From positions 1 through 53,701 of IMG/VR virus record IMGVR_UViG_3300017971_000343: a DNA stretch of 53,701 nucleotides. One strand, 5' to 3'. Made by a program: the position numbers and the translations under genes. Source of the stretch: a virus. Shown one piece after another: positions 1 through 53,701 of the stretch; positions within the stretch are counted from its first letter, which is position 1, and every line of letters begins with the position of its first letter. A model generated the notes under the pieces. The model searched no databases, was not told where the DNA came from, and saw nothing but the letters and a program-made list of their open reading frames with translations.

Positions 1-346
1 GCTCCACGCAGGTCAGCTCCACGCAGGTCAGCAGAGCGAAGGTCAGCTACACGCAGGTCAGCTTCATACAGGTCAGCTTCACGCAGGTCAGCTACACGCA
101 GGTCAGCTTCATGCAGGTCAGCAGAGCGAAGGTTAGCAGAGCGAAAGTTAGCAGAGCTAAGGTCAGCTCCACGCAGGTCAGCTCCACGCAGGTCAGCAGA
201 GCGAAGGTCAGCTCCATGCAGGTCAGCTTCACGCAGGTCAGCAGAGCGAAGGTCAGCAGAGCGAAGGTCAGCAGAGCTAAGGTCAGCAGATCGAAGGTCA
301 GCAGAGCGAAAGTTAGCAGAGCGAAGGTCAGCTCCACGCAGGTCAG
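1..346. repeat. 15-bp tandem repeat array encoding pentapeptide units
   Basis: About 23 imperfect units of 15 bp (core GGTCAGC on the plus strand, variable middle CCACGCA, AGAGCGA or TTCACGCA) run from the left edge to about 346. The period equals five codons and the array is explained by the pentapeptide gene on the minus strand. Near-identical units at DNA level suggest recent unit duplication and copy-number variation. Confidence 0.85.
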
Positions 347-419
347 CTCTCTCCCCGCCTTCACATCTTAGCCAGTTCAAATGATTTTCCAATATTTCGT
401 TTAATTCTTTGCTTACCAT
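1..419 (-). CDS. Pentapeptide-repeat protein (3' end outside window)
   Basis: Read from the ATG at 419, the minus strand encodes a short helical leader (MVSKELNEILENHLNWL) followed by uninterrupted five-residue units of the form A(D/N)LRx, such as ADLRG, ADLRS, ANFRS, ADLHE and ADLYE, to the window edge. This is the classic pentapeptide-repeat right-handed beta-helix pattern with Leu at the centre of each unit. At least 139 codons are present and the stop is not in view. The start overlaps the stop of the YopX-like gene (TGATG) and follows an AAAGGAGA ribosome site, so the two are probably translated together. Phage proteins of this build are common. Some members mimic DNA and affect gyrase, but no specific role can be assigned here. 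Two other frames over the same bases are also partly open but lack this repeat logic. Confidence 0.88.
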   Translation of the reverse strand, partial: MVSKELNEILENHLNWLRCEGGERADLRGADLRSANFRSADLRSADLSSADLRSADLRSADLREADLHGADLRSADLRGADLRGADLSSANFRSANLRSADLHEADLRVADLREADLYEADLRVADLRSADLRGADLRG

Positions 420-757
420 CATTCTTCTCCTTTAAATAAATTATCTATCCTTATAATAGATCTAGTTTTTGGTTGTATATCTTCGCCACACAAAGAAATA
501 AAAGCCCCGTTAGAAAAATCGTCGTATTGAACAATATCCCCCTCATATATCAGCGTCCCGTTCTTATCCTTTAGACCAGTGCAGCGGAAGATTTGCCACT
601 CGTAGGTGACGTCAACAAATATCTGCCCCATAGAAGGTGTGAACTGATGATTTATTACTTTTCCTTCTTGAGATAGGTATATAAGCCCATCTTTTTCTCT
701 GTCCCCCCACCGCTTCTCAGCAATGTTCCATAACTTAAATTTGTTTGAATCTGACAT
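419..757 (-). CDS. YopX-like phage protein
   Basis: The 112-residue product has the typical YopX layout: an N-terminal part beginning KFKLWNI with a GKVINHQ segment, then the family signature TGLKDKNG followed by IYEGDIVQYD. YopX proteins are small phage proteins that assemble as ring-like oligomers in known structures, and their function is not established. The gene lies between a zinc-finger gene and the pentapeptide gene in an early/accessory operon. The stop overlaps the next start by one base. Confidence 0.85.
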   Translation of the reverse strand: MSDSNKFKLWNIAEKRWGDREKDGLIYLSQEGKVINHQFTPSMGQIFVDVTYEWQIFRCTGLKDKNGTLIYEGDIVQYDDFSNGAFISLCGEDIQPKTRSIIRIDNLFKGEE

Positions 758-768
758 TTTAAATCCTC

Positions 769-1215
769 CTATCCATAACTTATTACAAATTCTTCTGGCG
801 GTATGCTCTCCAAAGGAGTATATTTTAACTTACCACCGCTTTCAAATAATTCGTTCAAATCCGGGTCTGTTCCCCTCTCTAAATATCCCTTGCAAGAATC
901 ACACCAAATTCTCGGTTGCCCGTTCCCTATCCATTTCATTTTAATATATCTTTCCTTATCACAGCCCGGACATTTTACATGCACCCTTCTTTGTTTCCTT
1001 TTTCTTCTTAACGCTTCTGCACTTCTGCACCCACAACTTCTGCTCCTGCCGTCCCTTAAATATTTTCCGTCTATAATTTTCTCTTTCCCGCACTTGCATT
1101 TACAAAGATAATATCTACCCTTATTTTTAGGGTTAGGTCTCGGAACTTGCTTTATTACTGTCCAATACCCTATCTTTGTTCCGGGTTCTATTTCATGTTT
1201 TTGATAAGGAGGCAT
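769..1215 (-). CDS. Two-zinc-ribbon phage protein, AP2-associated N-domain type
   Basis: The 148-residue protein begins with the module often found in front of AP2 or HNH domains in phages: a GTKIGYWTVI strand, then CKCKCGKEK and a closing SCGC after a basic RDGRSR turn. A second Cys cluster, CPGCDKER followed later by WCDSCKG, should bind another zinc. The middle is very basic (RRKRKQRR). No AP2 or HNH catalytic part is present, so this is probably a nucleic-acid-binding protein rather than a homing enzyme. Its start is 10 bases from the end of the RuvC-like gene. Confidence 0.65.
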   Translation of the reverse strand: MPPYQKHEIEPGTKIGYWTVIKQVPRPNPKNKGRYYLCKCKCGKEKIIDGKYLRDGRSRSCGCRSAEALRRKRKQRRVHVKCPGCDKERYIKMKWIGNGQPRIWCDSCKGYLERGTDPDLNELFESGGKLKYTPLESIPPEEFVISYG

Positions 1216-1224
1216 ACTTTGTTT

Positions 1225-1698
1225 TTACCATTCCTTTAAATTAGGATTTTCTGTTAATGCAACTGCAATTGCCATTGCACTCCATATATCTTTTTTTACA
1301 CCGTAAAACTTTCCGCCTTTTTTAAATTCGTGTTCTCCATACCTCATACGCAAACTCGCCCTTATCATTGCATCTTTTTTTGCATTAAAATGCCCTTTAA
1401 TTGTAGGTCTGCCGTAAAGTTTAAACTCTGTAACATCATAATGATTTGCATCCCAGAACGCTTTTAACTCTCCAACAAACATTATTGTCTCAATCGTAGA
1501 CCTTCCCATCTGGAATCCATAATTCTGTATCATTTCAACAGCTATCAAATCTGCCATTTTACATTGAACAAAACTAATATATTTTTTTACAAATGGATTG
1601 TTGTCCATCAACCCGCAGGATAACACGGTTTGTTTTTCTGTATTCCATAGAATATAAGCACTCTGAGTTGTTCCGGGATCGATTGCTAAGATTTTCAT
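1225..1698 (-). CDS. RuvC-like Holliday junction resolvase
   Basis: The 157-residue protein shows an RNase H-fold resolvase pattern: first acidic residue in LAIDPGTTQSA near the N-terminus, a second in LIAVEMIQNYG, and the C-terminal KKDIWSAMAIAVAL helix carrying the last catalytic Asp. Phage RuvC homologues cut four-way junctions made during recombination or before packaging. I choose the ATG at 1698, which follows a GGGGATGGA site and overlaps the stop of the upstream small gene as ATGA. A TTG nine codons upstream is a less likely start. The Cas4-like nuclease and the annealing-protein candidate upstream complete a recombination set. Confidence 0.82.
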   Translation of the reverse strand: MKILAIDPGTTQSAYILWNTEKQTVLSCGLMDNNPFVKKYISFVQCKMADLIAVEMIQNYGFQMGRSTIETIMFVGELKAFWDANHYDVTEFKLYGRPTIKGHFNAKKDAMIRASLRMRYGEHEFKKGGKFYGVKKDIWSAMAIAVALTENPNLKEW

Positions 1699-1868
1699 TC
1701 CATCCCCTTTTCTACCCTCAAACAATCCGCTTCGGATATTTCTGCGTTGATTAATGGAATACCCAATACTTCCCGATATATTTTGTTGACTTCTTTAAGG
1801 TGATTAATCTGCATGTCCTGCATTGCTTCAATCCACATCCTTAAATTCCCTTGTTCTTCTGGTGTCAT
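1695..1868 (-). CDS. Small hypothetical protein (57 aa) coupled to the resolvase
   Basis: This short reading frame starts MTPEEQGNLRMWIEAM and ends LRVEKGME. It has an excellent AAAGGAG site eight bases before the ATG, and its TGA overlaps the ATG of the RuvC-like gene as ATGA. It fills exactly the gap between the nuclease and resolvase genes, which strongly supports expression. The sequence is mostly helical and charged, with no Cys motif or membrane segment. I do not recognise a family. Confidence 0.72.
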   Translation of the reverse strand: MTPEEQGNLRMWIEAMQDMQINHLKEVNKIYREVLGIPLINAEISEADCLRVEKGME

Positions 1869-1869
1869 A

Positions 1870-2805
1870 TTACAACTCCTTTATCCTTTTATTCCAAAAT
1901 CTCGTAGCGGGGATAATACTTTCTCTCCTGTCAATATACTTGCCTGTATATTCAAACCTGTCCCCAAAGAATATCCCTTCGTTTCCTTCGTATTTCTTTA
2001 GCATCTGTTCAATATCCTTTAATTCTTTTTCGTATTCTTTCTTCTCTTTTTTAAGTTGCAAGTATCGTGCCACCATATCTATTTCTTCTTCATCAGATAT
2101 TCTTTTATACCCTTCGTGCATTATTACCCTGTCGGGATTACAAAAGTTTATAAAAGGGCAACTATCACATTCTGAATATTCACATGCCGAATCAGGGGGA
2201 AGCTCTTCTTTGGCAACATATTCGTTTAACATCCGATATTTCGTTTCAAGATCGTTCCATCTTTCAGGTTCATAGAAATATTCAACTTCACATATATCCC
2301 ATTTACTTCTATCCTTTATGAAGAAAACACTCTTTTCCTGTTCTGTTGCCTCCATGTATATTGTTTTTTGGTTCAGGTATCCATTAAACCACCTATTAGA
2401 AGGATTAAGGAAATAATCTATTCCTTCAGCTTTTACTTTGTCGAATGTCCACTTCTCGCAGGTTTTAATTTCGAATAAGATGGGTTTGCCATTATCTTTA
2501 ATTAAGAATCCCTCTATATGTCCTGTAAGTTGTAGATCCTTAATTTCTACAAACTCCTGTAACCGCTCTAAGTCCCATGTAGGGTTAGATTGCATCCATG
2601 CCCTTATATTCTTTTCCTGTTGCTTCCCCTCTCGCATCCTTGCCTTTGCGTCATAAGAAAACGGGGCTTTTCCTTCCGGGCTCATACGTTCATAATACAG
2701 CCTGCGTATGCACTTATAACCGGATTGGCTTGCACGATTGGTTTTTGAGGGGCTGTATGTTTCGTTCATTAAATCTTCTTGCCATTGCTTTTGTATGTAG
2801 GTCAT
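1870..2805 (-). CDS. Cas4/RecB-like PD-(D/E)XK exonuclease with predicted Fe-S cluster
   Basis: The 311-residue protein carries the nuclease core: LTGHIEGFLI (first acidic residue after a conserved Gly-His) and ILFEIKTCEKW, the E-x-K catalytic motif. One Cys near residue 32 (KCIRRLYYERM) and a late cluster CEYSECDSCPFINFC match the four-Cys arrangement that holds an iron-sulfur cluster in Cas4 and AddB-type nucleases. The C-terminus is a charged coiled coil (QLKKEKKEYEKELKD). Phage relatives resect DNA ends for single-strand annealing or replication. There are no CRISPR repeats or other cas genes here, so the immune adaptation role is not implied. A sigma-54-like site lies inside the gene at 2057-2072. 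Confidence 0.8.
   Translation of the reverse strand: MTYIQKQWQEDLMNETYSPSKTNRASQSGYKCIRRLYYERMSPEGKAPFSYDAKARMREGKQQEKNIRAWMQSNPTWDLERLQEFVEIKDLQLTGHIEGFLIKDNGKPILFEIKTCEKWTFDKVKAEGIDYFLNPSNRWFNGYLNQKTIYMEATEQEKSVFFIKDRSKWDICEVEYFYEPERWNDLETKYRMLNEYVAKEELPPDSACEYSECDSCPFINFCNPDRVIMHEGYKRISDEEEIDMVARYLQLKKEKKEYEKELKDIEQMLKKYEGNEGIFFGDRFEYTGKYIDRRESIIPATRFWNKRIKEL
2057..2072 (-). promoter_or_regulatory. Sigma-54-type -24/-12 site inside the nuclease gene
   Basis: The minus strand reads TGGCACGATACTTGCA, a full match to TGGCACG-N4-TTGCA with GG and GC separated by ten bases. It lies in the coding sequence (codons for VARYLQ), about 190 bases before the small 57-aa gene and 360 before the resolvase. 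It may be an internal promoter for the resolvase or a chance coding match. Confidence 0.45.
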
Positions 2806-2820
2806 TGCTCTCCTGCCTTC

Positions 2821-3018
2821 CTATTTTCTAAACTCTATCAATCTTGCAGAAGTTGCTTCCGCCTTGTAGGTTTCCAGAATTTTGTCAAGGGTGTCATCTT
2901 CCGAACCCGATTGCAACGCTTCGTTATACGATTTGTGTACAGACCGTAGCATACGAATATTGTTTTTCATATTCCGATGCACTGCACTTTTTGTCTTGTT
3001 AGAATATTTATGAGCCAT
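2821..3018 (-). CDS. Small basic helical protein (65 aa)
   Basis: Starting at the ATG at 3018, which follows a near-ideal AGGAGGATAACG site, the product begins MAHKYSNKTKSAVHRNMKNN and is rich in Lys, Arg and helix-forming residues. A longer frame upstream starts in non-genic sequence and would overlap the Cys-rich gene, so I reject it. There is a vague resemblance to ribosomal protein S20-like helical proteins in the basic N-terminus, but I do not rely on it. It is a possible DNA- or RNA-binding accessory protein of unknown function. Confidence 0.62.
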   Translation of the reverse strand: MAHKYSNKTKSAVHRNMKNNIRMLRSVHKSYNEALQSGSEDDTLDKILETYKAEATSARLIEFRK

Positions 3019-3056
3019 CGTTATCCTCCTAAAGTTAGTTATTATTTTTAATCCAT

Positions 3057-3272
3057 TCACATTGCCAAAGCATATGCAATTCTCATAACACCTACATGGT
3101 GTATTTTTTTCGAACAACAATTACGGTCGTCATTCCACCATGCGCAGTTTTCTTTGTCGCATAGAATCTGATCCTCACAAGTGGTAAGATAATTACCAAC
3201 CCTATCCGTACAGTTAGGGTTTGATAGAATTGCTGCTTTGTATTTTGGACATATTATTGTATTCTCGTCCAT
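3057..3272 (-). CDS. Cysteine-rich small protein (71 aa)
   Basis: The product has eight Cys in 71 residues (IICPKYK, NPNCTDR, TTCEDQILCDKENCAWW, RNCCSKK), which suggests a zinc or disulfide-stabilised fold. A GGAGAACAC ribosome site precedes the ATG at 3272. It sits between the annealing-protein candidate and the basic helical protein. I recognise no family. Confidence 0.6.
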   Translation of the reverse strand: MDENTIICPKYKAAILSNPNCTDRVGNYLTTCEDQILCDKENCAWWNDDRNCCSKKIHHVGVMRIAYALAM

Positions 3273-3289
3273 AGTGTTCTCCGTTCTCC

Positions 3290-4042
3290 TTATCCGAAAG
3301 TTATACTTTCAATTTTCTTAATATCCACACCTGCTTTTTCAAGTTCTTCCGCTGTTGGTTCCACTGGATATAGCTTCCTTAAACCTTCTTTAAACATCCT
3401 TGTTTTTGCATGAGAAATAATCTTTCCTTCCTGCTGTTCAGATTGTTTTTTCGCATAAAAGGGTTCTTTTGAAGATACCCTTCCCGTTGGATATGCTTTA
3501 ACGTAAGGATCGTTGGGTTTCCACATTACACAGGAAACCTCTGCAACAAAGCATCCGGTGTCCACGTCCGTATAAGTGTTTACGTGCGGTTGAGTGTAGC
3601 ACACACCCAATCTTGACAACAATTGATTTACCCCCGGTGCGGCAATAGAATAATTCTTCCCGAATTTATTCCAGCAGTTATAAGACTTGTTGACCTTTAG
3701 GATTATTCCTTTTTCAAATTCGACAATTTCTGCAAGATCGGTAAGTCTCTGCATGTATTCTTTCTTTGACATGCGCTCAAGCGCCTGATGGTTTGTCTGA
3801 ATAATAGCAGTCCCAGAGGATCTAACAGGTAGGTTGCTATCTATTACATCATCTTCGTAAACGACAGGTTCATCCGGGATTGGAGGTTGTTCTGCGTCAA
3901 CGATGTCCCGCTTTTGCCCTTGCTCACCAGCAGTTTCACCTTTTTCTTCCGTTTCAGCATTTGTTGAAACTTCCTCTTTTTCTGAAACAGGTATGCTTTT
4001 CTGATTTTCGCCCTTGTTTTGTAAGTCTTTTAATTTAGTCAT
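3290..4042 (-). CDS. Putative single-strand annealing / recombination protein
   Basis: The first ~85 of 250 residues are acidic and low in complexity. The folded part begins near QALERMSKKEYMQRL, has a compact alpha/beta core (YSIAAPGVNQLLSRLG, FVAEVSCVMWKP), and ends with a HAKTRMFKEGLRKLYPV helix. That last helix resembles the A-(E/K)-T-R-(A/M) helix near the end of several phage single-strand annealing proteins, and the gene is followed downstream by a Cas4-like nuclease and a RuvC-like resolvase. Assignment rests on that helix plus context and is therefore tentative. A good GGAG site precedes the ATG. Confidence 0.45.
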   Translation of the reverse strand: MTKLKDLQNKGENQKSIPVSEKEEVSTNAETEEKGETAGEQGQKRDIVDAEQPPIPDEPVVYEDDVIDSNLPVRSSGTAIIQTNHQALERMSKKEYMQRLTDLAEIVEFEKGIILKVNKSYNCWNKFGKNYSIAAPGVNQLLSRLGVCYTQPHVNTYTDVDTGCFVAEVSCVMWKPNDPYVKAYPTGRVSSKEPFYAKKQSEQQEGKIISHAKTRMFKEGLRKLYPVEPTAEELEKAGVDIKKIESITFG

Positions 4043-4235
4043 TTTTCGCTTCTCCTTCTTTTAACTTTTGGTTTATTGTTTTGTGTATTTCTTTTAAGTA
4101 TTTAAGTGCAAGTTCGGGATAACCCCTCTCAATAGAATCTATTACCCCACCAATTCTTATTTCTACACCCTCAAGAACCGCCTGATAAAATCCGGTTAAT
4201 CCGGCATACTTTTCTATTATTTGTCCTGTATCCAT
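4035..4235 (-). CDS. Hypothetical helical protein (66 aa)
   Basis: This short acidic-to-basic helical protein starts MDTGQIIEKYAGLTGF and ends with a Lys/Glu-rich tail. An AAGGAGGAATAAATT site precedes it. Its end overlaps the start of the recombination-protein gene by eight bases, so the two are probably translated together. No motif is recognised. Confidence 0.6.
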   Translation of the reverse strand: MDTGQIIEKYAGLTGFYQAVLEGVEIRIGGVIDSIERGYPELALKYLKEIHKTINQKLKEGEAKND

Positions 4236-4238
4236 AAT

Positions 4239-4376
4239 TTATTCCTCCTTCATGCAGTCTGCACAATTCTCGTGTGCCAGACCATCATTGTACGATATAT
4301 ATAAATGATCGTCCTCTATTGATTCACCGCATATTTCACAATATGCAATGTGTTCGCCTGTCTGTTGAGTTATCAT
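4239..4376 (-). CDS. Mini zinc-ribbon protein (45 aa)
   Basis: A 45-codon frame starts with an ATGA overlap on the upstream gene and ends three bases before the next ATG. The product contains CEICGE near residue 13 and CADCMKEE at the C-terminus, with a His (HENC) between them, which is a CxxC-CxxC zinc ribbon. The tight fit between neighbours and the Cys pairs support it despite its size. Phage mini-ribbons often act as protein or nucleic-acid adaptors. Confidence 0.7.
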   Translation of the reverse strand: MITQQTGEHIAYCEICGESIEDDHLYISYNDGLAHENCADCMKEE

Positions 4377-4591
4377 GGCAACCCATATCTATTAATATGT
4401 TCAAGAATATCGATCAACCTGCCGAGCTGTTTGTAAACCAGAAATGTTGTAAAATCTCCACATATTTCTCTATTGAGATGGCTTCTCAATAAAGTAGTCA
4501 GGTCGTTATCTTCTTCGGTATCGTTAGGATGTAGCGCCTTGAATAATTGCCTTTGATGTTCTATATATTCGTTTAATAAATCTTTATTCAT
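4373..4591 (-). CDS. Hypothetical protein (72 aa), first gene of a sigma-54-type unit
   Basis: The product (starts MNKDLLNEYIEHQRQLFKAL) is helical and charged without a recognised motif. A GAGGAGAG site lies just before the ATG, and a -24/-12 promoter at 4619-4634 would place the transcript start about 15-20 bases before the start codon. It overlaps the mini zinc-ribbon gene by four bases. Confidence 0.65.
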   Translation of the reverse strand: MNKDLLNEYIEHQRQLFKALHPNDTEEDNDLTTLLRSHLNREICGDFTTFLVYKQLGRLIDILEHINRYGLP

Positions 4592-4618
4592 ACTTTCTCT
4601 CCTCTCGCATATCTAATA

Positions 4619-4634
4619 TGCAAAGAATGTGCCA
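4619..4634 (-). promoter_or_regulatory. Sigma-54-type promoter
   Basis: The minus strand reads TGGCACATTCTTTGCA: GG and GC ten bases apart, matching TGGCAC and TTGCA boxes. It lies 28 bases upstream of the 4373-4591 start with the ribosome site between. Position, spacing and base match all fit a functional promoter. Confidence 0.75.
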
Positions 4635-4637
4635 AGA

Positions 4638-4835
4638 TTAAAACCCATCCTTTCTCGATCTATGTTCTAAATATTCTGCAAAATAGGAATTATTAATCTT
4701 TTCTCCGTTGTAGCAATCATGTATAAACACCCCTTCTAAATATCTCTCTATAGCCCTTGATAAAGATGTATTGTTGTGTTTCTTTTTACACATTGCCGAT
4801 TTAACTAAAATAGCATTTCTTTCCTTATTATTCAC
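4638..4835 (-). CDS. Hypothetical basic protein (65 aa)
   Basis: I place the start at the GTG at 4835 because a very strong TTAAGGAGG site lies seven bases before it. The longer frame starting at 4877 would run through that site and the opposite-strand promoter. The product begins VNNKERNAILVKSAM and is Lys/Arg rich with a central helix (LSRAIERYLEG). It resembles small phage regulators in composition only. The stop lies just upstream of the 4619-4634 promoter, so it ends one unit. Confidence 0.55.
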   Translation of the reverse strand: MNNKERNAILVKSAMCKKKHNNTSLSRAIERYLEGVFIHDCYNGEKINNSYFAEYLEHRSRKDGF

Positions 4836-4871
4836 AACTTTTTCCTCCTTAAAAAATTTATTTTCCATGTT

Positions 4872-4887
4872 TGGCACGCTTCTTGCT
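4872..4887 (+). promoter_or_regulatory. Sigma-54-type site on the opposite (plus) strand
   Basis: The plus strand reads TGGCACGCTTCTTGCT, a perfect -24/-12 match with correct spacing. It points rightward into the AT-rich gap (4888-4992) and then antisense to the genes at 4993-5572. No plausible plus-strand gene follows, so it would make a noncoding or antisense transcript, if it is used. Confidence 0.5.
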
Positions 4888-4992
4888 TAAAATTCCTGAT
4901 ATTGCGAAAATAGGGTACACTTTTTGTTTTCTATTATATACACTTTGTAAACTATTGATTTTATTGATTTATTTAACATCTAAAATTGTTCC

Positions 4993-5250
4993 TTATGGGT
5001 GCAGTTTCGAGTTGGGTACAGTTTTTCGTAAATTTTTAACCCATTCTTCTTTGCAGTGATTAGCATGTTGTTTGCAATACAAACCGTCTTTGCCATATCC
5101 ACGCTTTCGCTTGCATTGCAATGTCATAAATCCTCTGTCATACCATACTTCTGCAATACATCTTTCGGGATCTTCTCTTACTAATTGTTTCCCCCTCGAA
5201 TCATTAAACCCATACAATTGTGGCTTTCTAAATAAACTATCTTTCGTCAT
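4993..5250 (-). CDS. Zinc-finger-like hypothetical protein (85 aa)
   Basis: The product contains CIAEVWYD, then LQCKRKRGYGKDGLYCKQHANHCKEEW, a Cys/His-rich block that resembles a compact zinc-binding domain. It is basic overall. The ATG follows a GGAGAAGAAA site and overlaps the end of the upstream gene by 14 bases. Its function is unknown. The 115-bp gap downstream is AT-rich and holds the plus-strand sigma-54-type site. Confidence 0.62.
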   Translation of the reverse strand: MTKDSLFRKPQLYGFNDSRGKQLVREDPERCIAEVWYDRGFMTLQCKRKRGYGKDGLYCKQHANHCKEEWVKNLRKTVPNSKLHP

Positions 5251-5572
5251 TTTCTTCTCCTACAACATCATTCATTATTATAGTGTTCGCCCTATTCATA
5301 TCCTTTCTCAATTTTTTTGTTTGATTCCGCCATTCTTTAAAGATCGCTTCTCTTAAATTCATAATATCGTAATGATACTCCAAAGAACCTTTTGTGCACA
5401 TTCCCGAAAATCCCCTACCTTGCGGAAACACCCATTCGTTTCTATCTGGCTGGTCTCCATAATCAGTCCTATATTGAATTATTGGTATGCCTTGCAATTT
5501 TACATCCTCAAGTTTCGAGTTCTTTAACTTTCTTTCAATTTCCTTCATCAATATTTCAGATTTCTTCGTCAT
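5237..5572 (-). CDS. Hypothetical protein (111 aa)
   Basis: The N-terminal half is a basic helix (SEILMKEIERKLKNSKLED), followed by a segment with GDQPDRNEWVFPQGRGFSG and a C-terminal helix rich in Arg and Lys. It is flanked on both sides by overlapping genes of the same unit. No family is recognised. Confidence 0.6.
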   Translation of the reverse strand: MTKKSEILMKEIERKLKNSKLEDVKLQGIPIIQYRTDYGDQPDRNEWVFPQGRGFSGMCTKGSLEYHYDIMNLREAIFKEWRNQTKKLRKDMNRANTIIMNDVVGEENDER

Positions 5573-5850
5573 TTCTTTTCCTCATCCAATTTAATTATCC
5601 CGAATACTGCATAATTTAATATGTCAAGATACTCGTTCCTAATACTATCAGATATTTCCTGCCTGTTAGACATTTCAATCTGCACAACCCTATGTATCTT
5701 CACAAGCATTTGATCGGTAATAGTAGTCTGTCTCATCTGCCTCCAGCTATCACCATAATCGTGATTCTTCTTCTTCATCAACTTTCTCGCCTCGTCTATT
5801 ACCTTCTCATATTGATAAGACGTGCTTAAATCTAATAATTCATTCTGCAT
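5569..5850 (-). CDS. DUF1599-like protein (nucleotide-modification-associated)
   Basis: The 93-residue protein contains the family hallmarks KKKNHDYGDSWRQMR and ITDQMLVKIHRVVQIE, followed by the EYLDILNYAVFGIIKL helix. Members occur in phages and in nucleotide-modification islands, where they are thought to be related to MazG-like nucleotide handling. The biochemical role is not proven. An AAGGAGATTGT site precedes the ATG. Confidence 0.75.
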   Translation of the reverse strand: MQNELLDLSTSYQYEKVIDEARKLMKKKNHDYGDSWRQMRQTTITDQMLVKIHRVVQIEMSNRQEISDSIRNEYLDILNYAVFGIIKLDEEKK

Positions 5851-5876
5851 ACAATCTCCTTTGTTGTATTCCTAAC

Positions 5877-6083
5877 TTACAACCGATCCAGTTCCTCCTG
5901 TAATTCAGTTACAGCATTCCTTAGTGTAAGATTGTCATCCCTTAAAGACTCTAATATTTCCAAAGAATTATTGATCCACTTTTTCTCGCTGTCACACAAA
6001 ACATCATCATAAGTAGCAAGAATATCTGCAAGAGTTTCCTTAACATAATCAATATCAGGGCATGTCGGATTTGGTAGTTTCAT
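5877..6083 (-). CDS. Hypothetical coiled-coil protein (68 aa)
   Basis: The product begins MKLPNPTCPDIDYVKETLADIL and ends with a heptad-like helix (LRDDNLTLRNAVTELQEELDRL). The ATG overlaps the stop of the upstream gene as ATGA, so translation is coupled. No catalytic motif is visible. Confidence 0.62.
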   Translation of the reverse strand: MKLPNPTCPDIDYVKETLADILATYDDVLCDSEKKWINNSLEILESLRDDNLTLRNAVTELQEELDRL

Positions 6084-6340
6084 TTTGATTGAGTGTAAAC
6101 TGGAGTAATAACTACTGGGACAACAACATAAGCACTTGCATGTTTTTTTCGATATAAATCTGCCAGTTTTTTAGTTGTTAATATACCGACACACAAAGCA
6201 TTGCCTGGATTAACAACTCCCCATTTAACATCATATCGTCTAAAATTTTTTGCCATGTCAAACATTTTTTTTTCAACATGCTTGTCTGGATGTGATTTTG
6301 GATTGAAATGGAAACAATCTCTAATATCTTCTTTTTTCAC
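6080..6340 (-). CDS. Hypothetical protein (86 aa), first gene of a sigma-54-type unit
   Basis: I choose the GTG at 6340, which follows an AAAGGAATATTT ribosome site. The longer frame from 6373 would start only a few bases from the predicted transcript start of the perfect promoter at 6382-6397. The product starts VKKEDIRDCFHFNPKSH and contains WGVVNPGNALCVGILTTKKL, a compact beta-rich segment. No family is recognised. Confidence 0.6.
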   Translation of the reverse strand: MKKEDIRDCFHFNPKSHPDKHVEKKMFDMAKNFRRYDVKWGVVNPGNALCVGILTTKKLADLYRKKHASAYVVVPVVITPVYTQSK

Positions 6341-6381
6341 AAATATTCCTTTCTTCTTGTTAATTCCATGCAAATACCTAT

Positions 6382-6397
6382 TGCAAAGAACGTGCCA
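6382..6397 (-). promoter_or_regulatory. Sigma-54-type promoter (best match)
   Basis: The minus strand reads TGGCACGTTCTTTGCA, identical to the TGGCACG-N4-TTGCA consensus, with GG and GC ten bases apart. It lies between the end of the cytosine methylase gene and the 6080-6340 gene, about 40 bases before the GTG start and its ribosome site. Confidence 0.82.
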
Positions 6398-6400
6398 TGA

Positions 6401-7534
6401 TTAAAACCAATTAGAAACAATCCATTCAATCACGTTGGTGGTTACGGCATTTCCGAGACATTTGTATCTTTGGGTATCGGATATATTAATTTTATTTCCG
6501 TTTTCGTCAATGCCGTATTTTGTCCAGTTATCAGGAAATCCCTGAAGTCTCTCACATTCTGTCGGGGTAAGTCGCCTTATCCTTCTTTCGTGCATTTCTG
6601 AGCCGTAGATTCTGTTAAAGCTGTGGGTGGGGTTGTTAATCTGGTTTATTTCAACCAATTCATTTTCATCCAATTGATTAGATTTATTTACGGAAGGAAG
6701 TTTCTTTTTTCCACCATGGTTATATCCATGGGTTCCGGAAAGCACAACAACATTGTTATTAGTAGTCTCTCTGAGACATGGAGAATTTTCTTCATAGATA
6801 CCATCTCTTTTATCGTGGAGTACCATAGTTCTTTGCTGGTGGTTATCCATGCCTTCATAATAATTAGAGTCTATGGCATTTGCAATAAGAGTAGTGCCAT
6901 GATCTATGTTTAATTGTCCTGATTGGTTTTTTGTTGAGATGGTTCCGCAAACAATATCTTCCCCATATCCCCCCTCTTTATTCCCTCGATCGCTTTCTCC
7001 GATATGTAATATTTCTCGTCCACATCCTTCTCCAAAACATCCCGCAATGAACACTCTCTCCCTATTCTGCGGGACTCCGAAGTTTTTACTATTGAGAACC
7101 TGCCATTGCACCAGATACCCGATGTCGGCAAGAACCCCAAGTATTGTCTGGAAAGTTTTACCATCTTCGTGACTAAGTAAACCTTTAACATTTTCGAGTA
7201 GAAAATATCGGGGTCTTTTGTCCCTGAGAATCCGAGCGATTTCAAAAAAGAGTGTTCCCCTTGTGTCAGAGAATCCCCTGCGTTTTCCAGCAACCGAGAA
7301 AGCCTGACAAGGGAATCCTCCACACAGAAAGTCGAAGTCTGGTAATTCATCGGTATTAATAGCTGTTGCGTCTCCATATTTTCTGTGTTCGGGGTAGTGG
7401 TATTGGTAGATTGCTGTTGCGTATTTGTCGATTTCTGAGTATCCGACACATTGCCATTCCGGTTTTGCTTTTTCAATCCCATTTTCAAAACCTCCTATTC
7501 CTGAAAATATGCTAAAGTATTTCATTTTATTCAT
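6401..7534 (-). CDS. dcm: DNA (cytosine-5-)-methyltransferase
   Basis: The 377-residue enzyme shows the C5-methylase motifs in order: FSGIGGFENG (AdoMet site, motif I), GGFPCQAFS (catalytic Cys, motif IV), LLENVKG (motif VI), PQNRERVF (motif VIII), a variable target-recognition region of about 130 residues, then RRLTPTECERLQGFP and KCLGNAV (motifs IX-X). All key residues are intact. It probably protects phage DNA from host restriction or marks it for regulation. Starts at 7534 or 7525 are both possible, and neither has a strong ribosome site. The sigma-54-type promoter at 7549-7564 would give a very short leader. Confidence 0.93.
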   Translation of the reverse strand: MNKMKYFSIFSGIGGFENGIEKAKPEWQCVGYSEIDKYATAIYQYHYPEHRKYGDATAINTDELPDFDFLCGGFPCQAFSVAGKRRGFSDTRGTLFFEIARILRDKRPRYFLLENVKGLLSHEDGKTFQTILGVLADIGYLVQWQVLNSKNFGVPQNRERVFIAGCFGEGCGREILHIGESDRGNKEGGYGEDIVCGTISTKNQSGQLNIDHGTTLIANAIDSNYYEGMDNHQQRTMVLHDKRDGIYEENSPCLRETTNNNVVVLSGTHGYNHGGKKKLPSVNKSNQLDENELVEINQINNPTHSFNRIYGSEMHERRIRRLTPTECERLQGFPDNWTKYGIDENGNKINISDTQRYKCLGNAVTTNVIEWIVSNWF

Positions 7535-7548
7535 AACCAATGTCTAAT

Positions 7549-7564
7549 TGCAAAACTTGTGCCA
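7549..7564 (-). promoter_or_regulatory. Sigma-54-type promoter of the cytosine methylase
   Basis: The minus strand reads TGGCACAAGTTTTGCA with correct GG-N10-GC spacing, 15 bases upstream of the methylase ATG. The predicted transcript start falls only a few bases before the first ATG, so the mRNA would be almost leaderless. Confidence 0.75.
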
Positions 7565-7585
7565 AAACAAACAAAAAGCGAAAGC

Positions 7586-7624
7586 CCGGTCGGAAAACGG
7601 AGAAGCCCCAGAGGGGCAAACCGG
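7586..7624. other. Nested GC-rich stem-loop
   Basis: CCGGT at 7586-7590 pairs with ACCGG at 7620-7624 and encloses a perfect GCCCC-AGA-GGGGC hairpin (7605-7617). On the minus strand it is followed by GCTTTCGCTTTTTG, so it could act as a terminator that shields the methylase promoter, or it may be a structured RNA. It stands out from the AT-rich surroundings. Confidence 0.5.
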
Positions 7625-7845
7625 AAGCTGTATACTATTTTCTCTCGGCGTGAAATTACGCTTTAGCGATAATAATATTAAATGGTTTGAAAATTTAATA
7701 GATCTCTCCTTAATACATATTATATATATTAATTTCATATTTGTCAAGTACCAATATAAAAATTTTTTATATATTACCATTTTACTTATATATCCTATTA
7801 TTATATATAAGAAAGTTTCATAACTACTTTTTCATAAACAGGGCT

Positions 7846-7928
7846 ATAATTGTTTATTTTTAACAACTTACGAGCCGTTGGGACGTTTTGCCCCAATCGA
7901 AATAATTGTTTAATTTCAACGACTTACG
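7846..7928. repeat. Pair of 27-bp direct repeats
   Basis: Copies at 7846-7872 and 7902-7928 begin ATAATTGTTTA and end ACTTACG, match at 24 of 27 positions, and lie 56 bases apart start to start. Each contains a TTGTT...AAC inverted half-site pair, which suggests binding sites for a replication initiator or a repressor. Confidence 0.75.
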
Positions 7929-8257
7929 TTATGAAAGTTATAATTCATAAATAGTGTCGGTTAGTTTTAATCATATAGTTCTAAGGAGTGCGAACGGGAA
8001 ATTTTTGGATGTCATGTATTTGTATGGCAATTGTTACAAGAATATCATCTCGAATCGCAGGGATTTTTTAAAGCAAGCTACAAAACATGGTTTTACGAAC
8101 AAAATTATGCTAAGTATGGAAGATAAAAACATGTTGGAATAATTTTTTTCATAAAATCATTTACACGTTACTGTCGCAACAATTCTTTTTATGAAAACAG
8201 CTTTATGTGAATGATATGTGTCATTAAATAATTTCGTTTTATAATTCGTACATAGAA

Positions 8258-8311
8258 AAGACCCCGAAACAAGGAACAATGAAAGATTGTGGGATTTAGT
8301 TCCGGGGTCTT
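8258..8311. terminator. Long stem-loop, possible bidirectional terminator
   Basis: AAGACCCCG (8258-8266) pairs perfectly with CGGGGTCTT (8303-8311), and an inner ACAAT-GAAAG-ATTGT hairpin sits in the loop. On the minus strand it is followed by TTTTC, so it may end transcription arriving from the 8409-8648 gene. The U run is short, so a structured RNA element is also possible. Confidence 0.5.
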
Positions 8312-8334
8312 ATATTTTCTTATCCTTAACATTG

Positions 8335-8355
8335 TTCCTATAAATAATATAGGAA
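8335..8355. repeat. Perfect 8-bp inverted repeat
   Basis: TTCCTATA (8335-8342) and TATAGGAA (8348-8355) are separated by five bases. AT-rich palindromes of this size are typical protein-binding sites. Here it lies just after the 8409-8648 gene in the gene-poor region. Confidence 0.5.
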
Positions 8356-8408
8356 TTTACGGGGCTAACGTCAAGGGTTTTATTCATAGTCTTCTATAGT
8401 ATACCTTT

Positions 8409-8648
8409 TTATTTTTTATCCTTTTTTATTTCTTTGAAAATATCGGTAAATTTTTCTATAGTGCGAATATGCAACGTTGGGTAGTGGTAGCCAAAAGGAT
8501 GATATTCGTGATAATGTTTAAATGTGGCTATCCATACCGTTCCTGCGGGAACATCTAACAAATCAGACAGTTGGTAAAAGGCTCGATATCCATTTTCAAT
8601 AAATGGGTAGTATTGTTTAATTTCGTTAATCATTTTACGTTCCTTCAT
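8409..8648 (-). CDS. Small HTH-like protein (79 aa), possible regulator
   Basis: The ATG at 8648 follows AGGAGGGGAAGGAAG and overlaps the upstream stop as ATGA. A longer upstream frame is out of context and is rejected. The product contains GYRAFYQLSDLLDVPAGTVWIATFKHY, where LSDLLDVPAGTVWIA looks like a helix-turn-helix, followed by an aromatic and His-rich segment. It lies next to the repeat-rich region at 7.57-8.41 kb, so it is a candidate to bind those repeats. That link is inference. Confidence 0.58.
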   Translation of the reverse strand: MKERKMINEIKQYYPFIENGYRAFYQLSDLLDVPAGTVWIATFKHYHEYHPFGYHYPTLHIRTIEKFTDIFKEIKKDKK

Positions 8649-8968
8649 CTTCCTTCCCCTCCTGGACACCAATCTGGTATTGGGATATGGGTTAAACTGT
8701 CTGGCAACAATACAGCATCCTTGCTCGTTGCCACCAATATAGCTTGAAATGCTTCTTTGCAATAATATTGTTCCGGGCATGTTCTTATTAAATCACAACC
8801 TATTGGATCTTCAAATCCTTCCTCGTATTCCAAAAACTCACAATCTTCACAACCGGAAGGAAGTGTTTTAGGCTTGTAGTAAAGAGGGCACGTATATGTT
8901 TGATGCCTTACAAATTCCCAATCATAATCGAACCATTGTCCGCACTCGCAAAGTATCTTTCTTTCCAT
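8645..8968 (-). CDS. Cys-rich phage zinc protein (107 aa)
   Basis: The N-terminus LCECGQWFDYDWEFVRHQTYTC fits a C2HC zinc finger. A second cluster (GCEDCEFLEYEEGFEDPIGC, RTCPEQYYC) adds further Cys pairs. Small phage proteins of this style are frequent in accessory operons, and their functions are unknown. It is translationally coupled to the HTH-like gene downstream. Confidence 0.62.
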   Translation of the reverse strand: MERKILCECGQWFDYDWEFVRHQTYTCPLYYKPKTLPSGCEDCEFLEYEEGFEDPIGCDLIRTCPEQYYCKEAFQAILVATSKDAVLLPDSLTHIPIPDWCPGGEGR

Positions 8969-8970
8969 TT

Positions 8971-9210
8971 TTATTCCCCCTTCCTATAACAAATTGTGAC
9001 AGCTTTTTTATCTCGATTAACTTCGACAATTATTCCCATTACTATTTTCATAACGCAGCCCGCACAATATATGTGCTTTTCCTTGTGCTTGTGGATAAGC
9101 TTGCCCTCTGCGTTATATATCGAACCTGCAATGCCCCTGAATTTGTTAGGGTCGGTGGAACGGTATTTCCCACACTCGTCACATTCGTATGTTATGGAAT
9201 TGGCTTTCAT
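8971..9210 (-). CDS. Zinc-ribbon protein (79 aa)
   Basis: The start at 9210 follows AAAGGAGTTAAAGAA. The product begins MKANSITYECDECGKYRST with a CxxC, and a second CAGCVMK pair after a His-rich strand (HKHKEKHIYC) completes a zinc ribbon. The sigma-54-type site at 9257-9272 lies 47 bases upstream inside the end of the DUF3987 gene and could start this unit. Confidence 0.65.
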   Translation of the reverse strand: MKANSITYECDECGKYRSTDPNKFRGIAGSIYNAEGKLIHKHKEKHIYCAGCVMKIVMGIIVEVNRDKKAVTICYRKGE

Positions 9211-9223
9211 TTCTTTAACTCCT

Positions 9224-10888
9224 TTATTTTTCGTTAAACACATAAAAATACTTACCTGCAAGATTTATGCCTTTCCCTTCGGCTTCGAGGGTAATGCAGT
9301 ATTCTTTTATCGTATTCGCGGGGACAGTTTTGCCCGTATTTGGTCTCCAGTTCTGGTTTATATCTGATTTAGTAAACAAAGGGTCTCCGCTATCTTTTGT
9401 TTTTCTCACAAGCCAGTCATACAGCCTGTTTTTCATCTTGTCGTCTTTGGTTAGCCCCCTATAATGATATGCTCTTCTTATATGGGGCTTAAAATAATAT
9501 TCTACAATTTTAATTGCCCTTTCCATGTTAGAACCAAGAAGAAACCTGTTTACCTTTTTATCCCTCGCTTCACACATTGTATGGAACAAAAGGGCTATCC
9601 TGCATACATATCCGGGGAGTTTCCCCCAGTGAACTTTTAAATCTTCAGACAACGCATCTGAATCTACCTGATCTTTGTGCATCCCGTTTACCCATTCAGC
9701 AAACAGCTTCTTAGCATTTGAATTCCTATCCAGCATTATATACCCGTCACAATTATAGTTCTTTTCATACTTTTCTATGCATGTATTGTACATCCAGTTA
9801 AAACATCCCCCAACTTTGTCATATAAATCTTGATCAACATATGTGTCAAAATCAAATACAGGGCTTTTGTGATCTGGGTATACAAAAAGGAATCTTGCAC
9901 ACATGCCGTCCCCTATAAACCCGGAACTGCTGTCGTATAGTTTTTTAAGATATTCTGGGAGCAGGTTGCCGAGAAGGGAAAAGAACGGTCTTTTGAGAGT
10001 ATAAGACGATCCCATTTTTCTCTGGACTTTTAACAGGGCAGAACTCCATACAGAGAGCCAGAATTTGCTGTCGGTTCCCCCTCTTGTCTTGTATGCGTCA
10101 AGGGCGTTTATCCAGAAGGATAATTCATCGTATATACATATTAGCCCATCAGGGTTGTCTCTCATTAATTCAGATGCTTTTTCCCTTGTTGCATCACCGA
10201 CTATCAGGGTTTTGAGAACAGGCTTTTTCTCCCCTTTTGCCTGATTTAATTTTTCGAGGTCTTCGTAATTAGCCATTTCCCTTTGAAACCTATCCCATTC
10301 TTTTGCTTCTATGTCGTTAAGGAAGTCTGTACATAATTTCATGGAAGGGGTTTTCTTCGTGGAAGGAGAACCAACTATTGCCGCCCATATACATGCAGTT
10401 TCAATATACTTTGGCTTAACTATCAACTCCTGTTTTAATCCCACGACTCCACTCCAAGCGACCAGCATTGCCATCGCAGGGTAGTCTACGGGGCAGTCAA
10501 GGGAGTCGGCAACCTTTTGTATGTATTCATTAAACGGTTTTGGTATTAGGTCTAACGGGAACTTGGGCGCTTTAGGAAGCCCTGTTGTATGCCTAGGTAT
10601 TAAGTTTAGCGGTTTAAATTCCTTTGCATACTTGAATGTTTTTTGTAGTTTAACGTCCGGGTCAAATATAATTTTATAAATAGGGCATCCTTGACAGGGA
10701 TCTGTTTTAGATAATTCTATGCTATTAACTGCCTGTTCTTCGTACCATTTTCTGAGGTTTCTGCAATACGGTATTTCTTCATCTTCGGCTTTTTCTGAAT
10801 TATCGAGTAAAAAATCAACAAAGCCTTCTTGGAAAAAAGGCTTTAATCTACTTGCGCATTTGCATCGTTCGAATATTATGTCACTCAA
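9224..10888 (-). CDS. DUF3987-domain protein, putative primase/helicase-related ATPase
   Basis: The 554-residue protein has an N-terminal Cys-rich segment (RCKCASRL; CQGCPIYK) and then the DUF3987 core: FPLDLIPKPFNEYIQKVADSL, a Walker-A-like loop GSPSTKKTPS near residue 175, YDELSFWINAL (Walker-B-like), and a GGTDSKFWLSVWSS block. Members are found on phages and plasmids next to primase or SSB genes and are regarded as replication ATPases. The loop lacks the usual GKS, which is normal for the family. The TTG start at 10888 has a GGGAG site seven bases upstream. Confidence 0.78.
   Translation of the reverse strand: MSDIIFERCKCASRLKPFFQEGFVDFLLDNSEKAEDEEIPYCRNLRKWYEEQAVNSIELSKTDPCQGCPIYKIIFDPDVKLQKTFKYAKEFKPLNLIPRHTTGLPKAPKFPLDLIPKPFNEYIQKVADSLDCPVDYPAMAMLVAWSGVVGLKQELIVKPKYIETACIWAAIVGSPSTKKTPSMKLCTDFLNDIEAKEWDRFQREMANYEDLEKLNQAKGEKKPVLKTLIVGDATREKASELMRDNPDGLICIYDELSFWINALDAYKTRGGTDSKFWLSVWSSALLKVQRKMGSSYTLKRPFFSLLGNLLPEYLKKLYDSSSGFIGDGMCARFLFVYPDHKSPVFDFDTYVDQDLYDKVGGCFNWMYNTCIEKYEKNYNCDGYIMLDRNSNAKKLFAEWVNGMHKDQVDSDALSEDLKVHWGKLPGYVCRIALLFHTMCEARDKKVNRFLLGSNMERAIKIVEYYFKPHIRRAYHYRGLTKDDKMKNRLYDWLVRKTKDSGDPLFTKSDINQNWRPNTGKTVPANTIKEYCITLEAEGKGINLAGKYFYVFNEK
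9257..9272 (-). promoter_or_regulatory. Sigma-54-type promoter
   Basis: The minus strand reads AGGCATAAATCTTGCA. GG and GC are ten bases apart and the -12 box is perfect. The inner bases are the same as in the site at 15819-15834. It overlaps the last codons of the DUF3987 gene and precedes the 8971-9210 gene. Confidence 0.6.
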
Positions 10889-10921
10889 TCCATAGCTCCC
10901 TTCCTTTTATATGTTTTAACT

Positions 10922-11731
10922 TCATTTAAACTCTATCCTTGTCTGCCTTTGGGCTTCTTTGATTCGTGGTCTACAAATTTCTTCAATATACTTTTCAGAA
11001 ATATCAATACCTATATAATTCCTATTTAAAAGTGTTGCCATTTTACAAGTTGTCCCAGAACCACACATTGGATCTAAAATTAAATCTCCTTCGTTGCTCC
11101 AGGAAAGAATATGGTCACGAGCAAGTTGTTCTGGGAAAATTGCAGGATGTTCAACCCCAGCATTATAATTGTTATATTTCCATGTATTAAACCTAATGCC
11201 GTATAATTCAGAACCATATTTTCTATACCCCTTAATAGAGTTATCTTTATTCCTATGCCCCATTTTCCTTTTTTTAACCGGGAGAATCCCTGATAAATTT
11301 TTTCTATCTTTGAGTAAATTAAAACATTTAATGTCTTTTTTGCTAAAAACAAACATATACTCAAAATTTTGCCAATAAGATTTATTACTACCAGTTGATC
11401 CTTGCCCATCCTTTAAACATATCATCGTGTCGTGCAAATTAAATCCTACATATTTAAAATATAATGCTTGTTTAAAAGATGTCCCTGTCTCGCTTCCATT
11501 TATTGTTTGATCTCCGACTACCCAAACAACTACACCTCCATCTTTTGTAATTCTAAATAATTCTTTTGCTAAACTTTTAAAATCAAATCTCATAATCCCT
11601 CAAATCATCGTAAGGCGAACTTGTAACTGTCAAATCAACGCAATTGTCAGGAGCATTTTTTAATACATCTAAATGATCCCCGCAAATCACAGTATTGATA
11701 TGATATGTTCGTCAACCCACTTATTACTCAT
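10922..11731 (-). pseudogene. Frameshifted N6-adenine/N4-cytosine DNA methyltransferase
   Basis: The intact part (10922-11593) has a complete AdoMet motif LILDPMCGSGTT and the closing NYIGIDISEKYIEE strand, but it begins just after the catalytic motif. The catalytic region lies upstream in another frame: VICGDHLDVLK ... LTVTSSPYDDLRDY. The original start is the ATG at 11731 (MSNKWVDEH). Removing one copy of a 5-bp tandem duplication (11697-11706) and one base near 11588 restores a single frame, reading EHINTVICGDHL and DYEFDFKSLAKEL. The catalytic SPPY has also become SSPY. I therefore read it as a decayed beta-class methylase. A sequencing error would explain neither the SSPY change nor both indels easily. 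Confidence 0.8.
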
Positions 11732-12038
11732 CATCTTTTTCATCTTCTTCTATATCTTTTTCTAATTTCTTTTGCATAACTTTCTGGTCGGACAAAAGCA
11801 TATTATTATATTTTGATTGGTAATCTATAAGTTCGGATTTGTATTTATCCAACTGCTTTTGATACCTGTCGATTTCGCAGTCTATCAATTCCTGAACATT
11901 TTTGCCCGGAAACACGTTCTTTTTAAGTTCAGATATTTTGTTCTCTAACTTCTCTATCTGCTTCGGGTAACTCCACTTGACTTTACGTTCAAGAGCATCT
12001 TCGGGGACTTCAGGTATTCCATATTCCTTTCTTGCCAT
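11724..12038 (-). CDS. Coiled-coil hypothetical protein (104 aa)
   Basis: After a short N-terminus (MARKEYGIPEVPED) the protein is a long charged helix with heptad spacing (IEKLENKISELKKN; YQKQLDKYKSELIDYQSKY) and a very acidic tail. It may be a structural or scaffold-like partner. The start overlaps the upstream stop as TAATG, and the stop overlaps the ancestral start of the methylase. Confidence 0.6.
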   Translation of the reverse strand: MARKEYGIPEVPEDALERKVKWSYPKQIEKLENKISELKKNVFPGKNVQELIDCEIDRYQKQLDKYKSELIDYQSKYNNMLLSDQKVMQKKLEKDIEEDEKDDE

Positions 12039-12220
12039 TACGAACCTATTTTCATCTTCTCGTTAAAATTAGGAACTTCGATAGTGTTGATCAACTTCCA
12101 TACATAAAAAACTTCCTTTTTACAGTTAGGGCAAATCATTAAGGTTTTCATTTCTCCGTTTTCAATTTTAACAACTTGATCTTCCTGTTTAAAAGTATAT
12201 TTGTGGTTGCAGTCCGTCAT
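12038..12220 (-). CDS. Zinc-ribbon protein (60 aa)
   Basis: The product starts MTDCNHKYTF and has CPNCKKEVFYVW in the middle, a C-H plus CxxC arrangement typical of mini zinc ribbons. A GGAGAATAAGT site precedes the ATG. Its function is unknown. Confidence 0.6.
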   Translation of the reverse strand: MTDCNHKYTFKQEDQVVKIENGEMKTLMICPNCKKEVFYVWKLINTIEVPNFNEKMKIGS

Positions 12221-12222
12221 AC

Positions 12223-12492
12223 TTATTCTCCTATATCAATAAATAATTTACATGTATTGTCCTCAAATAAAAAAGTATTAACAAAATGCCTATCCCAAAA
12301 TTTTTCCATACTTTTCAATCCCCCACTTTCTTCAATTTTATAATATCTAGCATAGAAAAAATCCAAAATAGGACAAGTATATTCGTTGGATAAAACAGAC
12401 AGATCTCTATCGTAACTTGTTTCATGAATGTAATGAATACATTTTTCACAATATTTCTTTTTATGAAAATCGAACCAATCTTTATCTATCAT
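12223..12492 (-). CDS. Hypothetical protein (89 aa) with Cys-His pairs
   Basis: I place the start at the ATG at 12492 because AAGGGAGAATAAAT lies directly upstream. A TTG ten codons earlier lies inside a palindrome. The product contains KKYCEKCIHYIHE and later YTCPILDFFYARY, which could bind one metal. The family is not recognised. Confidence 0.58.
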   Translation of the reverse strand: MIDKDWFDFHKKKYCEKCIHYIHETSYDRDLSVLSNEYTCPILDFFYARYYKIEESGGLKSMEKFWDRHFVNTFLFEDNTCKLFIDIGE

Positions 12493-12516
12493 ATTTATTC
12501 TCCCTTTTATATAATT

Positions 12517-12531
12517 GTTCAAACTTTGAAC
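12517..12531. repeat. Perfect 7-bp inverted repeat (operator candidate)
   Basis: GTTCAAA-C-TTTGAAC forms a perfect palindrome with a single central base, 25 bases upstream of the 12223-12492 start codon. The position between promoter-proximal sequence and start suggests a repressor-binding site. Confidence 0.5.
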
Positions 12532-12549
12532 AGTTAGTTTGTTTAATTT

Positions 12550-12618
12550 CTACTCACATGAAATCGCAATGACCCCTAACAAAAATAAAAAAAAGAAAAT
12601 TATAATTAGTAAATACAT
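12550..12618 (-). CDS. Tiny membrane peptide (22 aa)
   Basis: A 22-codon frame with an ideal AAAAAGGAG site six bases before its ATG encodes MYLLIIIFFFLFLLGVIAI plus a short polar end, one hydrophobic membrane helix. It stands in the gap between two other genes. Tiny single-pass peptides in phages often modulate host membranes or membrane enzymes, but no function is known here. Confidence 0.5.
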   Translation of the reverse strand: MYLLIIIFFFLFLLGVIAISCE

Positions 12619-12641
12619 TCTTTTCTCCTTTTTGGAAGGAA

Positions 12642-12707
12642 GCCCCTGCCTTTTAGTTTATTTAAGGATTTTTGGTTGGATTGTAAGACTTTTGGTTCGG
12701 CAGGGGC
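12642..12707. other. Long stem-loop with A/C repeats in the loop
   Basis: GCCCCTGCC (12642-12650) pairs with GGCAGGGGC (12699-12707) around a 48-base loop. On the minus strand the loop contains two CCAAAA words followed by TC. It lies in a 177-base stretch (12619-12795) without a convincing gene, directly upstream of the tiny peptide's ribosome site. It could be a leader RNA element or terminator. A 62-codon frame over it (12606-12794) is not supported by a ribosome site. Confidence 0.45.
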
Positions 12708-12795
12708 AGTACGAGTTTTGTACAAATAGTTGTTGTACCTGAAGTTTATATTGTGGGTCTTAGGAAGGCTGTACTGTAATGTTAAATATTGCATG

Positions 12796-12993
12796 TTAAT
12801 CCGCTTTTATTCCTAATTCGGCTAAAAATTCTTTATCGAAGTCGTTATAATCTTCTTCGTAAACATCCTCATAAAACAACCCGTCTTTAGTCCATCCGGT
12901 TTCACAATAAACAAATTTGTTTCCCTGTTCTTCCATATATCTTTTATAACACTCTAAAATGAAGATAAGATCGATGATTTCATCTTCGTTCAT
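12796..12993 (-). CDS. Acidic hypothetical protein (65 aa)
   Basis: The product has an N-terminal helix (EDEIIDLIFILECYKRYMEE) and a very acidic second half (YEDVYEEDYNDFDKEF). AGGAGAAGATT precedes the ATG. Its acidity and size would suit a DNA mimic or inhibitor, but this is only a composition argument. It lies next to ssb. Confidence 0.58.
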   Translation of the reverse strand: MNEDEIIDLIFILECYKRYMEEQGNKFVYCETGWTKDGLFYEDVYEEDYNDFDKEFLAELGIKAD

Positions 12994-13002
12994 AATCTTC
13001 TC

Positions 13003-13353
13003 CTAAAACGGTATGTTCTCATCTCTTGGCTCCCCAGAACCGTCATCAGCATCCCTTTTCTTTTTCATGTAAAAAGGGATAATGTTATTGGCAATTATCT
13101 GAGTTTCAGTTCTTTTATTTCCATCTTTATCTGTCCATGCATTATAAGACAAAGAACCCTCGACAATCAAGGCTGTTCCCTGACAAATATTCGATTCGAT
13201 GTATTCAGCAGTTTTCTTAAACCCAACAACCTTTATCCACCCGGTATTTTCTGGATATATCTTATATGCCATGCTGAATGTTGCCACCTTGCTCTTTCCT
13301 TCGTATGTGGTGGGGTCTTGCCCAACATATCCTTTTAAATATACTTTGTTCAT
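13003..13353 (-). CDS. ssb: Single-stranded DNA-binding protein
   Basis: The 116-residue protein shows the SSB OB-fold: VYLKGYVGQDP at the N-terminus, ATFSMAYK, IKVVGFKKTAEYI, LIVEGSLSYNAWTDKDG, and a short linker ending in the acidic DENIPF tip that recruits partner proteins. The ATG at 13353 has an AAAGGAAAG site, and a TTG five codons upstream is less likely. It coats single-stranded DNA during replication and recombination. A -24/-12-like site lies 26 bases upstream. Confidence 0.92.
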   Translation of the reverse strand: MNKVYLKGYVGQDPTTYEGKSKVATFSMAYKIYPENTGWIKVVGFKKTAEYIESNICQGTALIVEGSLSYNAWTDKDGNKRTETQIIANNIIPFYMKKKRDADDGSGEPRDENIPF

Positions 13354-13378
13354 CTGCTTTCCTTTCAAAATTTATACA

Positions 13379-13394
13379 TGCAAGTTTTATTCCT
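13379..13394 (-). promoter_or_regulatory. Weak sigma-54-type promoter before ssb
   Basis: The minus strand reads AGGAATAAAACTTGCA. The GG-N10-GC spacing and -12 box are right, but the -24 box (AGGAAT) is poor. I include it because its position relative to the ssb ribosome site matches the other sites. Confidence 0.4.
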
Positions 13395-13396
13395 TT

Positions 13397-13777
13397 TCAT
13401 TCCTTTTTAAACTTAAACATATCTTTAGGTTTTTTTGTTGCGATATAATATCCGATAAGTTCGTTTATATCTTCATATATAATTCTAATCCCCAATTCTT
13501 CAGCCCTTTTAATTTCAGCTAATGTCCCCTTACTATTCTCCCATCCGGGCAATACAAAGACAACATCGGAAACTTCAAGCCATGCCATTGAATACCTGTA
13601 GTAATCTTCTACCGTTAGGGATTTATCAAAGAATTGAAATTGATAGTCTAAAAAGGGGCAAAAGGGATTCATGCCAGCCTTCATTATTTGAGCAGATACC
13701 TTTATCCCATCGTGTATGTTACCCAATACATCTATTACATTATCTGCCGAATACTTTCCTGCAACGTAGACTCTCAT
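13397..13777 (-). CDS. DUF4406-like nucleoside deoxyribosyltransferase-fold protein
   Basis: The 126-residue protein has the fold signature RVYVAGKYSADNVIDVLGNI, GMNPFCPFLDYQF, and SDVVFVLPGWENSKGTLAEIKRAEELGI, which holds the conserved Asp, Gly-Trp and Ser-Lys-Gly...Glu residues of this family. Relatives of nucleoside 2-deoxyribosyltransferases act on nucleosides or nucleotides, and the phage versions are uncharacterised. GGAGAAGAATAA precedes the ATG. Confidence 0.75.
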   Translation of the reverse strand: MRVYVAGKYSADNVIDVLGNIHDGIKVSAQIMKAGMNPFCPFLDYQFQFFDKSLTVEDYYRYSMAWLEVSDVVFVLPGWENSKGTLAEIKRAEELGIRIIYEDINELIGYYIATKKPKDMFKFKKE

Positions 13778-13960
13778 TTATTCTTCTCCCATATAAATAA
13801 TTGTAAAGGTTTTGAATAGTATCCTATCCTCTATTTCAACAATTTCTCCCATTCTCGCATTTTCAACTAAATAACTCCATGCAAAAAATATATTCTTAAA
13901 CCATTTAGTTCGATGATCTTCCCTCTTCACAAACGTTATCCCGTAAGGTGTATTCCTCAA
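13778..13960 (-). CDS. Small hypothetical protein (60 aa), TTG start
   Basis: The frame starts at TTG 13960, nine bases after AAGGGGGGCGAA, and encodes RNTPYGITFVKREDHRTKWF and a beta-rich end (EIVEIEDRILFKTFTIIY). It overlaps the 3' end of the zinc-finger gene by 56 bases in another frame, which is unusual. It fills an otherwise empty 130-base stretch, which supports it. Confidence 0.45.
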   Translation of the reverse strand: MRNTPYGITFVKREDHRTKWFKNIFFAWSYLVENARMGEIVEIEDRILFKTFTIIYMGEE

Positions 13961-14099
13961 TCATTTCGCCCCCCTTTGTATTCTTGATAACTCTTAAAAG
14001 ATTTAGATAATGATCTTCACACAGAAACCATATTTCACCAATAAATAAATATGCCTGTGCATATTTTGAGCATCCATTAATTTCACATTTAGGTTTCAT
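13905..14099 (-). CDS. Zinc-finger-like protein (64 aa)
   Basis: The product begins MKPKCEINGCSKYAQAYLF and continues IWFLCEDHYLNLL, a CxxxxC...CxxH arrangement like small phage zinc fingers. The ATG lies inside the end of the DUF1040-like gene, so it is coupled to it. A second strong ribosome site just before an internal ATG (13937) may also make a 19-residue peptide or serve the TTG gene downstream. Confidence 0.55.
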   Translation of the reverse strand: MKPKCEINGCSKYAQAYLFIGEIWFLCEDHYLNLLRVIKNTKGGEMIEEYTLRDNVCEEGRSSN

Positions 14100-14286
14100 T
14101 GTTATATTTTTCCACTACTCTATTTATTCCTTTTATTAGCAAGTCATCTTCGATATGAAAAGGATCTTCTCTGTTTAATTCAAAACTTGCATTGCAAATT
14201 AGCTGAGATAGTCTCCAATCTGGGACTTTAGACCAAGCAATTTCTATTTTTTTTAGCACAATTGGTATTCGATTCGGGTCTCTCAT
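14089..14286 (-). CDS. DUF1040/YihD-like protein (65 aa)
   Basis: The order of short motifs RDPNRIPIVLKKIEIAW, VPDWRLSQLICNA and DPFHIEDDLLI matches small phage proteins of the DUF1040/YihD type. Their function is not known. A strong AAGGAGATAAGG site precedes the ATG. The gene follows the metallophosphoesterase by about 50 bases. Confidence 0.68.
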   Translation of the reverse strand: MRDPNRIPIVLKKIEIAWSKVPDWRLSQLICNASFELNREDPFHIEDDLLIKGINRVVEKYNNET

Positions 14287-14339
14287 GATCCTTATCTCCT
14301 TTTAGTTAGCCTTAAATATAGATATTTGTGTTTCATTCC

Positions 14340-15434
14340 CTATATCCCAAAATGTAGTTTGTATTCAGAAGTGATGTATTTCTTCTTGGGGTGAACAAAA
14401 AACGAATATTGAAAAGGAACGGACGTGCTTCCATACTTTCTCAATACATACATATCATCCGATACAAAACTTCCGTTTACTAAAAAGAATTTTCTACCCA
14501 ACTGTATAGATGCAATCTGGTGGAAATGACCAATGCAATAGTAATTAAAATTAATCTCAGATTTAGCCAATTCCCCGATTCTTCTCGATACCCCGTAATA
14601 AGGAAGCCCCATCCAGCATCTTACAACTTCTCCGTGTTCAAGGAAAAATTTCTTCCCGTAAATGTCTACTATTTGATAAAAATCGTCAGTTGAATGGAAA
14701 TTTATCCTATCCTCATTAACAAACTGTTGTTCCCAAAACTTGTATATTACAGAATCCCAATTTGCATCAGAAATAGAATCCTTTTGAGTTTCCCCGTGAT
14801 TGCCTGAAACGAGATATAAGTCTACCTTGTCGAACATCTGTAACATATTATGGAAAAACGAAGGGAAGGAATTTTCAGGATCGACGGCAACTTGTATCTG
14901 TTGCCATACAGTTCCTTCAAGTTCGTGAAGATCAACAAACCTTCCAACTATTTCGTTATGAACAATATCGCCCAAAACAAATATAACAAGCCTGTCAATT
15001 GGATGATCTGCCCTTTGCACCTTTGCAATAGTAAATATGCTTTCCTGAAGCATTTTTAATCTATCTCTAAACACTTTAAAGTTAAAGGATTTGGTAAGAT
15101 GCCCCAACTGTGAATCAGAAAGCATTAACCCCATTGTTTCAGGAGTTCCCTTACCTGTTGGTATTATGAATTTGTCAACCTTTAGTTCCGGGAACGATTT
15201 TACTTCAGATATGATCGTGGATTTGAACAATTCTATTGCATCTTCGGTTGTCATTACTTTTTTCTTTTTTTGTAGATTTATTTCTTTAATATCATCGTGT
15301 TCAGAATTTATCCAGTCCCAACCGTCCTGTTCGGTTTCAAACCATTTCTGATGCCGATTCCCCTGATCATCGAAAAACCATGCTCTCCACTTGCTTTTTC
15401 TTAACCTGTTTTTGCTATATATTACAGATGCCAT
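14340..15434 (-). CDS. Calcineurin-like metallophosphoesterase
   Basis: The 364-residue protein carries the full metal-binding set: LSDSQLGHL (Asp, His), VLGDIVHNE (GD), VSGNHGETQ (GNH), FLEHGE and CIGHFHQI (GHxH). The N-terminal ~80 residues are basic and Trp-rich and may bind DNA. Phage members include SbcD/Mre11-like nucleases and RNA ligase-repair phosphatases. With no SbcC neighbour it may act as a DNA processing nuclease alone. It lies at the head of the replication region, and AAAGGAAAGATAA precedes the ATG. Confidence 0.85.
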   Translation of the reverse strand: MASVIYSKNRLRKSKWRAWFFDDQGNRHQKWFETEQDGWDWINSEHDDIKEINLQKKKKVMTTEDAIELFKSTIISEVKSFPELKVDKFIIPTGKGTPETMGLMLSDSQLGHLTKSFNFKVFRDRLKMLQESIFTIAKVQRADHPIDRLVIFVLGDIVHNEIVGRFVDLHELEGTVWQQIQVAVDPENSFPSFFHNMLQMFDKVDLYLVSGNHGETQKDSISDANWDSVIYKFWEQQFVNEDRINFHSTDDFYQIVDIYGKKFFLEHGEVVRCWMGLPYYGVSRRIGELAKSEINFNYYCIGHFHQIASIQLGRKFFLVNGSFVSDDMYVLRKYGSTSVPFQYSFFVHPKKKYITSEYKLHFGI

Positions 15435-15470
15435 TTATCTTTCCTTTTTATTGTTATCCCCATAGCCCGC

Positions 15471-15566
15471 TTATATTTCTGGATATGTGCATTTTAGCAT
15501 AGCAATTAAATATCCGATTGCACCACCGATTACACAACCCAATAAAATTAAACCAATGTAGATCAT
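15471..15566 (-). CDS. Tiny membrane peptide (31 aa)
   Basis: A 31-codon frame with AAAAAGGAG five bases before its ATG encodes MIYIGLILLGCVIGGAIGYL and a short polar tail, one glycine-containing membrane helix. The sigma-54-type promoter at 15611-15626 lies 45 bases upstream, giving it a normal leader. A glycine-rich single helix could oligomerise, so a small holin-like or host-membrane role is conceivable but unproven. Confidence 0.58.
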   Translation of the reverse strand: MIYIGLILLGCVIGGAIGYLIAMLKCTYPEI

Positions 15567-15610
15567 TCCTTCTCCTTTTTACATTTTATTTTTTCTAACT
15601 AAATACACAA

Positions 15611-15626
15611 TGCAAATTTCACGCCA
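15611..15626 (-). promoter_or_regulatory. Sigma-54-type promoter
   Basis: The minus strand reads TGGCGTGAAATTTGCA: GG and GC ten bases apart, perfect -12 box and one mismatch in the -24 box. It precedes the 31-aa membrane peptide and the metallophosphoesterase gene. Confidence 0.62.
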
Positions 15627-15720
15627 TACTACCTATATTGAGTTTTTCTGTGAACCTTCCACCCATTGCCCGAATGGTTTCCACCGTAAGGTCGTCAAAG
15701 AGGGCATCCTTTTTTGCCAT
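15619..15720 (-). CDS. Possible small protein (33 aa)
   Basis: The frame begins MAKKDALFDDLTVETIRAM and ends at a TGA inside the next promoter. It has a plausible folded look but no close ribosome site, so it is marginal. It may be the remnant of a longer gene. Confidence 0.25.
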   Translation of the reverse strand: MAKKDALFDDLTVETIRAMGGRFTEKLNIGSMA

Positions 15721-15799
15721 ATCGAGATTTATATAACCCCAGCATAACCTTATATTCTCTCTCGTTATCTGTTTTTTTTAACTTCTCTTTTGTCTTCAT
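15695..15799 (-). CDS. Possible small basic protein (34 aa)
   Basis: The frame begins MKTKEKLKKTDNEREYKVML immediately downstream of the 15819-15834 promoter. The predicted transcript would start within about ten bases of the ATG and no ribosome site is present, so it would have to be leaderless. The evidence is weak. Confidence 0.28.
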   Translation of the reverse strand: MKTKEKLKKTDNEREYKVMLGLYKSRYGKKGCPL

Positions 15800-15818
15800 A
15801 TACATAATATATGGATAT

Positions 15819-15834
15819 TGCAAGATTTATGCCA
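15819..15834 (-). promoter_or_regulatory. Sigma-54-type promoter at the lysis/replication border
   Basis: The minus strand reads TGGCATAAATCTTGCA, with correct spacing and strong boxes. It sits just past the last gene of the late/lysis block and reads into the replication block, so it marks the border between the two programmes. Confidence 0.72.
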
Positions 15835-15841
15835 AAGCAAA

Positions 15842-16357
15842 TTATTTTACTTTAGTAATATCGTCGTCAGGGTGATTGCGCATATGGGCAGTTCTCATCT
15901 CTCTTATGCAATCCCTCATAGAATAGATAACAGTTTCTATCCTTCTAAAATCGTCTCTTAATGTATCAAGAGATTTCTTTATAATACTGATTTCGGTGTC
16001 GTGATACCCGATCTTCTTCCCGATTTTTTCGTAATATTCTAAAGAGTGAGGATTCCCCGGATTGTTTTTCCTCCCACCTAAAATCTTCTTGATATCTATA
16101 AGACCACTTCTATCCAAAATTATAAATATAAGAATTATAAGTGCAAGAAAATTATTGTCGGCTTTTTTTATCAGCCAGTCGTTTAAATTTATATCGTTAG
16201 TATTTTTGTTCCCGGCGTTACTATTATTCCCACTATTACTACTCACCTGCCGAACAGTTTTTTGTTCTTCCACTGCAAGCACCTGAGTATACACCAGTAA
16301 GACTGCCAGAGCAACGACCACAGCTATACAAACCGCTTTCATCACATTCGTTTTCAT
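15842..16357 (-). CDS. Membrane protein with coiled coil, holin or spanin candidate
   Basis: The 171-residue protein starts with a signal-type hydrophobic segment (AVCIAVVVALAVLLVYTQVLA), has an Asn/Ser-rich linker, a second membrane helix (FLALIILIFIILD), and a C-terminal helix with heptads (IIKKSLDTLRDDFRRIETVIYSM). Its position next to the amidase suggests a lysis role. The two-helix plus coiled-coil layout could suit a holin or an inner-membrane spanin-like protein. It lacks a lipobox. A strong AAGGGGGTAATT site precedes the ATG. Confidence 0.55.
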   Translation of the reverse strand: MKTNVMKAVCIAVVVALAVLLVYTQVLAVEEQKTVRQVSSNSGNNSNAGNKNTNDINLNDWLIKKADNNFLALIILIFIILDRSGLIDIKKILGGRKNNPGNPHSLEYYEKIGKKIGYHDTEISIIKKSLDTLRDDFRRIETVIYSMRDCIREMRTAHMRNHPDDDITKVK

Positions 16358-16442
16358 AATTACCCCCTTTCTCTGGATACAAACCTAACCCTTCTTTCAC
16401 ATACCCAATGTTGTCAAAAATAAAATAACACATAACTTTTTT

Positions 16443-16946
16443 TTAAACGCAGAATCCCCCCCATCTATCTTTCATTAAATATAAATTTAAAAGATACCTG
16501 TAGTCATCCATATTAATATTAGGACACGTCTTTTTTCTGTTAAATTCATAATGCCCTGCAACTTGATTATCTGTAAGGATCTTTCCTTCAATGAAATAAT
16601 CTATTTCGTTACTAGTAGTTAATTGCTTTATCAATTTAAAAGATGCCATTATTTGATTAAATGTGAACTTCTTGTTCCCTATTAAACATATCCCGTAATG
16701 AGATTCATTATAACCCTTGCAATGAGCACCTATATAATTCCTATCCCTACCTATTTGTATAAGCCCATCAAAGTCTTTATTGTATTTGCTTCGTGGGTTT
16801 AAAAATCCGTTGCAAATCACAAAATTATATCCAATGTCGTCAAACCCCCTCTTTAAATGCCAGTCTTTTATCAATTCAGAATCCCCAAATTCACTCATAC
16901 TGCAATGTAAGACTATCCCGATCAGATCCTTGCCTCTTTCTTTCAC
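16443..16946 (-). CDS. N-acetylmuramoyl-L-alanine amidase (endolysin)
   Basis: The 167-residue enzyme has the amidase-2/T7-lysozyme fold: IGIVLHCSMSEFG (first zinc His), GYNFVICNG, IGAHCKGYNESHYGICLIG, and VAGHYEFNRKKTCPN, which supplies the second zinc His and the Cys ligand. It has no signal peptide, so it needs a holin to reach peptidoglycan. The GTG start at 16946 follows GGAAGGGATAGAAT. It is the last step of the late operon together with the membrane protein downstream. Confidence 0.88.
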   Translation of the reverse strand: MKERGKDLIGIVLHCSMSEFGDSELIKDWHLKRGFDDIGYNFVICNGFLNPRSKYNKDFDGLIQIGRDRNYIGAHCKGYNESHYGICLIGNKKFTFNQIMASFKLIKQLTTSNEIDYFIEGKILTDNQVAGHYEFNRKKTCPNINMDDYRYLLNLYLMKDRWGGFCV

Positions 16947-16959
16947 ATTCTATCCCTTC

Positions 16960-17715
16960 CTATTCAACCGAAGCGGTTGGTAGTATATTAATCTTATATT
17001 CGTTTGTTGTTTTTTTCACTGTTCCCTCGGCATTTGTTTTGTCAATAAAAAGATAATACGTTCCGGCTGTCTGCTGTAAGTTGGCTTTGCTCAAATTTAT
17101 ATACGCCTGCCCTAATGTTGAACCAGATTGGGTATAATTGGTAAAGGGAAGGTTTAATGTATAATTAGCAGACACATAATCTATTTCCTTTTTGCATAAA
17201 CGGAAATTAAGAGTAAACCCTGTAAGAGATTTTTCATCGTGATCCTCATCCCAGTTTGTAATCAAAAAAGACTCGCTGTTGCCGTAATACAATTCTATGG
17301 TTTCCATTGACTTTGGAGGAGGCTGGATTATAAATATGTATTGGTTTGTAGTGTTAGGGGAAGTGCCAGCCGCATTCACTTTGTCTATAAAAAGATGATA
17401 TATGTCTGGTTTTTGGGTTAAATTTGAAATACTTAAATCAAGGGTCGCCACTCCTGTCGTAGAGGAATTAGTGAAGGCTAAATCCAAGAGGTATGTTCCT
17501 GCAACATAATTAGCTACGGAAGTACACAGCCTGAATCTTAAAGTAAAACCTGTTAGAGACTTTGCAGTCCTGTCGCTGTCGTAATTTGTTATATATATCG
17601 ATCTGCTGTCTCCATAATAAACCCTTTTAGTCTTGATCGTTTTAGCTTCAGATTGTAAAGTAAAACTTACAATAAGCATTGCGGTCAAGATAATTAACGC
17701 AATTTTATTTTTCAT
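16960..17715 (-). CDS. Secreted protein with two BppU-like beta domains
   Basis: From the ATG at 17715 (AAAGGAATATAAT site) the product begins with a signal peptide (MKNKIALIILTAMLIVSF, cleavage near SEA). Two homologous repeats of about 105 residues follow, each opening with VYYGDSRSIYITNYD or LYYGNSESFLITNWD, then KSLTGFTLRFRLC and YHLFIDKVNAAGT. This resembles the N-terminal domain of siphovirus baseplate upper proteins. Export of such a module is odd. It may be an envelope-displayed factor made late in infection. Confidence 0.68.
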   Translation of the reverse strand: MKNKIALIILTAMLIVSFTLQSEAKTIKTKRVYYGDSRSIYITNYDSDRTAKSLTGFTLRFRLCTSVANYVAGTYLLDLAFTNSSTTGVATLDLSISNLTQKPDIYHLFIDKVNAAGTSPNTTNQYIFIIQPPPKSMETIELYYGNSESFLITNWDEDHDEKSLTGFTLNFRLCKKEIDYVSANYTLNLPFTNYTQSGSTLGQAYINLSKANLQQTAGTYYLFIDKTNAEGTVKKTTNEYKINILPTASVE

Positions 17716-17728
17716 ATTATATTCCTTT

Positions 17729-19618
17729 CTAGTAATCAAACGATTCAAGATAAATATAATCCTCGTCATGAGAATGTATTTCTATATCGTCTGGATCAAA
17801 ACTTTCCATATATATATAATCCTCGTCATAAGATTTTAACTTTTTATAACTCGAAGGTGCTGTTTGGGTGATAGTAATTGTTGGTGTTGCTGTTTTTGTA
17901 GCAGTTACGGTTAATGTCGCAGTAGCAGTTGCAGTTTTGGAAAGAGTTGCGGTTGTTGTCTGCGTTGCGGTCAGGGTTTGGGTTAGTGTGGCTGTTATAG
18001 TTTGAGTTAGCGTTGGTGTTTGCGTTAAAGTGGGTGTGGCATAAGGTGCATAGCAGATCTCAACGTAAGGTCTGAGAGTTGCATCCAGATTGTCTCCGCT
18101 TATCATTTCAATGACACAAGTATCTGCTTCGTTATATAAGAACATATTGACATCCAGATATCCGGGCAAGGCTGCCGATTCTAACAAGGCTATCCCGGTT
18201 GCATTTAGGTCAATGCATTTCCAATCATTAGATTTCCACCATGTAGCTTCTCCAATCAAATCCCCAAGATCATCAATACCTCCTGCATTATTTGTCCAGT
18301 CATTGACACCGTCATATTTATTGTAAGTATCACCTGCATTTGTCCAGTCCTGCTGTAAGGAATATAATTTCATCGTAACGCCATCACCGACTTGGTAATT
18401 ACTGACATATATCCATAATTTAGCATAAGAAATAACAATGTTATCGTATATATCTTCAAGGTCTAATCGCAAGTGAGTATATTGAATCGGAGGGTTGACC
18501 GAAGAAACATAAAGGTTTGTATCTGTTCCATAATTAGTGTCTGCATGAATATCATCGACAAACGTATCTTCCCAATGCCCCGAAGAATCACAATTTGAAT
18601 TTAGCCCCACACGGTAATATTCAGAAGGTCCGGGGCAAGTTTCAGTGGGTGTCGCTGTTACCGTCATGGTTTGTGTTGCCGTTAATGTCGGAGTTGGCGT
18701 TAGAGTTACTGTTACTGTTATAGTAGGTGTTTTTGTCAAAGTTAAAGTCGGCGTAGCGGTTTGCGTAGCTGTCTCGGTTGCTGTTATGGTATCAGTAGGT
18801 GAAATTGTCGGAGTTAGAGTATCGGTTGCAGTCAATGTAGGTGTCGGAGTTGCTGGTGTTTCGGTTGCTGTTGGAGTTAAAGTCAATGTCGGAGTTGCAA
18901 CTAAATCATATACAATCTGAAGATATGGTCTTGCAGCCTGATTTGAATATTCTGAGGACAATCCATCCACTTTATAGTTATTGTCCTCCGAACCAGGAAC
19001 ATCTACCAAGAACACCACATCACCAGAAGCAAGTTTGCTTTCAAGGTATGTTAATCCACCAGCACTAAAGGTTAGATACCCCCACCCAGCACTCCATGTT
19101 GCTGCTGCCCTCTCGGCTATTTCGTCACCAATATCGTCTCTACCACCATTCGTATTTGTCCAGTTGCTTGAACCGTCATATTTATTCCATGTGCAACCGG
19201 CTTCTGTCCAGCTATCTGCATAATTATCCAGTTTATAAGCAGCAACCTTGTAACTTTGTGGTTCGTTAGATTGGTTGAAAATATAGAATTTTGCACTTGT
19301 TATATCGGCGTTATCCGGGAGGGTAGTAATATCAACTCTAACGACAAAGGTATAGTGATAATCGGCATGGTTATAGGCTATCAGGTTTCCTGCACTACCA
19401 TAATTAGTAGTGTTGCTATATTCATACATCTGTGTGTCTTCCCAGTCTCCGGTATAAGTATCAGCGTCCCTGAGCCCGAAAGTTACTGTTGTCGAGGCTT
19501 CCGCTTTATGGATAGCAGTATCACAAACCGTCATAAAAATAAATACAAGAAGTAGTCCTAAAAACAATAGGATAGTTGTTCCTATTGCTCTCCAGAGTCC
19601 ACAATCATCGTTTTTCAT
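17729..19618 (-). CDS. Exported two-domain DNRLRE-like protein with Thr/Pro repeats
   Basis: The 629-residue protein has an N-terminal membrane anchor or signal ([18 protein letters not shown]), then two DNRLRE/CBM96-like beta domains. Each has a [11 protein letters not shown] or [11 protein letters not shown] opening, a [13 protein letters not shown] or [13 protein letters not shown] signature, and a RPYLQIVYD or RPYVEICYA end. The domains are separated by about 90 residues of TxT/TPT repeats, and a second Thr-rich run precedes an acidic tail with three SFD(Y/P) units. Thr-dense linkers are typical substrates for O-glycosylation, which is notable beside the glycosyltransferase block. It is probably displayed on the cell surface rather than in the virion. 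Confidence 0.72.
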
Positions 19619-19634
19619 TATTTTGCCTCTCGGT

Positions 19635-19877
19635 TCATTCTGTTTCTTCGCATGAACTGATTACCTTCCTGATAGTTAATGGTTTTTTAATAAGCAAATT
19701 CCTGTTCCTTATCGCCTGCAAAGCCTGTTTTTCAAGTTCTACATTTATTTTTCTTTTTATTTTATGGAAATCTTCAGGCTTCGTTTTCGAAGGGTCATAT
19801 TGAAGGTCAATGGCAATACTAACTCCGTCTCCCCTTTTCCATTTCAAACCTAACATTAATTTTAGTTTATCCCACAT
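19635..19877 (-). CDS. Hypothetical protein (80 aa)
   Basis: The basic N-terminus [19 protein letters not shown] is followed by a short strand and a long helix ([25 protein letters not shown]). There is no Cys motif or membrane segment. It lies inside the secreted-protein group without overlaps. No family is recognised. Confidence 0.55.
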
Positions 19878-19902
19878 TTTATTACCCTATTACCTTATTG
19901 CA

Positions 19903-20250
19903 TTATTCTACTTTTAAATTTTTAGGCGGTTTGGGACTTCCAAACATACACCAATAAGTCACGGTTTCACTCGCAAGATTCAGAACATTTACTGCGGACA
20001 CATCAAATCTATGCTCTCCGTTCGGCAAATTACTTACATCGAAATGTAATCTTGCTTTTCCATCGTCCCTTACTTCAGGTTCAGACTGAAATGTCTGGTT
20101 CTGATTTATAGTTACAATATAATATTTAATTGTCTGACTTGGAATATCCTGTAAAGCCCAATCGCAGACGAGAAAAGGCTCCGCTTCAAGTATTGCATTC
20201 CAGCAAAACAATACCACCAATAACGATAAAATTATTAAAAACAATCTCAT
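19903..20250 (-). CDS. Secreted fibronectin-III-like domain protein (115 aa)
   Basis: The N-terminal signal (LFLIILSLLVVLFCWNAILEA) leads into one beta-sandwich domain: CDWALQDIPSQTIKYYIVTIN, then LPNGEHRFDVSAVNVLNLAS, a pattern seen in Fn3-like phage proteins. It ends in a Lys/Pro-rich tail that looks like a linker to nothing, so it may be a free adhesive domain. It overlaps the CgeB-like gene by four bases. Confidence 0.65.
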   Translation of the reverse strand: MRLFLIILSLLVVLFCWNAILEAEPFLVCDWALQDIPSQTIKYYIVTINQNQTFQSEPEVRDDGKARLHFDVSNLPNGEHRFDVSAVNVLNLASETVTYWCMFGSPKPPKNLKVE

Positions 20251-21185
20251 TTCTCTCCATCCTTTCTAAATCCAATTTTTTGAAATATTGTTTCAAACCT
20301 ATGTTGATAAGTATGTTCTTCTAAAGTTTTTTGCCTTGCATTTTGAGCAAGTTCCATACAGTAGTCCGGGTGCCTGATCAAATGCTTCGCCTTTAAGACA
20401 AGATCGTCCAAGTTGTCATATACTACGATTTCCTTTCCGTCTACATAGCAATCTTCGATCATGTCGCTATTCCCAGTCAATAAGCATCCCCCTCCTGTGC
20501 AGGCTATTTCAAAATCCCTTGCCTTTGCTTGCAATTTACCGCTTTGACCGCTAACTTCGGATATGTTTAAACAGATATAAGATTGACTGAATATATCTAT
20601 CATGTCGTTAAAGCTAATCCTATCGGTGAAACCCCTACCAAAAGCACGAACATCTATCCCGGCATCTTTTAGCTTTTGTATATATTCCCCCCTGATTCCA
20701 TGAGATTGACCCACAAACGATATTTTATATATCTTAGGTAAGTATCGTGCGGTGAAATATTGTGGATTTCCCGCATAAGTTGAGGGTATAACTTTATCTT
20801 TTGCCCCATAAGCAGAATACCAATTAGCAGCATCGGGGGAAGTTGTGATTATATAATCGAGGTAAGGAATCCAGAAACGGGAAAAATCGTTAAATCTCCA
20901 GACATCATCAAAAAACCAGTTAATTACAAGGTATCCGTTTTCCCTTAATGTTCCGAGAGTGCTGTAATCTATCTCGTCCTTATGCAACAGGCAGAATACA
21001 AGATCCGGGTCAAAGTCCATGCAATTCATAATTATATGTTTCTGTAATTTGTCATGCCCAAGACCTTCTAACTGGCTTACATAATTATAATACAAAACAT
21101 CATGCCCCATATCAATAAGCGAATTGGCAAAGTGTTTCTTTTCTTCAAAATTTATCGTTCCGTGAGTCAAGTAAAAGATTTTCAT
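20247..21185 (-). CDS. CgeB-like glycosyltransferase (copy 1)
   Basis: The 312-residue GT-B enzyme has a Rossmann-like start (MKIFYLTHGTINFEEKKHFA), FFDDVWRFNDF and DYIITTSPDAANWY in the N-terminal half. The donor-binding half has ISFVGQSHGIRGEYI and KARDFEIACTGGGCLLTG, the Glu and Gly-Gly loop that defines the CgeB/glycosyltransferase-1-like end. It should move a sugar from a nucleotide donor to an unknown acceptor in the cytoplasm. It pairs with the radical SAM gene upstream, and the same pair occurs again at 22352-24413. Confidence 0.8.
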   Translation of the reverse strand: MKIFYLTHGTINFEEKKHFANSLIDMGHDVLYYNYVSQLEGLGHDKLQKHIIMNCMDFDPDLVFCLLHKDEIDYSTLGTLRENGYLVINWFFDDVWRFNDFSRFWIPYLDYIITTSPDAANWYSAYGAKDKVIPSTYAGNPQYFTARYLPKIYKISFVGQSHGIRGEYIQKLKDAGIDVRAFGRGFTDRISFNDMIDIFSQSYICLNISEVSGQSGKLQAKARDFEIACTGGGCLLTGNSDMIEDCYVDGKEIVVYDNLDDLVLKAKHLIRHPDYCMELAQNARQKTLEEHTYQHRFETIFQKIGFRKDGEK

Positions 21186-21194
21186 CTCTTCTCC

Positions 21195-22232
21195 TTATAC
21201 AAATTTCCAATACCAATCATCGTTTTTGTAAGATATAAAATTCTCATAATATTTAGACAAAGTGCATTTTCCACAATCTCGCTTCGGGTTTATACTGTCC
21301 ATAATTTCGAAATGCTTTTCACTGCCCCAGAACTCTCTTATTTCATCTATGCCGCACAACCTCAAACCCTTTTGTCCCTTTCTATCTATACACAACCACC
21401 AGCCGGAAGGCAGGCATATTCCAAGTAATGGAGCAAGTTCACATTTATCAAATTTTAAACTGACAAGATTGTTGTCGAAACAGGCAAAGAAAGGAATGAA
21501 CTCAAAATTATCGTCTGATAGTTCGTGGCATTTCTTAATCTGTTCGTTAATCAACTTCAAGTCCAATTTCTCTTCTTCGTTTTTGTAAGCCAGAAAATCT
21601 ACGGGTCTAAGATGGAAACTATCACATCTAAGATCTTTTGCAATTTTACAAGCGTCATATATCTCATGTTGATTCTCAGGATGAATTAAAAACTTGAAGG
21701 TTATTCCAACCTTACAATTTTTCTTATCCATCTCTTTATAATATACAAGATTATAAATATTTTTCAAGGTTTTTGTAAATCCGTCTACTTTTTTTAGCTT
21801 TAAAAATGTTCCTCTTGTTGACGCATCGACAGATATGCCAACCCATCGCATGTGATCGGCAATCGTTTCAACTAATTTTGTTGTCCACGAATATCCGTTT
21901 GTGATCATTGCAGATTCGAGTCCTAATTTTGTGCAATGCTTTACAAACAGATCGATTTCAGGATGAAGGCTTGGCTCTCCCCCTCCAGCGAAGCAGATTC
22001 CCAAAGTTCCCCAATTCGCCAAATCATCTAACAATTTAATCATTACATCTTTCGATATCTTCTTCCCATCCAATACACGCTTGGCATTACACCACTGGCA
22101 TTTCAATGTACAGGAATTTATAGGGTCGATATTTACTTCAACTGGGGCAATCAACTTTCTGTCGATTATCCCCTGCATGTTATCCCTGTATAGTAAGCAC
22201 TTGTTTTTATCAAACGATCTTGTCTGTTTCAT
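21195..22232 (-). CDS. Radical SAM enzyme with SPASM-like C-terminus (copy 1)
   Basis: The 345-residue protein carries the 4Fe-4S motif CTLKCQWC in the first 50 residues, then FAGGGEPSLHPEI (SAM binding), AMITNGYSW and GISVDAS strands of the TIM barrel. The C-terminal part has further Cys (CELAPLLGIC, LRLCGIDE, CGKCTLSKYY), suggesting auxiliary cluster binding. SPASM-type enzymes modify peptides or sugars by hydrogen abstraction. The partner CgeB-like gene hints at a glycan or glycopeptide substrate, which is inference. Confidence 0.82.
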   Translation of the reverse strand: MKQTRSFDKNKCLLYRDNMQGIIDRKLIAPVEVNIDPINSCTLKCQWCNAKRVLDGKKISKDVMIKLLDDLANWGTLGICFAGGGEPSLHPEIDLFVKHCTKLGLESAMITNGYSWTTKLVETIADHMRWVGISVDASTRGTFLKLKKVDGFTKTLKNIYNLVYYKEMDKKNCKVGITFKFLIHPENQHEIYDACKIAKDLRCDSFHLRPVDFLAYKNEEEKLDLKLINEQIKKCHELSDDNFEFIPFFACFDNNLVSLKFDKCELAPLLGICLPSGWWLCIDRKGQKGLRLCGIDEIREFWGSEKHFEIMDSINPKRDCGKCTLSKYYENFISYKNDDWYWKFV

Positions 22233-22349
22233 TTACAATACCACCATTACCACAAATGTTATGGCGAAACAAAAAATGCATAAAATAGAAAGCACTAATA
22301 AATTACCCCTTTTAGTTTCTGGCAATTCTGGACTCCAATCACTACACAT
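22233..22349 (-). CDS. Small single-pass membrane protein (38 aa)
   Basis: The frame fits exactly between the radical SAM and glycosyltransferase genes: TAGGAGATTGATT precedes the ATG, and TAA directly abuts the next ATG. The product has a polar start (MCSDWSPELPETKRGN) and one hydrophobic helix to the end (LLVLSILCIFCFAITFVVMV). It could anchor the pathway at the membrane. No family is known. Confidence 0.6.
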   Translation of the reverse strand: MCSDWSPELPETKRGNLLVLSILCIFCFAITFVVMVVL

Positions 22350-22351
22350 AA

Positions 22352-23287
22352 TCAATCTCCTATTCTATTAAAAATATCTTTCATCCTGTGTTCCCACGTA
22401 TGTTCTCTTGTTGCACGATTATAAGAATTTAATGCAATATCATATCTTTCATCTTCTCCTTTTGTTAAATAATAATCTATCTTCTCTGCGAAATCGTCCA
22501 TCCCATCCCAATATGCCATCTCATTATCATTGAAATAATTCTTTAATTCAGGAAGATATTCTGCGAGTAAAAATGCTTTGCACATCGGCACTTCGAAATT
22601 TTTTGCCTTTATTGGTTTTAATATCCCCTGTGGAGGATTTGCGAAATGTATGTTTATTTTTGCAGAATTTATCGCATAAAGATAATCGTTAAATGAAATC
22701 CTGCCAGAATCAAACTCATTCCCAAGTGTAACGAATTTATATTTATTGCCAATTCTTTTTTTTAATTCTTCCGTCATTATTTTTCTGGTTCCCACGTTTT
22801 GCCCGGTAAAAACTACATCAATTGTTTTGGGTAGATTTATCGGCATAAAATAATCGGGATTCGCTGCCCATTGAGAATATATTACATTATAAAATTTATC
22901 TTTTTTATACCATTGTAATGCAACTCCAGCCGTTGTTATTGCATAGTCAATATGAGGAAGCCAAAATCTTGTCCCCAAAGGTCTATCCCAATGATAACGC
23001 CAGTGATCGTCTGAAAACCAGCAGGCAACCTTTACTCCCCTTTTTCTTAAAATATCGAATGTTTCATACCTGATTTCTTCTTTTAGAATTATTGCAAATA
23101 CTGTGTCGATATTGCAATACTCCACAATTCTTAAAATATCGTCTTGCAATTTCTGATTATCAGGGCTATCAATAAAAGAATTGTAATTGTAATAAACAAC
23201 CTTATGTCCAAGATTCATTATAGAATCCTTGACTTGATGTTGCTGCTCAAAGTTTGGTTTGCCGTGTGTTAAATATAATATGTTCAT
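22352..23287 (-). CDS. CgeB-like glycosyltransferase (copy 2)
   Basis: A 311-residue paralogue of the 20247-21185 enzyme: MNILYLTHGKPNFEQQH at the start, CWFSDDHWRYHWDRP, DYAITTAGVALQWY, VVFTGQNVGTRK and KAKNFEVPMCKAFLLAEY in the donor half. Length, order of motifs and C-terminal EHTWEHRMKDIFNRIG all match copy 1, so the two arose by duplication of a cassette. The acceptor is unknown. Confidence 0.8.
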   Translation of the reverse strand: MNILYLTHGKPNFEQQHQVKDSIMNLGHKVVYYNYNSFIDSPDNQKLQDDILRIVEYCNIDTVFAIILKEEIRYETFDILRKRGVKVACWFSDDHWRYHWDRPLGTRFWLPHIDYAITTAGVALQWYKKDKFYNVIYSQWAANPDYFMPINLPKTIDVVFTGQNVGTRKIMTEELKKRIGNKYKFVTLGNEFDSGRISFNDYLYAINSAKINIHFANPPQGILKPIKAKNFEVPMCKAFLLAEYLPELKNYFNDNEMAYWDGMDDFAEKIDYYLTKGEDERYDIALNSYNRATREHTWEHRMKDIFNRIGD

Positions 23288-23300
23288 ATCTTTAAATCTC

Positions 23301-24413
23301 TTACGGAAAATTTTTGCACATCGAATCCTTTATGAAAACCTTTTCTATTATTTCGTTATATGTTCCGAACGTGCATCTTGGACACTCGTTTATGTTTATT
23401 GAATTAATCATTTTTTTATGCTTATCTGATCCCCAAAATTTTAGTATTTCTTCGTGTTTGCACATTACAAATTCCTTTTTACCTCTCATGTCAAAACATA
23501 GATGACAGTTACCGTCTGCACCAAATGTAGCAAGCAAAGGTGTTGCTCTGCATTTACTGAAATTAAGTTTCCTTTTGAAATTTTTCCCGAATTTATGCCT
23601 TATTCCGAATACCTTGAAATTTCCATCTTCAAGTTCCATCGCTTTTGAAATTTGTTCATCAAATAAAGATATGTGTTTAGTAAAATCCAATGTTTCACAT
23701 TTATTGTTTGATTCTATATTATCTACACATGCAGGTCGAAGATGAAAATGCTGACATCCAATTTCTTTGGCAAGTTTAACAGCATCGTATATTTCGGAAA
23801 CATTCTCCGGGAACAGCAGATATTTAAAGGCAATATCACACATCCTGCCTTTTAACTTGCTATTTATTTTACACATATTTTCTATGTTTTTTATAACTTT
23901 GCCGAAAATATCTTTATTTTTTATACCCTTTATTTTAATAAATGTATCGCCATTGCTTGCGTCAACGGATATTCCGCACCATCGAGAGCAATGTAATATT
24001 GCATCTATCTGTTTTTCTGTTATTACAGAGCCGTTTGTTATTACTCCTGATTCTATTGAATGATAATTTAAATCCCAGATAAATGTTGCAAGATGTGGAT
24101 TTAATGTTGGTTCGCCGCCACCCGAAACGCATGTTGATTTTACACCAAAATCCGAATATATGCACACAAGGTTATTTAATTGTTTTTCAGATAAAGTGTG
24201 TTCCTCTTCCGATCTATATTTTTGTGCATTGCAATGCGGGCAATTAAAATTGCATTTGTTTGTAGGGTCTGTATCTACTGTAACGGGCGGAAGAATTTTA
24301 CCCTTTGCAAGCGCTTCCAACTGTTCCCTCCAAACAAGCACCTTCATTGAATTAAAAGGATTTAACTGATCAGACCATTCGGTAAATTCAGTATGATTTT
24401 TTTTTGCTGACAC
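23301..24413 (-). CDS. Radical SAM enzyme with SPASM-like C-terminus (copy 2)
   Basis: The 370-residue paralogue of the 21195-22232 enzyme has CNFNCPHC, VSGGGEPTLNPHL, GVITNGSV and GISVDASNG, and a Cys-rich end (CRATPLLATFGADGNCHLC, FVMCKHEE, CPRCTFG). The shared FWGS(D/E)KH segment before the last Cys pair in both copies shows common descent. The GTG start overlaps the methyltransferase stop upstream. Substrate unknown. Confidence 0.82.
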   Translation of the reverse strand: MSAKKNHTEFTEWSDQLNPFNSMKVLVWREQLEALAKGKILPPVTVDTDPTNKCNFNCPHCNAQKYRSEEEHTLSEKQLNNLVCIYSDFGVKSTCVSGGGEPTLNPHLATFIWDLNYHSIESGVITNGSVITEKQIDAILHCSRWCGISVDASNGDTFIKIKGIKNKDIFGKVIKNIENMCKINSKLKGRMCDIAFKYLLFPENVSEIYDAVKLAKEIGCQHFHLRPACVDNIESNNKCETLDFTKHISLFDEQISKAMELEDGNFKVFGIRHKFGKNFKRKLNFSKCRATPLLATFGADGNCHLCFDMRGKKEFVMCKHEEILKFWGSDKHKKMINSININECPRCTFGTYNEIIEKVFIKDSMCKNFP

Positions 24414-25249
24414 TATATTTCCATCTCTTTCAAGTCTCCGATAGTTTTTAAAATGATTGGTTTGCCCTTAATTGCAACGAAAATCTCTTTTATCCCGATT
24501 GCTTTGCGTTCAAAACTAATGTTAAACCCAATTCTGTTCAATAATTTATAGATTGAAGGTTTGTCTAACAAAAAACTTTCTTCGTTCCCAATCGATCCTC
24601 TGTTATTTAGTTCACCATGAGTTCTACCATCTTTTGTTACTTTGCTTTCTCCAGTTCTTTCTTTAAAATAAAACCCGGAATATTTTTCACCTTTATGTTG
24701 TACCTCTATATTTTTGGACGGATCGTGGTTATAATTTGTATGAATAAGCATTAGCTTTTTACACATTTTTGACAATCCTTCCATCCAATCAATTTGTTCG
24801 GGGAAACTCAAGTGGTAAAGTATCCCGGCATTTATAATCACATCAAATTCTCCATATTTTTCTAAAGTGCAATTTCTTACATCATCACAATGAATATGCA
24901 AATTGTTTAAATTAAGAACTTTTTTCACAAATCTCTGCTTTTCACAATGTTCTTCTCTACCTTCAACGGATACAACTTCAGCCCCATGCAATGCAGGTTC
25001 AATAGAATGTAATCCTTCTAATGAACCTAAATCGAGAACCCTTAACTTGTCGAACGGCTTGTTTGTTATGTCCTGCATTGCCTGCATAAATATTCTTAAA
25101 TGCACACCGTTACTACCTGCCCCGTTTTTACTGTTCAGGTAATCTAAACTTACATTATGTCTCGTGTATATTCCGTCACCCAGATATGTATTTGCAGATT
25201 GCCATATACCTAAACTTTTCATCTCTTTTATTACTTGTTCTTTATCCAT
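24413..25249 (-). CDS. SAM-dependent methyltransferase (copy A)
   Basis: The 278-residue class I methyltransferase has motif I LRVLDLGSLEGLHSIEPA, then VVSVEGREEHCEKQ (acidic end of strand 2), CDDVRN, and FDVIINAGILYHL. The GILYHL signature is shared with the next two upstream genes, so these are three paralogues. No target-specific domain is visible. In this setting sugar or lipid hydroxyl groups are likely acceptors, by inference. Confidence 0.78.
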   Translation of the reverse strand: MDKEQVIKEMKSLGIWQSANTYLGDGIYTRHNVSLDYLNSKNGAGSNGVHLRIFMQAMQDITNKPFDKLRVLDLGSLEGLHSIEPALHGAEVVSVEGREEHCEKQRFVKKVLNLNNLHIHCDDVRNCTLEKYGEFDVIINAGILYHLSFPEQIDWMEGLSKMCKKLMLIHTNYNHDPSKNIEVQHKGEKYSGFYFKERTGESKVTKDGRTHGELNNRGSIGNEESFLLDKPSIYKLLNRIGFNISFERKAIGIKEIFVAIKGKPIILKTIGDLKEMEI

Positions 25250-25263
25250 CTATCTTCTCCTAT

Positions 25264-25947
25264 TCATTTTATTGCGATAAAAGTTTCCCTCTGAATACCA
25301 GTTGGTGCTTCAGGGAACATCAATTTATATACCGAACCAAATCCTACGGCAGATAACATTTTTGCTAATTCTTTTTCTTTGAACCAAAAACTTTCGTCAT
25401 TACTAATTGCAGAAGTTAATCTTTTTTCAATCTGAGTTGGGGACAGTCCCTTTATTGGCTCATCGTAAATCATTCCACTATAATTAATGCCCTTATAATT
25501 AAATGTAGCTGGGAGCATATCTTTATATTTGGATGGCAAAACATCACAGCAATTCGTGTCTATTATTAATAGTCTATTGCAACATTTATATACTTCTTCC
25601 AACAAGTTACATATAGAATTAAAGTCAAGGTGATATAATATGCCCGGCAATAAAATAACATCAAAATGTCCGTATTTGTCAATATTAAAATTTTTCACAT
25701 CATCATGGTAGAATATTAAATTGTCGGATTTGTTACACATTGCCTTTTCAATATTTATTTTCCTCCCCTCTATCCCAACAACAATGGCTCCAAGTAACGC
25801 AAGTTGATATGAATAAAATCCTTCAAAACATCCAAGATCTGCAATCCTCAATTTCTTGATTGATATGCCAACAATGTCTCGTATTATTTGTATAAAAATA
25901 TTTAACAATTCATTTTTTCTTATTTTTCTTATTTCCATCCTGTTCAT
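25264..25947 (-). CDS. SAM-dependent methyltransferase (copy B)
   Basis: The 227-residue paralogue is the shortest: LRIADLGCFEGFYSYQLALLG, VVGIEGRKINIEKA, YHDDVKN and FDVILLPGILYHLD. It lacks the N-terminal extension of its neighbours. The ATG overlaps the upstream stop as ATGA. The glycan acceptor is only inferred from context. Confidence 0.76.
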   Translation of the reverse strand: MNRMEIRKIRKNELLNIFIQIIRDIVGISIKKLRIADLGCFEGFYSYQLALLGAIVVGIEGRKINIEKAMCNKSDNLIFYHDDVKNFNIDKYGHFDVILLPGILYHLDFNSICNLLEEVYKCCNRLLIIDTNCCDVLPSKYKDMLPATFNYKGINYSGMIYDEPIKGLSPTQIEKRLTSAISNDESFWFKEKELAKMLSAVGFGSVYKLMFPEAPTGIQRETFIAIK

Positions 25948-26705
25948 TTAATTGCCGCCAATGTCAATCGTGGATCTTTTTTTAACTTAGGGGGATGCTT
26001 AATTTCCAAAATTGTTTTAAACCCAAACTCTATTAGCATGTCATAAACACTCTTTTCGTTAAAAAGCACTGAATTATGATCTAACCCCATCCAACATTCT
26101 TTATTTTTTATAGGCAAAGCTTCTTCCTTCCACTTATCCTCCCTTATCCTTGTTCCATAATATTTATTATTTTTGTATTCTATCTGGTAATCATTCTTGT
26201 CAGTTGTAGTAGTTGATAAATAAAGAAACTTAGAACAAGCATTTGACGCTTCTTCCAAGATTCTTACCCCATAGTCTAAATCCAAATGATATAATAACCC
26301 TGCAACCAAAACTACATCAAATTTTTCATGTTTTATTTCTGGTGGCAATCCTTGTCTCAAATCATATTGGATAAATTTAAGATTATCCATAACAAGCAGA
26401 TTCCTTAACTTGTTTGCCTTTATAATATTCTTATTGTTGGCGTCAACCCCTACTGCATATTCGGCTCCGTTCTGAATTAAAGCGAAAGAGTAATACCCCG
26501 TAAGACACCCCAGATCTATTACCCTAAGACCTTTCAATGAATTGTTAAACATTGACATCGTAACCTGAACCACCTGCTCAACCTTTGTATAAGACCCATT
26601 CTCTTTTAACCAACTACCATCTTCTAACATTATGTTTTGTCCAACCCAGTCCCCATATTTCTCGTAAACGAGAGACATTTCACATCGTATCTTGTCGGGA
26701 TTCAT
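25944..26705 (-). CDS. SAM-dependent methyltransferase (copy C)
   Basis: The third paralogue (253 residues from the ATG at 26705) has LRVIDLGCLTGYYSFAL, AVGVDANNKNIIKA, IQYDLRQ and FDVVLVAGLLYHLD. I prefer the second ATG because AAAAAGG lies at the right distance, while the first ATG (26711) is within the ribosome site. It overlaps the sulfotransferase-like gene by about 26 bases. Three methyltransferases in a row point to a product with several methylated positions. Confidence 0.75.
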   Translation of the reverse strand: MNPDKIRCEMSLVYEKYGDWVGQNIMLEDGSWLKENGSYTKVEQVVQVTMSMFNNSLKGLRVIDLGCLTGYYSFALIQNGAEYAVGVDANNKNIIKANKLRNLLVMDNLKFIQYDLRQGLPPEIKHEKFDVVLVAGLLYHLDLDYGVRILEEASNACSKFLYLSTTTTDKNDYQIEYKNNKYYGTRIREDKWKEEALPIKNKECWMGLDHNSVLFNEKSVYDMLIEFGFKTILEIKHPPKLKKDPRLTLAAIK

Positions 26706-27297
26706 TTTCATCCTTTTTCTTTTCGTTATTTATATTTTCAATATTAGTAGTTATTCTCTTTATGTCAAATATCGTTTTAAATCCTTTTTCAAAAATATTT
26801 TTTTCTAAGTTTGGGAAAGGTTTTATTAGACAATTAAAAAGATATTCACTATTTTTAACAAAACTTGGGAAATTAATTGCAACAACAGGTATGCTCCTGT
26901 GTTCCTTTAAATAGTCAGCTATTTGATAATATCGTTGCATAGTTACCATAAGCTGACGATCAGGGTCTCCCTTTGTTTCTATGTCTAATCCGCCCCTCCA
27001 GTAACCTTCATCCCATCTTTTTATCCTGCTTTTTGCAACTTCTTCAAAATCTCTACGAAGCCATATGTAATAATCAATATCCCATTGATCCAACCATTTA
27101 ATGTCTTTTGCTGTATGCTCATGATCTTTGATTATATATGCATTCAAGTTTCCTTCGAGAAAAAAAGACCTGAATAATTCCTCGTTTTTGTAAGAATTTT
27201 TCCCGTAACCCGTCTCTAATCCTAAATATGACAACAAACACATCAATATTGTCGAACCTGTTCTTCCTGTCCCACCAACTATTATCTTATGTTTCAT
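26680..27297 (-). CDS. Sulfotransferase-like P-loop protein
   Basis: The 205-residue protein opens with KIIVGGTGRTGSTILMCLL, a P-loop like the PAPS-binding 5' loop of sulfotransferases, and has a later YYIWLRRDFEEVAKSRIKRW segment that resembles the 3'-phosphate-binding Arg/Ser region. It could transfer sulfate to a sugar made by the neighbours. A small-molecule kinase of similar fold is the alternative. The C-terminal tail is charged and low in complexity. Confidence 0.6.
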   Translation of the reverse strand: MKHKIIVGGTGRTGSTILMCLLSYLGLETGYGKNSYKNEELFRSFFLEGNLNAYIIKDHEHTAKDIKWLDQWDIDYYIWLRRDFEEVAKSRIKRWDEGYWRGGLDIETKGDPDRQLMVTMQRYYQIADYLKEHRSIPVVAINFPSFVKNSEYLFNCLIKPFPNLEKNIFEKGFKTIFDIKRITTNIENINNEKKKDENESRQDTM

Positions 27298-27982
27298 AAA
27301 TCACCTTATGTCCTGTTAAATGAAATTTTCTATCTGGGTACATATCCCTTATCATTTTTTTTATTTCTTTAGTGCATATATCATAATTAGTAGCCGAAAC
27401 CCCATTTTCGTTGTGATACAATAATCCCCCCACAACATCGACTTTTGAAAAATTAGTAATTTTAGACATTCTCAGCCAGTATTCCCAATCTTGGGCAACT
27501 ACAAAACTTTCATTATAAATACCTATATCTTTCCCCAACTTTTTTCTATATATTACAAATTGCCCAATATAATTATGTCCCTCTAATTTTTCTTTTGAAT
27601 ACTCATCTACATGCACCGTATGCATACCATTTCTGGTGTAATCAAAATTAGAATAAACTACTCCTATATCGGGATTACAATCAAGAAACTCAACCATTTT
27701 ATTGGCACTTTCAGGATACCAGTAATCATCCTGACCTATCCAAGAAATATATTCACCTCTGGATAAAGAAATGCCTTTGTTGAGCGCAGTTGCATGACCA
27801 ACATTTTTAGACAATTCTATATATTCTATAGGTAAATCACAAATTAGCGAATACTCATCCTCTGGCGAAGCATCGTTTACTACAATAGTTTCGGAATTGT
27901 TAGCTGACAAACATGATTCAACAGCCTTTCTCAATTTGCCATGACTATTGTATGCCGGTATTATAAAACTAATTTTTTTCAA
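27287..27982 (-). CDS. Family 2 glycosyltransferase
   Basis: The 231-residue GT-A enzyme begins KKISFIIPAYNSHGKLRKAV, has VVNDASPEDE (nucleotide-sugar Asp), WIGQDDYWYPES (metal-binding QDD), and DWEYWLRMSK (catalytic ED/DxE region). The TTG start at 27982 follows AAGGAAACAAT. It is cytoplasmic with no membrane segment. Its sugar and acceptor are unknown. Confidence 0.82.
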   Translation of the reverse strand: MKKISFIIPAYNSHGKLRKAVESCLSANNSETIVVNDASPEDEYSLICDLPIEYIELSKNVGHATALNKGISLSRGEYISWIGQDDYWYPESANKMVEFLDCNPDIGVVYSNFDYTRNGMHTVHVDEYSKEKLEGHNYIGQFVIYRKKLGKDIGIYNESFVVAQDWEYWLRMSKITNFSKVDVVGGLLYHNENGVSATNYDICTKEIKKMIRDMYPDRKFHLTGHKVIYET

Positions 27983-28725
27983 ATTGTTTCCTTTCTTAAA
28001 TTAGAAGGGTTAAACTCTATGCCTGCATAATTGCAATACATCTTATATCTTGCAAGCATCATAAAATATTTTCGTTTACTAAGCAAACCATCATATTTCT
28101 TGCTATGTCTCCACTTATATAATATTTGGGGGATATTGCTAATTTTACATTTGGTCATAAACCTAAAAAATAAATCGTAGTCCTGACATCTTTCAAATAT
28201 CTCATCATACATACCCGCTTCTTTTAACAACGATGTCCTGAACATTATAGAACCATGACAGAATTTATTTCTATTAAAAAAATCTTTTCGGATATCTATA
28301 TCTTTAGTTGGCGATTTCACATCCATTTTAAATTTACCGTTTTCATTTATTATCCTATACCATGTCCCAATTAAACCAAAGCCATCGTTATCTTCTAAAA
28401 AATCAATTTGCCTTACAAATCTATCGGGTAGAGAAATATCGTCTGCATCCTGTCTGGCTATATATTTAATGTTGGGATTATCGTTCAAAACCTGTCTTAT
28501 CAAAAAATTCAAAGATTTAGGAAGTCCATAATTCCCTTCCCTTGTAAATATTTTTATTTTTTCGTTACTTCTATATTCGTTGCAAACTTCATAACTATTA
28601 TCCGTAGCACCATCAATTAAAATGTAAAATAAATAATTATCGTAAATTTGGTTTAATATGGATTGTATGGCATCGTTGACATATTCACCTGCATTATATA
28701 CCGACATTATTACAGCAAGATTCAT
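27979..28725 (-). CDS. Family 2 glycosyltransferase
   Basis: The 248-residue enzyme has LAVIMSVYNAGEYVNDAI, LIDGATDNSYEV, ARQDADDISLPDRF (DxDD metal site) and FERCQDYDLFFRFM. It is a typical GT2 of capsule or LPS style. Its end overlaps the next gene by four bases, and AAGGAATAAAAA precedes the ATG. Confidence 0.83.
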   Translation of the reverse strand: MNLAVIMSVYNAGEYVNDAIQSILNQIYDNYLFYILIDGATDNSYEVCNEYRSNEKIKIFTREGNYGLPKSLNFLIRQVLNDNPNIKYIARQDADDISLPDRFVRQIDFLEDNDGFGLIGTWYRIINENGKFKMDVKSPTKDIDIRKDFFNRNKFCHGSIMFRTSLLKEAGMYDEIFERCQDYDLFFRFMTKCKISNIPQILYKWRHSKKYDGLLSKRKYFMMLARYKMYCNYAGIEFNPSNLRKETI

Positions 28726-31700
28726 TTTTTATTCCTTACAAACAAATTGGGATGCGAGTCTTTAAAATATTTGCGAATTTTGTCGTCATGCCCTTTAGTA
28801 TATATAATATTATATTCATCTTTAAATTCATAATCGTTATTTTTAGCAAGTTCGTTATATATTTTTGATCCCGGCAACCCGATATATACATTCCTTGATA
28901 CCTGCCCCTTGGGGATATATTTATCTATAAAATTTTCGGTTTCAATACGATCTTGCTCTGTTTCATACGGAGTACCGAAAAGAAAAGAGGCATGCATGTT
29001 CATACCTATTCCCTTGCAATATTTTGCAATCTTTATGTTATCCTCCATTTTAAATCCCGGTTTTAATAAAGGCAATAACCTTTCAGAACCAGTTTCAAAC
29101 CCAATAAACAAACCTTTGCATCCAGCCCCTTGCATTTTATCAAGCAATTCAGGTGATAGATCTCTTACAGATGTTTCGCAATACCAATCTATGTCAATAT
29201 TATTTTGCTTCAAAAGATTACAAAAATTATAAATTCTTTCATTATTGAAACAAAAATTATTTTCCCTGAAGTAAATAGAACCAACACCTTTTTCTGCTTT
29301 TAAATATTCTATGTCTTTAATTATTCTTTCGGCACTTTGAAATCTATACTTATTGCCAGATATAGGACCAGAAGAACAAAAAGAACAATTATATGGACAA
29401 CCACGAGAAGTATTCATGTTGAAAAAAGGCAATTTGGATTTGACATGCGACTTATATTTTCTGTCACCAATCAAGTCATATGCAGGCATTGGCAATCCAT
29501 CTAGTTCTTTTATATATTTTGTCTTTATAACATGATCTTTTATTTTACCACTTATAAGATCTAAAATAACATTTTCAGCTTCACCTATAATAATATGATC
29601 TATTTCATCTGGATAATCTTCGGTTACAGACCAATGCGGACCACCAGATATTATTTTCACATTATGTTTTTGGCTTTTTAGTTTGCGAACCTGATTCATA
29701 ACATCTTTAATGCATATTGTGCAGGCATATATACCTACTATGTCAATATCATTACTTTCTAAATATTCAGAATCATAACTATCGGCAGGACCATAGTAGG
29801 GGTCTTTAAAAAAAATATTATGCCCCTCTTCCCTTAAAATAGAAGCTATGTACCCTAAGCCGATAGGAAATAATTTTTCCGATATACTAAAATAAATATC
29901 GTTTTGAATTGGTGCAGATGCAGTAGTTAATAAAATATTCTTGCAATTTTTCTTTGAATATTTTTTGATAATTTTTTCCCCTATCATTTTTCTAGTGCCA
30001 TCTAATTCAGTAGAATACGTCATGGATTTTTGGGAAATATTTACATCTACCACGATCTTGTCAATAAAATTCCACGCATCAACTCCATATTCGTCTAAAA
30101 CTCTAAAATTCATTTCCATGTCACCCAGACATGGCAATGTGTCATCAAAATACCCGATGTCGTCAAAAATTTCTTTCCTAAACATTCTATTACAAGTAGT
30201 CCAATTCCTACCTGTTTCCAAAGGCGATTCCCCTCTTTTTACCATATTGGCAAGAGTATAATTCTCCTCTGGTATTATGTCGCCACATCTATAATTAAAA
30301 TTTCTATTGGCTTTCCCATATACAGCCTTTATACCATTATTTGTAAATCCAGAAATTAAAAGTTCTAATGCATTTGGTCTAAAAAGATCATCATCATCTA
30401 ATTCTGTTACAAAATCTCCAGTTGCCAATTTTAATCCTGTATTTAAGGAAGCAAAAAGACCTAAATTATTGGAATGCCTAACGTAAATATAATTTTCAAG
30501 TTCAGAATCTTTTATTATATTGCGGACATCATCGCCTCCATCATTTACAACAATAACCTCATAGTTTTCATATGTTTGTTTCTTTATTGATTCCAATGCA
30601 CTTAATAATGGCTTCTCCCTATTGTACGTTGGGACTATAATAGATATTTTTTGCAAAGACGGCACAACTGTTTTGAAAACTCTTAAAACATCCTTAGATG
30701 TTATTGACTTTACACATATATCATTGCCACGTGGGCATTTGAGCTTTCTATTCATAGGACGATCTATAGACCAAATTCTACAGCCTAGACAATTTAAATT
30801 TTCATTGCGAATTGCTTTTAATCTTTCTGGATATAGCAAAACAAGTTCCGGGGGAACGCTACCTAGTATTACAGCACCCGGTTTATAATATGCATTGGCA
30901 ATATGCATTGGGGCACTGTCTATGCCGAAAAAACCAGAACAATTCTTTATAATTCCTGCCGATTCCTCCCATGATAAACCACAGTAACTATCAGCTATGT
31001 CTTGGGTCAAATTCCTACTCTTACCAATTTCTATAATTCTATACCCCATTTTCTTTATTTCCAACAAAGATTCTTTAGCAACATCTATTGGCATATTTCT
31101 TCCATCCCAAGGATTGGGACCCAAATGTACAACTATATATTTAAAATTAAAATATTTTTCTACCCATTCTGCTATTTTGTCGGTAAGAAAAAATTCTGGT
31201 CTTTTGTCTTTTAAATGTATTCCTGATTGTGCCATGTAAGAATCTACAATATGACCAATTGATTCCGATTTATGATACATGCATTCGTATGTCATGTCTA
31301 AGTCTATAACGCAATCGTATTTACTCTCATTTATTTTACTAGAAGTCCCTAAAATATTATCTATCTTTGGGTTATTAACTAATAATCCAGGAGCGTTTGT
31401 CACAATAGTTATTTCTGCGTAAACATTTTCTCTCTTTATCTGTTTTATCAATGGAGTTATTAAAAATACATCGCCAGAAGAAGATGTTCTTTTTATTAAA
31501 TATGATTTTTTAAAACTTTTATTTTTTATATAATTAGAGAATTTATCTACCAATATCTTTTCATTTTTTAAATTATATCCCCTTACATCCTCCCTAACGA
31601 GCCGGGAAGTTGGACACGATTTGTCATGTATCATATTAAAAGGAGTATGCTTTATCTTAAACCCTCGCATCCTTGCACATAAACACAAATCGGAATCCTC

Positions 31701-32546
31701 TGCATACGCAAATTCTAATTCAGGAGAAAATAAACCAAATTCTTCGGCATATTCTTTTTCTATTGCAAGACAACTGCCCTCAATGTAATCATAATTATCG
31801 GAATCAACACTATACCCCTTGCCATTATCTAAAAGACGACATTTAGTTGGTCCGCAAATTTTAACATCATGATCGGAAAACCCGGATAATATTTTATCCA
31901 ACCAGTAATCAGACACCGTAATGTCATTATTTAACATAAGAAAATAACGACCATTGGCTTTTTTAAATGCATATTTTTGCCCGCCGATAAATCCAATGTT
32001 TTTCTTGTGCTTTATTATTATTGTTTTTATGTCGTTCTCTTCCTTAAAAGATTGAATATATTCGTATGTATCATCTTGGCTATTATTATCAGTTAATATT
32101 AATTCATACCTTATATCGCCTTTAGAGTTTAAAATACTATTCAAACACTTTTTCGTTTGATCAATCCTATTGCAACACAATATTGATATGGAAAATATAA
32201 TATCTCTTTCGTCTATCTTGGATATTTTCTGATATTCATCCTGCTCATCTAAATCACCAACATTATCTTGCAATATTTCAATTTCATCTGAAGATATCGG
32301 TGTGTCATCGTAATGCATATTTATTATTTCAGGTCTTTCAATATTCGCAATTTTCGAAACCCCAAACTGATCCAATGCAAATGATGGAACGTCTTTTTCT
32401 TCAACACGTTCCCAGCCTTGAGTCAAAAGTGCTTTTACCGAAGCCCGTTTTTTTACAATACAATACCCTTCAAAACATTTAATTACTCCCTCATAATGAG
32501 TAGTGGTTGTATTCCTAAAATAACCTTTTTTATTCATCCAGTACAT
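28722..32546 (-). CDS. Five-part fusion: structural-type domain, GT2, GT9-like, GT2, B12-binding radical SAM
   Basis: The 1274-residue protein joins several enzymes. Residues 1-60 form a small domain with IKCFEGYCIVKK, which resembles IVKCYKGYAVVKN in the protein at 48763-49209. Residues ~115-325 are a GT2 (SISILCCNRIDQ, LILTDNNSQDD, LMLNNDI, EDSDLCLCARM). Residues ~345-630 are GT9-like (SGDVFLITPLIKQI, VVHLGPNPWDG, FFGIDSAPMHIANA). Residues ~640-870 are a second GT2 (SIIVPTYNREKP, VVNDGGDD, ELDDDDLF). The end is a B12-binding fold (IISGGPHWSVTEDYPDE) plus radical SAM with CPYNCSFC. All active-site motifs look intact. The ATG at 32546 has TAGGAG seven bases upstream. One chain could carry out successive sugar additions and a radical step. 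Confidence 0.85.
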   Translation of the reverse strand: MYWMNKKGYFRNTTTTHYEGVIKCFEGYCIVKKRASVKALLTQGWERVEEKDVPSFALDQFGVSKIANIERPEIINMHYDDTPISSDEIEILQDNVGDLDEQDEYQKISKIDERDIIFSISILCCNRIDQTKKCLNSILNSKGDIRYELILTDNNSQDDTYEYIQSFKEENDIKTIIIKHKKNIGFIGGQKYAFKKANGRYFLMLNNDITVSDYWLDKILSGFSDHDVKICGPTKCRLLDNGKGYSVDSDNYDYIEGSCLAIEKEYAEEFGLFSPELEFAYAEDSDLCLCARMRGFKIKHTPFNMIHDKSCPTSRLVREDVRGYNLKNEKILVDKFSNYIKNKSFKKSYLIKRTSSSGDVFLITPLIKQIKRENVYAEITIVTNAPGLLVNNPKIDNILGTSSKINESKYDCVIDLDMTYECMYHKSESIGHIVDSYMAQSGIHLKDKRPEFFLTDKIAEWVEKYFNFKYIVVHLGPNPWDGRNMPIDVAKESLLEIKKMGYRIIEIGKSRNLTQDIADSYCGLSWEESAGIIKNCSGFFGIDSAPMHIANAYYKPGAVILGSVPPELVLLYPERLKAIRNENLNCLGCRIWSIDRPMNRKLKCPRGNDICVKSITSKDVLRVFKTVVPSLQKISIIVPTYNREKPLLSALESIKKQTYENYEVIVVNDGGDDVRNIIKDSELENYIYVRHSNNLGLFASLNTGLKLATGDFVTELDDDDLFRPNALELLISGFTNNGIKAVYGKANRNFNYRCGDIIPEENYTLANMVKRGESPLETGRNWTTCNRMFRKEIFDDIGYFDDTLPCLGDMEMNFRVLDEYGVDAWNFIDKIVVDVNISQKSMTYSTELDGTRKMIGEKIIKKYSKKNCKNILLTTASAPIQNDIYFSISEKLFPIGLGYIASILREEGHNIFFKDPYYGPADSYDSEYLESNDIDIVGIYACTICIKDVMNQVRKLKSQKHNVKIISGGPHWSVTEDYPDEIDHIIIGEAENVILDLISGKIKDHVIKTKYIKELDGLPMPAYDLIGDRKYKSHVKSKLPFFNMNTSRGCPYNCSFCSSGPISGNKYRFQSAERIIKDIEYLKAEKGVGSIYFRENNFCFNNERIYNFCNLLKQNNIDIDWYCETSVRDLSPELLDKMQGAGCKGLFIGFETGSERLLPLLKPGFKMEDNIKIAKYCKGIGMNMHASFLFGTPYETEQDRIETENFIDKYIPKGQVSRNVYIGLPGSKIYNELAKNNDYEFKDEYNIIYTKGHDDKIRKYFKDSHPNLFVRNKK

Positions 32547-33256
32547 TTCCACTCTCCTATATAATATTTCCCTTTTTTATACCCGTTCATTGCAACCCGT
32601 ATTGCCCTTACCCTCAAATCAGAACTCCCCCTGAATCTTTCTATTATTTTATTCTTTAATTCGTTTGGTCTTGCATGATGTTTAAAACATTTCAATGGTC
32701 TGCTCCAGTATTGTGTTTTCAAGCTGACTCTCGCCCAGTCAATATCGTCACATCCCCATTTCACCCCGGTTTCTGGTTCGTAACACCTGAACCCACCAAA
32801 CTCTTTCACAACAGGGTGACGGGCAAATATAACCCTGTACGCCCTGTGATGACAATGGTCTATTGTTATCTTCTCGTTTTCCCCAACTGTCATGCTGTCC
32901 ATTTTAGGCATCTTCTCAAACTCTTTTAACACGTCTTCATCCCATCCCGGCAACGCTTCAATGTTCCCGTCTGCCTTCACAAATATATCTTCAGGATTAG
33001 AATCCGGCATCTCTTTTAACCAGAAAATATTTCTTGCTGTAGCAGGCGATAAATGTTCGCTTGATACTTTAAATTCGTGTATCATACCTTTTTCTTTTAA
33101 TGCAGAAAGTTTAACTTCCATGTCAGGATCAGGGCTATGGTTGTCTACATAAAACACCTGAACATTATCCGGGTTCTTTGCGTTTTGCTTCCAACTAACA
33201 GCACATTGTTCCCATACATCAGGTCTGTTCCATTCAACAATAAATATTTTAAACAT
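32534..33256 (-). CDS. Family 2-like glycosyltransferase, GT-A fold
   Basis: The 240-residue protein begins FKIFIVEWNRPDVWEQC, has VFYVDNHSPDPDMEV (nucleotide-binding), FVKADGNIEALPGW (in place of DxD), and KWGCDDIDWARVS near the end. It is therefore a divergent GT-A enzyme. It directly follows the tail hub gene in the transcript and overlaps the giant fusion, linking the tail operon to the glycan block. Confidence 0.72.
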   Translation of the reverse strand: MFKIFIVEWNRPDVWEQCAVSWKQNAKNPDNVQVFYVDNHSPDPDMEVKLSALKEKGMIHEFKVSSEHLSPATARNIFWLKEMPDSNPEDIFVKADGNIEALPGWDEDVLKEFEKMPKMDSMTVGENEKITIDHCHHRAYRVIFARHPVVKEFGGFRCYEPETGVKWGCDDIDWARVSLKTQYWSRPLKCFKHHARPNELKNKIIERFRGSSDLRVRAIRVAMNGYKKGKYYIGEWKCTG

Positions 33257-33266
33257 TTTATTCTCC

Positions 33267-36200
33267 TTATCCCTTCGCTAAATTTTTTGTAAGCCTGTAT
33301 AAATCATTTAGATCATCAAAAGATATGTTCTTTGACATATAATTCACAAGAAATGTCGCACCTGCCAACCCAGAAAAATGATCTGTAACTTTTACAGTGT
33401 CCAATAATTTCAAAGAAGGCAAATATGCAGAATTTATTTCCATCTCTGCCTGCACAGTATTGTATCTTCTTATAATATTATTGGCGATTGTAGTTGCCAC
33501 ATCATCTTCCTGAATATAAGGGTTTTCTATCTTTACTGTCTTGCCATAAGTCAGTGTGCCGGAAGTTGCACTTGCCTGAACAAAATCTTCTCCCGTAACC
33601 ACCGCTTCTTTCACAAGCCGATCCCTTCTCTGCCCTGTATACTTTACCGTTACTGCATTATCATTCTCCGTCAATGTGACTCCGGTAGTTGCAGAATGTG
33701 ATGTTATATTACCCCATGTTTTAAAATAAATGTCCCCCTGATTGTTAGTATATACAACTCCATCACAAGCCTGTGCAAGTTTGAAAAGAACATCCCCGAT
33801 GGATTGCTCTTGGATTGTAACATTGGAAAAATATTGTTCGTAATCCTCTAAAAATATATCTTCACCCGGTATATTTGCTTCAGTAAACAACAGATCATGC
33901 ATTATGTCCTTCACTCTCCATTGCCCCTGATAAATCTTGGGATCTGGAGTATTGTCTACCGGCATCCCCAACTTTGTGTCGATTGCTTCTCTTAATAAAC
34001 TCCTGCAATAAATCTGAGCAGTTTCATCATTTGATATTTCTACCCTGTCAATATAATAGCGTCCGCTTAAATAATACTCACTCCTACTACTAAGCTGAAA
34101 TCCAGTAAATATTCTTATTTCATCACTCAAATAATTCCTGTTATAAAATATTGAACTGGTATCAAGTTCAGAAAAATACCTATCTTCATTGTTTACAATT
34201 AAAGTAACATCTCCGGCTACTATATTGCCAAGATCGTCTGGCTTAACAGGAACTTCAGAATTTAAATCGCTAATAGATGTTATGTAATCTGTAATATTGA
34301 TCTTCTCGTCTTCCCTTGCACCCGAAGCCGGAACTAATTGCACTCTGTATATTGGAGTGGAATTTGTCGAGTTCTGAGCGGTCATAAAAGCTGTCGATGG
34401 AACCTGACCGGGATCTGTATATTCGACAGTAAAATTGTTTACTATAGGGCTTCTGCCTGTAGCATGTGTGTTGGCTAAAATTATTGCCCATCTTACGCTA
34501 TAAAAATAATCAGTAGTTGTTCCCGGCATCGCAACATATGTTTCAGGCATCGTTTGAGTTCCGGCAGATGAAGTTGACCAAACAGAATGCCAAACGGGTT
34601 TTTTCTCCCAACTGGCTGCAATCGTAACCGTATTATTGGAATATAAATAAAAACTACCAGATAAAGTTATGCCAACAGAAAGATTCCCGGTTTCAAATAC
34701 ATCGCCGATTATCGTTCCTGGCCCACCTCTTGGAGGTATCCTGCCTTCACCAGAATACAGCATGTTGTAACTGTCAATCGCCTTAAATAAATGTGGAGCC
34801 TGAATGTTATTCTCGTCCCATTCCCCGGAAGAACCAACATCTATTTGATAATCCCCAGCATTTAATTTGTTAAAATCTTCTGTGTATAACTGACATTCTG
34901 CACAATCAGTTGTCTTATTTGTCATATTAAGAGCATATCCCAGATAGCCACCTTCAATTACCGTTGCTCCTCCACGAAGATATAAAGTATTGCCCTTCCC
35001 TGAATTGTCTGTTATTAAATTTCCTGCACCCTCAAAATTGCTGGCAAAATCCCAGAAACCTAAACTTTGGTGCATGTCGGCCATTGCCCCATCATCCGAT
35101 AAGTCGAACTTATACCAGGGTGGCATAGGAAAGCTTGCATCCCCATTATTTATGAATTGCCTGTATGTAGGAACCATACCGCCAACTTCTCCCTGAGGAT
35201 TGATGAAAAGGATATCTAATCCAATATCGCAATGCCCTATATAACCCACTGTATATCCAGCTTTTTTGTTTTGATCCTGCAATGCTAAATTATAACCGTT
35301 CCCTAACATTGGTGGCATTGATAGGCTTGGGTCTAAAATTTTAGGACCTTCGCTACTTACGGATGTATACCCTTTCTTCCAGATAACATCCGGCAGACCA
35401 TAACCCTGACCATCCTGATTGCTCGTATTATAAGTAAAACTAAACATATGATTTATGTCAACAGATGGAAGATGCACGGACATATAGCCAGAGGGGTATG
35501 TTGATGTATCGAGATAATCTCTAACCAAATCCCTCCATTGCTGTGACGATTTGAGATGTCCCTGAGCAAGCATTACTCCATGATATGAAGCACCGGGGAA
35601 TTGTTGAACATTTGAAAATCCCCACGGTCCAATAGGATTTAATAGATCGCAATCATAAGTATCATCTCCGTTGTCTGTTACGTTTACAATTCTATTTAAT
35701 TGAACCTGAGCTCCACTCATGTATTCTGTTGCACCTACGGCAGGTCTACCCCAGAATAAAATATCCTGACCGCTACCTTCATAATCAGTAACTCCGTCAA
35801 CCCAAGAATATTGCCTTGTCAAAGTTACAGATGTATCCCCTTCTACAACTCCGTTTGTCATCATCCATGGACTTCTCGCAAAATAATCGGCACCACCCCA
35901 ACCATTTTCAAAACCGTTGCCCCCACCAATTCTCGGCATCATGGAGACCCGGTAACATTCAAGTTGATCCCCTGTAAATTGAGCAACAATATAATTCCAG
36001 TGATCATGCATCAGAAAATGTCCAAAACCCATATTCATACTTTGCTCAGGTGTAGGCTCTGCCGTATACCATTGACCATCGACATAAGCATGTGCCTGCA
36101 CCATATTTTCATGCGTTACTTCAACCCAGAAATTACCCATATCAAATAATACGGCACCATCAACGGGAGGGTATCCCAGACTTGACATTGGATAAACAAG

Positions 36201-38444
36201 TAATGAAACATGGAATCTTTTATATGGATTGCTGAAACTAGATTCCTGAACAGCACTGCCTATTGTCCTTTTAGTACCATCGTCCCCTGTATAATGAATC
36301 ATACTCTTAGGAAGCCACATATTCAAATCTGGATAATAACAACCATTACTATCAAATGTCGATCCGGGTTCGATAAACGGATTCCCGTCAAACTTGGTGA
36401 AAGTAGTAAAATTAGTGCTTTGAGCAAATCCTATTTTCGCATATTCTCCCGTGCTTTCACCAACATATGCCATATAAACCGCATTGCCACGATATTTTAC
36501 CGACGGTTGTTTTACAGCAAGGGAATCCCATGCCCCTGCCGCACCAACATCAAGGACAATTCTTCTGTCTGCCCTTGTTCTCCATTTCACCCAATTGCTT
36601 GTATCCTGATTATCATCTATCGTATACGCCCCACCGATTTTTGTAACTCTGTAAGAATTGTTTGCAACCCTTGCCATCTTATCAGCATCATAATCATATG
36701 CATAAGTGGACGCACTATCTTCCCCATATCCAACATATTGCAAGCATATGTCATTCCCGCTTACGCCCGATACAGTGCATACTTCGTAATGATCCTGATC
36801 AAAAATTATTGCAAGATCATTGTCAATAAACTTAGTGCCGTCTGATACTGTTATTGAAACAGAAGATTGCCCCTGACTTGAAACCGAAGAAGAAATACTA
36901 ACCCTCGGTCGCTCCCTTGCAGTATAATACATAGCCATGACACCCGGAGCAGACCTCTCATCCCCCTGAATTATTGCAGGATCGGACACTATTTCATCCC
37001 ATACAGCAGGCATGAAAGGTCTAACATTATCTATATAAAGAGTATCGGTTCCGCTTGGTGTACTGTCAGGTTGCACGTCAAATATTACCGACCTAATATA
37101 TTTTCGACCCGCAAAAGAACTAAAATCAAAAGATGTGCTTCCTGTCGCCGCACCTCGTAAAACATTCTCAAAAGTATGAGTAGTAGATGTTCCATCTGCG
37201 GCAAGCAATTTTACAGTTATATCGCCCTGAGTATTTGTCCCGCTTCCCTTATAGTTAAATTGAAAATAATTATAATTACTACCGTTAGTATCATCGGAAG
37301 TTACTTCGAAATTCATAGGTACTGGCATTAACCCCCATAATTCCCCTGCATCAGTATACTCGCATTTCAAGCACGTTACGCCTGTCATTGCAGTTGTAGT
37401 ATCAAGGGAAATAGTCAGATCTGAATCTTCGGAATCCCATACCATGTGCAATTCATCGCTATCTGCATACCCGTTGAATGTTTCAGTTTCGTTCCCATGC
37501 CTTATAATCGGATTTAATTTTTTCGGATTTTGGTTCCCTAAAAATTGACTCCAATTATAATAATCCTGTTCCTCTTTTGATAAAGCAAGACCTATTTGAG
37601 AACTATACTTTTCCCTGTTTCCGGAAAAGAACAATCCGGGCTTATTCCATTCTTCCTTTTCATCCTTTTCGTATGTGTCAACGCCGTCTAATATTCTTCC
37701 GCTCTCAATACCATCGCCTGCCCAATCCCAGGGATATTCCGTCTGCAATCCAAATAAAGGATTATCAGTATCCCTTGTCCATTTCGTATTTGTATTGATA
37801 ACATAAAGTTTATCATCCCTGCTTACTGGTAACGCAAGTTTTTCTATGTATATTCTTGTATATTCATCACTTAAAGTATTATTAACTCCTTCAAGGGATC
37901 TGCCCTCTGTGCAGTCATTGGAATTTAATATTTTATATATCATTACCTGATTATCTTTACTTTTAGAATGTATGGCAACATAATCACCCTGAACAATATT
38001 AGTGTTTTTTACAACATCAACATATCTGAGAGTTGAGACAAGTAATCCATCAGACATATTATAACTATTATCAACAGTTTCAGTTAAATTTAAAGATTGG
38101 TCGTGGACTATGTTGTCAATCAACCCAACTTCCTGATGGTTGGAATCTTCTATAAGAACATAATCCCCATCGGCAAATCCATTTGTATAGGTAACAGATA
38201 TTCCACTATCAGTGTCAGCAACCAGATCCCCGCATGGAGCCTCTATTGCCGCAGGGTCAACCGTTCCGCTCGTTACGGTGGAACCGGGAGCATACAAAAG
38301 ACCTAGTCTTTTATGCTTCCACCTATCCCCGCTTATCTCTACCTGTCCTGCATAAATATCCCCGTCTGGACCAATATCTATATTTTCAACATGAATTTCA
38401 TCCCCAAGCCAATCTTGCAGGGTATTATATGTAAGTGTTGTCAT
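33267..38444 (-). CDS. Giant tail hub/receptor-binding protein with sugar-active modules
   Basis: The 1725-residue protein appears modular. After a beta-rich N-terminus, residues ~350-480 look like a carbohydrate-binding jelly roll ending TLYIDNVRP. Residues ~600-760 resemble the five-bladed propeller of GH43/GH32/GH130 enzymes (KQPSVKYRGNAVYMAYVG, IGFAQSTNFTTFTKFDGNPFI, YYPDLNMW). Residues ~1120-1220 look like a LamG/concanavalin fold (GFWDFASNFEGAGN). The last ~340 residues (NITDYITSISDLN onward, SGRYYIDRVEIS) are a tail-hub-type domain. The position after tape measure and distal-tail genes fits the tail tip. It likely binds and perhaps trims a host surface glycan. Confidence 0.75.
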   Translation of the reverse strand: MTTLTYNTLQDWLGDEIHVENIDIGPDGDIYAGQVEISGDRWKHKRLGLLYAPGSTVTSGTVDPAAIEAPCGDLVADTDSGISVTYTNGFADGDYVLIEDSNHQEVGLIDNIVHDQSLNLTETVDNSYNMSDGLLVSTLRYVDVVKNTNIVQGDYVAIHSKSKDNQVMIYKILNSNDCTEGRSLEGVNNTLSDEYTRIYIEKLALPVSRDDKLYVINTNTKWTRDTDNPLFGLQTEYPWDWAGDGIESGRILDGVDTYEKDEKEEWNKPGLFFSGNREKYSSQIGLALSKEEQDYYNWSQFLGNQNPKKLNPIIRHGNETETFNGYADSDELHMVWDSEDSDLTISLDTTTAMTGVTCLKCEYTDAGELWGLMPVPMNFEVTSDDTNGSNYNYFQFNYKGSGTNTQGDITVKLLAADGTSTTHTFENVLRGAATGSTSFDFSSFAGRKYIRSVIFDVQPDSTPSGTDTLYIDNVRPFMPAVWDEIVSDPAIIQGDERSAPGVMAMYYTARERPRVSISSSVSSQGQSSVSITVSDGTKFIDNDLAIIFDQDHYEVCTVSGVSGNDICLQYVGYGEDSASTYAYDYDADKMARVANNSYRVTKIGGAYTIDDNQDTSNWVKWRTRADRRIVLDVGAAGAWDSLAVKQPSVKYRGNAVYMAYVGESTGEYAKIGFAQSTNFTTFTKFDGNPFIEPGSTFDSNGCYYPDLNMWLPKSMIHYTGDDGTKRTIGSAVQESSFSNPYKRFHVSLLVYPMSSLGYPPVDGAVLFDMGNFWVEVTHENMVQAHAYVDGQWYTAEPTPEQSMNMGFGHFLMHDHWNYIVAQFTGDQLECYRVSMMPRIGGGNGFENGWGGADYFARSPWMMTNGVVEGDTSVTLTRQYSWVDGVTDYEGSGQDILFWGRPAVGATEYMSGAQVQLNRIVNVTDNGDDTYDCDLLNPIGPWGFSNVQQFPGASYHGVMLAQGHLKSSQQWRDLVRDYLDTSTYPSGYMSVHLPSVDINHMFSFTYNTSNQDGQGYGLPDVIWKKGYTSVSSEGPKILDPSLSMPPMLGNGYNLALQDQNKKAGYTVGYIGHCDIGLDILFINPQGEVGGMVPTYRQFINNGDASFPMPPWYKFDLSDDGAMADMHQSLGFWDFASNFEGAGNLITDNSGKGNTLYLRGGATVIEGGYLGYALNMTNKTTDCAECQLYTEDFNKLNAGDYQIDVGSSGEWDENNIQAPHLFKAIDSYNMLYSGEGRIPPRGGPGTIIGDVFETGNLSVGITLSGSFYLYSNNTVTIAASWEKKPVWHSVWSTSSAGTQTMPETYVAMPGTTTDYFYSVRWAIILANTHATGRSPIVNNFTVEYTDPGQVPSTAFMTAQNSTNSTPIYRVQLVPASGAREDEKINITDYITSISDLNSEVPVKPDDLGNIVAGDVTLIVNNEDRYFSELDTSSIFYNRNYLSDEIRIFTGFQLSSRSEYYLSGRYYIDRVEISNDETAQIYCRSLLREAIDTKLGMPVDNTPDPKIYQGQWRVKDIMHDLLFTEANIPGEDIFLEDYEQYFSNVTIQEQSIGDVLFKLAQACDGVVYTNNQGDIYFKTWGNITSHSATTGVTLTENDNAVTVKYTGQRRDRLVKEAVVTGEDFVQASATSGTLTYGKTVKIENPYIQEDDVATTIANNIIRRYNTVQAEMEINSAYLPSLKLLDTVKVTDHFSGLAGATFLVNYMSKNISFDDLNDLYRLTKNLAKG

Positions 38445-38447
38445 CTA

Positions 38448-38885
38448 TTAAGAATCCCCAAGTGTAAATGTTGAAGGTATTTCGGAAAGTAAAGACGTTC
38501 CTACAAGTTCTATGTTTCCATAGTAACCTATAGGCGTAAATCCGGCTACGAACGTAAAATTAAAATCATTAGTCCATTGCACCATAAAAGATGCACCTGA
38601 CGCACTAACAGGCGCAGGGTTTATTATAAATTCCTGATGTGTATTATATACAGTCCTGAGATTATCATATTGATCATTTCTAATATAACTACTTTCGTTG
38701 AAGGTAAGATTAAAATGGATGATATAGCCACGATGATAATATTTTGTAAGCCCGCTACCGAGTTTTGTTTCGTTTTGAACATGCTCGTACCAGTGAGCTA
38801 TTTTAGGGTTGTATTCGAATTGGTATTCAGTATAGGGCGAATCGTCGTATAAGAATTTTATGTTGTCTTGATCAAAAACTGCCAT
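38448..38885 (-). CDS. Distal-tail-like minor tail protein (145 aa)
   Basis: The product is a single beta-rich domain (NIKFLYDDSPYTEYQFEYNP; YHRGYIIHFNLTFNES; GFTPIGYYGNIELVGTSLL). Its place between tape measure and hub genes is where siphovirus distal tail proteins are encoded. The fold is not provable by eye. TAA TAG ATG separates it from the hub gene. Confidence 0.6.
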   Translation of the reverse strand: MAVFDQDNIKFLYDDSPYTEYQFEYNPKIAHWYEHVQNETKLGSGLTKYYHRGYIIHFNLTFNESSYIRNDQYDNLRTVYNTHQEFIINPAPVSASGASFMVQWTNDFNFTFVAGFTPIGYYGNIELVGTSLLSEIPSTFTLGDS

Positions 38886-38894
38886 TATTTATCT

Positions 38895-41800
38895 TCACAC
38901 CCTTCCATATCCATCGTCCTGCATTGCAGGTTTTATTTTTTGCCTGTAAAGTTTTCTCCAATACGCAGGATCATCAAAATTCCCAGCACCAACATACAGG
39001 TTTACAGTGTTCCCGCCACCGCCAGTTCCCAACATTCTTGAAGGCATCATGTTCATGCCGGAAAACAATCTTTCTGCCATTGTGCCGAAGAAATCCTTTA
39101 TGTAGTCTCTCGGCAACACAACTTCGTTCGGATGAAGTATTGCAGGGATTGGTTTGGTTCCATGGGTTATCATCCCTTCTGCCGCCTGTGGTATTTTAGG
39201 TAAACTGCCCGGACCTTTCTGGACATATCCTCCTTCTGCAAACATCCCACCTCCAGCGACGGCGCTTGCGAGACCCCTGATAACTCCGAGACCAGATAAT
39301 GACGTGATTGCGGCAGATATCATATCAGCAAGAGCCCTCTTAAATGCTTTTTTCATGTTTTCCCACATTTCACTCATAGATTCAGAAAAACTTTGTCCTT
39401 CTTCAAACATACGGTAAAAAGCATCTGATAATTCCCGCTCAAAAGTATTTATAACGTCAACAATTGCTTGCGCAATACCCCTAAAAACACCCATTATCAT
39501 TTCGCCGATTATCCCCGACTTTCCTCCGAGACTTTCCATCCCCTGACTCATTGCACTGGTTGCCTGCCCCCAAGCTGATTCCATTCCTGCCGCAGTCTGA
39601 TCCCATAAATTGCCAGTTTTATTCGCAAGGTCAAGATTTGTCATGGAAAATTGTTCCGCTTTGCCTTCCAACGCACCTTCGGGCAAATAATCGCTAAGGT
39701 ATTCTTCCCCGGTTCCCCCGCTTTCTCCAACATTTAATGCGGGCAAGTTTACAGTCCCCATCGTGGAAAGCAATATATATCTTCTATATAATTCCCAAAG
39801 ATTTTTGTTTAAATAATCTACCTGTTTGATTTGTTCTTTAATCTGTTGTATGTAATAATCTACAACCCACGTCGATTGACCATACTGTTCTCGTACAATC
39901 TCAACTCCAGCCGCTAACCGTTCGAACTCTTCCTTTTGTTCCCTTGTTAATTCCTTGCCCGTTTTTAAATGTTCAGATAATGCCTGTAAAGAATGGATGT
40001 AACTCGATAGTAAATTAAAACCATCTTCTACAGATCTTGTGTATTTCTCCTGTTCTTCGGTTCCATCAGATGTATAATCATTAACTTTTGTTTGAGTATT
40101 TATAAAAAAATCCGTAAAATCCTTGTATGTTTGATATTTATTATGCAATGTTTTTACAAATGTTTCCCCTTCTTCTTTCGTTATTTTCTCAGCAAGGACA
40201 GCTTTTCTAATTTCAGTGTCCCAAAAATCTAAGAATTTATCACTGTCAACATTTTCTGCTTTTTTTAATAGTTCAGTTCTTTTTTTAATATCTTGATTGA
40301 ACCAATCCCACCAGCTTGTAGATTCATCCATAAATTCTTTTACGTAAGAAGTTATATCTTTTTTTGCTTGAACCATTGCGTGTTCATGCAGGTTAGTCAT
40401 GTTCCTAAAAACTGCTTCAAACCATTTATTCAATATTGGAGTAAGATGTTTCATTATATAAATGCCTACACCCTGAAAATATTTTTTTAGTTTCTCAATC
40501 TGCTTACCGACTTCAACGACACTATCTACAAAATCTTTTTCAAAATATGCCCCCATATCTTTAGCATCTTTATTAAATTTTCTTATCCCAGCAGACCCAT
40601 TTTCTATGATAGGAATGAATTCACGTCCTGTTCTTTCAAATACTGCAATCGCAACACCAGCCTTTGTGCTTGCACTTGTTAATTTGGAAAATCTATCGGC
40701 AATTAAATTTAACTGATCTTCAGGTTTTAAATCTTTTAAGTCTTTAAACGATAAGCCCAATTGACGATAAGCCCATGCTACACGCCCCTTTCCACCACCT
40801 TCCTGCCCTAGCAGGGATATAGATTTACCCATATATGCCAATGCTCTCTGTAATTGTTCCGTAGTAATAAGATAAGTCTTCGCAGCGAGGTCTAATCCCG
40901 AAAGTGCTTCCGTAGAAAATCCGGTAATTTTGGATAGCTGATCCATCTGGCGAGCGGCATCAATAATACCAAGAGTTAAATCTTTCATAAAATCTATCGT
41001 TTTAAATATAACAAAGTATGTTGCAAACCTCGTTGCCCAATGTTTTGTATACCTAAGAAATGCTTGCATTTCGGTTCTTCTTCTACCAAAATGAGCTTTT
41101 TCACTTTTCTCAGCCTGATTCTGCATTCTTTTTTCAGCTTGATATCTTTCAAGGACAAGCTTTTTTCTCATTTTAGCAAGATTTTCTTCACCCTTAAATC
41201 TATTTTTTGTAGATTTTATTCTTGCCATATCCGATTCTCTTTGAGCTTTAAGTTTCTGTCCTTGCATAAATTCTTCGATTCTTGCAGATTCCCTTTCTTG
41301 CTTTATTTTTTCTCGATATCTTCCATAGTCGCTCTTACTTAAATCATCATTCAATTGTTCGATCCGTTTTACTCTACCGTCTGCACTCTTTATGGTTTCC
41401 TTATCTGTATCCTGTTGAAGATCGAGATTGTCTTTCATCATCTTTTCTTTAGTTTTCCCGCCAGTTATTTCTGCCGTTTCTATCTCACCTAAATATTTCT
41501 TTTGCATATCAACGTCACGCTGAGCCCAATATTCTCTACTTTCATATTCCCGCTCTGCCATCTGAGTTGTCTTTTTTAAATGTTCAGTATTTAATGCATC
41601 GTATTTTTGCATAACTCTACCAAGATCTGTCATACCAGTAACCATGCCCCTTTGCCCAGCACCTTCCATCGCAGTGCCAGCACCTTTTCTCCTTACTTGA
41701 TCCATCTTTTCGATGTATCGTTGAATCTTATTCATTTCACCTTCGATTACACGACTGGCATGTTTAAAATCCTTTTCAACTCCTTGCAAACTAACAGATT

Positions 41801-41912
41801 GACTTTTTTCAAACTTCTTTAATGCATCTTCAGCTTTTTTAAGATGATCTACATAGTGTTTTTGTATCTCAATATATAACTCGTATAAAAAATCTTTATC
41901 AGCATTTACCAT
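38895..41912 (-). CDS. Tail tape measure protein
   Basis: The 1005-residue protein starts with ~290 residues of charged coiled coil. It then has the lambda-type tail-length signature ITGFSTEALSGLDLAAKTY with following LSFKDLKDLKPEDQLNLIADRF and FERTGREFIPI, more helices, and a Gly-rich C-terminus (FAEGGYVQKGPGSLPKI, GGGGNTVNLYVGAG). Residues AISAA to GLASAVAGGG form a hydrophobic segment. It sets tail length and helps DNA entry. The AAAGGGGGTGAAACGATAA leader shares the late AGGGGGTGA ribosome motif. Confidence 0.92.
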   Translation of the reverse strand: MVNADKDFLYELYIEIQKHYVDHLKKAEDALKKFEKSQSVSLQGVEKDFKHASRVIEGEMNKIQRYIEKMDQVRRKGAGTAMEGAGQRGMVTGMTDLGRVMQKYDALNTEHLKKTTQMAEREYESREYWAQRDVDMQKKYLGEIETAEITGGKTKEKMMKDNLDLQQDTDKETIKSADGRVKRIEQLNDDLSKSDYGRYREKIKQERESARIEEFMQGQKLKAQRESDMARIKSTKNRFKGEENLAKMRKKLVLERYQAEKRMQNQAEKSEKAHFGRRRTEMQAFLRYTKHWATRFATYFVIFKTIDFMKDLTLGIIDAARQMDQLSKITGFSTEALSGLDLAAKTYLITTEQLQRALAYMGKSISLLGQEGGGKGRVAWAYRQLGLSFKDLKDLKPEDQLNLIADRFSKLTSASTKAGVAIAVFERTGREFIPIIENGSAGIRKFNKDAKDMGAYFEKDFVDSVVEVGKQIEKLKKYFQGVGIYIMKHLTPILNKWFEAVFRNMTNLHEHAMVQAKKDITSYVKEFMDESTSWWDWFNQDIKKRTELLKKAENVDSDKFLDFWDTEIRKAVLAEKITKEEGETFVKTLHNKYQTYKDFTDFFINTQTKVNDYTSDGTEEQEKYTRSVEDGFNLLSSYIHSLQALSEHLKTGKELTREQKEEFERLAAGVEIVREQYGQSTWVVDYYIQQIKEQIKQVDYLNKNLWELYRRYILLSTMGTVNLPALNVGESGGTGEEYLSDYLPEGALEGKAEQFSMTNLDLANKTGNLWDQTAAGMESAWGQATSAMSQGMESLGGKSGIIGEMIMGVFRGIAQAIVDVINTFERELSDAFYRMFEEGQSFSESMSEMWENMKKAFKRALADMISAAITSLSGLGVIRGLASAVAGGGMFAEGGYVQKGPGSLPKIPQAAEGMITHGTKPIPAILHPNEVVLPRDYIKDFFGTMAERLFSGMNMMPSRMLGTGGGGNTVNLYVGAGNFDDPAYWRKLYRQKIKPAMQDDGYGRV

Positions 41913-42410
41913 TTATCGTTTCACCCCCTTTAATTCTCTTTTTAAATTATCTTTTAAAATTTTCATCACATCTATGTCCTGCGCAGTCCATACAAGCACG
42001 GGTCTTGGTAGCATCTTGCTTGTTCCCTTAATTACCCACTCAACATGTTCATCCCATCCCTGCAACCATCCGACAGCACCTTTTATACCTTCCGTTATAT
42101 ACTCGGTTTTCTTGCCCAATTCGTCAGACATCATATGCTCCACTTCATGCACTCCCCATTCTGGTTCATGCCCGTGAAACTGTATCCCAGCATGTCTACT
42201 CGCAAAAGGATGGTCAAAATATGCTCCCAAAACATAATAATGCTGTTCTGGAGATCCTCCGTGCATCGTAAAAGATATATTTTGTTTAACGGCAGAATAA
42301 TATTCCTGTATTGTCCAATCCATAGCCCTTTTACATGCAGACCGAACTTCCTTTGTTTTGTCTTCCATCTGCTTCTTAAAATTTACGTGATATCCCTGTC
42401 TTTTTGCCAA
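41913..42410 (-). CDS. HK97 gp10-like tail/head-tail joining protein
   Basis: The 165-residue protein has an amphipathic N-terminal helix, the HPFASRHAGIQFHGHEPEWGVHEVEH segment, and a C-terminal helix ending in basic residues. Proteins with this layout complete the head-tail joint in HK97-like phages. Here, unusually, it lies between the tail chaperones and the tape measure. The last codon abuts the tape measure stop/start region. Assignment is tentative. Confidence 0.48.
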   Translation of the reverse strand: MAKRQGYHVNFKKQMEDKTKEVRSACKRAMDWTIQEYYSAVKQNISFTMHGGSPEQHYYVLGAYFDHPFASRHAGIQFHGHEPEWGVHEVEHMMSDELGKKTEYITEGIKGAVGWLQGWDEHVEWVIKGTSKMLPRPVLVWTAQDIDVMKILKDNLKRELKGVKR

Positions 42411-42413
42411 TCG

Positions 42414-42767
42414 CTACACCTTCTCCGCATATCCCCTTGATTGTAATTTGTTCATCGCCCTATCCAATGCTTCGTAATCTGCTTTCGTTTGAGGTTTTTT
42501 CAATACTACCCCCTTCTTTTCTCCTTTTGGGTCTTTTATCTTTTCGATCATCTTCTGATTTATCCTTGAATTATTGTAAACAAAGTTTCTAACTTGATCT
42601 CCTGTATGTTCCCACAAAAGCTCTCGATAAGTCCATCCGGTCTCCGTAATAATCCCAGCAATCATTTCTCCTATGGTTTCAATTTTGATGCCATCTGACT
42701 CAGCTTTGACTGTTTTAGAATTGATCTTATCGAAGAGAATTCGAAAAAATCGAACATCACATCGCAT
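42414..42767 (-). CDS. Tail assembly chaperone, frameshift extension (T-like part)
   Basis: This frame is offset by -1 from the upstream chaperone and overlaps it by 97 bases. It has no ribosome site of its own, so the apparent Met start (MRCDVRFF) is probably not used. Translation should enter at the T TTT TTC heptamer (42743-42749) and continue RILFDKINSKTVKAE to the end at LQSRGYAEKV. The C-terminal part is basic and would bind the tape measure, as lambda gpGT does. The arrangement before a tape measure gene is classic. Confidence 0.82.
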   Translation of the reverse strand: MRCDVRFFRILFDKINSKTVKAESDGIKIETIGEMIAGIITETGWTYRELLWEHTGDQVRNFVYNNSRINQKMIEKIKDPKGEKKGVVLKKPQTKADYEALDRAMNKLQSRGYAEKV

Positions 42768-43105
42768 GACAGGCTTAACCCAAACTTTTCATTTTTTATC
42801 TGTTCTACACTAAAGCCTGTGTAGCAAGCCATCATTTCAAATAACTTGTCATGCCTTTCAGTATCGGTATCTTTCCTTAGCCTTTCAATAACATAGCCAA
42901 CGCTAAGCTCAGGATCACCTTCCTCTCTATACGCTTCTTTAAGTTCTTCCATCAGCATGTTGATTTTTAATTCATCCCCATAAAATATAGGCTTTAGCTT
43001 GATCTTCTCTCCGTTCGCATCTGTAATAACATCCTGATCCCCAAGAATCTCCTTGAATTCTGCAATTGCAACTTTTGCATCGTTTAGATTTTTAATCTCG
43101 TTCAT
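42671..43105 (-). CDS. Tail assembly chaperone (G-like)
   Basis: The 144-residue protein is acidic and helical (DAKVAIAEFKEILGDQD; MLMEELKEAYREEGDPELS) and ends SKLSQMASKLKP. It lies between tail tube and tape measure genes, where siphoviruses encode a pair of chaperones with a programmed frameshift. Most ribosomes should finish here, while a few slip to make the longer fusion. Confidence 0.82.
   Translation of the reverse strand: MNEIKNLNDAKVAIAEFKEILGDQDVITDANGEKIKLKPIFYGDELKINMLMEELKEAYREEGDPELSVGYVIERLRKDTDTERHDKLFEMMACYTGFSVEQIKNEKFGLSLSCDVMFDFFEFSSIRSILKQSKLSQMASKLKP
42743..42749 (-). promoter_or_regulatory. Programmed -1 frameshift site (T TTT TTC)
   Basis: In the zero frame the codons read GAT TTT TTC, giving the classic X XXY YYZ heptamer T TTT TTC. 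A one-base backward slip moves from the chaperone frame into the overlapping frame at 42414-42767. The direction of the frame offset was checked by coordinate and is -1. Confidence 0.85.
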
Positions 43106-43144
43106 GTTCCCTATATCCTTTTCTCCTTGTTTGTTGTTAAATTA

Positions 43145-43174
43145 TAAAAACAAGGGCGGGACATGCCCGCCCCG
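43145..43174 (-). terminator. Strong intrinsic terminator after the tail tube gene
   Basis: On the minus strand a perfect GGGCGGG-CATGT-CCCGCCC hairpin is followed by TTGTTTTTAT. It lies 7-36 bases past the tail tube stop. It probably lowers transcription of the chaperone and tape measure genes relative to the tube protein, which is needed in many copies. Confidence 0.88.
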
Positions 43175-43180
43175 TTAAAT

Positions 43181-43765
43181 TTAAGACGCATTTAGGCGTC
43201 TGTATCTGTACAACTGGCTTCCTGCACTCAATGTAGTGCCAAGCCAATCTGAAGTTCCGTTCCACAAATCAAACGAGTAGTCAAATTTGTTGTAATCAGA
43301 AGGATTGAACGGATATGTCAATGCTCCGTTCCCTGAACATTTCCAAATATCGAGACTGATCGTAGCTCCTGTTGGCGTTCTGTGAAAAACTTCTAGTTGT
43401 AAATTAGCAACAGAAATCGTTCCCCCGAAATCATATCGTTCACTGCTTCCTGTAATAGCTGTAGTTCCTGCACCAAGGGCACGATACATATTCTCTATGT
43501 TCCACTCCCACCCCTTTACATTCAAAGTTCCTACCTCTTCAATACAATGTTTTATCGTAGTCCTCTGTGGTGTCCCCTGTTTACAACTCAATAAAGTTCG
43601 GGTGACCTCAAGCGTAACTTCATCTATAGTCCCAAAATCAGTTCCATTGTTATATGGTGTAACACCAGCGGCAGTAGGGGTCGTATAACTTTGACCATAC
43701 AATATACATTGACCTAAAGTTATACTGTCAGTTGTTTGACTAGGTATGTTATAATTAGTCGCCAT
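43181..43765 (-). CDS. Major tail tube protein
   Basis: The 194-residue protein is beta-rich with TLGQCILYGQSYTTP near the start, IDEVTLEVTRTLLSCKQGTPQ, and a C-terminal FDYSFDLWNGTSDWLG. It resembles tail tube proteins of siphoviruses in size and layout and lies between the tail terminator and chaperone genes. AGGGGGTGATATTAA precedes the ATG, almost the same leader as the major capsid gene, in line with high expression. Confidence 0.8.
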   Translation of the reverse strand: MATNYNIPSQTTDSITLGQCILYGQSYTTPTAAGVTPYNNGTDFGTIDEVTLEVTRTLLSCKQGTPQRTTIKHCIEEVGTLNVKGWEWNIENMYRALGAGTTAITGSSERYDFGGTISVANLQLEVFHRTPTGATISLDIWKCSGNGALTYPFNPSDYNKFDYSFDLWNGTSDWLGTTLSAGSQLYRYRRLNAS

Positions 43766-43783
43766 TTAATATCACCCCCTATT

Positions 43784-44194
43784 TTAAGTTCTCCTCAATG
43801 CAAATACTTCGAACGTGCAATAACAATTATATGTTATCGGTTCGCTGTCGGGGTCTATTGTATGCCTCGGAGTATCTGGCATCCCCCCCGTTACTATATG
43901 GTAATTTGTATTTCTAAAATTTTTGATCGCCAATGCACTCTTCATCGCAGAATATATTTGAGCAGCTTCCTTTAATGTTTCTGCATGAGTTCTTATTTCA
44001 AACATGAATCTGGATTCTGTGCTCAATGCTCCACCAACCCGTACGGGCATTACAATATAAAATGTTATGCAGGGAAATTCAACACTTCTTATTTCGGCAA
44101 TCCTCTGCGGATAAACCCTGTCTTTCACGTATCCTTTGACAGTACTGTCTGACTCTAACTCGTTAATAAATATTTGAAATAATTTATGCAACAT
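43784..44194 (-). CDS. Tail terminator-like protein (DUF3168 type)
   Basis: The 136-residue protein has the expected alpha/beta layout: LFQIFINELESDSTVKGYV (N-terminal helix), RVYPQRIAEIRSVEFPCITFYIV (strand after a Pro turn), FEIRTHAETLKEAAQIYSAM and a final CTFEVFAL strand. DUF3168 proteins cap the tail tube. The gene precedes the tube gene, as in related phages. Confidence 0.7.
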   Translation of the reverse strand: MLHKLFQIFINELESDSTVKGYVKDRVYPQRIAEIRSVEFPCITFYIVMPVRVGGALSTESRFMFEIRTHAETLKEAAQIYSAMKSALAIKNFRNTNYHIVTGGMPDTPRHTIDPDSEPITYNCYCTFEVFALRRT

Positions 44195-44197
44195 ATT

Positions 44198-46612
44198 CTA
44201 ATCCGGCACTATATCCTTTCTGCCCGGCATACCTACAATCTCGACATCTTCTGCATATGGCATAATATGATCAAGCATTCTCTTGCTTGCACTATAAACA
44301 GGATGAGCAGGATTTGTATTGGCTATAGCATGTTCAAGGCACGTTCTTGCCTTTCTTATATATAAAGATGCAAGTTGGTTGTGAGATTGAGTCAACTTCG
44401 GAGAATGTATCATTGCCTGCTTGAAATGATATTCTGAATCATCCTCCCTGCCTTCGTTCAATCTGTGTAATGCGAGTGAGAAATGAGCCATGCCATCATT
44501 AGGATTCCCGGCAAGTATCTTCTCGCATATCCTTGCATATCTTTTTAATTTCTTTTCAACAGCCATCGGGTCTTTTAAATATCCAAAATGATGTATGCCT
44601 TCCTGCGGATTGGCAACAAATATTGTTTTGCCATACATTTTTATGTTCGATAAAGAATCGTTCACACTTTCATGTACTTCTCCGCTATATTTCACTTCAG
44701 GCAAATTCCTAAACATTCTACTGTTTTCCGATATGAAATTCTTGCCGCTTGGAACATAATTTATCACAGGGATAACATAAGCAAGCACAGGCTCTTCTAT
44801 CATGCGATAAAATCTAAAAACATCCAATCCCATATTACCGTTACTGAGGCGTTCATCTGGATCTAATTGAAAACACCATTTGGCAGTTGATTTAGATCTT
44901 GCAAAATCCCTCGCATCTGCAAAGTTATCCTTCCATACATAATCATACACTTTCGCCCCATAATGTTCTGCAATCCACTTTGTATTGTCTTTGGAACCAG
45001 TGTCAACTATGACCATCTCATCAAAAAACATATGGTAGCTGTCAAGGAACACTTCAAGATTTTCTTCTTCATTTCTGGCAATCATTATAAGCCCAAGAGT
45101 ATTGTCGGGTGTGTATTTTACAAGTTTCACGTTTACATCTATAAGATGAGAATAATCAGATGCTCCGATCATTCTGGTTCTTTTGTCCGTATCCATGTCC
45201 TGATACCAGTTATATTTCCTTACCCGATCATCCCTGTCAACATACCCATAATGCCTGATCCTGTAAGGAGTAATTACTACATTTTCTATAGGAACCCATG
45301 GCACTGAATTACAATGGAATCCCTGCGGGTGATTGCTGACAATATGCTGGTTAGGCATATTCCTTACCATCCTGACATTCGCCATGTTGCCGAAGATCCC
45401 ATCTGTTCTCTGCATATCTTCGGAATCCCAATGCGTTATGTATCTGAATATGTATGCATGAGTATCAGGGCGAATCGGGTTCATCAGCTTTTCAGCTACT
45501 TCTCTCGTAAACTTTTCTTCAAGTTCTTCGTCCCCGTCGTTGATGATGACCCAGTCTGGATTTCGTGATTTGCACAATTGATAGAGTATCTCTCGATCCC
45601 TTGCTTCGTTAAAGGTAGTTTCTGTTTGTCGATGGATTTCGACAACTTTCTTATGTTTCTGCGCAATTTCCACCGTCTTATCCGTAGAGTTATCATCGAA
45701 AACAACGATTTCATCTGCAACCTCCTCCATTTTAGTTAGCACCCTATCAAACCAGCGTTCTACGTTTTTTACCCGATAGCCAGCGACAAGTTTCTTGTTT
45801 GATTTTTGAGAATTTATCATCTCCCATTTCTTGTGATACGGGAACCTGTTTTTCAGTCCTCTCCTTGCAAAGTCCTGTTTCAATCGAAGGGTCGTCTGCC
45901 CTCCAACATGATGAACAAAGGCGTTTCTTGCAATTACACTGGCATGCCCGGCAAGGTCTGCACGAACAATATAATCGTTATCCTCAAACCCTAACGGCAT
46001 ATCCGTGTTGTTCATTCGGTATTTGTTCAAATCGTCGAGTTCCCCGACCGCTTCAAAACATTCCCTCGTCATTATCCAACAAAAACCCGAAAGGAAACCT
46101 GCTCTTTGAGCAAGGGATTCCCCCTTAATCCTGCACTCCTGCCTTCTTATCTTATCAAGCAAAACAGAAAATTCATGCAAAGTGTTGATGTTATATCTTG
46201 GTTCTTTAATCTGTTGCAATCCTGCCACATGATTCGACATGGGACCAGCAATACCGATCTTGTCCATGCCGAGTATCAATTCGGGGTGTTCTATTGCGTA
46301 AATTAACTTTGTGTCCCATCCCTGAGTGAATACAAGGTCGTTGTTCAATACGGCAAGGTAATTACAATCCTTTGAAGCGGCATTTAATCCGAGATTTATT
46401 GCCTTGCTGTAAGTTAGAAGCGTATCCGAACGCAATACTTTTACTTCGGGGAATTTCTTCAAACATTCAGTTGTCCCGTCAGTTGAAGCGTTATCGACTA
46501 CGATTAGCTGGTAGGGCGTTTCAGTATATGCCATTGCGCTTTTAATTGCATTGACAGTATGTTCCCATCCATCAGAAGCCGCAATCACCATTGCCAGTTT
46601 GTTCTTAGACAT
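44198..46612 (-). CDS. Triple GT2 glycosyltransferase with helical (TPR-like) C-terminus
   Basis: From the ATG at 46612 (GAGGAGAATAAGA site) the 804-residue protein holds three GT2-type domains. The first spans residues ~1-245 (VVDNASTDGTT, AVLNNDLVF, GFEDNDYIVRADL). The second spans ~255-480 (AGYRVKNVERW, VVFDDNSTDKT, INDGDEEL). The third spans ~495-700 (LIMIARNEEENLEVF, VDTGSKDNTKW, QLDPDERLS). The last ~100 residues are helical pairs (GMAHFSLALHRLNEGR; SHNQLASLYIRKA) like TPR units. It is embedded between head-tail connector and tail terminator genes, with overlaps on both sides, so it is expressed with virion proteins. Confidence 0.85.
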   Translation of the reverse strand: MSKNKLAMVIAASDGWEHTVNAIKSAMAYTETPYQLIVVDNASTDGTTECLKKFPEVKVLRSDTLLTYSKAINLGLNAASKDCNYLAVLNNDLVFTQGWDTKLIYAIEHPELILGMDKIGIAGPMSNHVAGLQQIKEPRYNINTLHEFSVLLDKIRRQECRIKGESLAQRAGFLSGFCWIMTRECFEAVGELDDLNKYRMNNTDMPLGFEDNDYIVRADLAGHASVIARNAFVHHVGGQTTLRLKQDFARRGLKNRFPYHKKWEMINSQKSNKKLVAGYRVKNVERWFDRVLTKMEEVADEIVVFDDNSTDKTVEIAQKHKKVVEIHRQTETTFNEARDREILYQLCKSRNPDWVIINDGDEELEEKFTREVAEKLMNPIRPDTHAYIFRYITHWDSEDMQRTDGIFGNMANVRMVRNMPNQHIVSNHPQGFHCNSVPWVPIENVVITPYRIRHYGYVDRDDRVRKYNWYQDMDTDKRTRMIGASDYSHLIDVNVKLVKYTPDNTLGLIMIARNEEENLEVFLDSYHMFFDEMVIVDTGSKDNTKWIAEHYGAKVYDYVWKDNFADARDFARSKSTAKWCFQLDPDERLSNGNMGLDVFRFYRMIEEPVLAYVIPVINYVPSGKNFISENSRMFRNLPEVKYSGEVHESVNDSLSNIKMYGKTIFVANPQEGIHHFGYLKDPMAVEKKLKRYARICEKILAGNPNDGMAHFSLALHRLNEGREDDSEYHFKQAMIHSPKLTQSHNQLASLYIRKARTCLEHAIANTNPAHPVYSASKRMLDHIMPYAEDVEIVGMPGRKDIVPD

Positions 46613-46994
46613 TCTTATTCTCCTCGTCATTTAAATATTTTTCGTCGCCGTCATATCTATATTCATCCGGTATATATAAACCAACTTCATCTGGGTTGTT
46701 AGTTTTTTCCCATTTTATAAACTCGATAGAGACTGTTCTTGTAGGCATCCCACATCTTATATCTACGATCCAACAATCAATATCGTTAACCATAAAATCA
46801 GAAAAGTCGTAAGTCAAGAGATCGTATATTGGTTTAGGATATACATGGTAATTATACATATGCTTTAAAGCATTTACCCAACAGTTAGAATTATCTTCTT
46901 TGTGATATTTTATAACATAGGGTTTTCTTTTTTTTATCAAATTGAGATAATACTGCTTACCCCTATTCTCTATGCTTTTACCTATGTCTATCAT
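46605..46994 (-). CDS. Hypothetical protein (129 aa) in the head-tail block
   Basis: The product has a basic N-terminus (KQYYLNLIKKRKPYVIKYH), a Trp/Tyr-rich middle with DIDCWIVDIRCG, and an acidic end. No family is recognised. It overlaps the triple glycosyltransferase by eight bases, so they may be functionally linked. Confidence 0.55.
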   Translation of the reverse strand: MIDIGKSIENRGKQYYLNLIKKRKPYVIKYHKEDNSNCWVNALKHMYNYHVYPKPIYDLLTYDFSDFMVNDIDCWIVDIRCGMPTRTVSIEFIKWEKTNNPDEVGLYIPDEYRYDGDEKYLNDEENKNV

Positions 46995-46996
46995 TC

Positions 46997-47563
46997 TTAT
47001 TCTCCTGCATCTTCGTTTTTGTTAAAATTAAGAATATCATAAATCTCAAATATATGATCTATGAAATGTTCTTCTAACTGATCTTTCACTTCCATCCAGC
47101 GTTTATGTCTAATGCAGTCAATAGAAAGATCTTCGTTGTTTTCCTTCTTGGCTACAATTTTTTCGCAAATTCTGCATTTCCATTCTACAATATTATCTGT
47201 ACATATATAGCTAAAAAAAGAAAACATGGTTTTTGGCACATTGTTCTTGTAATGGAATTTATCTTCATGTTCTTTAATCAGTGTTTTTATTTTTGATTCA
47301 ACATTGTTCACATCCGACCAACTATAATATGGATATGGATTGCCCTTGATATAAGGAGTTAAAGGTTCATCCGTTCCCGGAGGAACATATGGTTGCGTTG
47401 TAATAGTAGGGATTGAGACAGTATTTGAATGTCCAATTATCTCAATACTTTTTACTAATTCGGCTATTGCCACTATAAGATAATGATATTCAGGTTTTCC
47501 CTTACCTTTAGTTTCTTCAATACATTCTTGAAGTTTTTCGTTTAAAGATTTATTTAATTTCAT
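46997..47563 (-). CDS. Hypothetical protein with zinc-like motif (188 aa)
   Basis: The N-terminal half has a helix (EYHYLIVAIAELVKSIEII) and a Pro-rich segment (QPYVPPGTDEPLTPYIKG). The C-terminal half has ICTDNIVEWKCRICEKIV and DCIRHKRW, a CxxC...CxxH zinc site, followed by a His-rich helix. AGGAGAATAAG precedes the ATG. Role unknown. Confidence 0.55.
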   Translation of the reverse strand: MKLNKSLNEKLQECIEETKGKGKPEYHYLIVAIAELVKSIEIIGHSNTVSIPTITTQPYVPPGTDEPLTPYIKGNPYPYYSWSDVNNVESKIKTLIKEHEDKFHYKNNVPKTMFSFFSYICTDNIVEWKCRICEKIVAKKENNEDLSIDCIRHKRWMEVKDQLEEHFIDHIFEIYDILNFNKNEDAGE

Positions 47564-47573
47564 TCTTATTCTC

Positions 47574-48143
47574 CTATATCTCCGTTTTTGTTAAAATCAT
47601 TTCTTTATGAGTATCCCCATCAAAAGATGTTATGTCTCTAATATTAGAAATAACATAATACTTCGGAACTTTATTTTCTTTTTTTACCAATATATCATCG
47701 TTCTTTAAATCCACATTTGTTGCAGAATAAAAATCAGCATAATAATTAGTCCTCTCCCCCGGCAATTTCAACACTTCCATGTTGGTCTTTGTTCTGAAAT
47801 AACCGTAGATAGTATACTTTGTTACCAGATTTCTGACATCTACGTTCGCTTCATCAAAAGTTTGGATCTTCATATAACCGGATAAACTCGCTGGAGTTAC
47901 CCCCGATAGAGTCGTAAATAAATTCGTGCTTCTCTTTGATATATCGCTAGTATAAGTTAGTGTTTCTACTGTCGAACCATTCAAATAAATCGTTCCCGAT
48001 TGAGCACTATTAAGTGTTATTAATATTAAAGATTCTTTTGCAGGATTTGGCTTTATGGAAACTTCATCAATTATTCCGTCATATAAAACATTGGTATACC
48101 TCTTTATCTCGACTAACTCGTTAGAAATGTCCTGTATCGTCAA
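47574..48143 (-). CDS. Putative head-closure or neck protein (189 aa)
   Basis: After an N-terminal helix (IQDISNELVEIKRYTNVLYD) the protein is beta-rich (LILITLNSAQSGTIYLNG; VTKYTIYGYFRTKTNMEVL; YYVISNIRDITSFDGDTHK). Its place right after the connector gene fits head closure or neck proteins. I do not recognise a named family. TTG start with AGGAGAATAAAA. Confidence 0.45.
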   Translation of the reverse strand: MTIQDISNELVEIKRYTNVLYDGIIDEVSIKPNPAKESLILITLNSAQSGTIYLNGSTVETLTYTSDISKRSTNLFTTLSGVTPASLSGYMKIQTFDEANVDVRNLVTKYTIYGYFRTKTNMEVLKLPGERTNYYADFYSATNVDLKNDDILVKKENKVPKYYVISNIRDITSFDGDTHKEMILTKTEI

Positions 48144-48153
48144 TTTTATTCTC

Positions 48154-48741
48154 CTATTTGAATTGCCGCCTGAAAGGGTGAAGCAACGTATAAATTCCGG
48201 GAGGCATCCCGTCAGTTAAATCATACCTTGTGTAATAATCTTCCCCTGCCTTTCTGGTTCTTATATCGTCAACACCGGAATCATAAAAATCACGCCTTAC
48301 CAGCTTCATAGTTGCAAGTTTTATCGCATCAGGGATAGCCGTTGAAGCATACCCTGCCGTATAGGTAATCTCGAACTCCTTGTCCCCCTCATACCAGTAG
48401 TCTTTTATGTAGTTTATAACATCTATATTATCAGTCGGTTTTTTTCTCAACATCCCCTTGTCGTAATACGAGTTATAATCGGTTCCCTCTACAACAGCAG
48501 TCCCATGACTCGTTGCCCCTGCTATGCTCGTAACCGGATACTGCTTTAAAAATATCGCAACCTGCTTGTATTTAATGTCATGGTATTCGGTATACGTATC
48601 AGATATTATGTCCCTGTGAAGCCATTGCTGAATCGAAGCAGTATATCCCTTTATAAGCGTATCAAGCCAGCCGTCATATTTTTCTTCGTCAACCAGCTTG
48701 CAAGCCATCTTTGCTTCATTTAAAGTGATAAACTTTGCCAT
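48154..48741 (-). CDS. Head-tail connector protein (gp6-like)
   Basis: The 195-residue protein matches the gp6-type layout: FITLNEAKMACKL, two helices with WLDTLIKGYTASIQQWLHRD, FLKQYPVTSIAGAT, the EITYTAGYASTAIPDAIKLATMKLVRRDFYD region, and a short C-terminus. Such proteins form the ring under the portal. It follows the capsid and one small gene. Confidence 0.82.
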   Translation of the reverse strand: MAKFITLNEAKMACKLVDEEKYDGWLDTLIKGYTASIQQWLHRDIISDTYTEYHDIKYKQVAIFLKQYPVTSIAGATSHGTAVVEGTDYNSYYDKGMLRKKPTDNIDVINYIKDYWYEGDKEFEITYTAGYASTAIPDAIKLATMKLVRRDFYDSGVDDIRTRKAGEDYYTRYDLTDGMPPGIYTLLHPFRRQFK

Positions 48742-48762
48742 CGCATAGACTCCTATTAATAT

Positions 48763-49209
48763 TTATTTTTTGGCATTAGGGTTGTGACCCTTAATGTATA
48801 ATTGTAAATGGCTCGTGGGCATAAAAGCATCCCCGCATCCACATTTACATATTCTCTCTGATAAAACTTTCTTTGGCTTTTTATTGAGATTAGACCTTCC
48901 TTTTCTCCCGTAAGTATCCTGCATATATTCCTCTCTCGTAGATGGAAGGGTTTCGCTTTTCCTTTGCTCCCTGCTGTTTTTATCCAGCAAACCCCTCTTT
49001 ACAAAATGATCCCATACATTCTGAGGAAGATCATCGACTGTAATTACTACCGGGAATCCCCTGATTCTCACAGCCGGAACATATTTGTCGTTCTTTACAA
49101 CAGCGTAACCCTTGTAGCATTTAACTATTTCGTCATAAAGCCGCACTTTAGTGACACACGTGTTGTTTGTTATGCCCCCAGCCATGTTTTGCGATAATAT
49201 CGTTGTCAT
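48763..49209 (-). CDS. Small GYxVK-domain protein with C-terminal zinc motif (148 aa)
   Basis: Residues ~25-65 (YDEIVKCYKGYAVVKNDKYV, then VDDLPQNVWDHF) resemble the N-terminus of the giant glycosyltransferase fusion. Similar short domains occur in phage head proteins. The basic middle leads to a C-terminal CKCGCGDAFMPTSHLQLYIKGH zinc-like motif. It lies between capsid and connector genes, so it may be a minor head protein or adaptor. Confidence 0.55.
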   Translation of the reverse strand: MTTILSQNMAGGITNNTCVTKVRLYDEIVKCYKGYAVVKNDKYVPAVRIRGFPVVITVDDLPQNVWDHFVKRGLLDKNSREQRKSETLPSTREEYMQDTYGRKGRSNLNKKPKKVLSERICKCGCGDAFMPTSHLQLYIKGHNPNAKK

Positions 49210-49227
49210 GTACGTTCGTTCCTTTCT

Positions 49228-49270
49228 TAAAAATCGGGGAGCGAGGAAGGAGAATAAAATCTAATCCCCG
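49228..49270 (-). terminator. Probable terminator/attenuator after the major capsid gene
   Basis: On the minus strand CGGGGA (49270-49265) pairs with TCCCCG (49240-49235) around a 24-base loop, followed by ATTTTT. It lies 17 bases beyond the capsid stop, so it would reduce read-through after the most abundant protein. The loop is long, hence moderate confidence. Confidence 0.5.
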
Positions 49271-49287
49271 CATCCCCTTGGAAAAAT

Positions 49288-50241
49288 TTAGTCGGCATCA
49301 GCCCAAATTCCAATAAGTTTAGAAATTTTAAGCGGATTCCTTAAAACGAGAACTTCGTCGCAGAAGATTTCGAACTCGTCATACTGAGAAGTTGTTTTTG
49401 CCAGAGGCATCATTGTTACAGGTGTTAATTCACCTCTCCAGAGATGATCCGTATCAACAAAGTAAATTGAACTGGAAGAACCACCAGTATTTGCCTGCTC
49501 AGTCGTTCCATTGAAGAACTGAGTTATCGGCATGTTGGTGCTGATATAGATAGGTACTCCATTATATGTAAGTACTTTAAATCCACCAGCAACTTCGGTT
49601 ACGTTTACAAATCTCTGATTAGCCTGCAATAAAGCGTTCAACTCTCTACGAGTTCGTCTCGCCATTATAATCATATCGGGGTTACCAATATTCTTGTCCA
49701 TCGCTTCATCCATCAGCGATAAAGTTAAATCATCTCCACCCTGACTTGTCGTACATGCTACCATCTGGTTGTCAGTGCATAGATACTGTATACCTTCAGG
49801 GGTGCTGGCTGAACTTACACCAGTCATAAAAGCCTGATCTTCGGTGTCTTTCCAGCTTTCCATTTTGTTCTCAATTTCTTCCATGAGAACGTCTATGTAT
49901 GAAGCACCAGTTCTTTGAAGTTTCCTCGTTACCCTACCTTTACCAAGGATAGTCCTGTAAGCGAATGAAAACTGTGCATATGAACCAGCATCTTCTGTAG
50001 CAGTATCGGTATCAGCAACCCACTCAGCAGGAGTAGATCCGGGAGATGCCCTGTTTAAAAGCCAATTCTGACCGGAACCCTGTTTCGTAGGAAGATTTAC
50101 CCTGATTGGGTTCTGATAATCTGCAAGTAAAGGGATAACCTTATCGACTACGGGCTGTAAAAGTTTAGTACCCGCACCGGATGAAGTCAAAGCCTTGCGA
50201 ATAGTCGCCAATCCTTCTGTCCAAATATCACCGTGAGCCAT
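49288..50241 (-). CDS. HK97-fold major capsid protein
   Basis: The 317-residue protein (MAHGDIWTEGLATIRKAL) has the HK97-type course: N-arm, WVADTDTATEDAGSYAQF then FSFAYRTILGKGRVTRKL (E-loop/spine region), SYIDVLMEEIENKMESWKDTEDQAFMTG (long helix), PDMIIMARRTRRELNALL and VPIYISTNMPIT (P and A domain strands). I choose the ATG at 50241 because AGGGGGTGATATAT directly precedes it. No long N-terminal delta domain is present, which agrees with the separate scaffold gene. Confidence 0.9.
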   Translation of the reverse strand: MAHGDIWTEGLATIRKALTSSGAGTKLLQPVVDKVIPLLADYQNPIRVNLPTKQGSGQNWLLNRASPGSTPAEWVADTDTATEDAGSYAQFSFAYRTILGKGRVTRKLQRTGASYIDVLMEEIENKMESWKDTEDQAFMTGVSSASTPEGIQYLCTDNQMVACTTSQGGDDLTLSLMDEAMDKNIGNPDMIIMARRTRRELNALLQANQRFVNVTEVAGGFKVLTYNGVPIYISTNMPITQFFNGTTEQANTGGSSSSIYFVDTDHLWRGELTPVTMMPLAKTTSQYDEFEIFCDEVLVLRNPLKISKLIGIWADAD

Positions 50242-50315
50242 ATATATCACCCCCTATGTGTCTTGCTCGGCATAATGTTTCGTATTTGCATTGTCTCAAT
50301 TTCCATCCTTAATAT

Positions 50316-50966
50316 TTAATATCCGTGATTCAACTTGGCTTTCGAATCCTTCATAGCCGTCTTGAAACTTTCAATCGGATTCAGCTTCCTTTTGTTCATC
50401 TCATACTTGAACTCAGGGTTGCTTATTTTGTCGAGAAATTCCGTTAGTTCGTTTTCGTCAGAGTCGACATCACGGCTATTTGCAGGTTCCTCTACTATCG
50501 CTTTGCGGTCAGGGATCTCGTTCTTTAATGCCTCGATTTCCCTTTCTTTCTCTGCAAGCAGTGTTTTGAGATTTTCGATTTCAGGATTCTTGTCATCGAC
50601 AGTATTTTGGGGTTCGTTTTTTTCGTCAACAGGCTCTTCTTTTGCATCAGCCAAAACCTCGTCTTTTACTTCGTCTTTTACCTCGTTCACAACTTCAGAC
50701 TCTTTCTTCAACTCGTCACCGATAGGATTTCCGGGAGTGTCAAGAGTCATCCTCTCGGAATTTTTCTTTTCGGCAACCTCTGTTTTAGGTTCAGGCTTAA
50801 CATCGGCATTTGCACTGTCGAGTTGCTCGTTAAGTTCCGCAAGAGTGTCAAGCTGTTCAGGATCAACAACTTTTTTGTTCCTTAAATCAGCTTCCCTTGC
50901 CATTGCTTCCACGTCAACTTCGCCTTTTATTTCCGCTGTTTGTTTTGTTTTTTCTTCTTTCGCCAT
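50316..50966 (-). CDS. Nested scaffold product from internal start (216 aa)
   Basis: Inside the scaffold frame an ATG at 50966 (MAKEEKTKQTAEI) is preceded by GAAGGAGGGGGTGATGAAGAA, a stronger ribosome site than that of the full-length gene and sharing AGGGGGTGAT with the capsid and tail tube leaders. The short form lacks the XkdF-type N-terminus and would be the abundant scaffold, as in the nested lambda C/Nu3 arrangement. Confidence 0.65.
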   Translation of the reverse strand: MAKEEKTKQTAEIKGEVDVEAMAREADLRNKKVVDPEQLDTLAELNEQLDSANADVKPEPKTEVAEKKNSERMTLDTPGNPIGDELKKESEVVNEVKDEVKDEVLADAKEEPVDEKNEPQNTVDDKNPEIENLKTLLAEKEREIEALKNEIPDRKAIVEEPANSRDVDSDENELTEFLDKISNPEFKYEMNKRKLNPIESFKTAMKDSKAKLNHGY

Positions 50967-51200
50967 TTCTTCATCACCCCCTCCTTCTGTATGTTCATCT
51001 AACTCTAAATCTTCCCCTTCAACTTCTTTTTTCTCTTTAACTTCTTCTTCATCACATTTATCCGGGCTTTTCTTTTTACGCTTAAAAATCATAAATTCTT
51101 TCAAATTTGCACCGTCGTCAACGTAAGATACTTCATCTAAAAAAGCCTTTTTAAAAACTCTGGGCTTTTTTTCTTCGCCCTTACTCTTTTTCTTTGCCAT
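50316..51200 (-). CDS. Scaffold-like protein with XkdF-type N-terminal motif
   Basis: The 294-residue protein starts with a basic segment and AFLDEVSYVDDGANLKEFMIFKRKK, a motif also found next to phage prohead proteases. The remainder is Glu/Lys/Asp rich (VKDEVKDEV), has a coiled-coil stretch (IENLKTLLAEKEREIEALKNE) and ends in a conserved-looking helix (FKYEMNKRKLNPIESFKTAM). Low complexity plus a C-terminal helix just before the capsid gene is typical of scaffolds. An internal start makes a shorter form. Confidence 0.72.
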   Translation of the reverse strand: MAKKKSKGEEKKPRVFKKAFLDEVSYVDDGANLKEFMIFKRKKKSPDKCDEEEVKEKKEVEGEDLELDEHTEGGGDEEMAKEEKTKQTAEIKGEVDVEAMAREADLRNKKVVDPEQLDTLAELNEQLDSANADVKPEPKTEVAEKKNSERMTLDTPGNPIGDELKKESEVVNEVKDEVKDEVLADAKEEPVDEKNEPQNTVDDKNPEIENLKTLLAEKEREIEALKNEIPDRKAIVEEPANSRDVDSDENELTEFLDKISNPEFKYEMNKRKLNPIESFKTAMKDSKAKLNHGY

Positions 51201-51804
51201 CTTCGTCCACCTCCACCAAGCCTACTCCAGATGTGGAATAGCCTCGTATTTCCTTATTTTTTATTTTCTCTAAAACCTGATCGTTTAAAACTTCAGTGTT
51301 CATAAACCATGTACCACGCTTGATCTTGCCGCTTTCAATCAAGTTCATAATTTCATCACTAAAAAACATGCTGTCAACTATAGCCCCGAACTGGGTTTTG
51401 CCGGGAATCTCGTAATCGAGTTCCATCTTCTTTTCAATTTCGACAGCATTTTCTAATTTCTCAAAATCTACTCCGGCTATTTCCCTGCCGTCTTCCGTCT
51501 CATACAATTGTATCGCATCAATGCTCTTTAAAAATTTCTTCAGGTTTGCAACATTACCGTGCATATAAGAAATTATCTGGCTCGTTTTCATGTATTCATG
51601 AGCCATATCCTCTACAACGTCATAAGGGAAGAGATCCCCCTGCCCGTCAACTTCGTCCGCCTGAGTTACAACCCCCCCAACTATCCGCTTTTCCATATCA
51701 ATAACTTCAGGGTCAATGTCCATTTTCTTCTCTATGTATTTTTCTTTATCCATACTCTTTTTTATTCTCTTGCCCGATTTCTTAATCTTGTTGTCTATAA
51801 ACAT
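51181..51804 (-). CDS. XkdF-like putative prohead serine protease
   Basis: From the ATG at 51804 (AGGGGGGGAACATTA leader) the 207-residue protein shows the XkdF/S78-like course: IVGGVVTQADEVDGQGDLF, DMAHEYMK, SYMHGN (candidate catalytic His), KRGTWFMNTEVLNDQVLEKIKNKEIRGYSTSG with a Ser (GYSTSG) in the place of the nucleophile. It is expected to cleave scaffold or capsid during head maturation. It overlaps the scaffold gene. Confidence 0.78.
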   Translation of the reverse strand: MFIDNKIKKSGKRIKKSMDKEKYIEKKMDIDPEVIDMEKRIVGGVVTQADEVDGQGDLFPYDVVEDMAHEYMKTSQIISYMHGNVANLKKFLKSIDAIQLYETEDGREIAGVDFEKLENAVEIEKKMELDYEIPGKTQFGAIVDSMFFSDEIMNLIESGKIKRGTWFMNTEVLNDQVLEKIKNKEIRGYSTSGVGLVEVDEDGKEKE

Positions 51805-51817
51805 TAATGTTCCCCCC

Positions 51818-52510
51818 CTACGATACAATTTCGTCCACAAGACCATATTTAAGTGCTGTTTCAGCATCCCACCAAATATCGTGTCTCAAAATCTCGTCAA
51901 GTTCGTCTTCGGGAACATTAGCATATTCCCTGTAAGCATTCTTTATCTTCTCCATGAACATATCCATGTTCTTTTTCGAATCGGCAAGTTGCGTATATTT
52001 ACCCATCGAAAAACTCGAAAGTTCATGGATTAAAATAAACCCGTTCTTTTTGATATATCTGATATTACCCACGATACTCATAAGGGTAGCTGCAGAAGCA
52101 GCACTGTTGTCTATCAATGTATATATAGGAATCTTCTGGCTTATGTTCTTAATTTCATCCATCGCACTGAATCCTGCCATTAAATCTCCACCGGAACTGT
52201 TTATATACAGCCATATTTCTTCTGTCTCATCAATCAGCTTTTCTGAGATATAACGTAAGTCCATTATCAATCGCTGAACAGAATACATGTCAACATTATC
52301 ATAAAAATATATGCTTTTCTTTTGTTTTTCCTTTTTTTCGGGTTCGTCCTCAGATTTTACGTTATCGGATAGGGATTTCTGAAAATCAACTTCCTTGACC
52401 CTCGAACGCTTTCCGTCCCCCCATATTACATTGTCTGCGTTCCGCACTTCGTTAAACACACTGCCACCATGACTTAACACGGAAGTAATTATGTCCCTTA
52501 TTTTAAACAT
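51818..52510 (-). CDS. ClpP-like prohead protease
   Basis: The 230-residue protein has a ClpP fold: WLYINSSGGDLMAGFSAMDEI (oxyanion Gly-Gly), IDNSAASAATLMSIVG (catalytic Ser), FILIHELSSF (catalytic His) and ILRHDIWWDAETALKYGLVDEI. The N-terminal ~75 residues are an extension. Phage ClpP homologues mature the head. The start overlaps the portal stop as TAATG. A second, unrelated protease gene follows directly. Confidence 0.85.
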   Translation of the reverse strand: MFKIRDIITSVLSHGGSVFNEVRNADNVIWGDGKRSRVKEVDFQKSLSDNVKSEDEPEKKEKQKKSIYFYDNVDMYSVQRLIMDLRYISEKLIDETEEIWLYINSSGGDLMAGFSAMDEIKNISQKIPIYTLIDNSAASAATLMSIVGNIRYIKKNGFILIHELSSFSMGKYTQLADSKKNMDMFMEKIKNAYREYANVPEDELDEILRHDIWWDAETALKYGLVDEIVS

Positions 52511-53701
52511 TAGCTGTCAGCCCCTTTCGTTTTCTCCTTTAATATGTTTTCTACAAAACCACATATGTCCTGATGTATCGGAACAATTGCCCTGTCCGAC
52601 ACTATCCTCCGTAAATTCTTGGATACATAATTCGTTGACCTGCTTTTAAAATTCCTGTTCCTGAAAACAGATATGCTTTTGGCAATTTTCGATTTTATAC
52701 CGATAAGAAGCAACGAATTAAGGTCTTTGTTTTTGATATTGTTCTCTTTTAGCACATTATTCATCTTGGAATACAACTGATCCCCCATCCTGTCAATCAC
52801 ATTCCTTGTCTTTTCTTTTTCATATATAACCGACTGCACCAAAGCTGGCATTAACCATTTCTCCGATTCGTCAAATACTTCCATCAATTCCTGTTTCAGT
52901 TTAGTGTTCAAATTCTGTTCATCGTCAACATCATCATTGTTCACTTCTTCAACATTATCGGGTTCTTCTTTTTCTTCCTTTGGAAAAAATTTCTTGGATT
53001 TATTATCAACATTATTGTTACCCTGCTCTAATCCGGTAATATTGTTGTTCAAATATGTAAGCTGGTCTGCCATGTCTTTGACAAGGACAGCACCAAAAGG
53101 CAAATTCGGGTGTAATATGTATGGTTCGTCCCCGCCGGGTATTGCATCCTCGTTCAACCTGTATCTGAGTTCGTTTATTGTCAATATCCCCATCGGAACA
53201 AGGTTAGCCAACTGTAAAATATGTGAAAGGTCATCTTCCTTCGGCTTGTCAAACTCGATAGAAATGTTCGGGCTGAAATGCGACCAGATTATCTCTATGT
53301 CTATGTAATCTTTTAATATTAAACTTATAGGGCGAAGCAGTTTGCTGTTGGATATGCTCTCCTGCACCATTGCCGTTGCCCTGGTGGTATCCTCGATGGA
53401 ACCCATTTCCAACGGAGTTATACCAAAGCACCTGAATATCATCCTGTGGATCTTGTCAATGAGTTCTGATAATTGCAGTTCTTTCGGGTCTTTAGTAAGT
53501 CGTGTCCATTCGACTTTCTCCGTATCATGTATAATTGTAAGTTCGTAATCTTTCTTGCCTCCCGAACCGCCTTCTTCAAAATATTCCCTTGCCCTCTCAT
53601 ATGCCTGCTCTCCTATCTTTCCGAGATTCAATATTCCCGGAGGTATCTGGTCGTATTCCGATATTTTAGCAATCAACTGTGTTGAAAGCATTGCAGCAGC
53701 A
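52510..53701 (-). CDS. Portal protein, HK97 type (5' end outside window)
   Basis: The visible ~397 residues include the portal core: IYDQIPPGILNLG-type segment (YDQIPPGILNLG), WTRLTKDPKELQ, RMIFRCFGITPLEMGSIEDTTRATA, then a helix pair and LVPMGILTINELRYRLN. The C-terminal ~140 residues are an acidic extension with helices (NTKLKQELMEVFDES) that is longer than usual and may be a minor-head fusion. The frame is open to the window edge (AAAM), so the N-terminus is missing. It forms the dodecameric ring through which DNA enters. Confidence 0.87.
   Translation of the reverse strand, partial: AAAMLSTQLIAKISEYDQIPPGILNLGKIGEQAYERAREYFEEGGSGGKKDYELTIIHDTEKVEWTRLTKDPKELQLSELIDKIHRMIFRCFGITPLEMGSIEDTTRATAMVQESISNSKLLRPISLILKDYIDIEIIWSHFSPNISIEFDKPKEDDLSHILQLANLVPMGILTINELRYRLNEDAIPGGDEPYILHPNLPFGAVLVKDMADQLTYLNNNITGLEQGNNNVDNKSKKFFPKEEKEEPDNVEEVNNDDVDDEQNLNTKLKQELMEVFDESEKWLMPALVQSVIYEKEKTRNVIDRMGDQLYSKMNNVLKENNIKNKDLNSLLLIGIKSKIAKSISVFRNRNFKSRSTNYVSKNLRRIVSDRAIVPIHQDICGFVENILKEKTKGADS

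Follow-up and report, generated by a model that had tools for sequence, protein, structure and literature searches.

The window, meaning the whole stretch of 53,701 bases that was analysed, is an IMG/VR virus record belonging to a tailed phage. Along its minus strand, genes for a portal-like protein and a head-tail adaptor are followed by the tape measure, an ORF of 1725 aa, a glycosyltransferase island, the gene P0001, an Amidase_2 endolysin, and DNA metabolism. Rfam and tRNA scans of the window are empty, and a promoter scan stays at chance level. At positions 3-422 there is an open-ended ORF with pentapeptide-type A(D/N)LRxAD repeats on a 15-base DNA unit. A second contig (L004), found via the 1725-aa ORF, comes from the same phage: it is 100% identical outside a 108-base gap and ends before the P0001 gene. 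The 108 bases missing from it (34608-34715) lie within the 1725-aa ORF, where their absence leaves the frame intact, and are no copy of their neighbours. P0001 lies on the minus strand at the coordinates given in the earlier note, and it and its surroundings are organized as follows:

17729..19618, minus strand: ORF P0001 (629 aa), predicted exported tandem DNRLRE/CBM96-type protein with Thr-rich linkers
19526..19585, minus strand: N-terminal hydrophobic segment, a signal anchor or long signal peptide (residues 12-31)
19496..19504, minus strand: possible signal peptidase I site AEA↓S (residues 39-41), read from sequence
18899..19495, minus strand: DNRLRE/CBM96-type domain 1 (residues 42-240), hallmark WTEAGCTWN
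18635..18895, minus strand: Thr-rich linker 1 (residues 242-328)
18038..18628, minus strand: DNRLRE/CBM96-type domain 2 (residues 331-527), WTNAGDTYN
17858..18037, minus strand: Thr-rich linker 2 (residues 528-587)
17732..17854, minus strand: acidic-aromatic C-terminal tail with a duplicated DEDYIYxESFD (residues 589-629)
16960..17715, minus strand: P0002, predicted exported neighbour with a signal peptide and two 51% identical repeats
16443..16946, minus strand: Amidase_2 endolysin, single domain
15842..16357, minus strand: protein with a signal or TM segment at its N-terminus and one further TM; its position is holin-like
19903..20250, minus strand: small, predicted exported protein that looks Ig/FN3-like by eye; its ORF overlaps the stop of the glycosyltransferase next to it
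20247..33256, minus strand: glycosyltransferase/radical SAM/methyltransferase island, upstream of P0001 in the same direction, soluble proteins only

The start of P0001 at ATG 19618 is credible, as GAGAGG lies about 8 nt upstream as a ribosome-binding site; the alternative start, Met29, has no Shine-Dalgarno sequence. The proposed anatomy of two beta domains and long Thr linkers is confirmed by a double match to the NCBIfam family DNRLRE (NF033679; E 1.2e-15, 58 bits over 2 stretches, for a curated cut-off of 34 bits) and by runs of alternating Thr. The hallmark core W-T-E-x-G-x-T-W-N is kept in domain 1 (WTEAGCTWN) and degenerate in domain 2 (WTNAGDTYN). The two domains are 35% identical (E 9e-25) and are sisters in a tree of 48 domains (support 98/86), which makes the pair an internal duplication.

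With 23 sequences as input, AF2 models domain 1 at a pLDDT of 83.5. The model's top PDB match in Foldseek is 8wab, a chondroitin-sulfate-binding CBM (E 4.6e-9), and it also matches the alginate-binding CBM96 7vbo (E 2.2e-7, TM 0.65/0.71), which is recovered by sequence with the family profile as well (E 3.3e-9). Viral fold matches are mostly to phage tail and CBM96-named proteins. Thus the DNRLRE domain of P0001 models as a CBM96-type beta-sandwich. A Pfam search of P0001 reports no CBM96 model, its sole hit being TGFb_propeptide, below threshold; this weak hit is explained by the fact that prodomains of the TGF-beta family are structural neighbours of CBM96 (PMC9971899, Table 3). CBM96 is also about 30% identical to DNRLRE domains (PMC9971899). 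In the reference protein, the alginate-binding TM6-N4 of Dp0100 (PDB 7VBO), which has the domain profile and beta-sandwich fold in common with P0001, the groove residues Lys25, Lys27, and Arg36 provide the basic groups for alginate recognition (PMC9971899). P0001 differs in being phage-borne, in having no catalytic domain, and in the loss of these basic residues, since the aligned positions are neutral or aromatic (by eye). Both of its domains are also net acidic, so that its ligand is probably not a polyuronate, and neutral sugars are the more likely candidates. The tandem use of the domain in P0001 is found among other DNRLRE/CBM96 proteins, which in bacteria are exported.

P0001 is 17.2% Thr, the highest content among the 52 ORFs. 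Thr makes up 42 of 92 residues in linker 1 and 28 of 64 in linker 2, with alternating-Thr runs of 27 and 14, and the linkers hold a Thr/Ser-rich potential acceptor region. Thr codon choice there equals that of the other ORFs, and the 72 Thr-initiated codon pairs include 48 different ones. This argues for a pattern maintained in the protein and against a DNA repeat; Tandem Repeats Finder detects only fragments of 38 and 16 bases in the linkers. Two database matches were set aside: that of PHROG 15511 apparently runs through the Thr linkers only, and the phmmer hit 8zvk is a low-complexity match to a linker. In the C-terminal tail, the two copies of DEDYIYxESFD have 75% DNA identity over 53 nt. 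The earlier note mentions neither this duplication nor the exported ORFs next to the gene.

At the other end of the protein, residues ~12-31 are strongly hydrophobic, with a 19-residue Kyte-Doolittle maximum of 2.66. The possible site AEA↓S ends up about 8-10 residues past the hydrophobic core; its cleavage is uncertain, and the rather large distance favours an uncleaved anchor. The signal or membrane anchor that had been proposed thus holds as a prediction, backed by the hydrophobic segment and its own ribosome-binding site, and P0001 would be exported across the host inner membrane. It is not isolated in this. Strongly hydrophobic N-termini occur in 4 of the 52 minus-strand ORFs (19903-20250, P0001, P0002, and 15842-16357), and all four belong to a single stretch of six genes, the endolysin gene among them, for a random expectation of 0.0017. 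This clustering indicates that P0001 belongs with an exported set near lysis and not with the island specifically. P0002 has no family match. Its true start is ATG 17715, a start at 17769 having been rejected; a likeness to phage domains of the BppU N-terminal type is seen by eye only, and its single-sequence AF2 model is too poor for use (pLDDT 52). The endolysin amidase has 1,417 phage matches, led by phages of Gram-negative genera in a collection biased that way, which weakly suggests a diderm host. If the host is indeed diderm, an inner-membrane anchor would put P0001 in the periplasm and not on the surface.

P0001, P0002, and the portal have no match in 50,697 phage records, and P0002, the adjacent glycosyltransferase, and the amidase each find no or one remote viral locus. 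The phage proteins that contain a DNRLRE domain are typically signal-less, and are tail, baseplate, or small single-domain proteins. The tail and baseplate examples (the CBM96 protein of Brevibacillus phage SecTim467; L002, L005, L009, and L114) have the domain of P0001, come from the same kind of virus, and are likewise encoded in or beside tail genes; nearly all those seen are, however, without N-terminal signal and Thr linkers. Phage structural proteins with alternating T-x linkers between beta domains resemble P0001 in that respect, but among the matches listed, a hydrophobic N-terminus is lacking in 63 of the 72 whose N-terminus is intact. In three phage contigs, small exported Thr-linker proteins stand beside terminase and portal genes (L041:5562-6197, L082:5676-6967, and L045:1575-2426); those of L041 and L082 are Cys-rich, with C-terminal domains alike by eye. 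Another exported ORF of L041 (6955-8121) was considered as DNRLRE-like and dropped, hmmsearch and hhalign being negative.

Among 27 viral stretches with the DNRLRE hallmark, one has a clear signal (L162) and one has Thr linkers (L158). The contig of the latter, G049 (IMGVR_UViG_3300010391_000037), is a tailed phage of 61% GC: inspection shows genes like those for capsid, tail tube, and tape measure, and PHROGs gives minor tail and tail hits. Its 962-aa ORF combines a signal, beta domains, a DNRLRE domain (NF033679, E 2.2e-21), and T/P linkers, and is adjoined by an exported T-linker ORF of 1238 aa, the pair being flanked by tail genes on one side and by minor tail/holin-like genes on the other. 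In L175 coordinates the pair is 4751-7636 and 7642-11355, and the member without DNRLRE has, by eye, a glycoside-hydrolase-type N-terminal domain. The G049 proteins have the same ingredients as P0001, but they are longer, have more domains, and are not close homologues. Judged from sequence, G049 is a clear independent parallel of the P0001 arrangement in an unrelated phage. The domain tree counts two changes, but P0001 and G049 may still share one origin.

Given the CBM-type fold matches, the best reading of P0001 is that of a phage lectin that is exported. In full, we tentatively propose, at somewhat less than an even chance, that it is a stalked, two-headed lectin acting in the host envelope, where it masks or cross-links glycan. 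The strongest competitor, still unlikely, is a tail or fibre adhesin of the virion, whose hydrophobic N-terminus docks into the particle or is incidental. The nearest tree neighbour of the P0001 domains is indeed a signal-less phage protein (L161, support 87/91), and tail and baseplate genes without signal are the normal home of the domain in phages. The gene comes after the tail block and the island, which can be counted towards an adhesin, although a typical virion DNRLRE tail protein is not so placed. The very hydrophobic 20-residue N-terminus with its own ribosome-binding site argues against it, as do the three neighbours with hydrophobic N-termini and the exported parallel in G049. Moreover, the virion proteins of tailed phages are assembled in the cytoplasm.

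That P0001 is a secreted lectin of bacterial origin, benefiting the infected population through adhesion or matrix and unrelated to phage entry or exit, is decidedly improbable. Bacteria often have DNRLRE domains in their exported proteins and enzymes, and the exported domain of G049 groups with a cellular one (92/71); the P0001 domains, however, group with a phage domain, and no integrase was noticed among the ORFs of the window, so that there is no indication of prolonged carriage as a prophage. It is a little harder still to see P0001 as an aid to lysis and release, a glycan-binding tether spanning the envelope and working with endolysin and holin. Its clustering with other predicted exported proteins, next to the amidase and a holin-like ORF, would suit this role, and the exported genes of G049 are likewise near a holin-like gene. 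But proximity is the sole argument: P0001 has nothing catalytic and no spanin features, with no lipobox or coiled coil seen.

The earlier note had gone further, making P0001 a substrate of the glycosyltransferases upstream. If Thr-linker proteins needed phage glycosyltransferases, they should share contigs with them. None of the nine contigs with signal-bearing Thr-linker proteins carries a glycosyltransferase of the GT2 (PF00535) or CgeB type (PF13524); these nine are the viral contigs among the matches listed, and several are short fragments. PF00535 (GT2) is present in 13 of 48 Thr-linker phage contigs among the matches listed. The signal-bearing L060, whose contig G027 carries PF00535, was excluded from the nine because its N-terminus reads as that of a multi-pass membrane protein. 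In the island itself, no protein has a transmembrane stretch, so that no membrane glycosyltransferase is seen, and no oligosaccharyltransferase or flippase is present among the Pfam hits. The linkers contain only two Bacteroidota-type D(S/T)(A/I/L/M/T/V) motifs. The island also encodes a 1276-aa fusion (28722-32552) of GT2, GT9-like, GT2, B12-binding, and radical SAM domains. Within the head-tail gene block there is, in addition, an 810-aa protein with three GT2 stretches (44198-46630). The precedent for phage-encoded self-glycosylation concerns virion proteins of mycobacteriophages (PMC12363180, citing Freeman 2023). Together with the glycosyltransferase in the head-tail module, this makes virion or envelope targets at least as likely as P0001. 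Thus, although the linkers are very Thr-rich and of low complexity, the glycosyltransferases lie directly upstream on the same strand, and mycobacteriophages do modify their own virion proteins, the idea that these enzymes O-glycosylate the linkers for display of a glycoprotein on the host surface is, on the contig counts, the missing membrane machinery, the sparse motifs, and the competing virion targets, the least probable of the readings. The linkers may instead be glycosylated by host machinery. Of the earlier interpretation, export by a signal or anchor and the domain and linker anatomy are therefore supported, and the link to the glycosyltransferases is not.

Returning to the envelope lectin, a course of events can be proposed. 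P0001 would probably be made late in infection, a timing read from gene position only, as all the genes considered are on one strand. The host Sec system would export it; its N-terminal segment would then most likely keep it fixed in the inner membrane, unless it is cleaved at AEA↓S. Outside the cytoplasm, domain 1 would sit at the membrane, while an extended stalk rich in Thr would hold domain 2 about 90 residues farther away, and beyond domain 2 a second stalk would lead to the acidic-aromatic tail. The two heads would bind glycans of the host envelope. Receptor or matrix glycan would then be masked or cross-linked, so that progeny would be neither re-adsorbed nor trapped, or second phages would be blocked. 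This masking role is the weakest step of the proposal.

Domains of the DNRLRE/CBM96 type occur widely, both in bacterial surface proteins and in phage tails. Among openly accessible papers, a literature search found no described phage-exported CBM96/Thr-linker lectin. It is conceivable, though rather doubtful, that Sec-exported Thr-stalked lectins, with DNRLRE/CBM96 or other beta domains, recur in the tail-to-lysis region of different lineages of tailed phages, and that they make up an as yet unrecognised class of phage lectins of the envelope, which would act late in infection by remodelling or masking glycan of the host. The case of P0001 cautions against inferring substrate relations from glycosyltransferase neighbourhoods. 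If the proposal is true, a phage lectin exported by the host and carried on mucin-like stalks beside lysis genes would mean that infecting phages install lectins in the envelope of their host, and it would provide a concrete, testable candidate for the means by which progeny are kept from sticking to debris and receptors.
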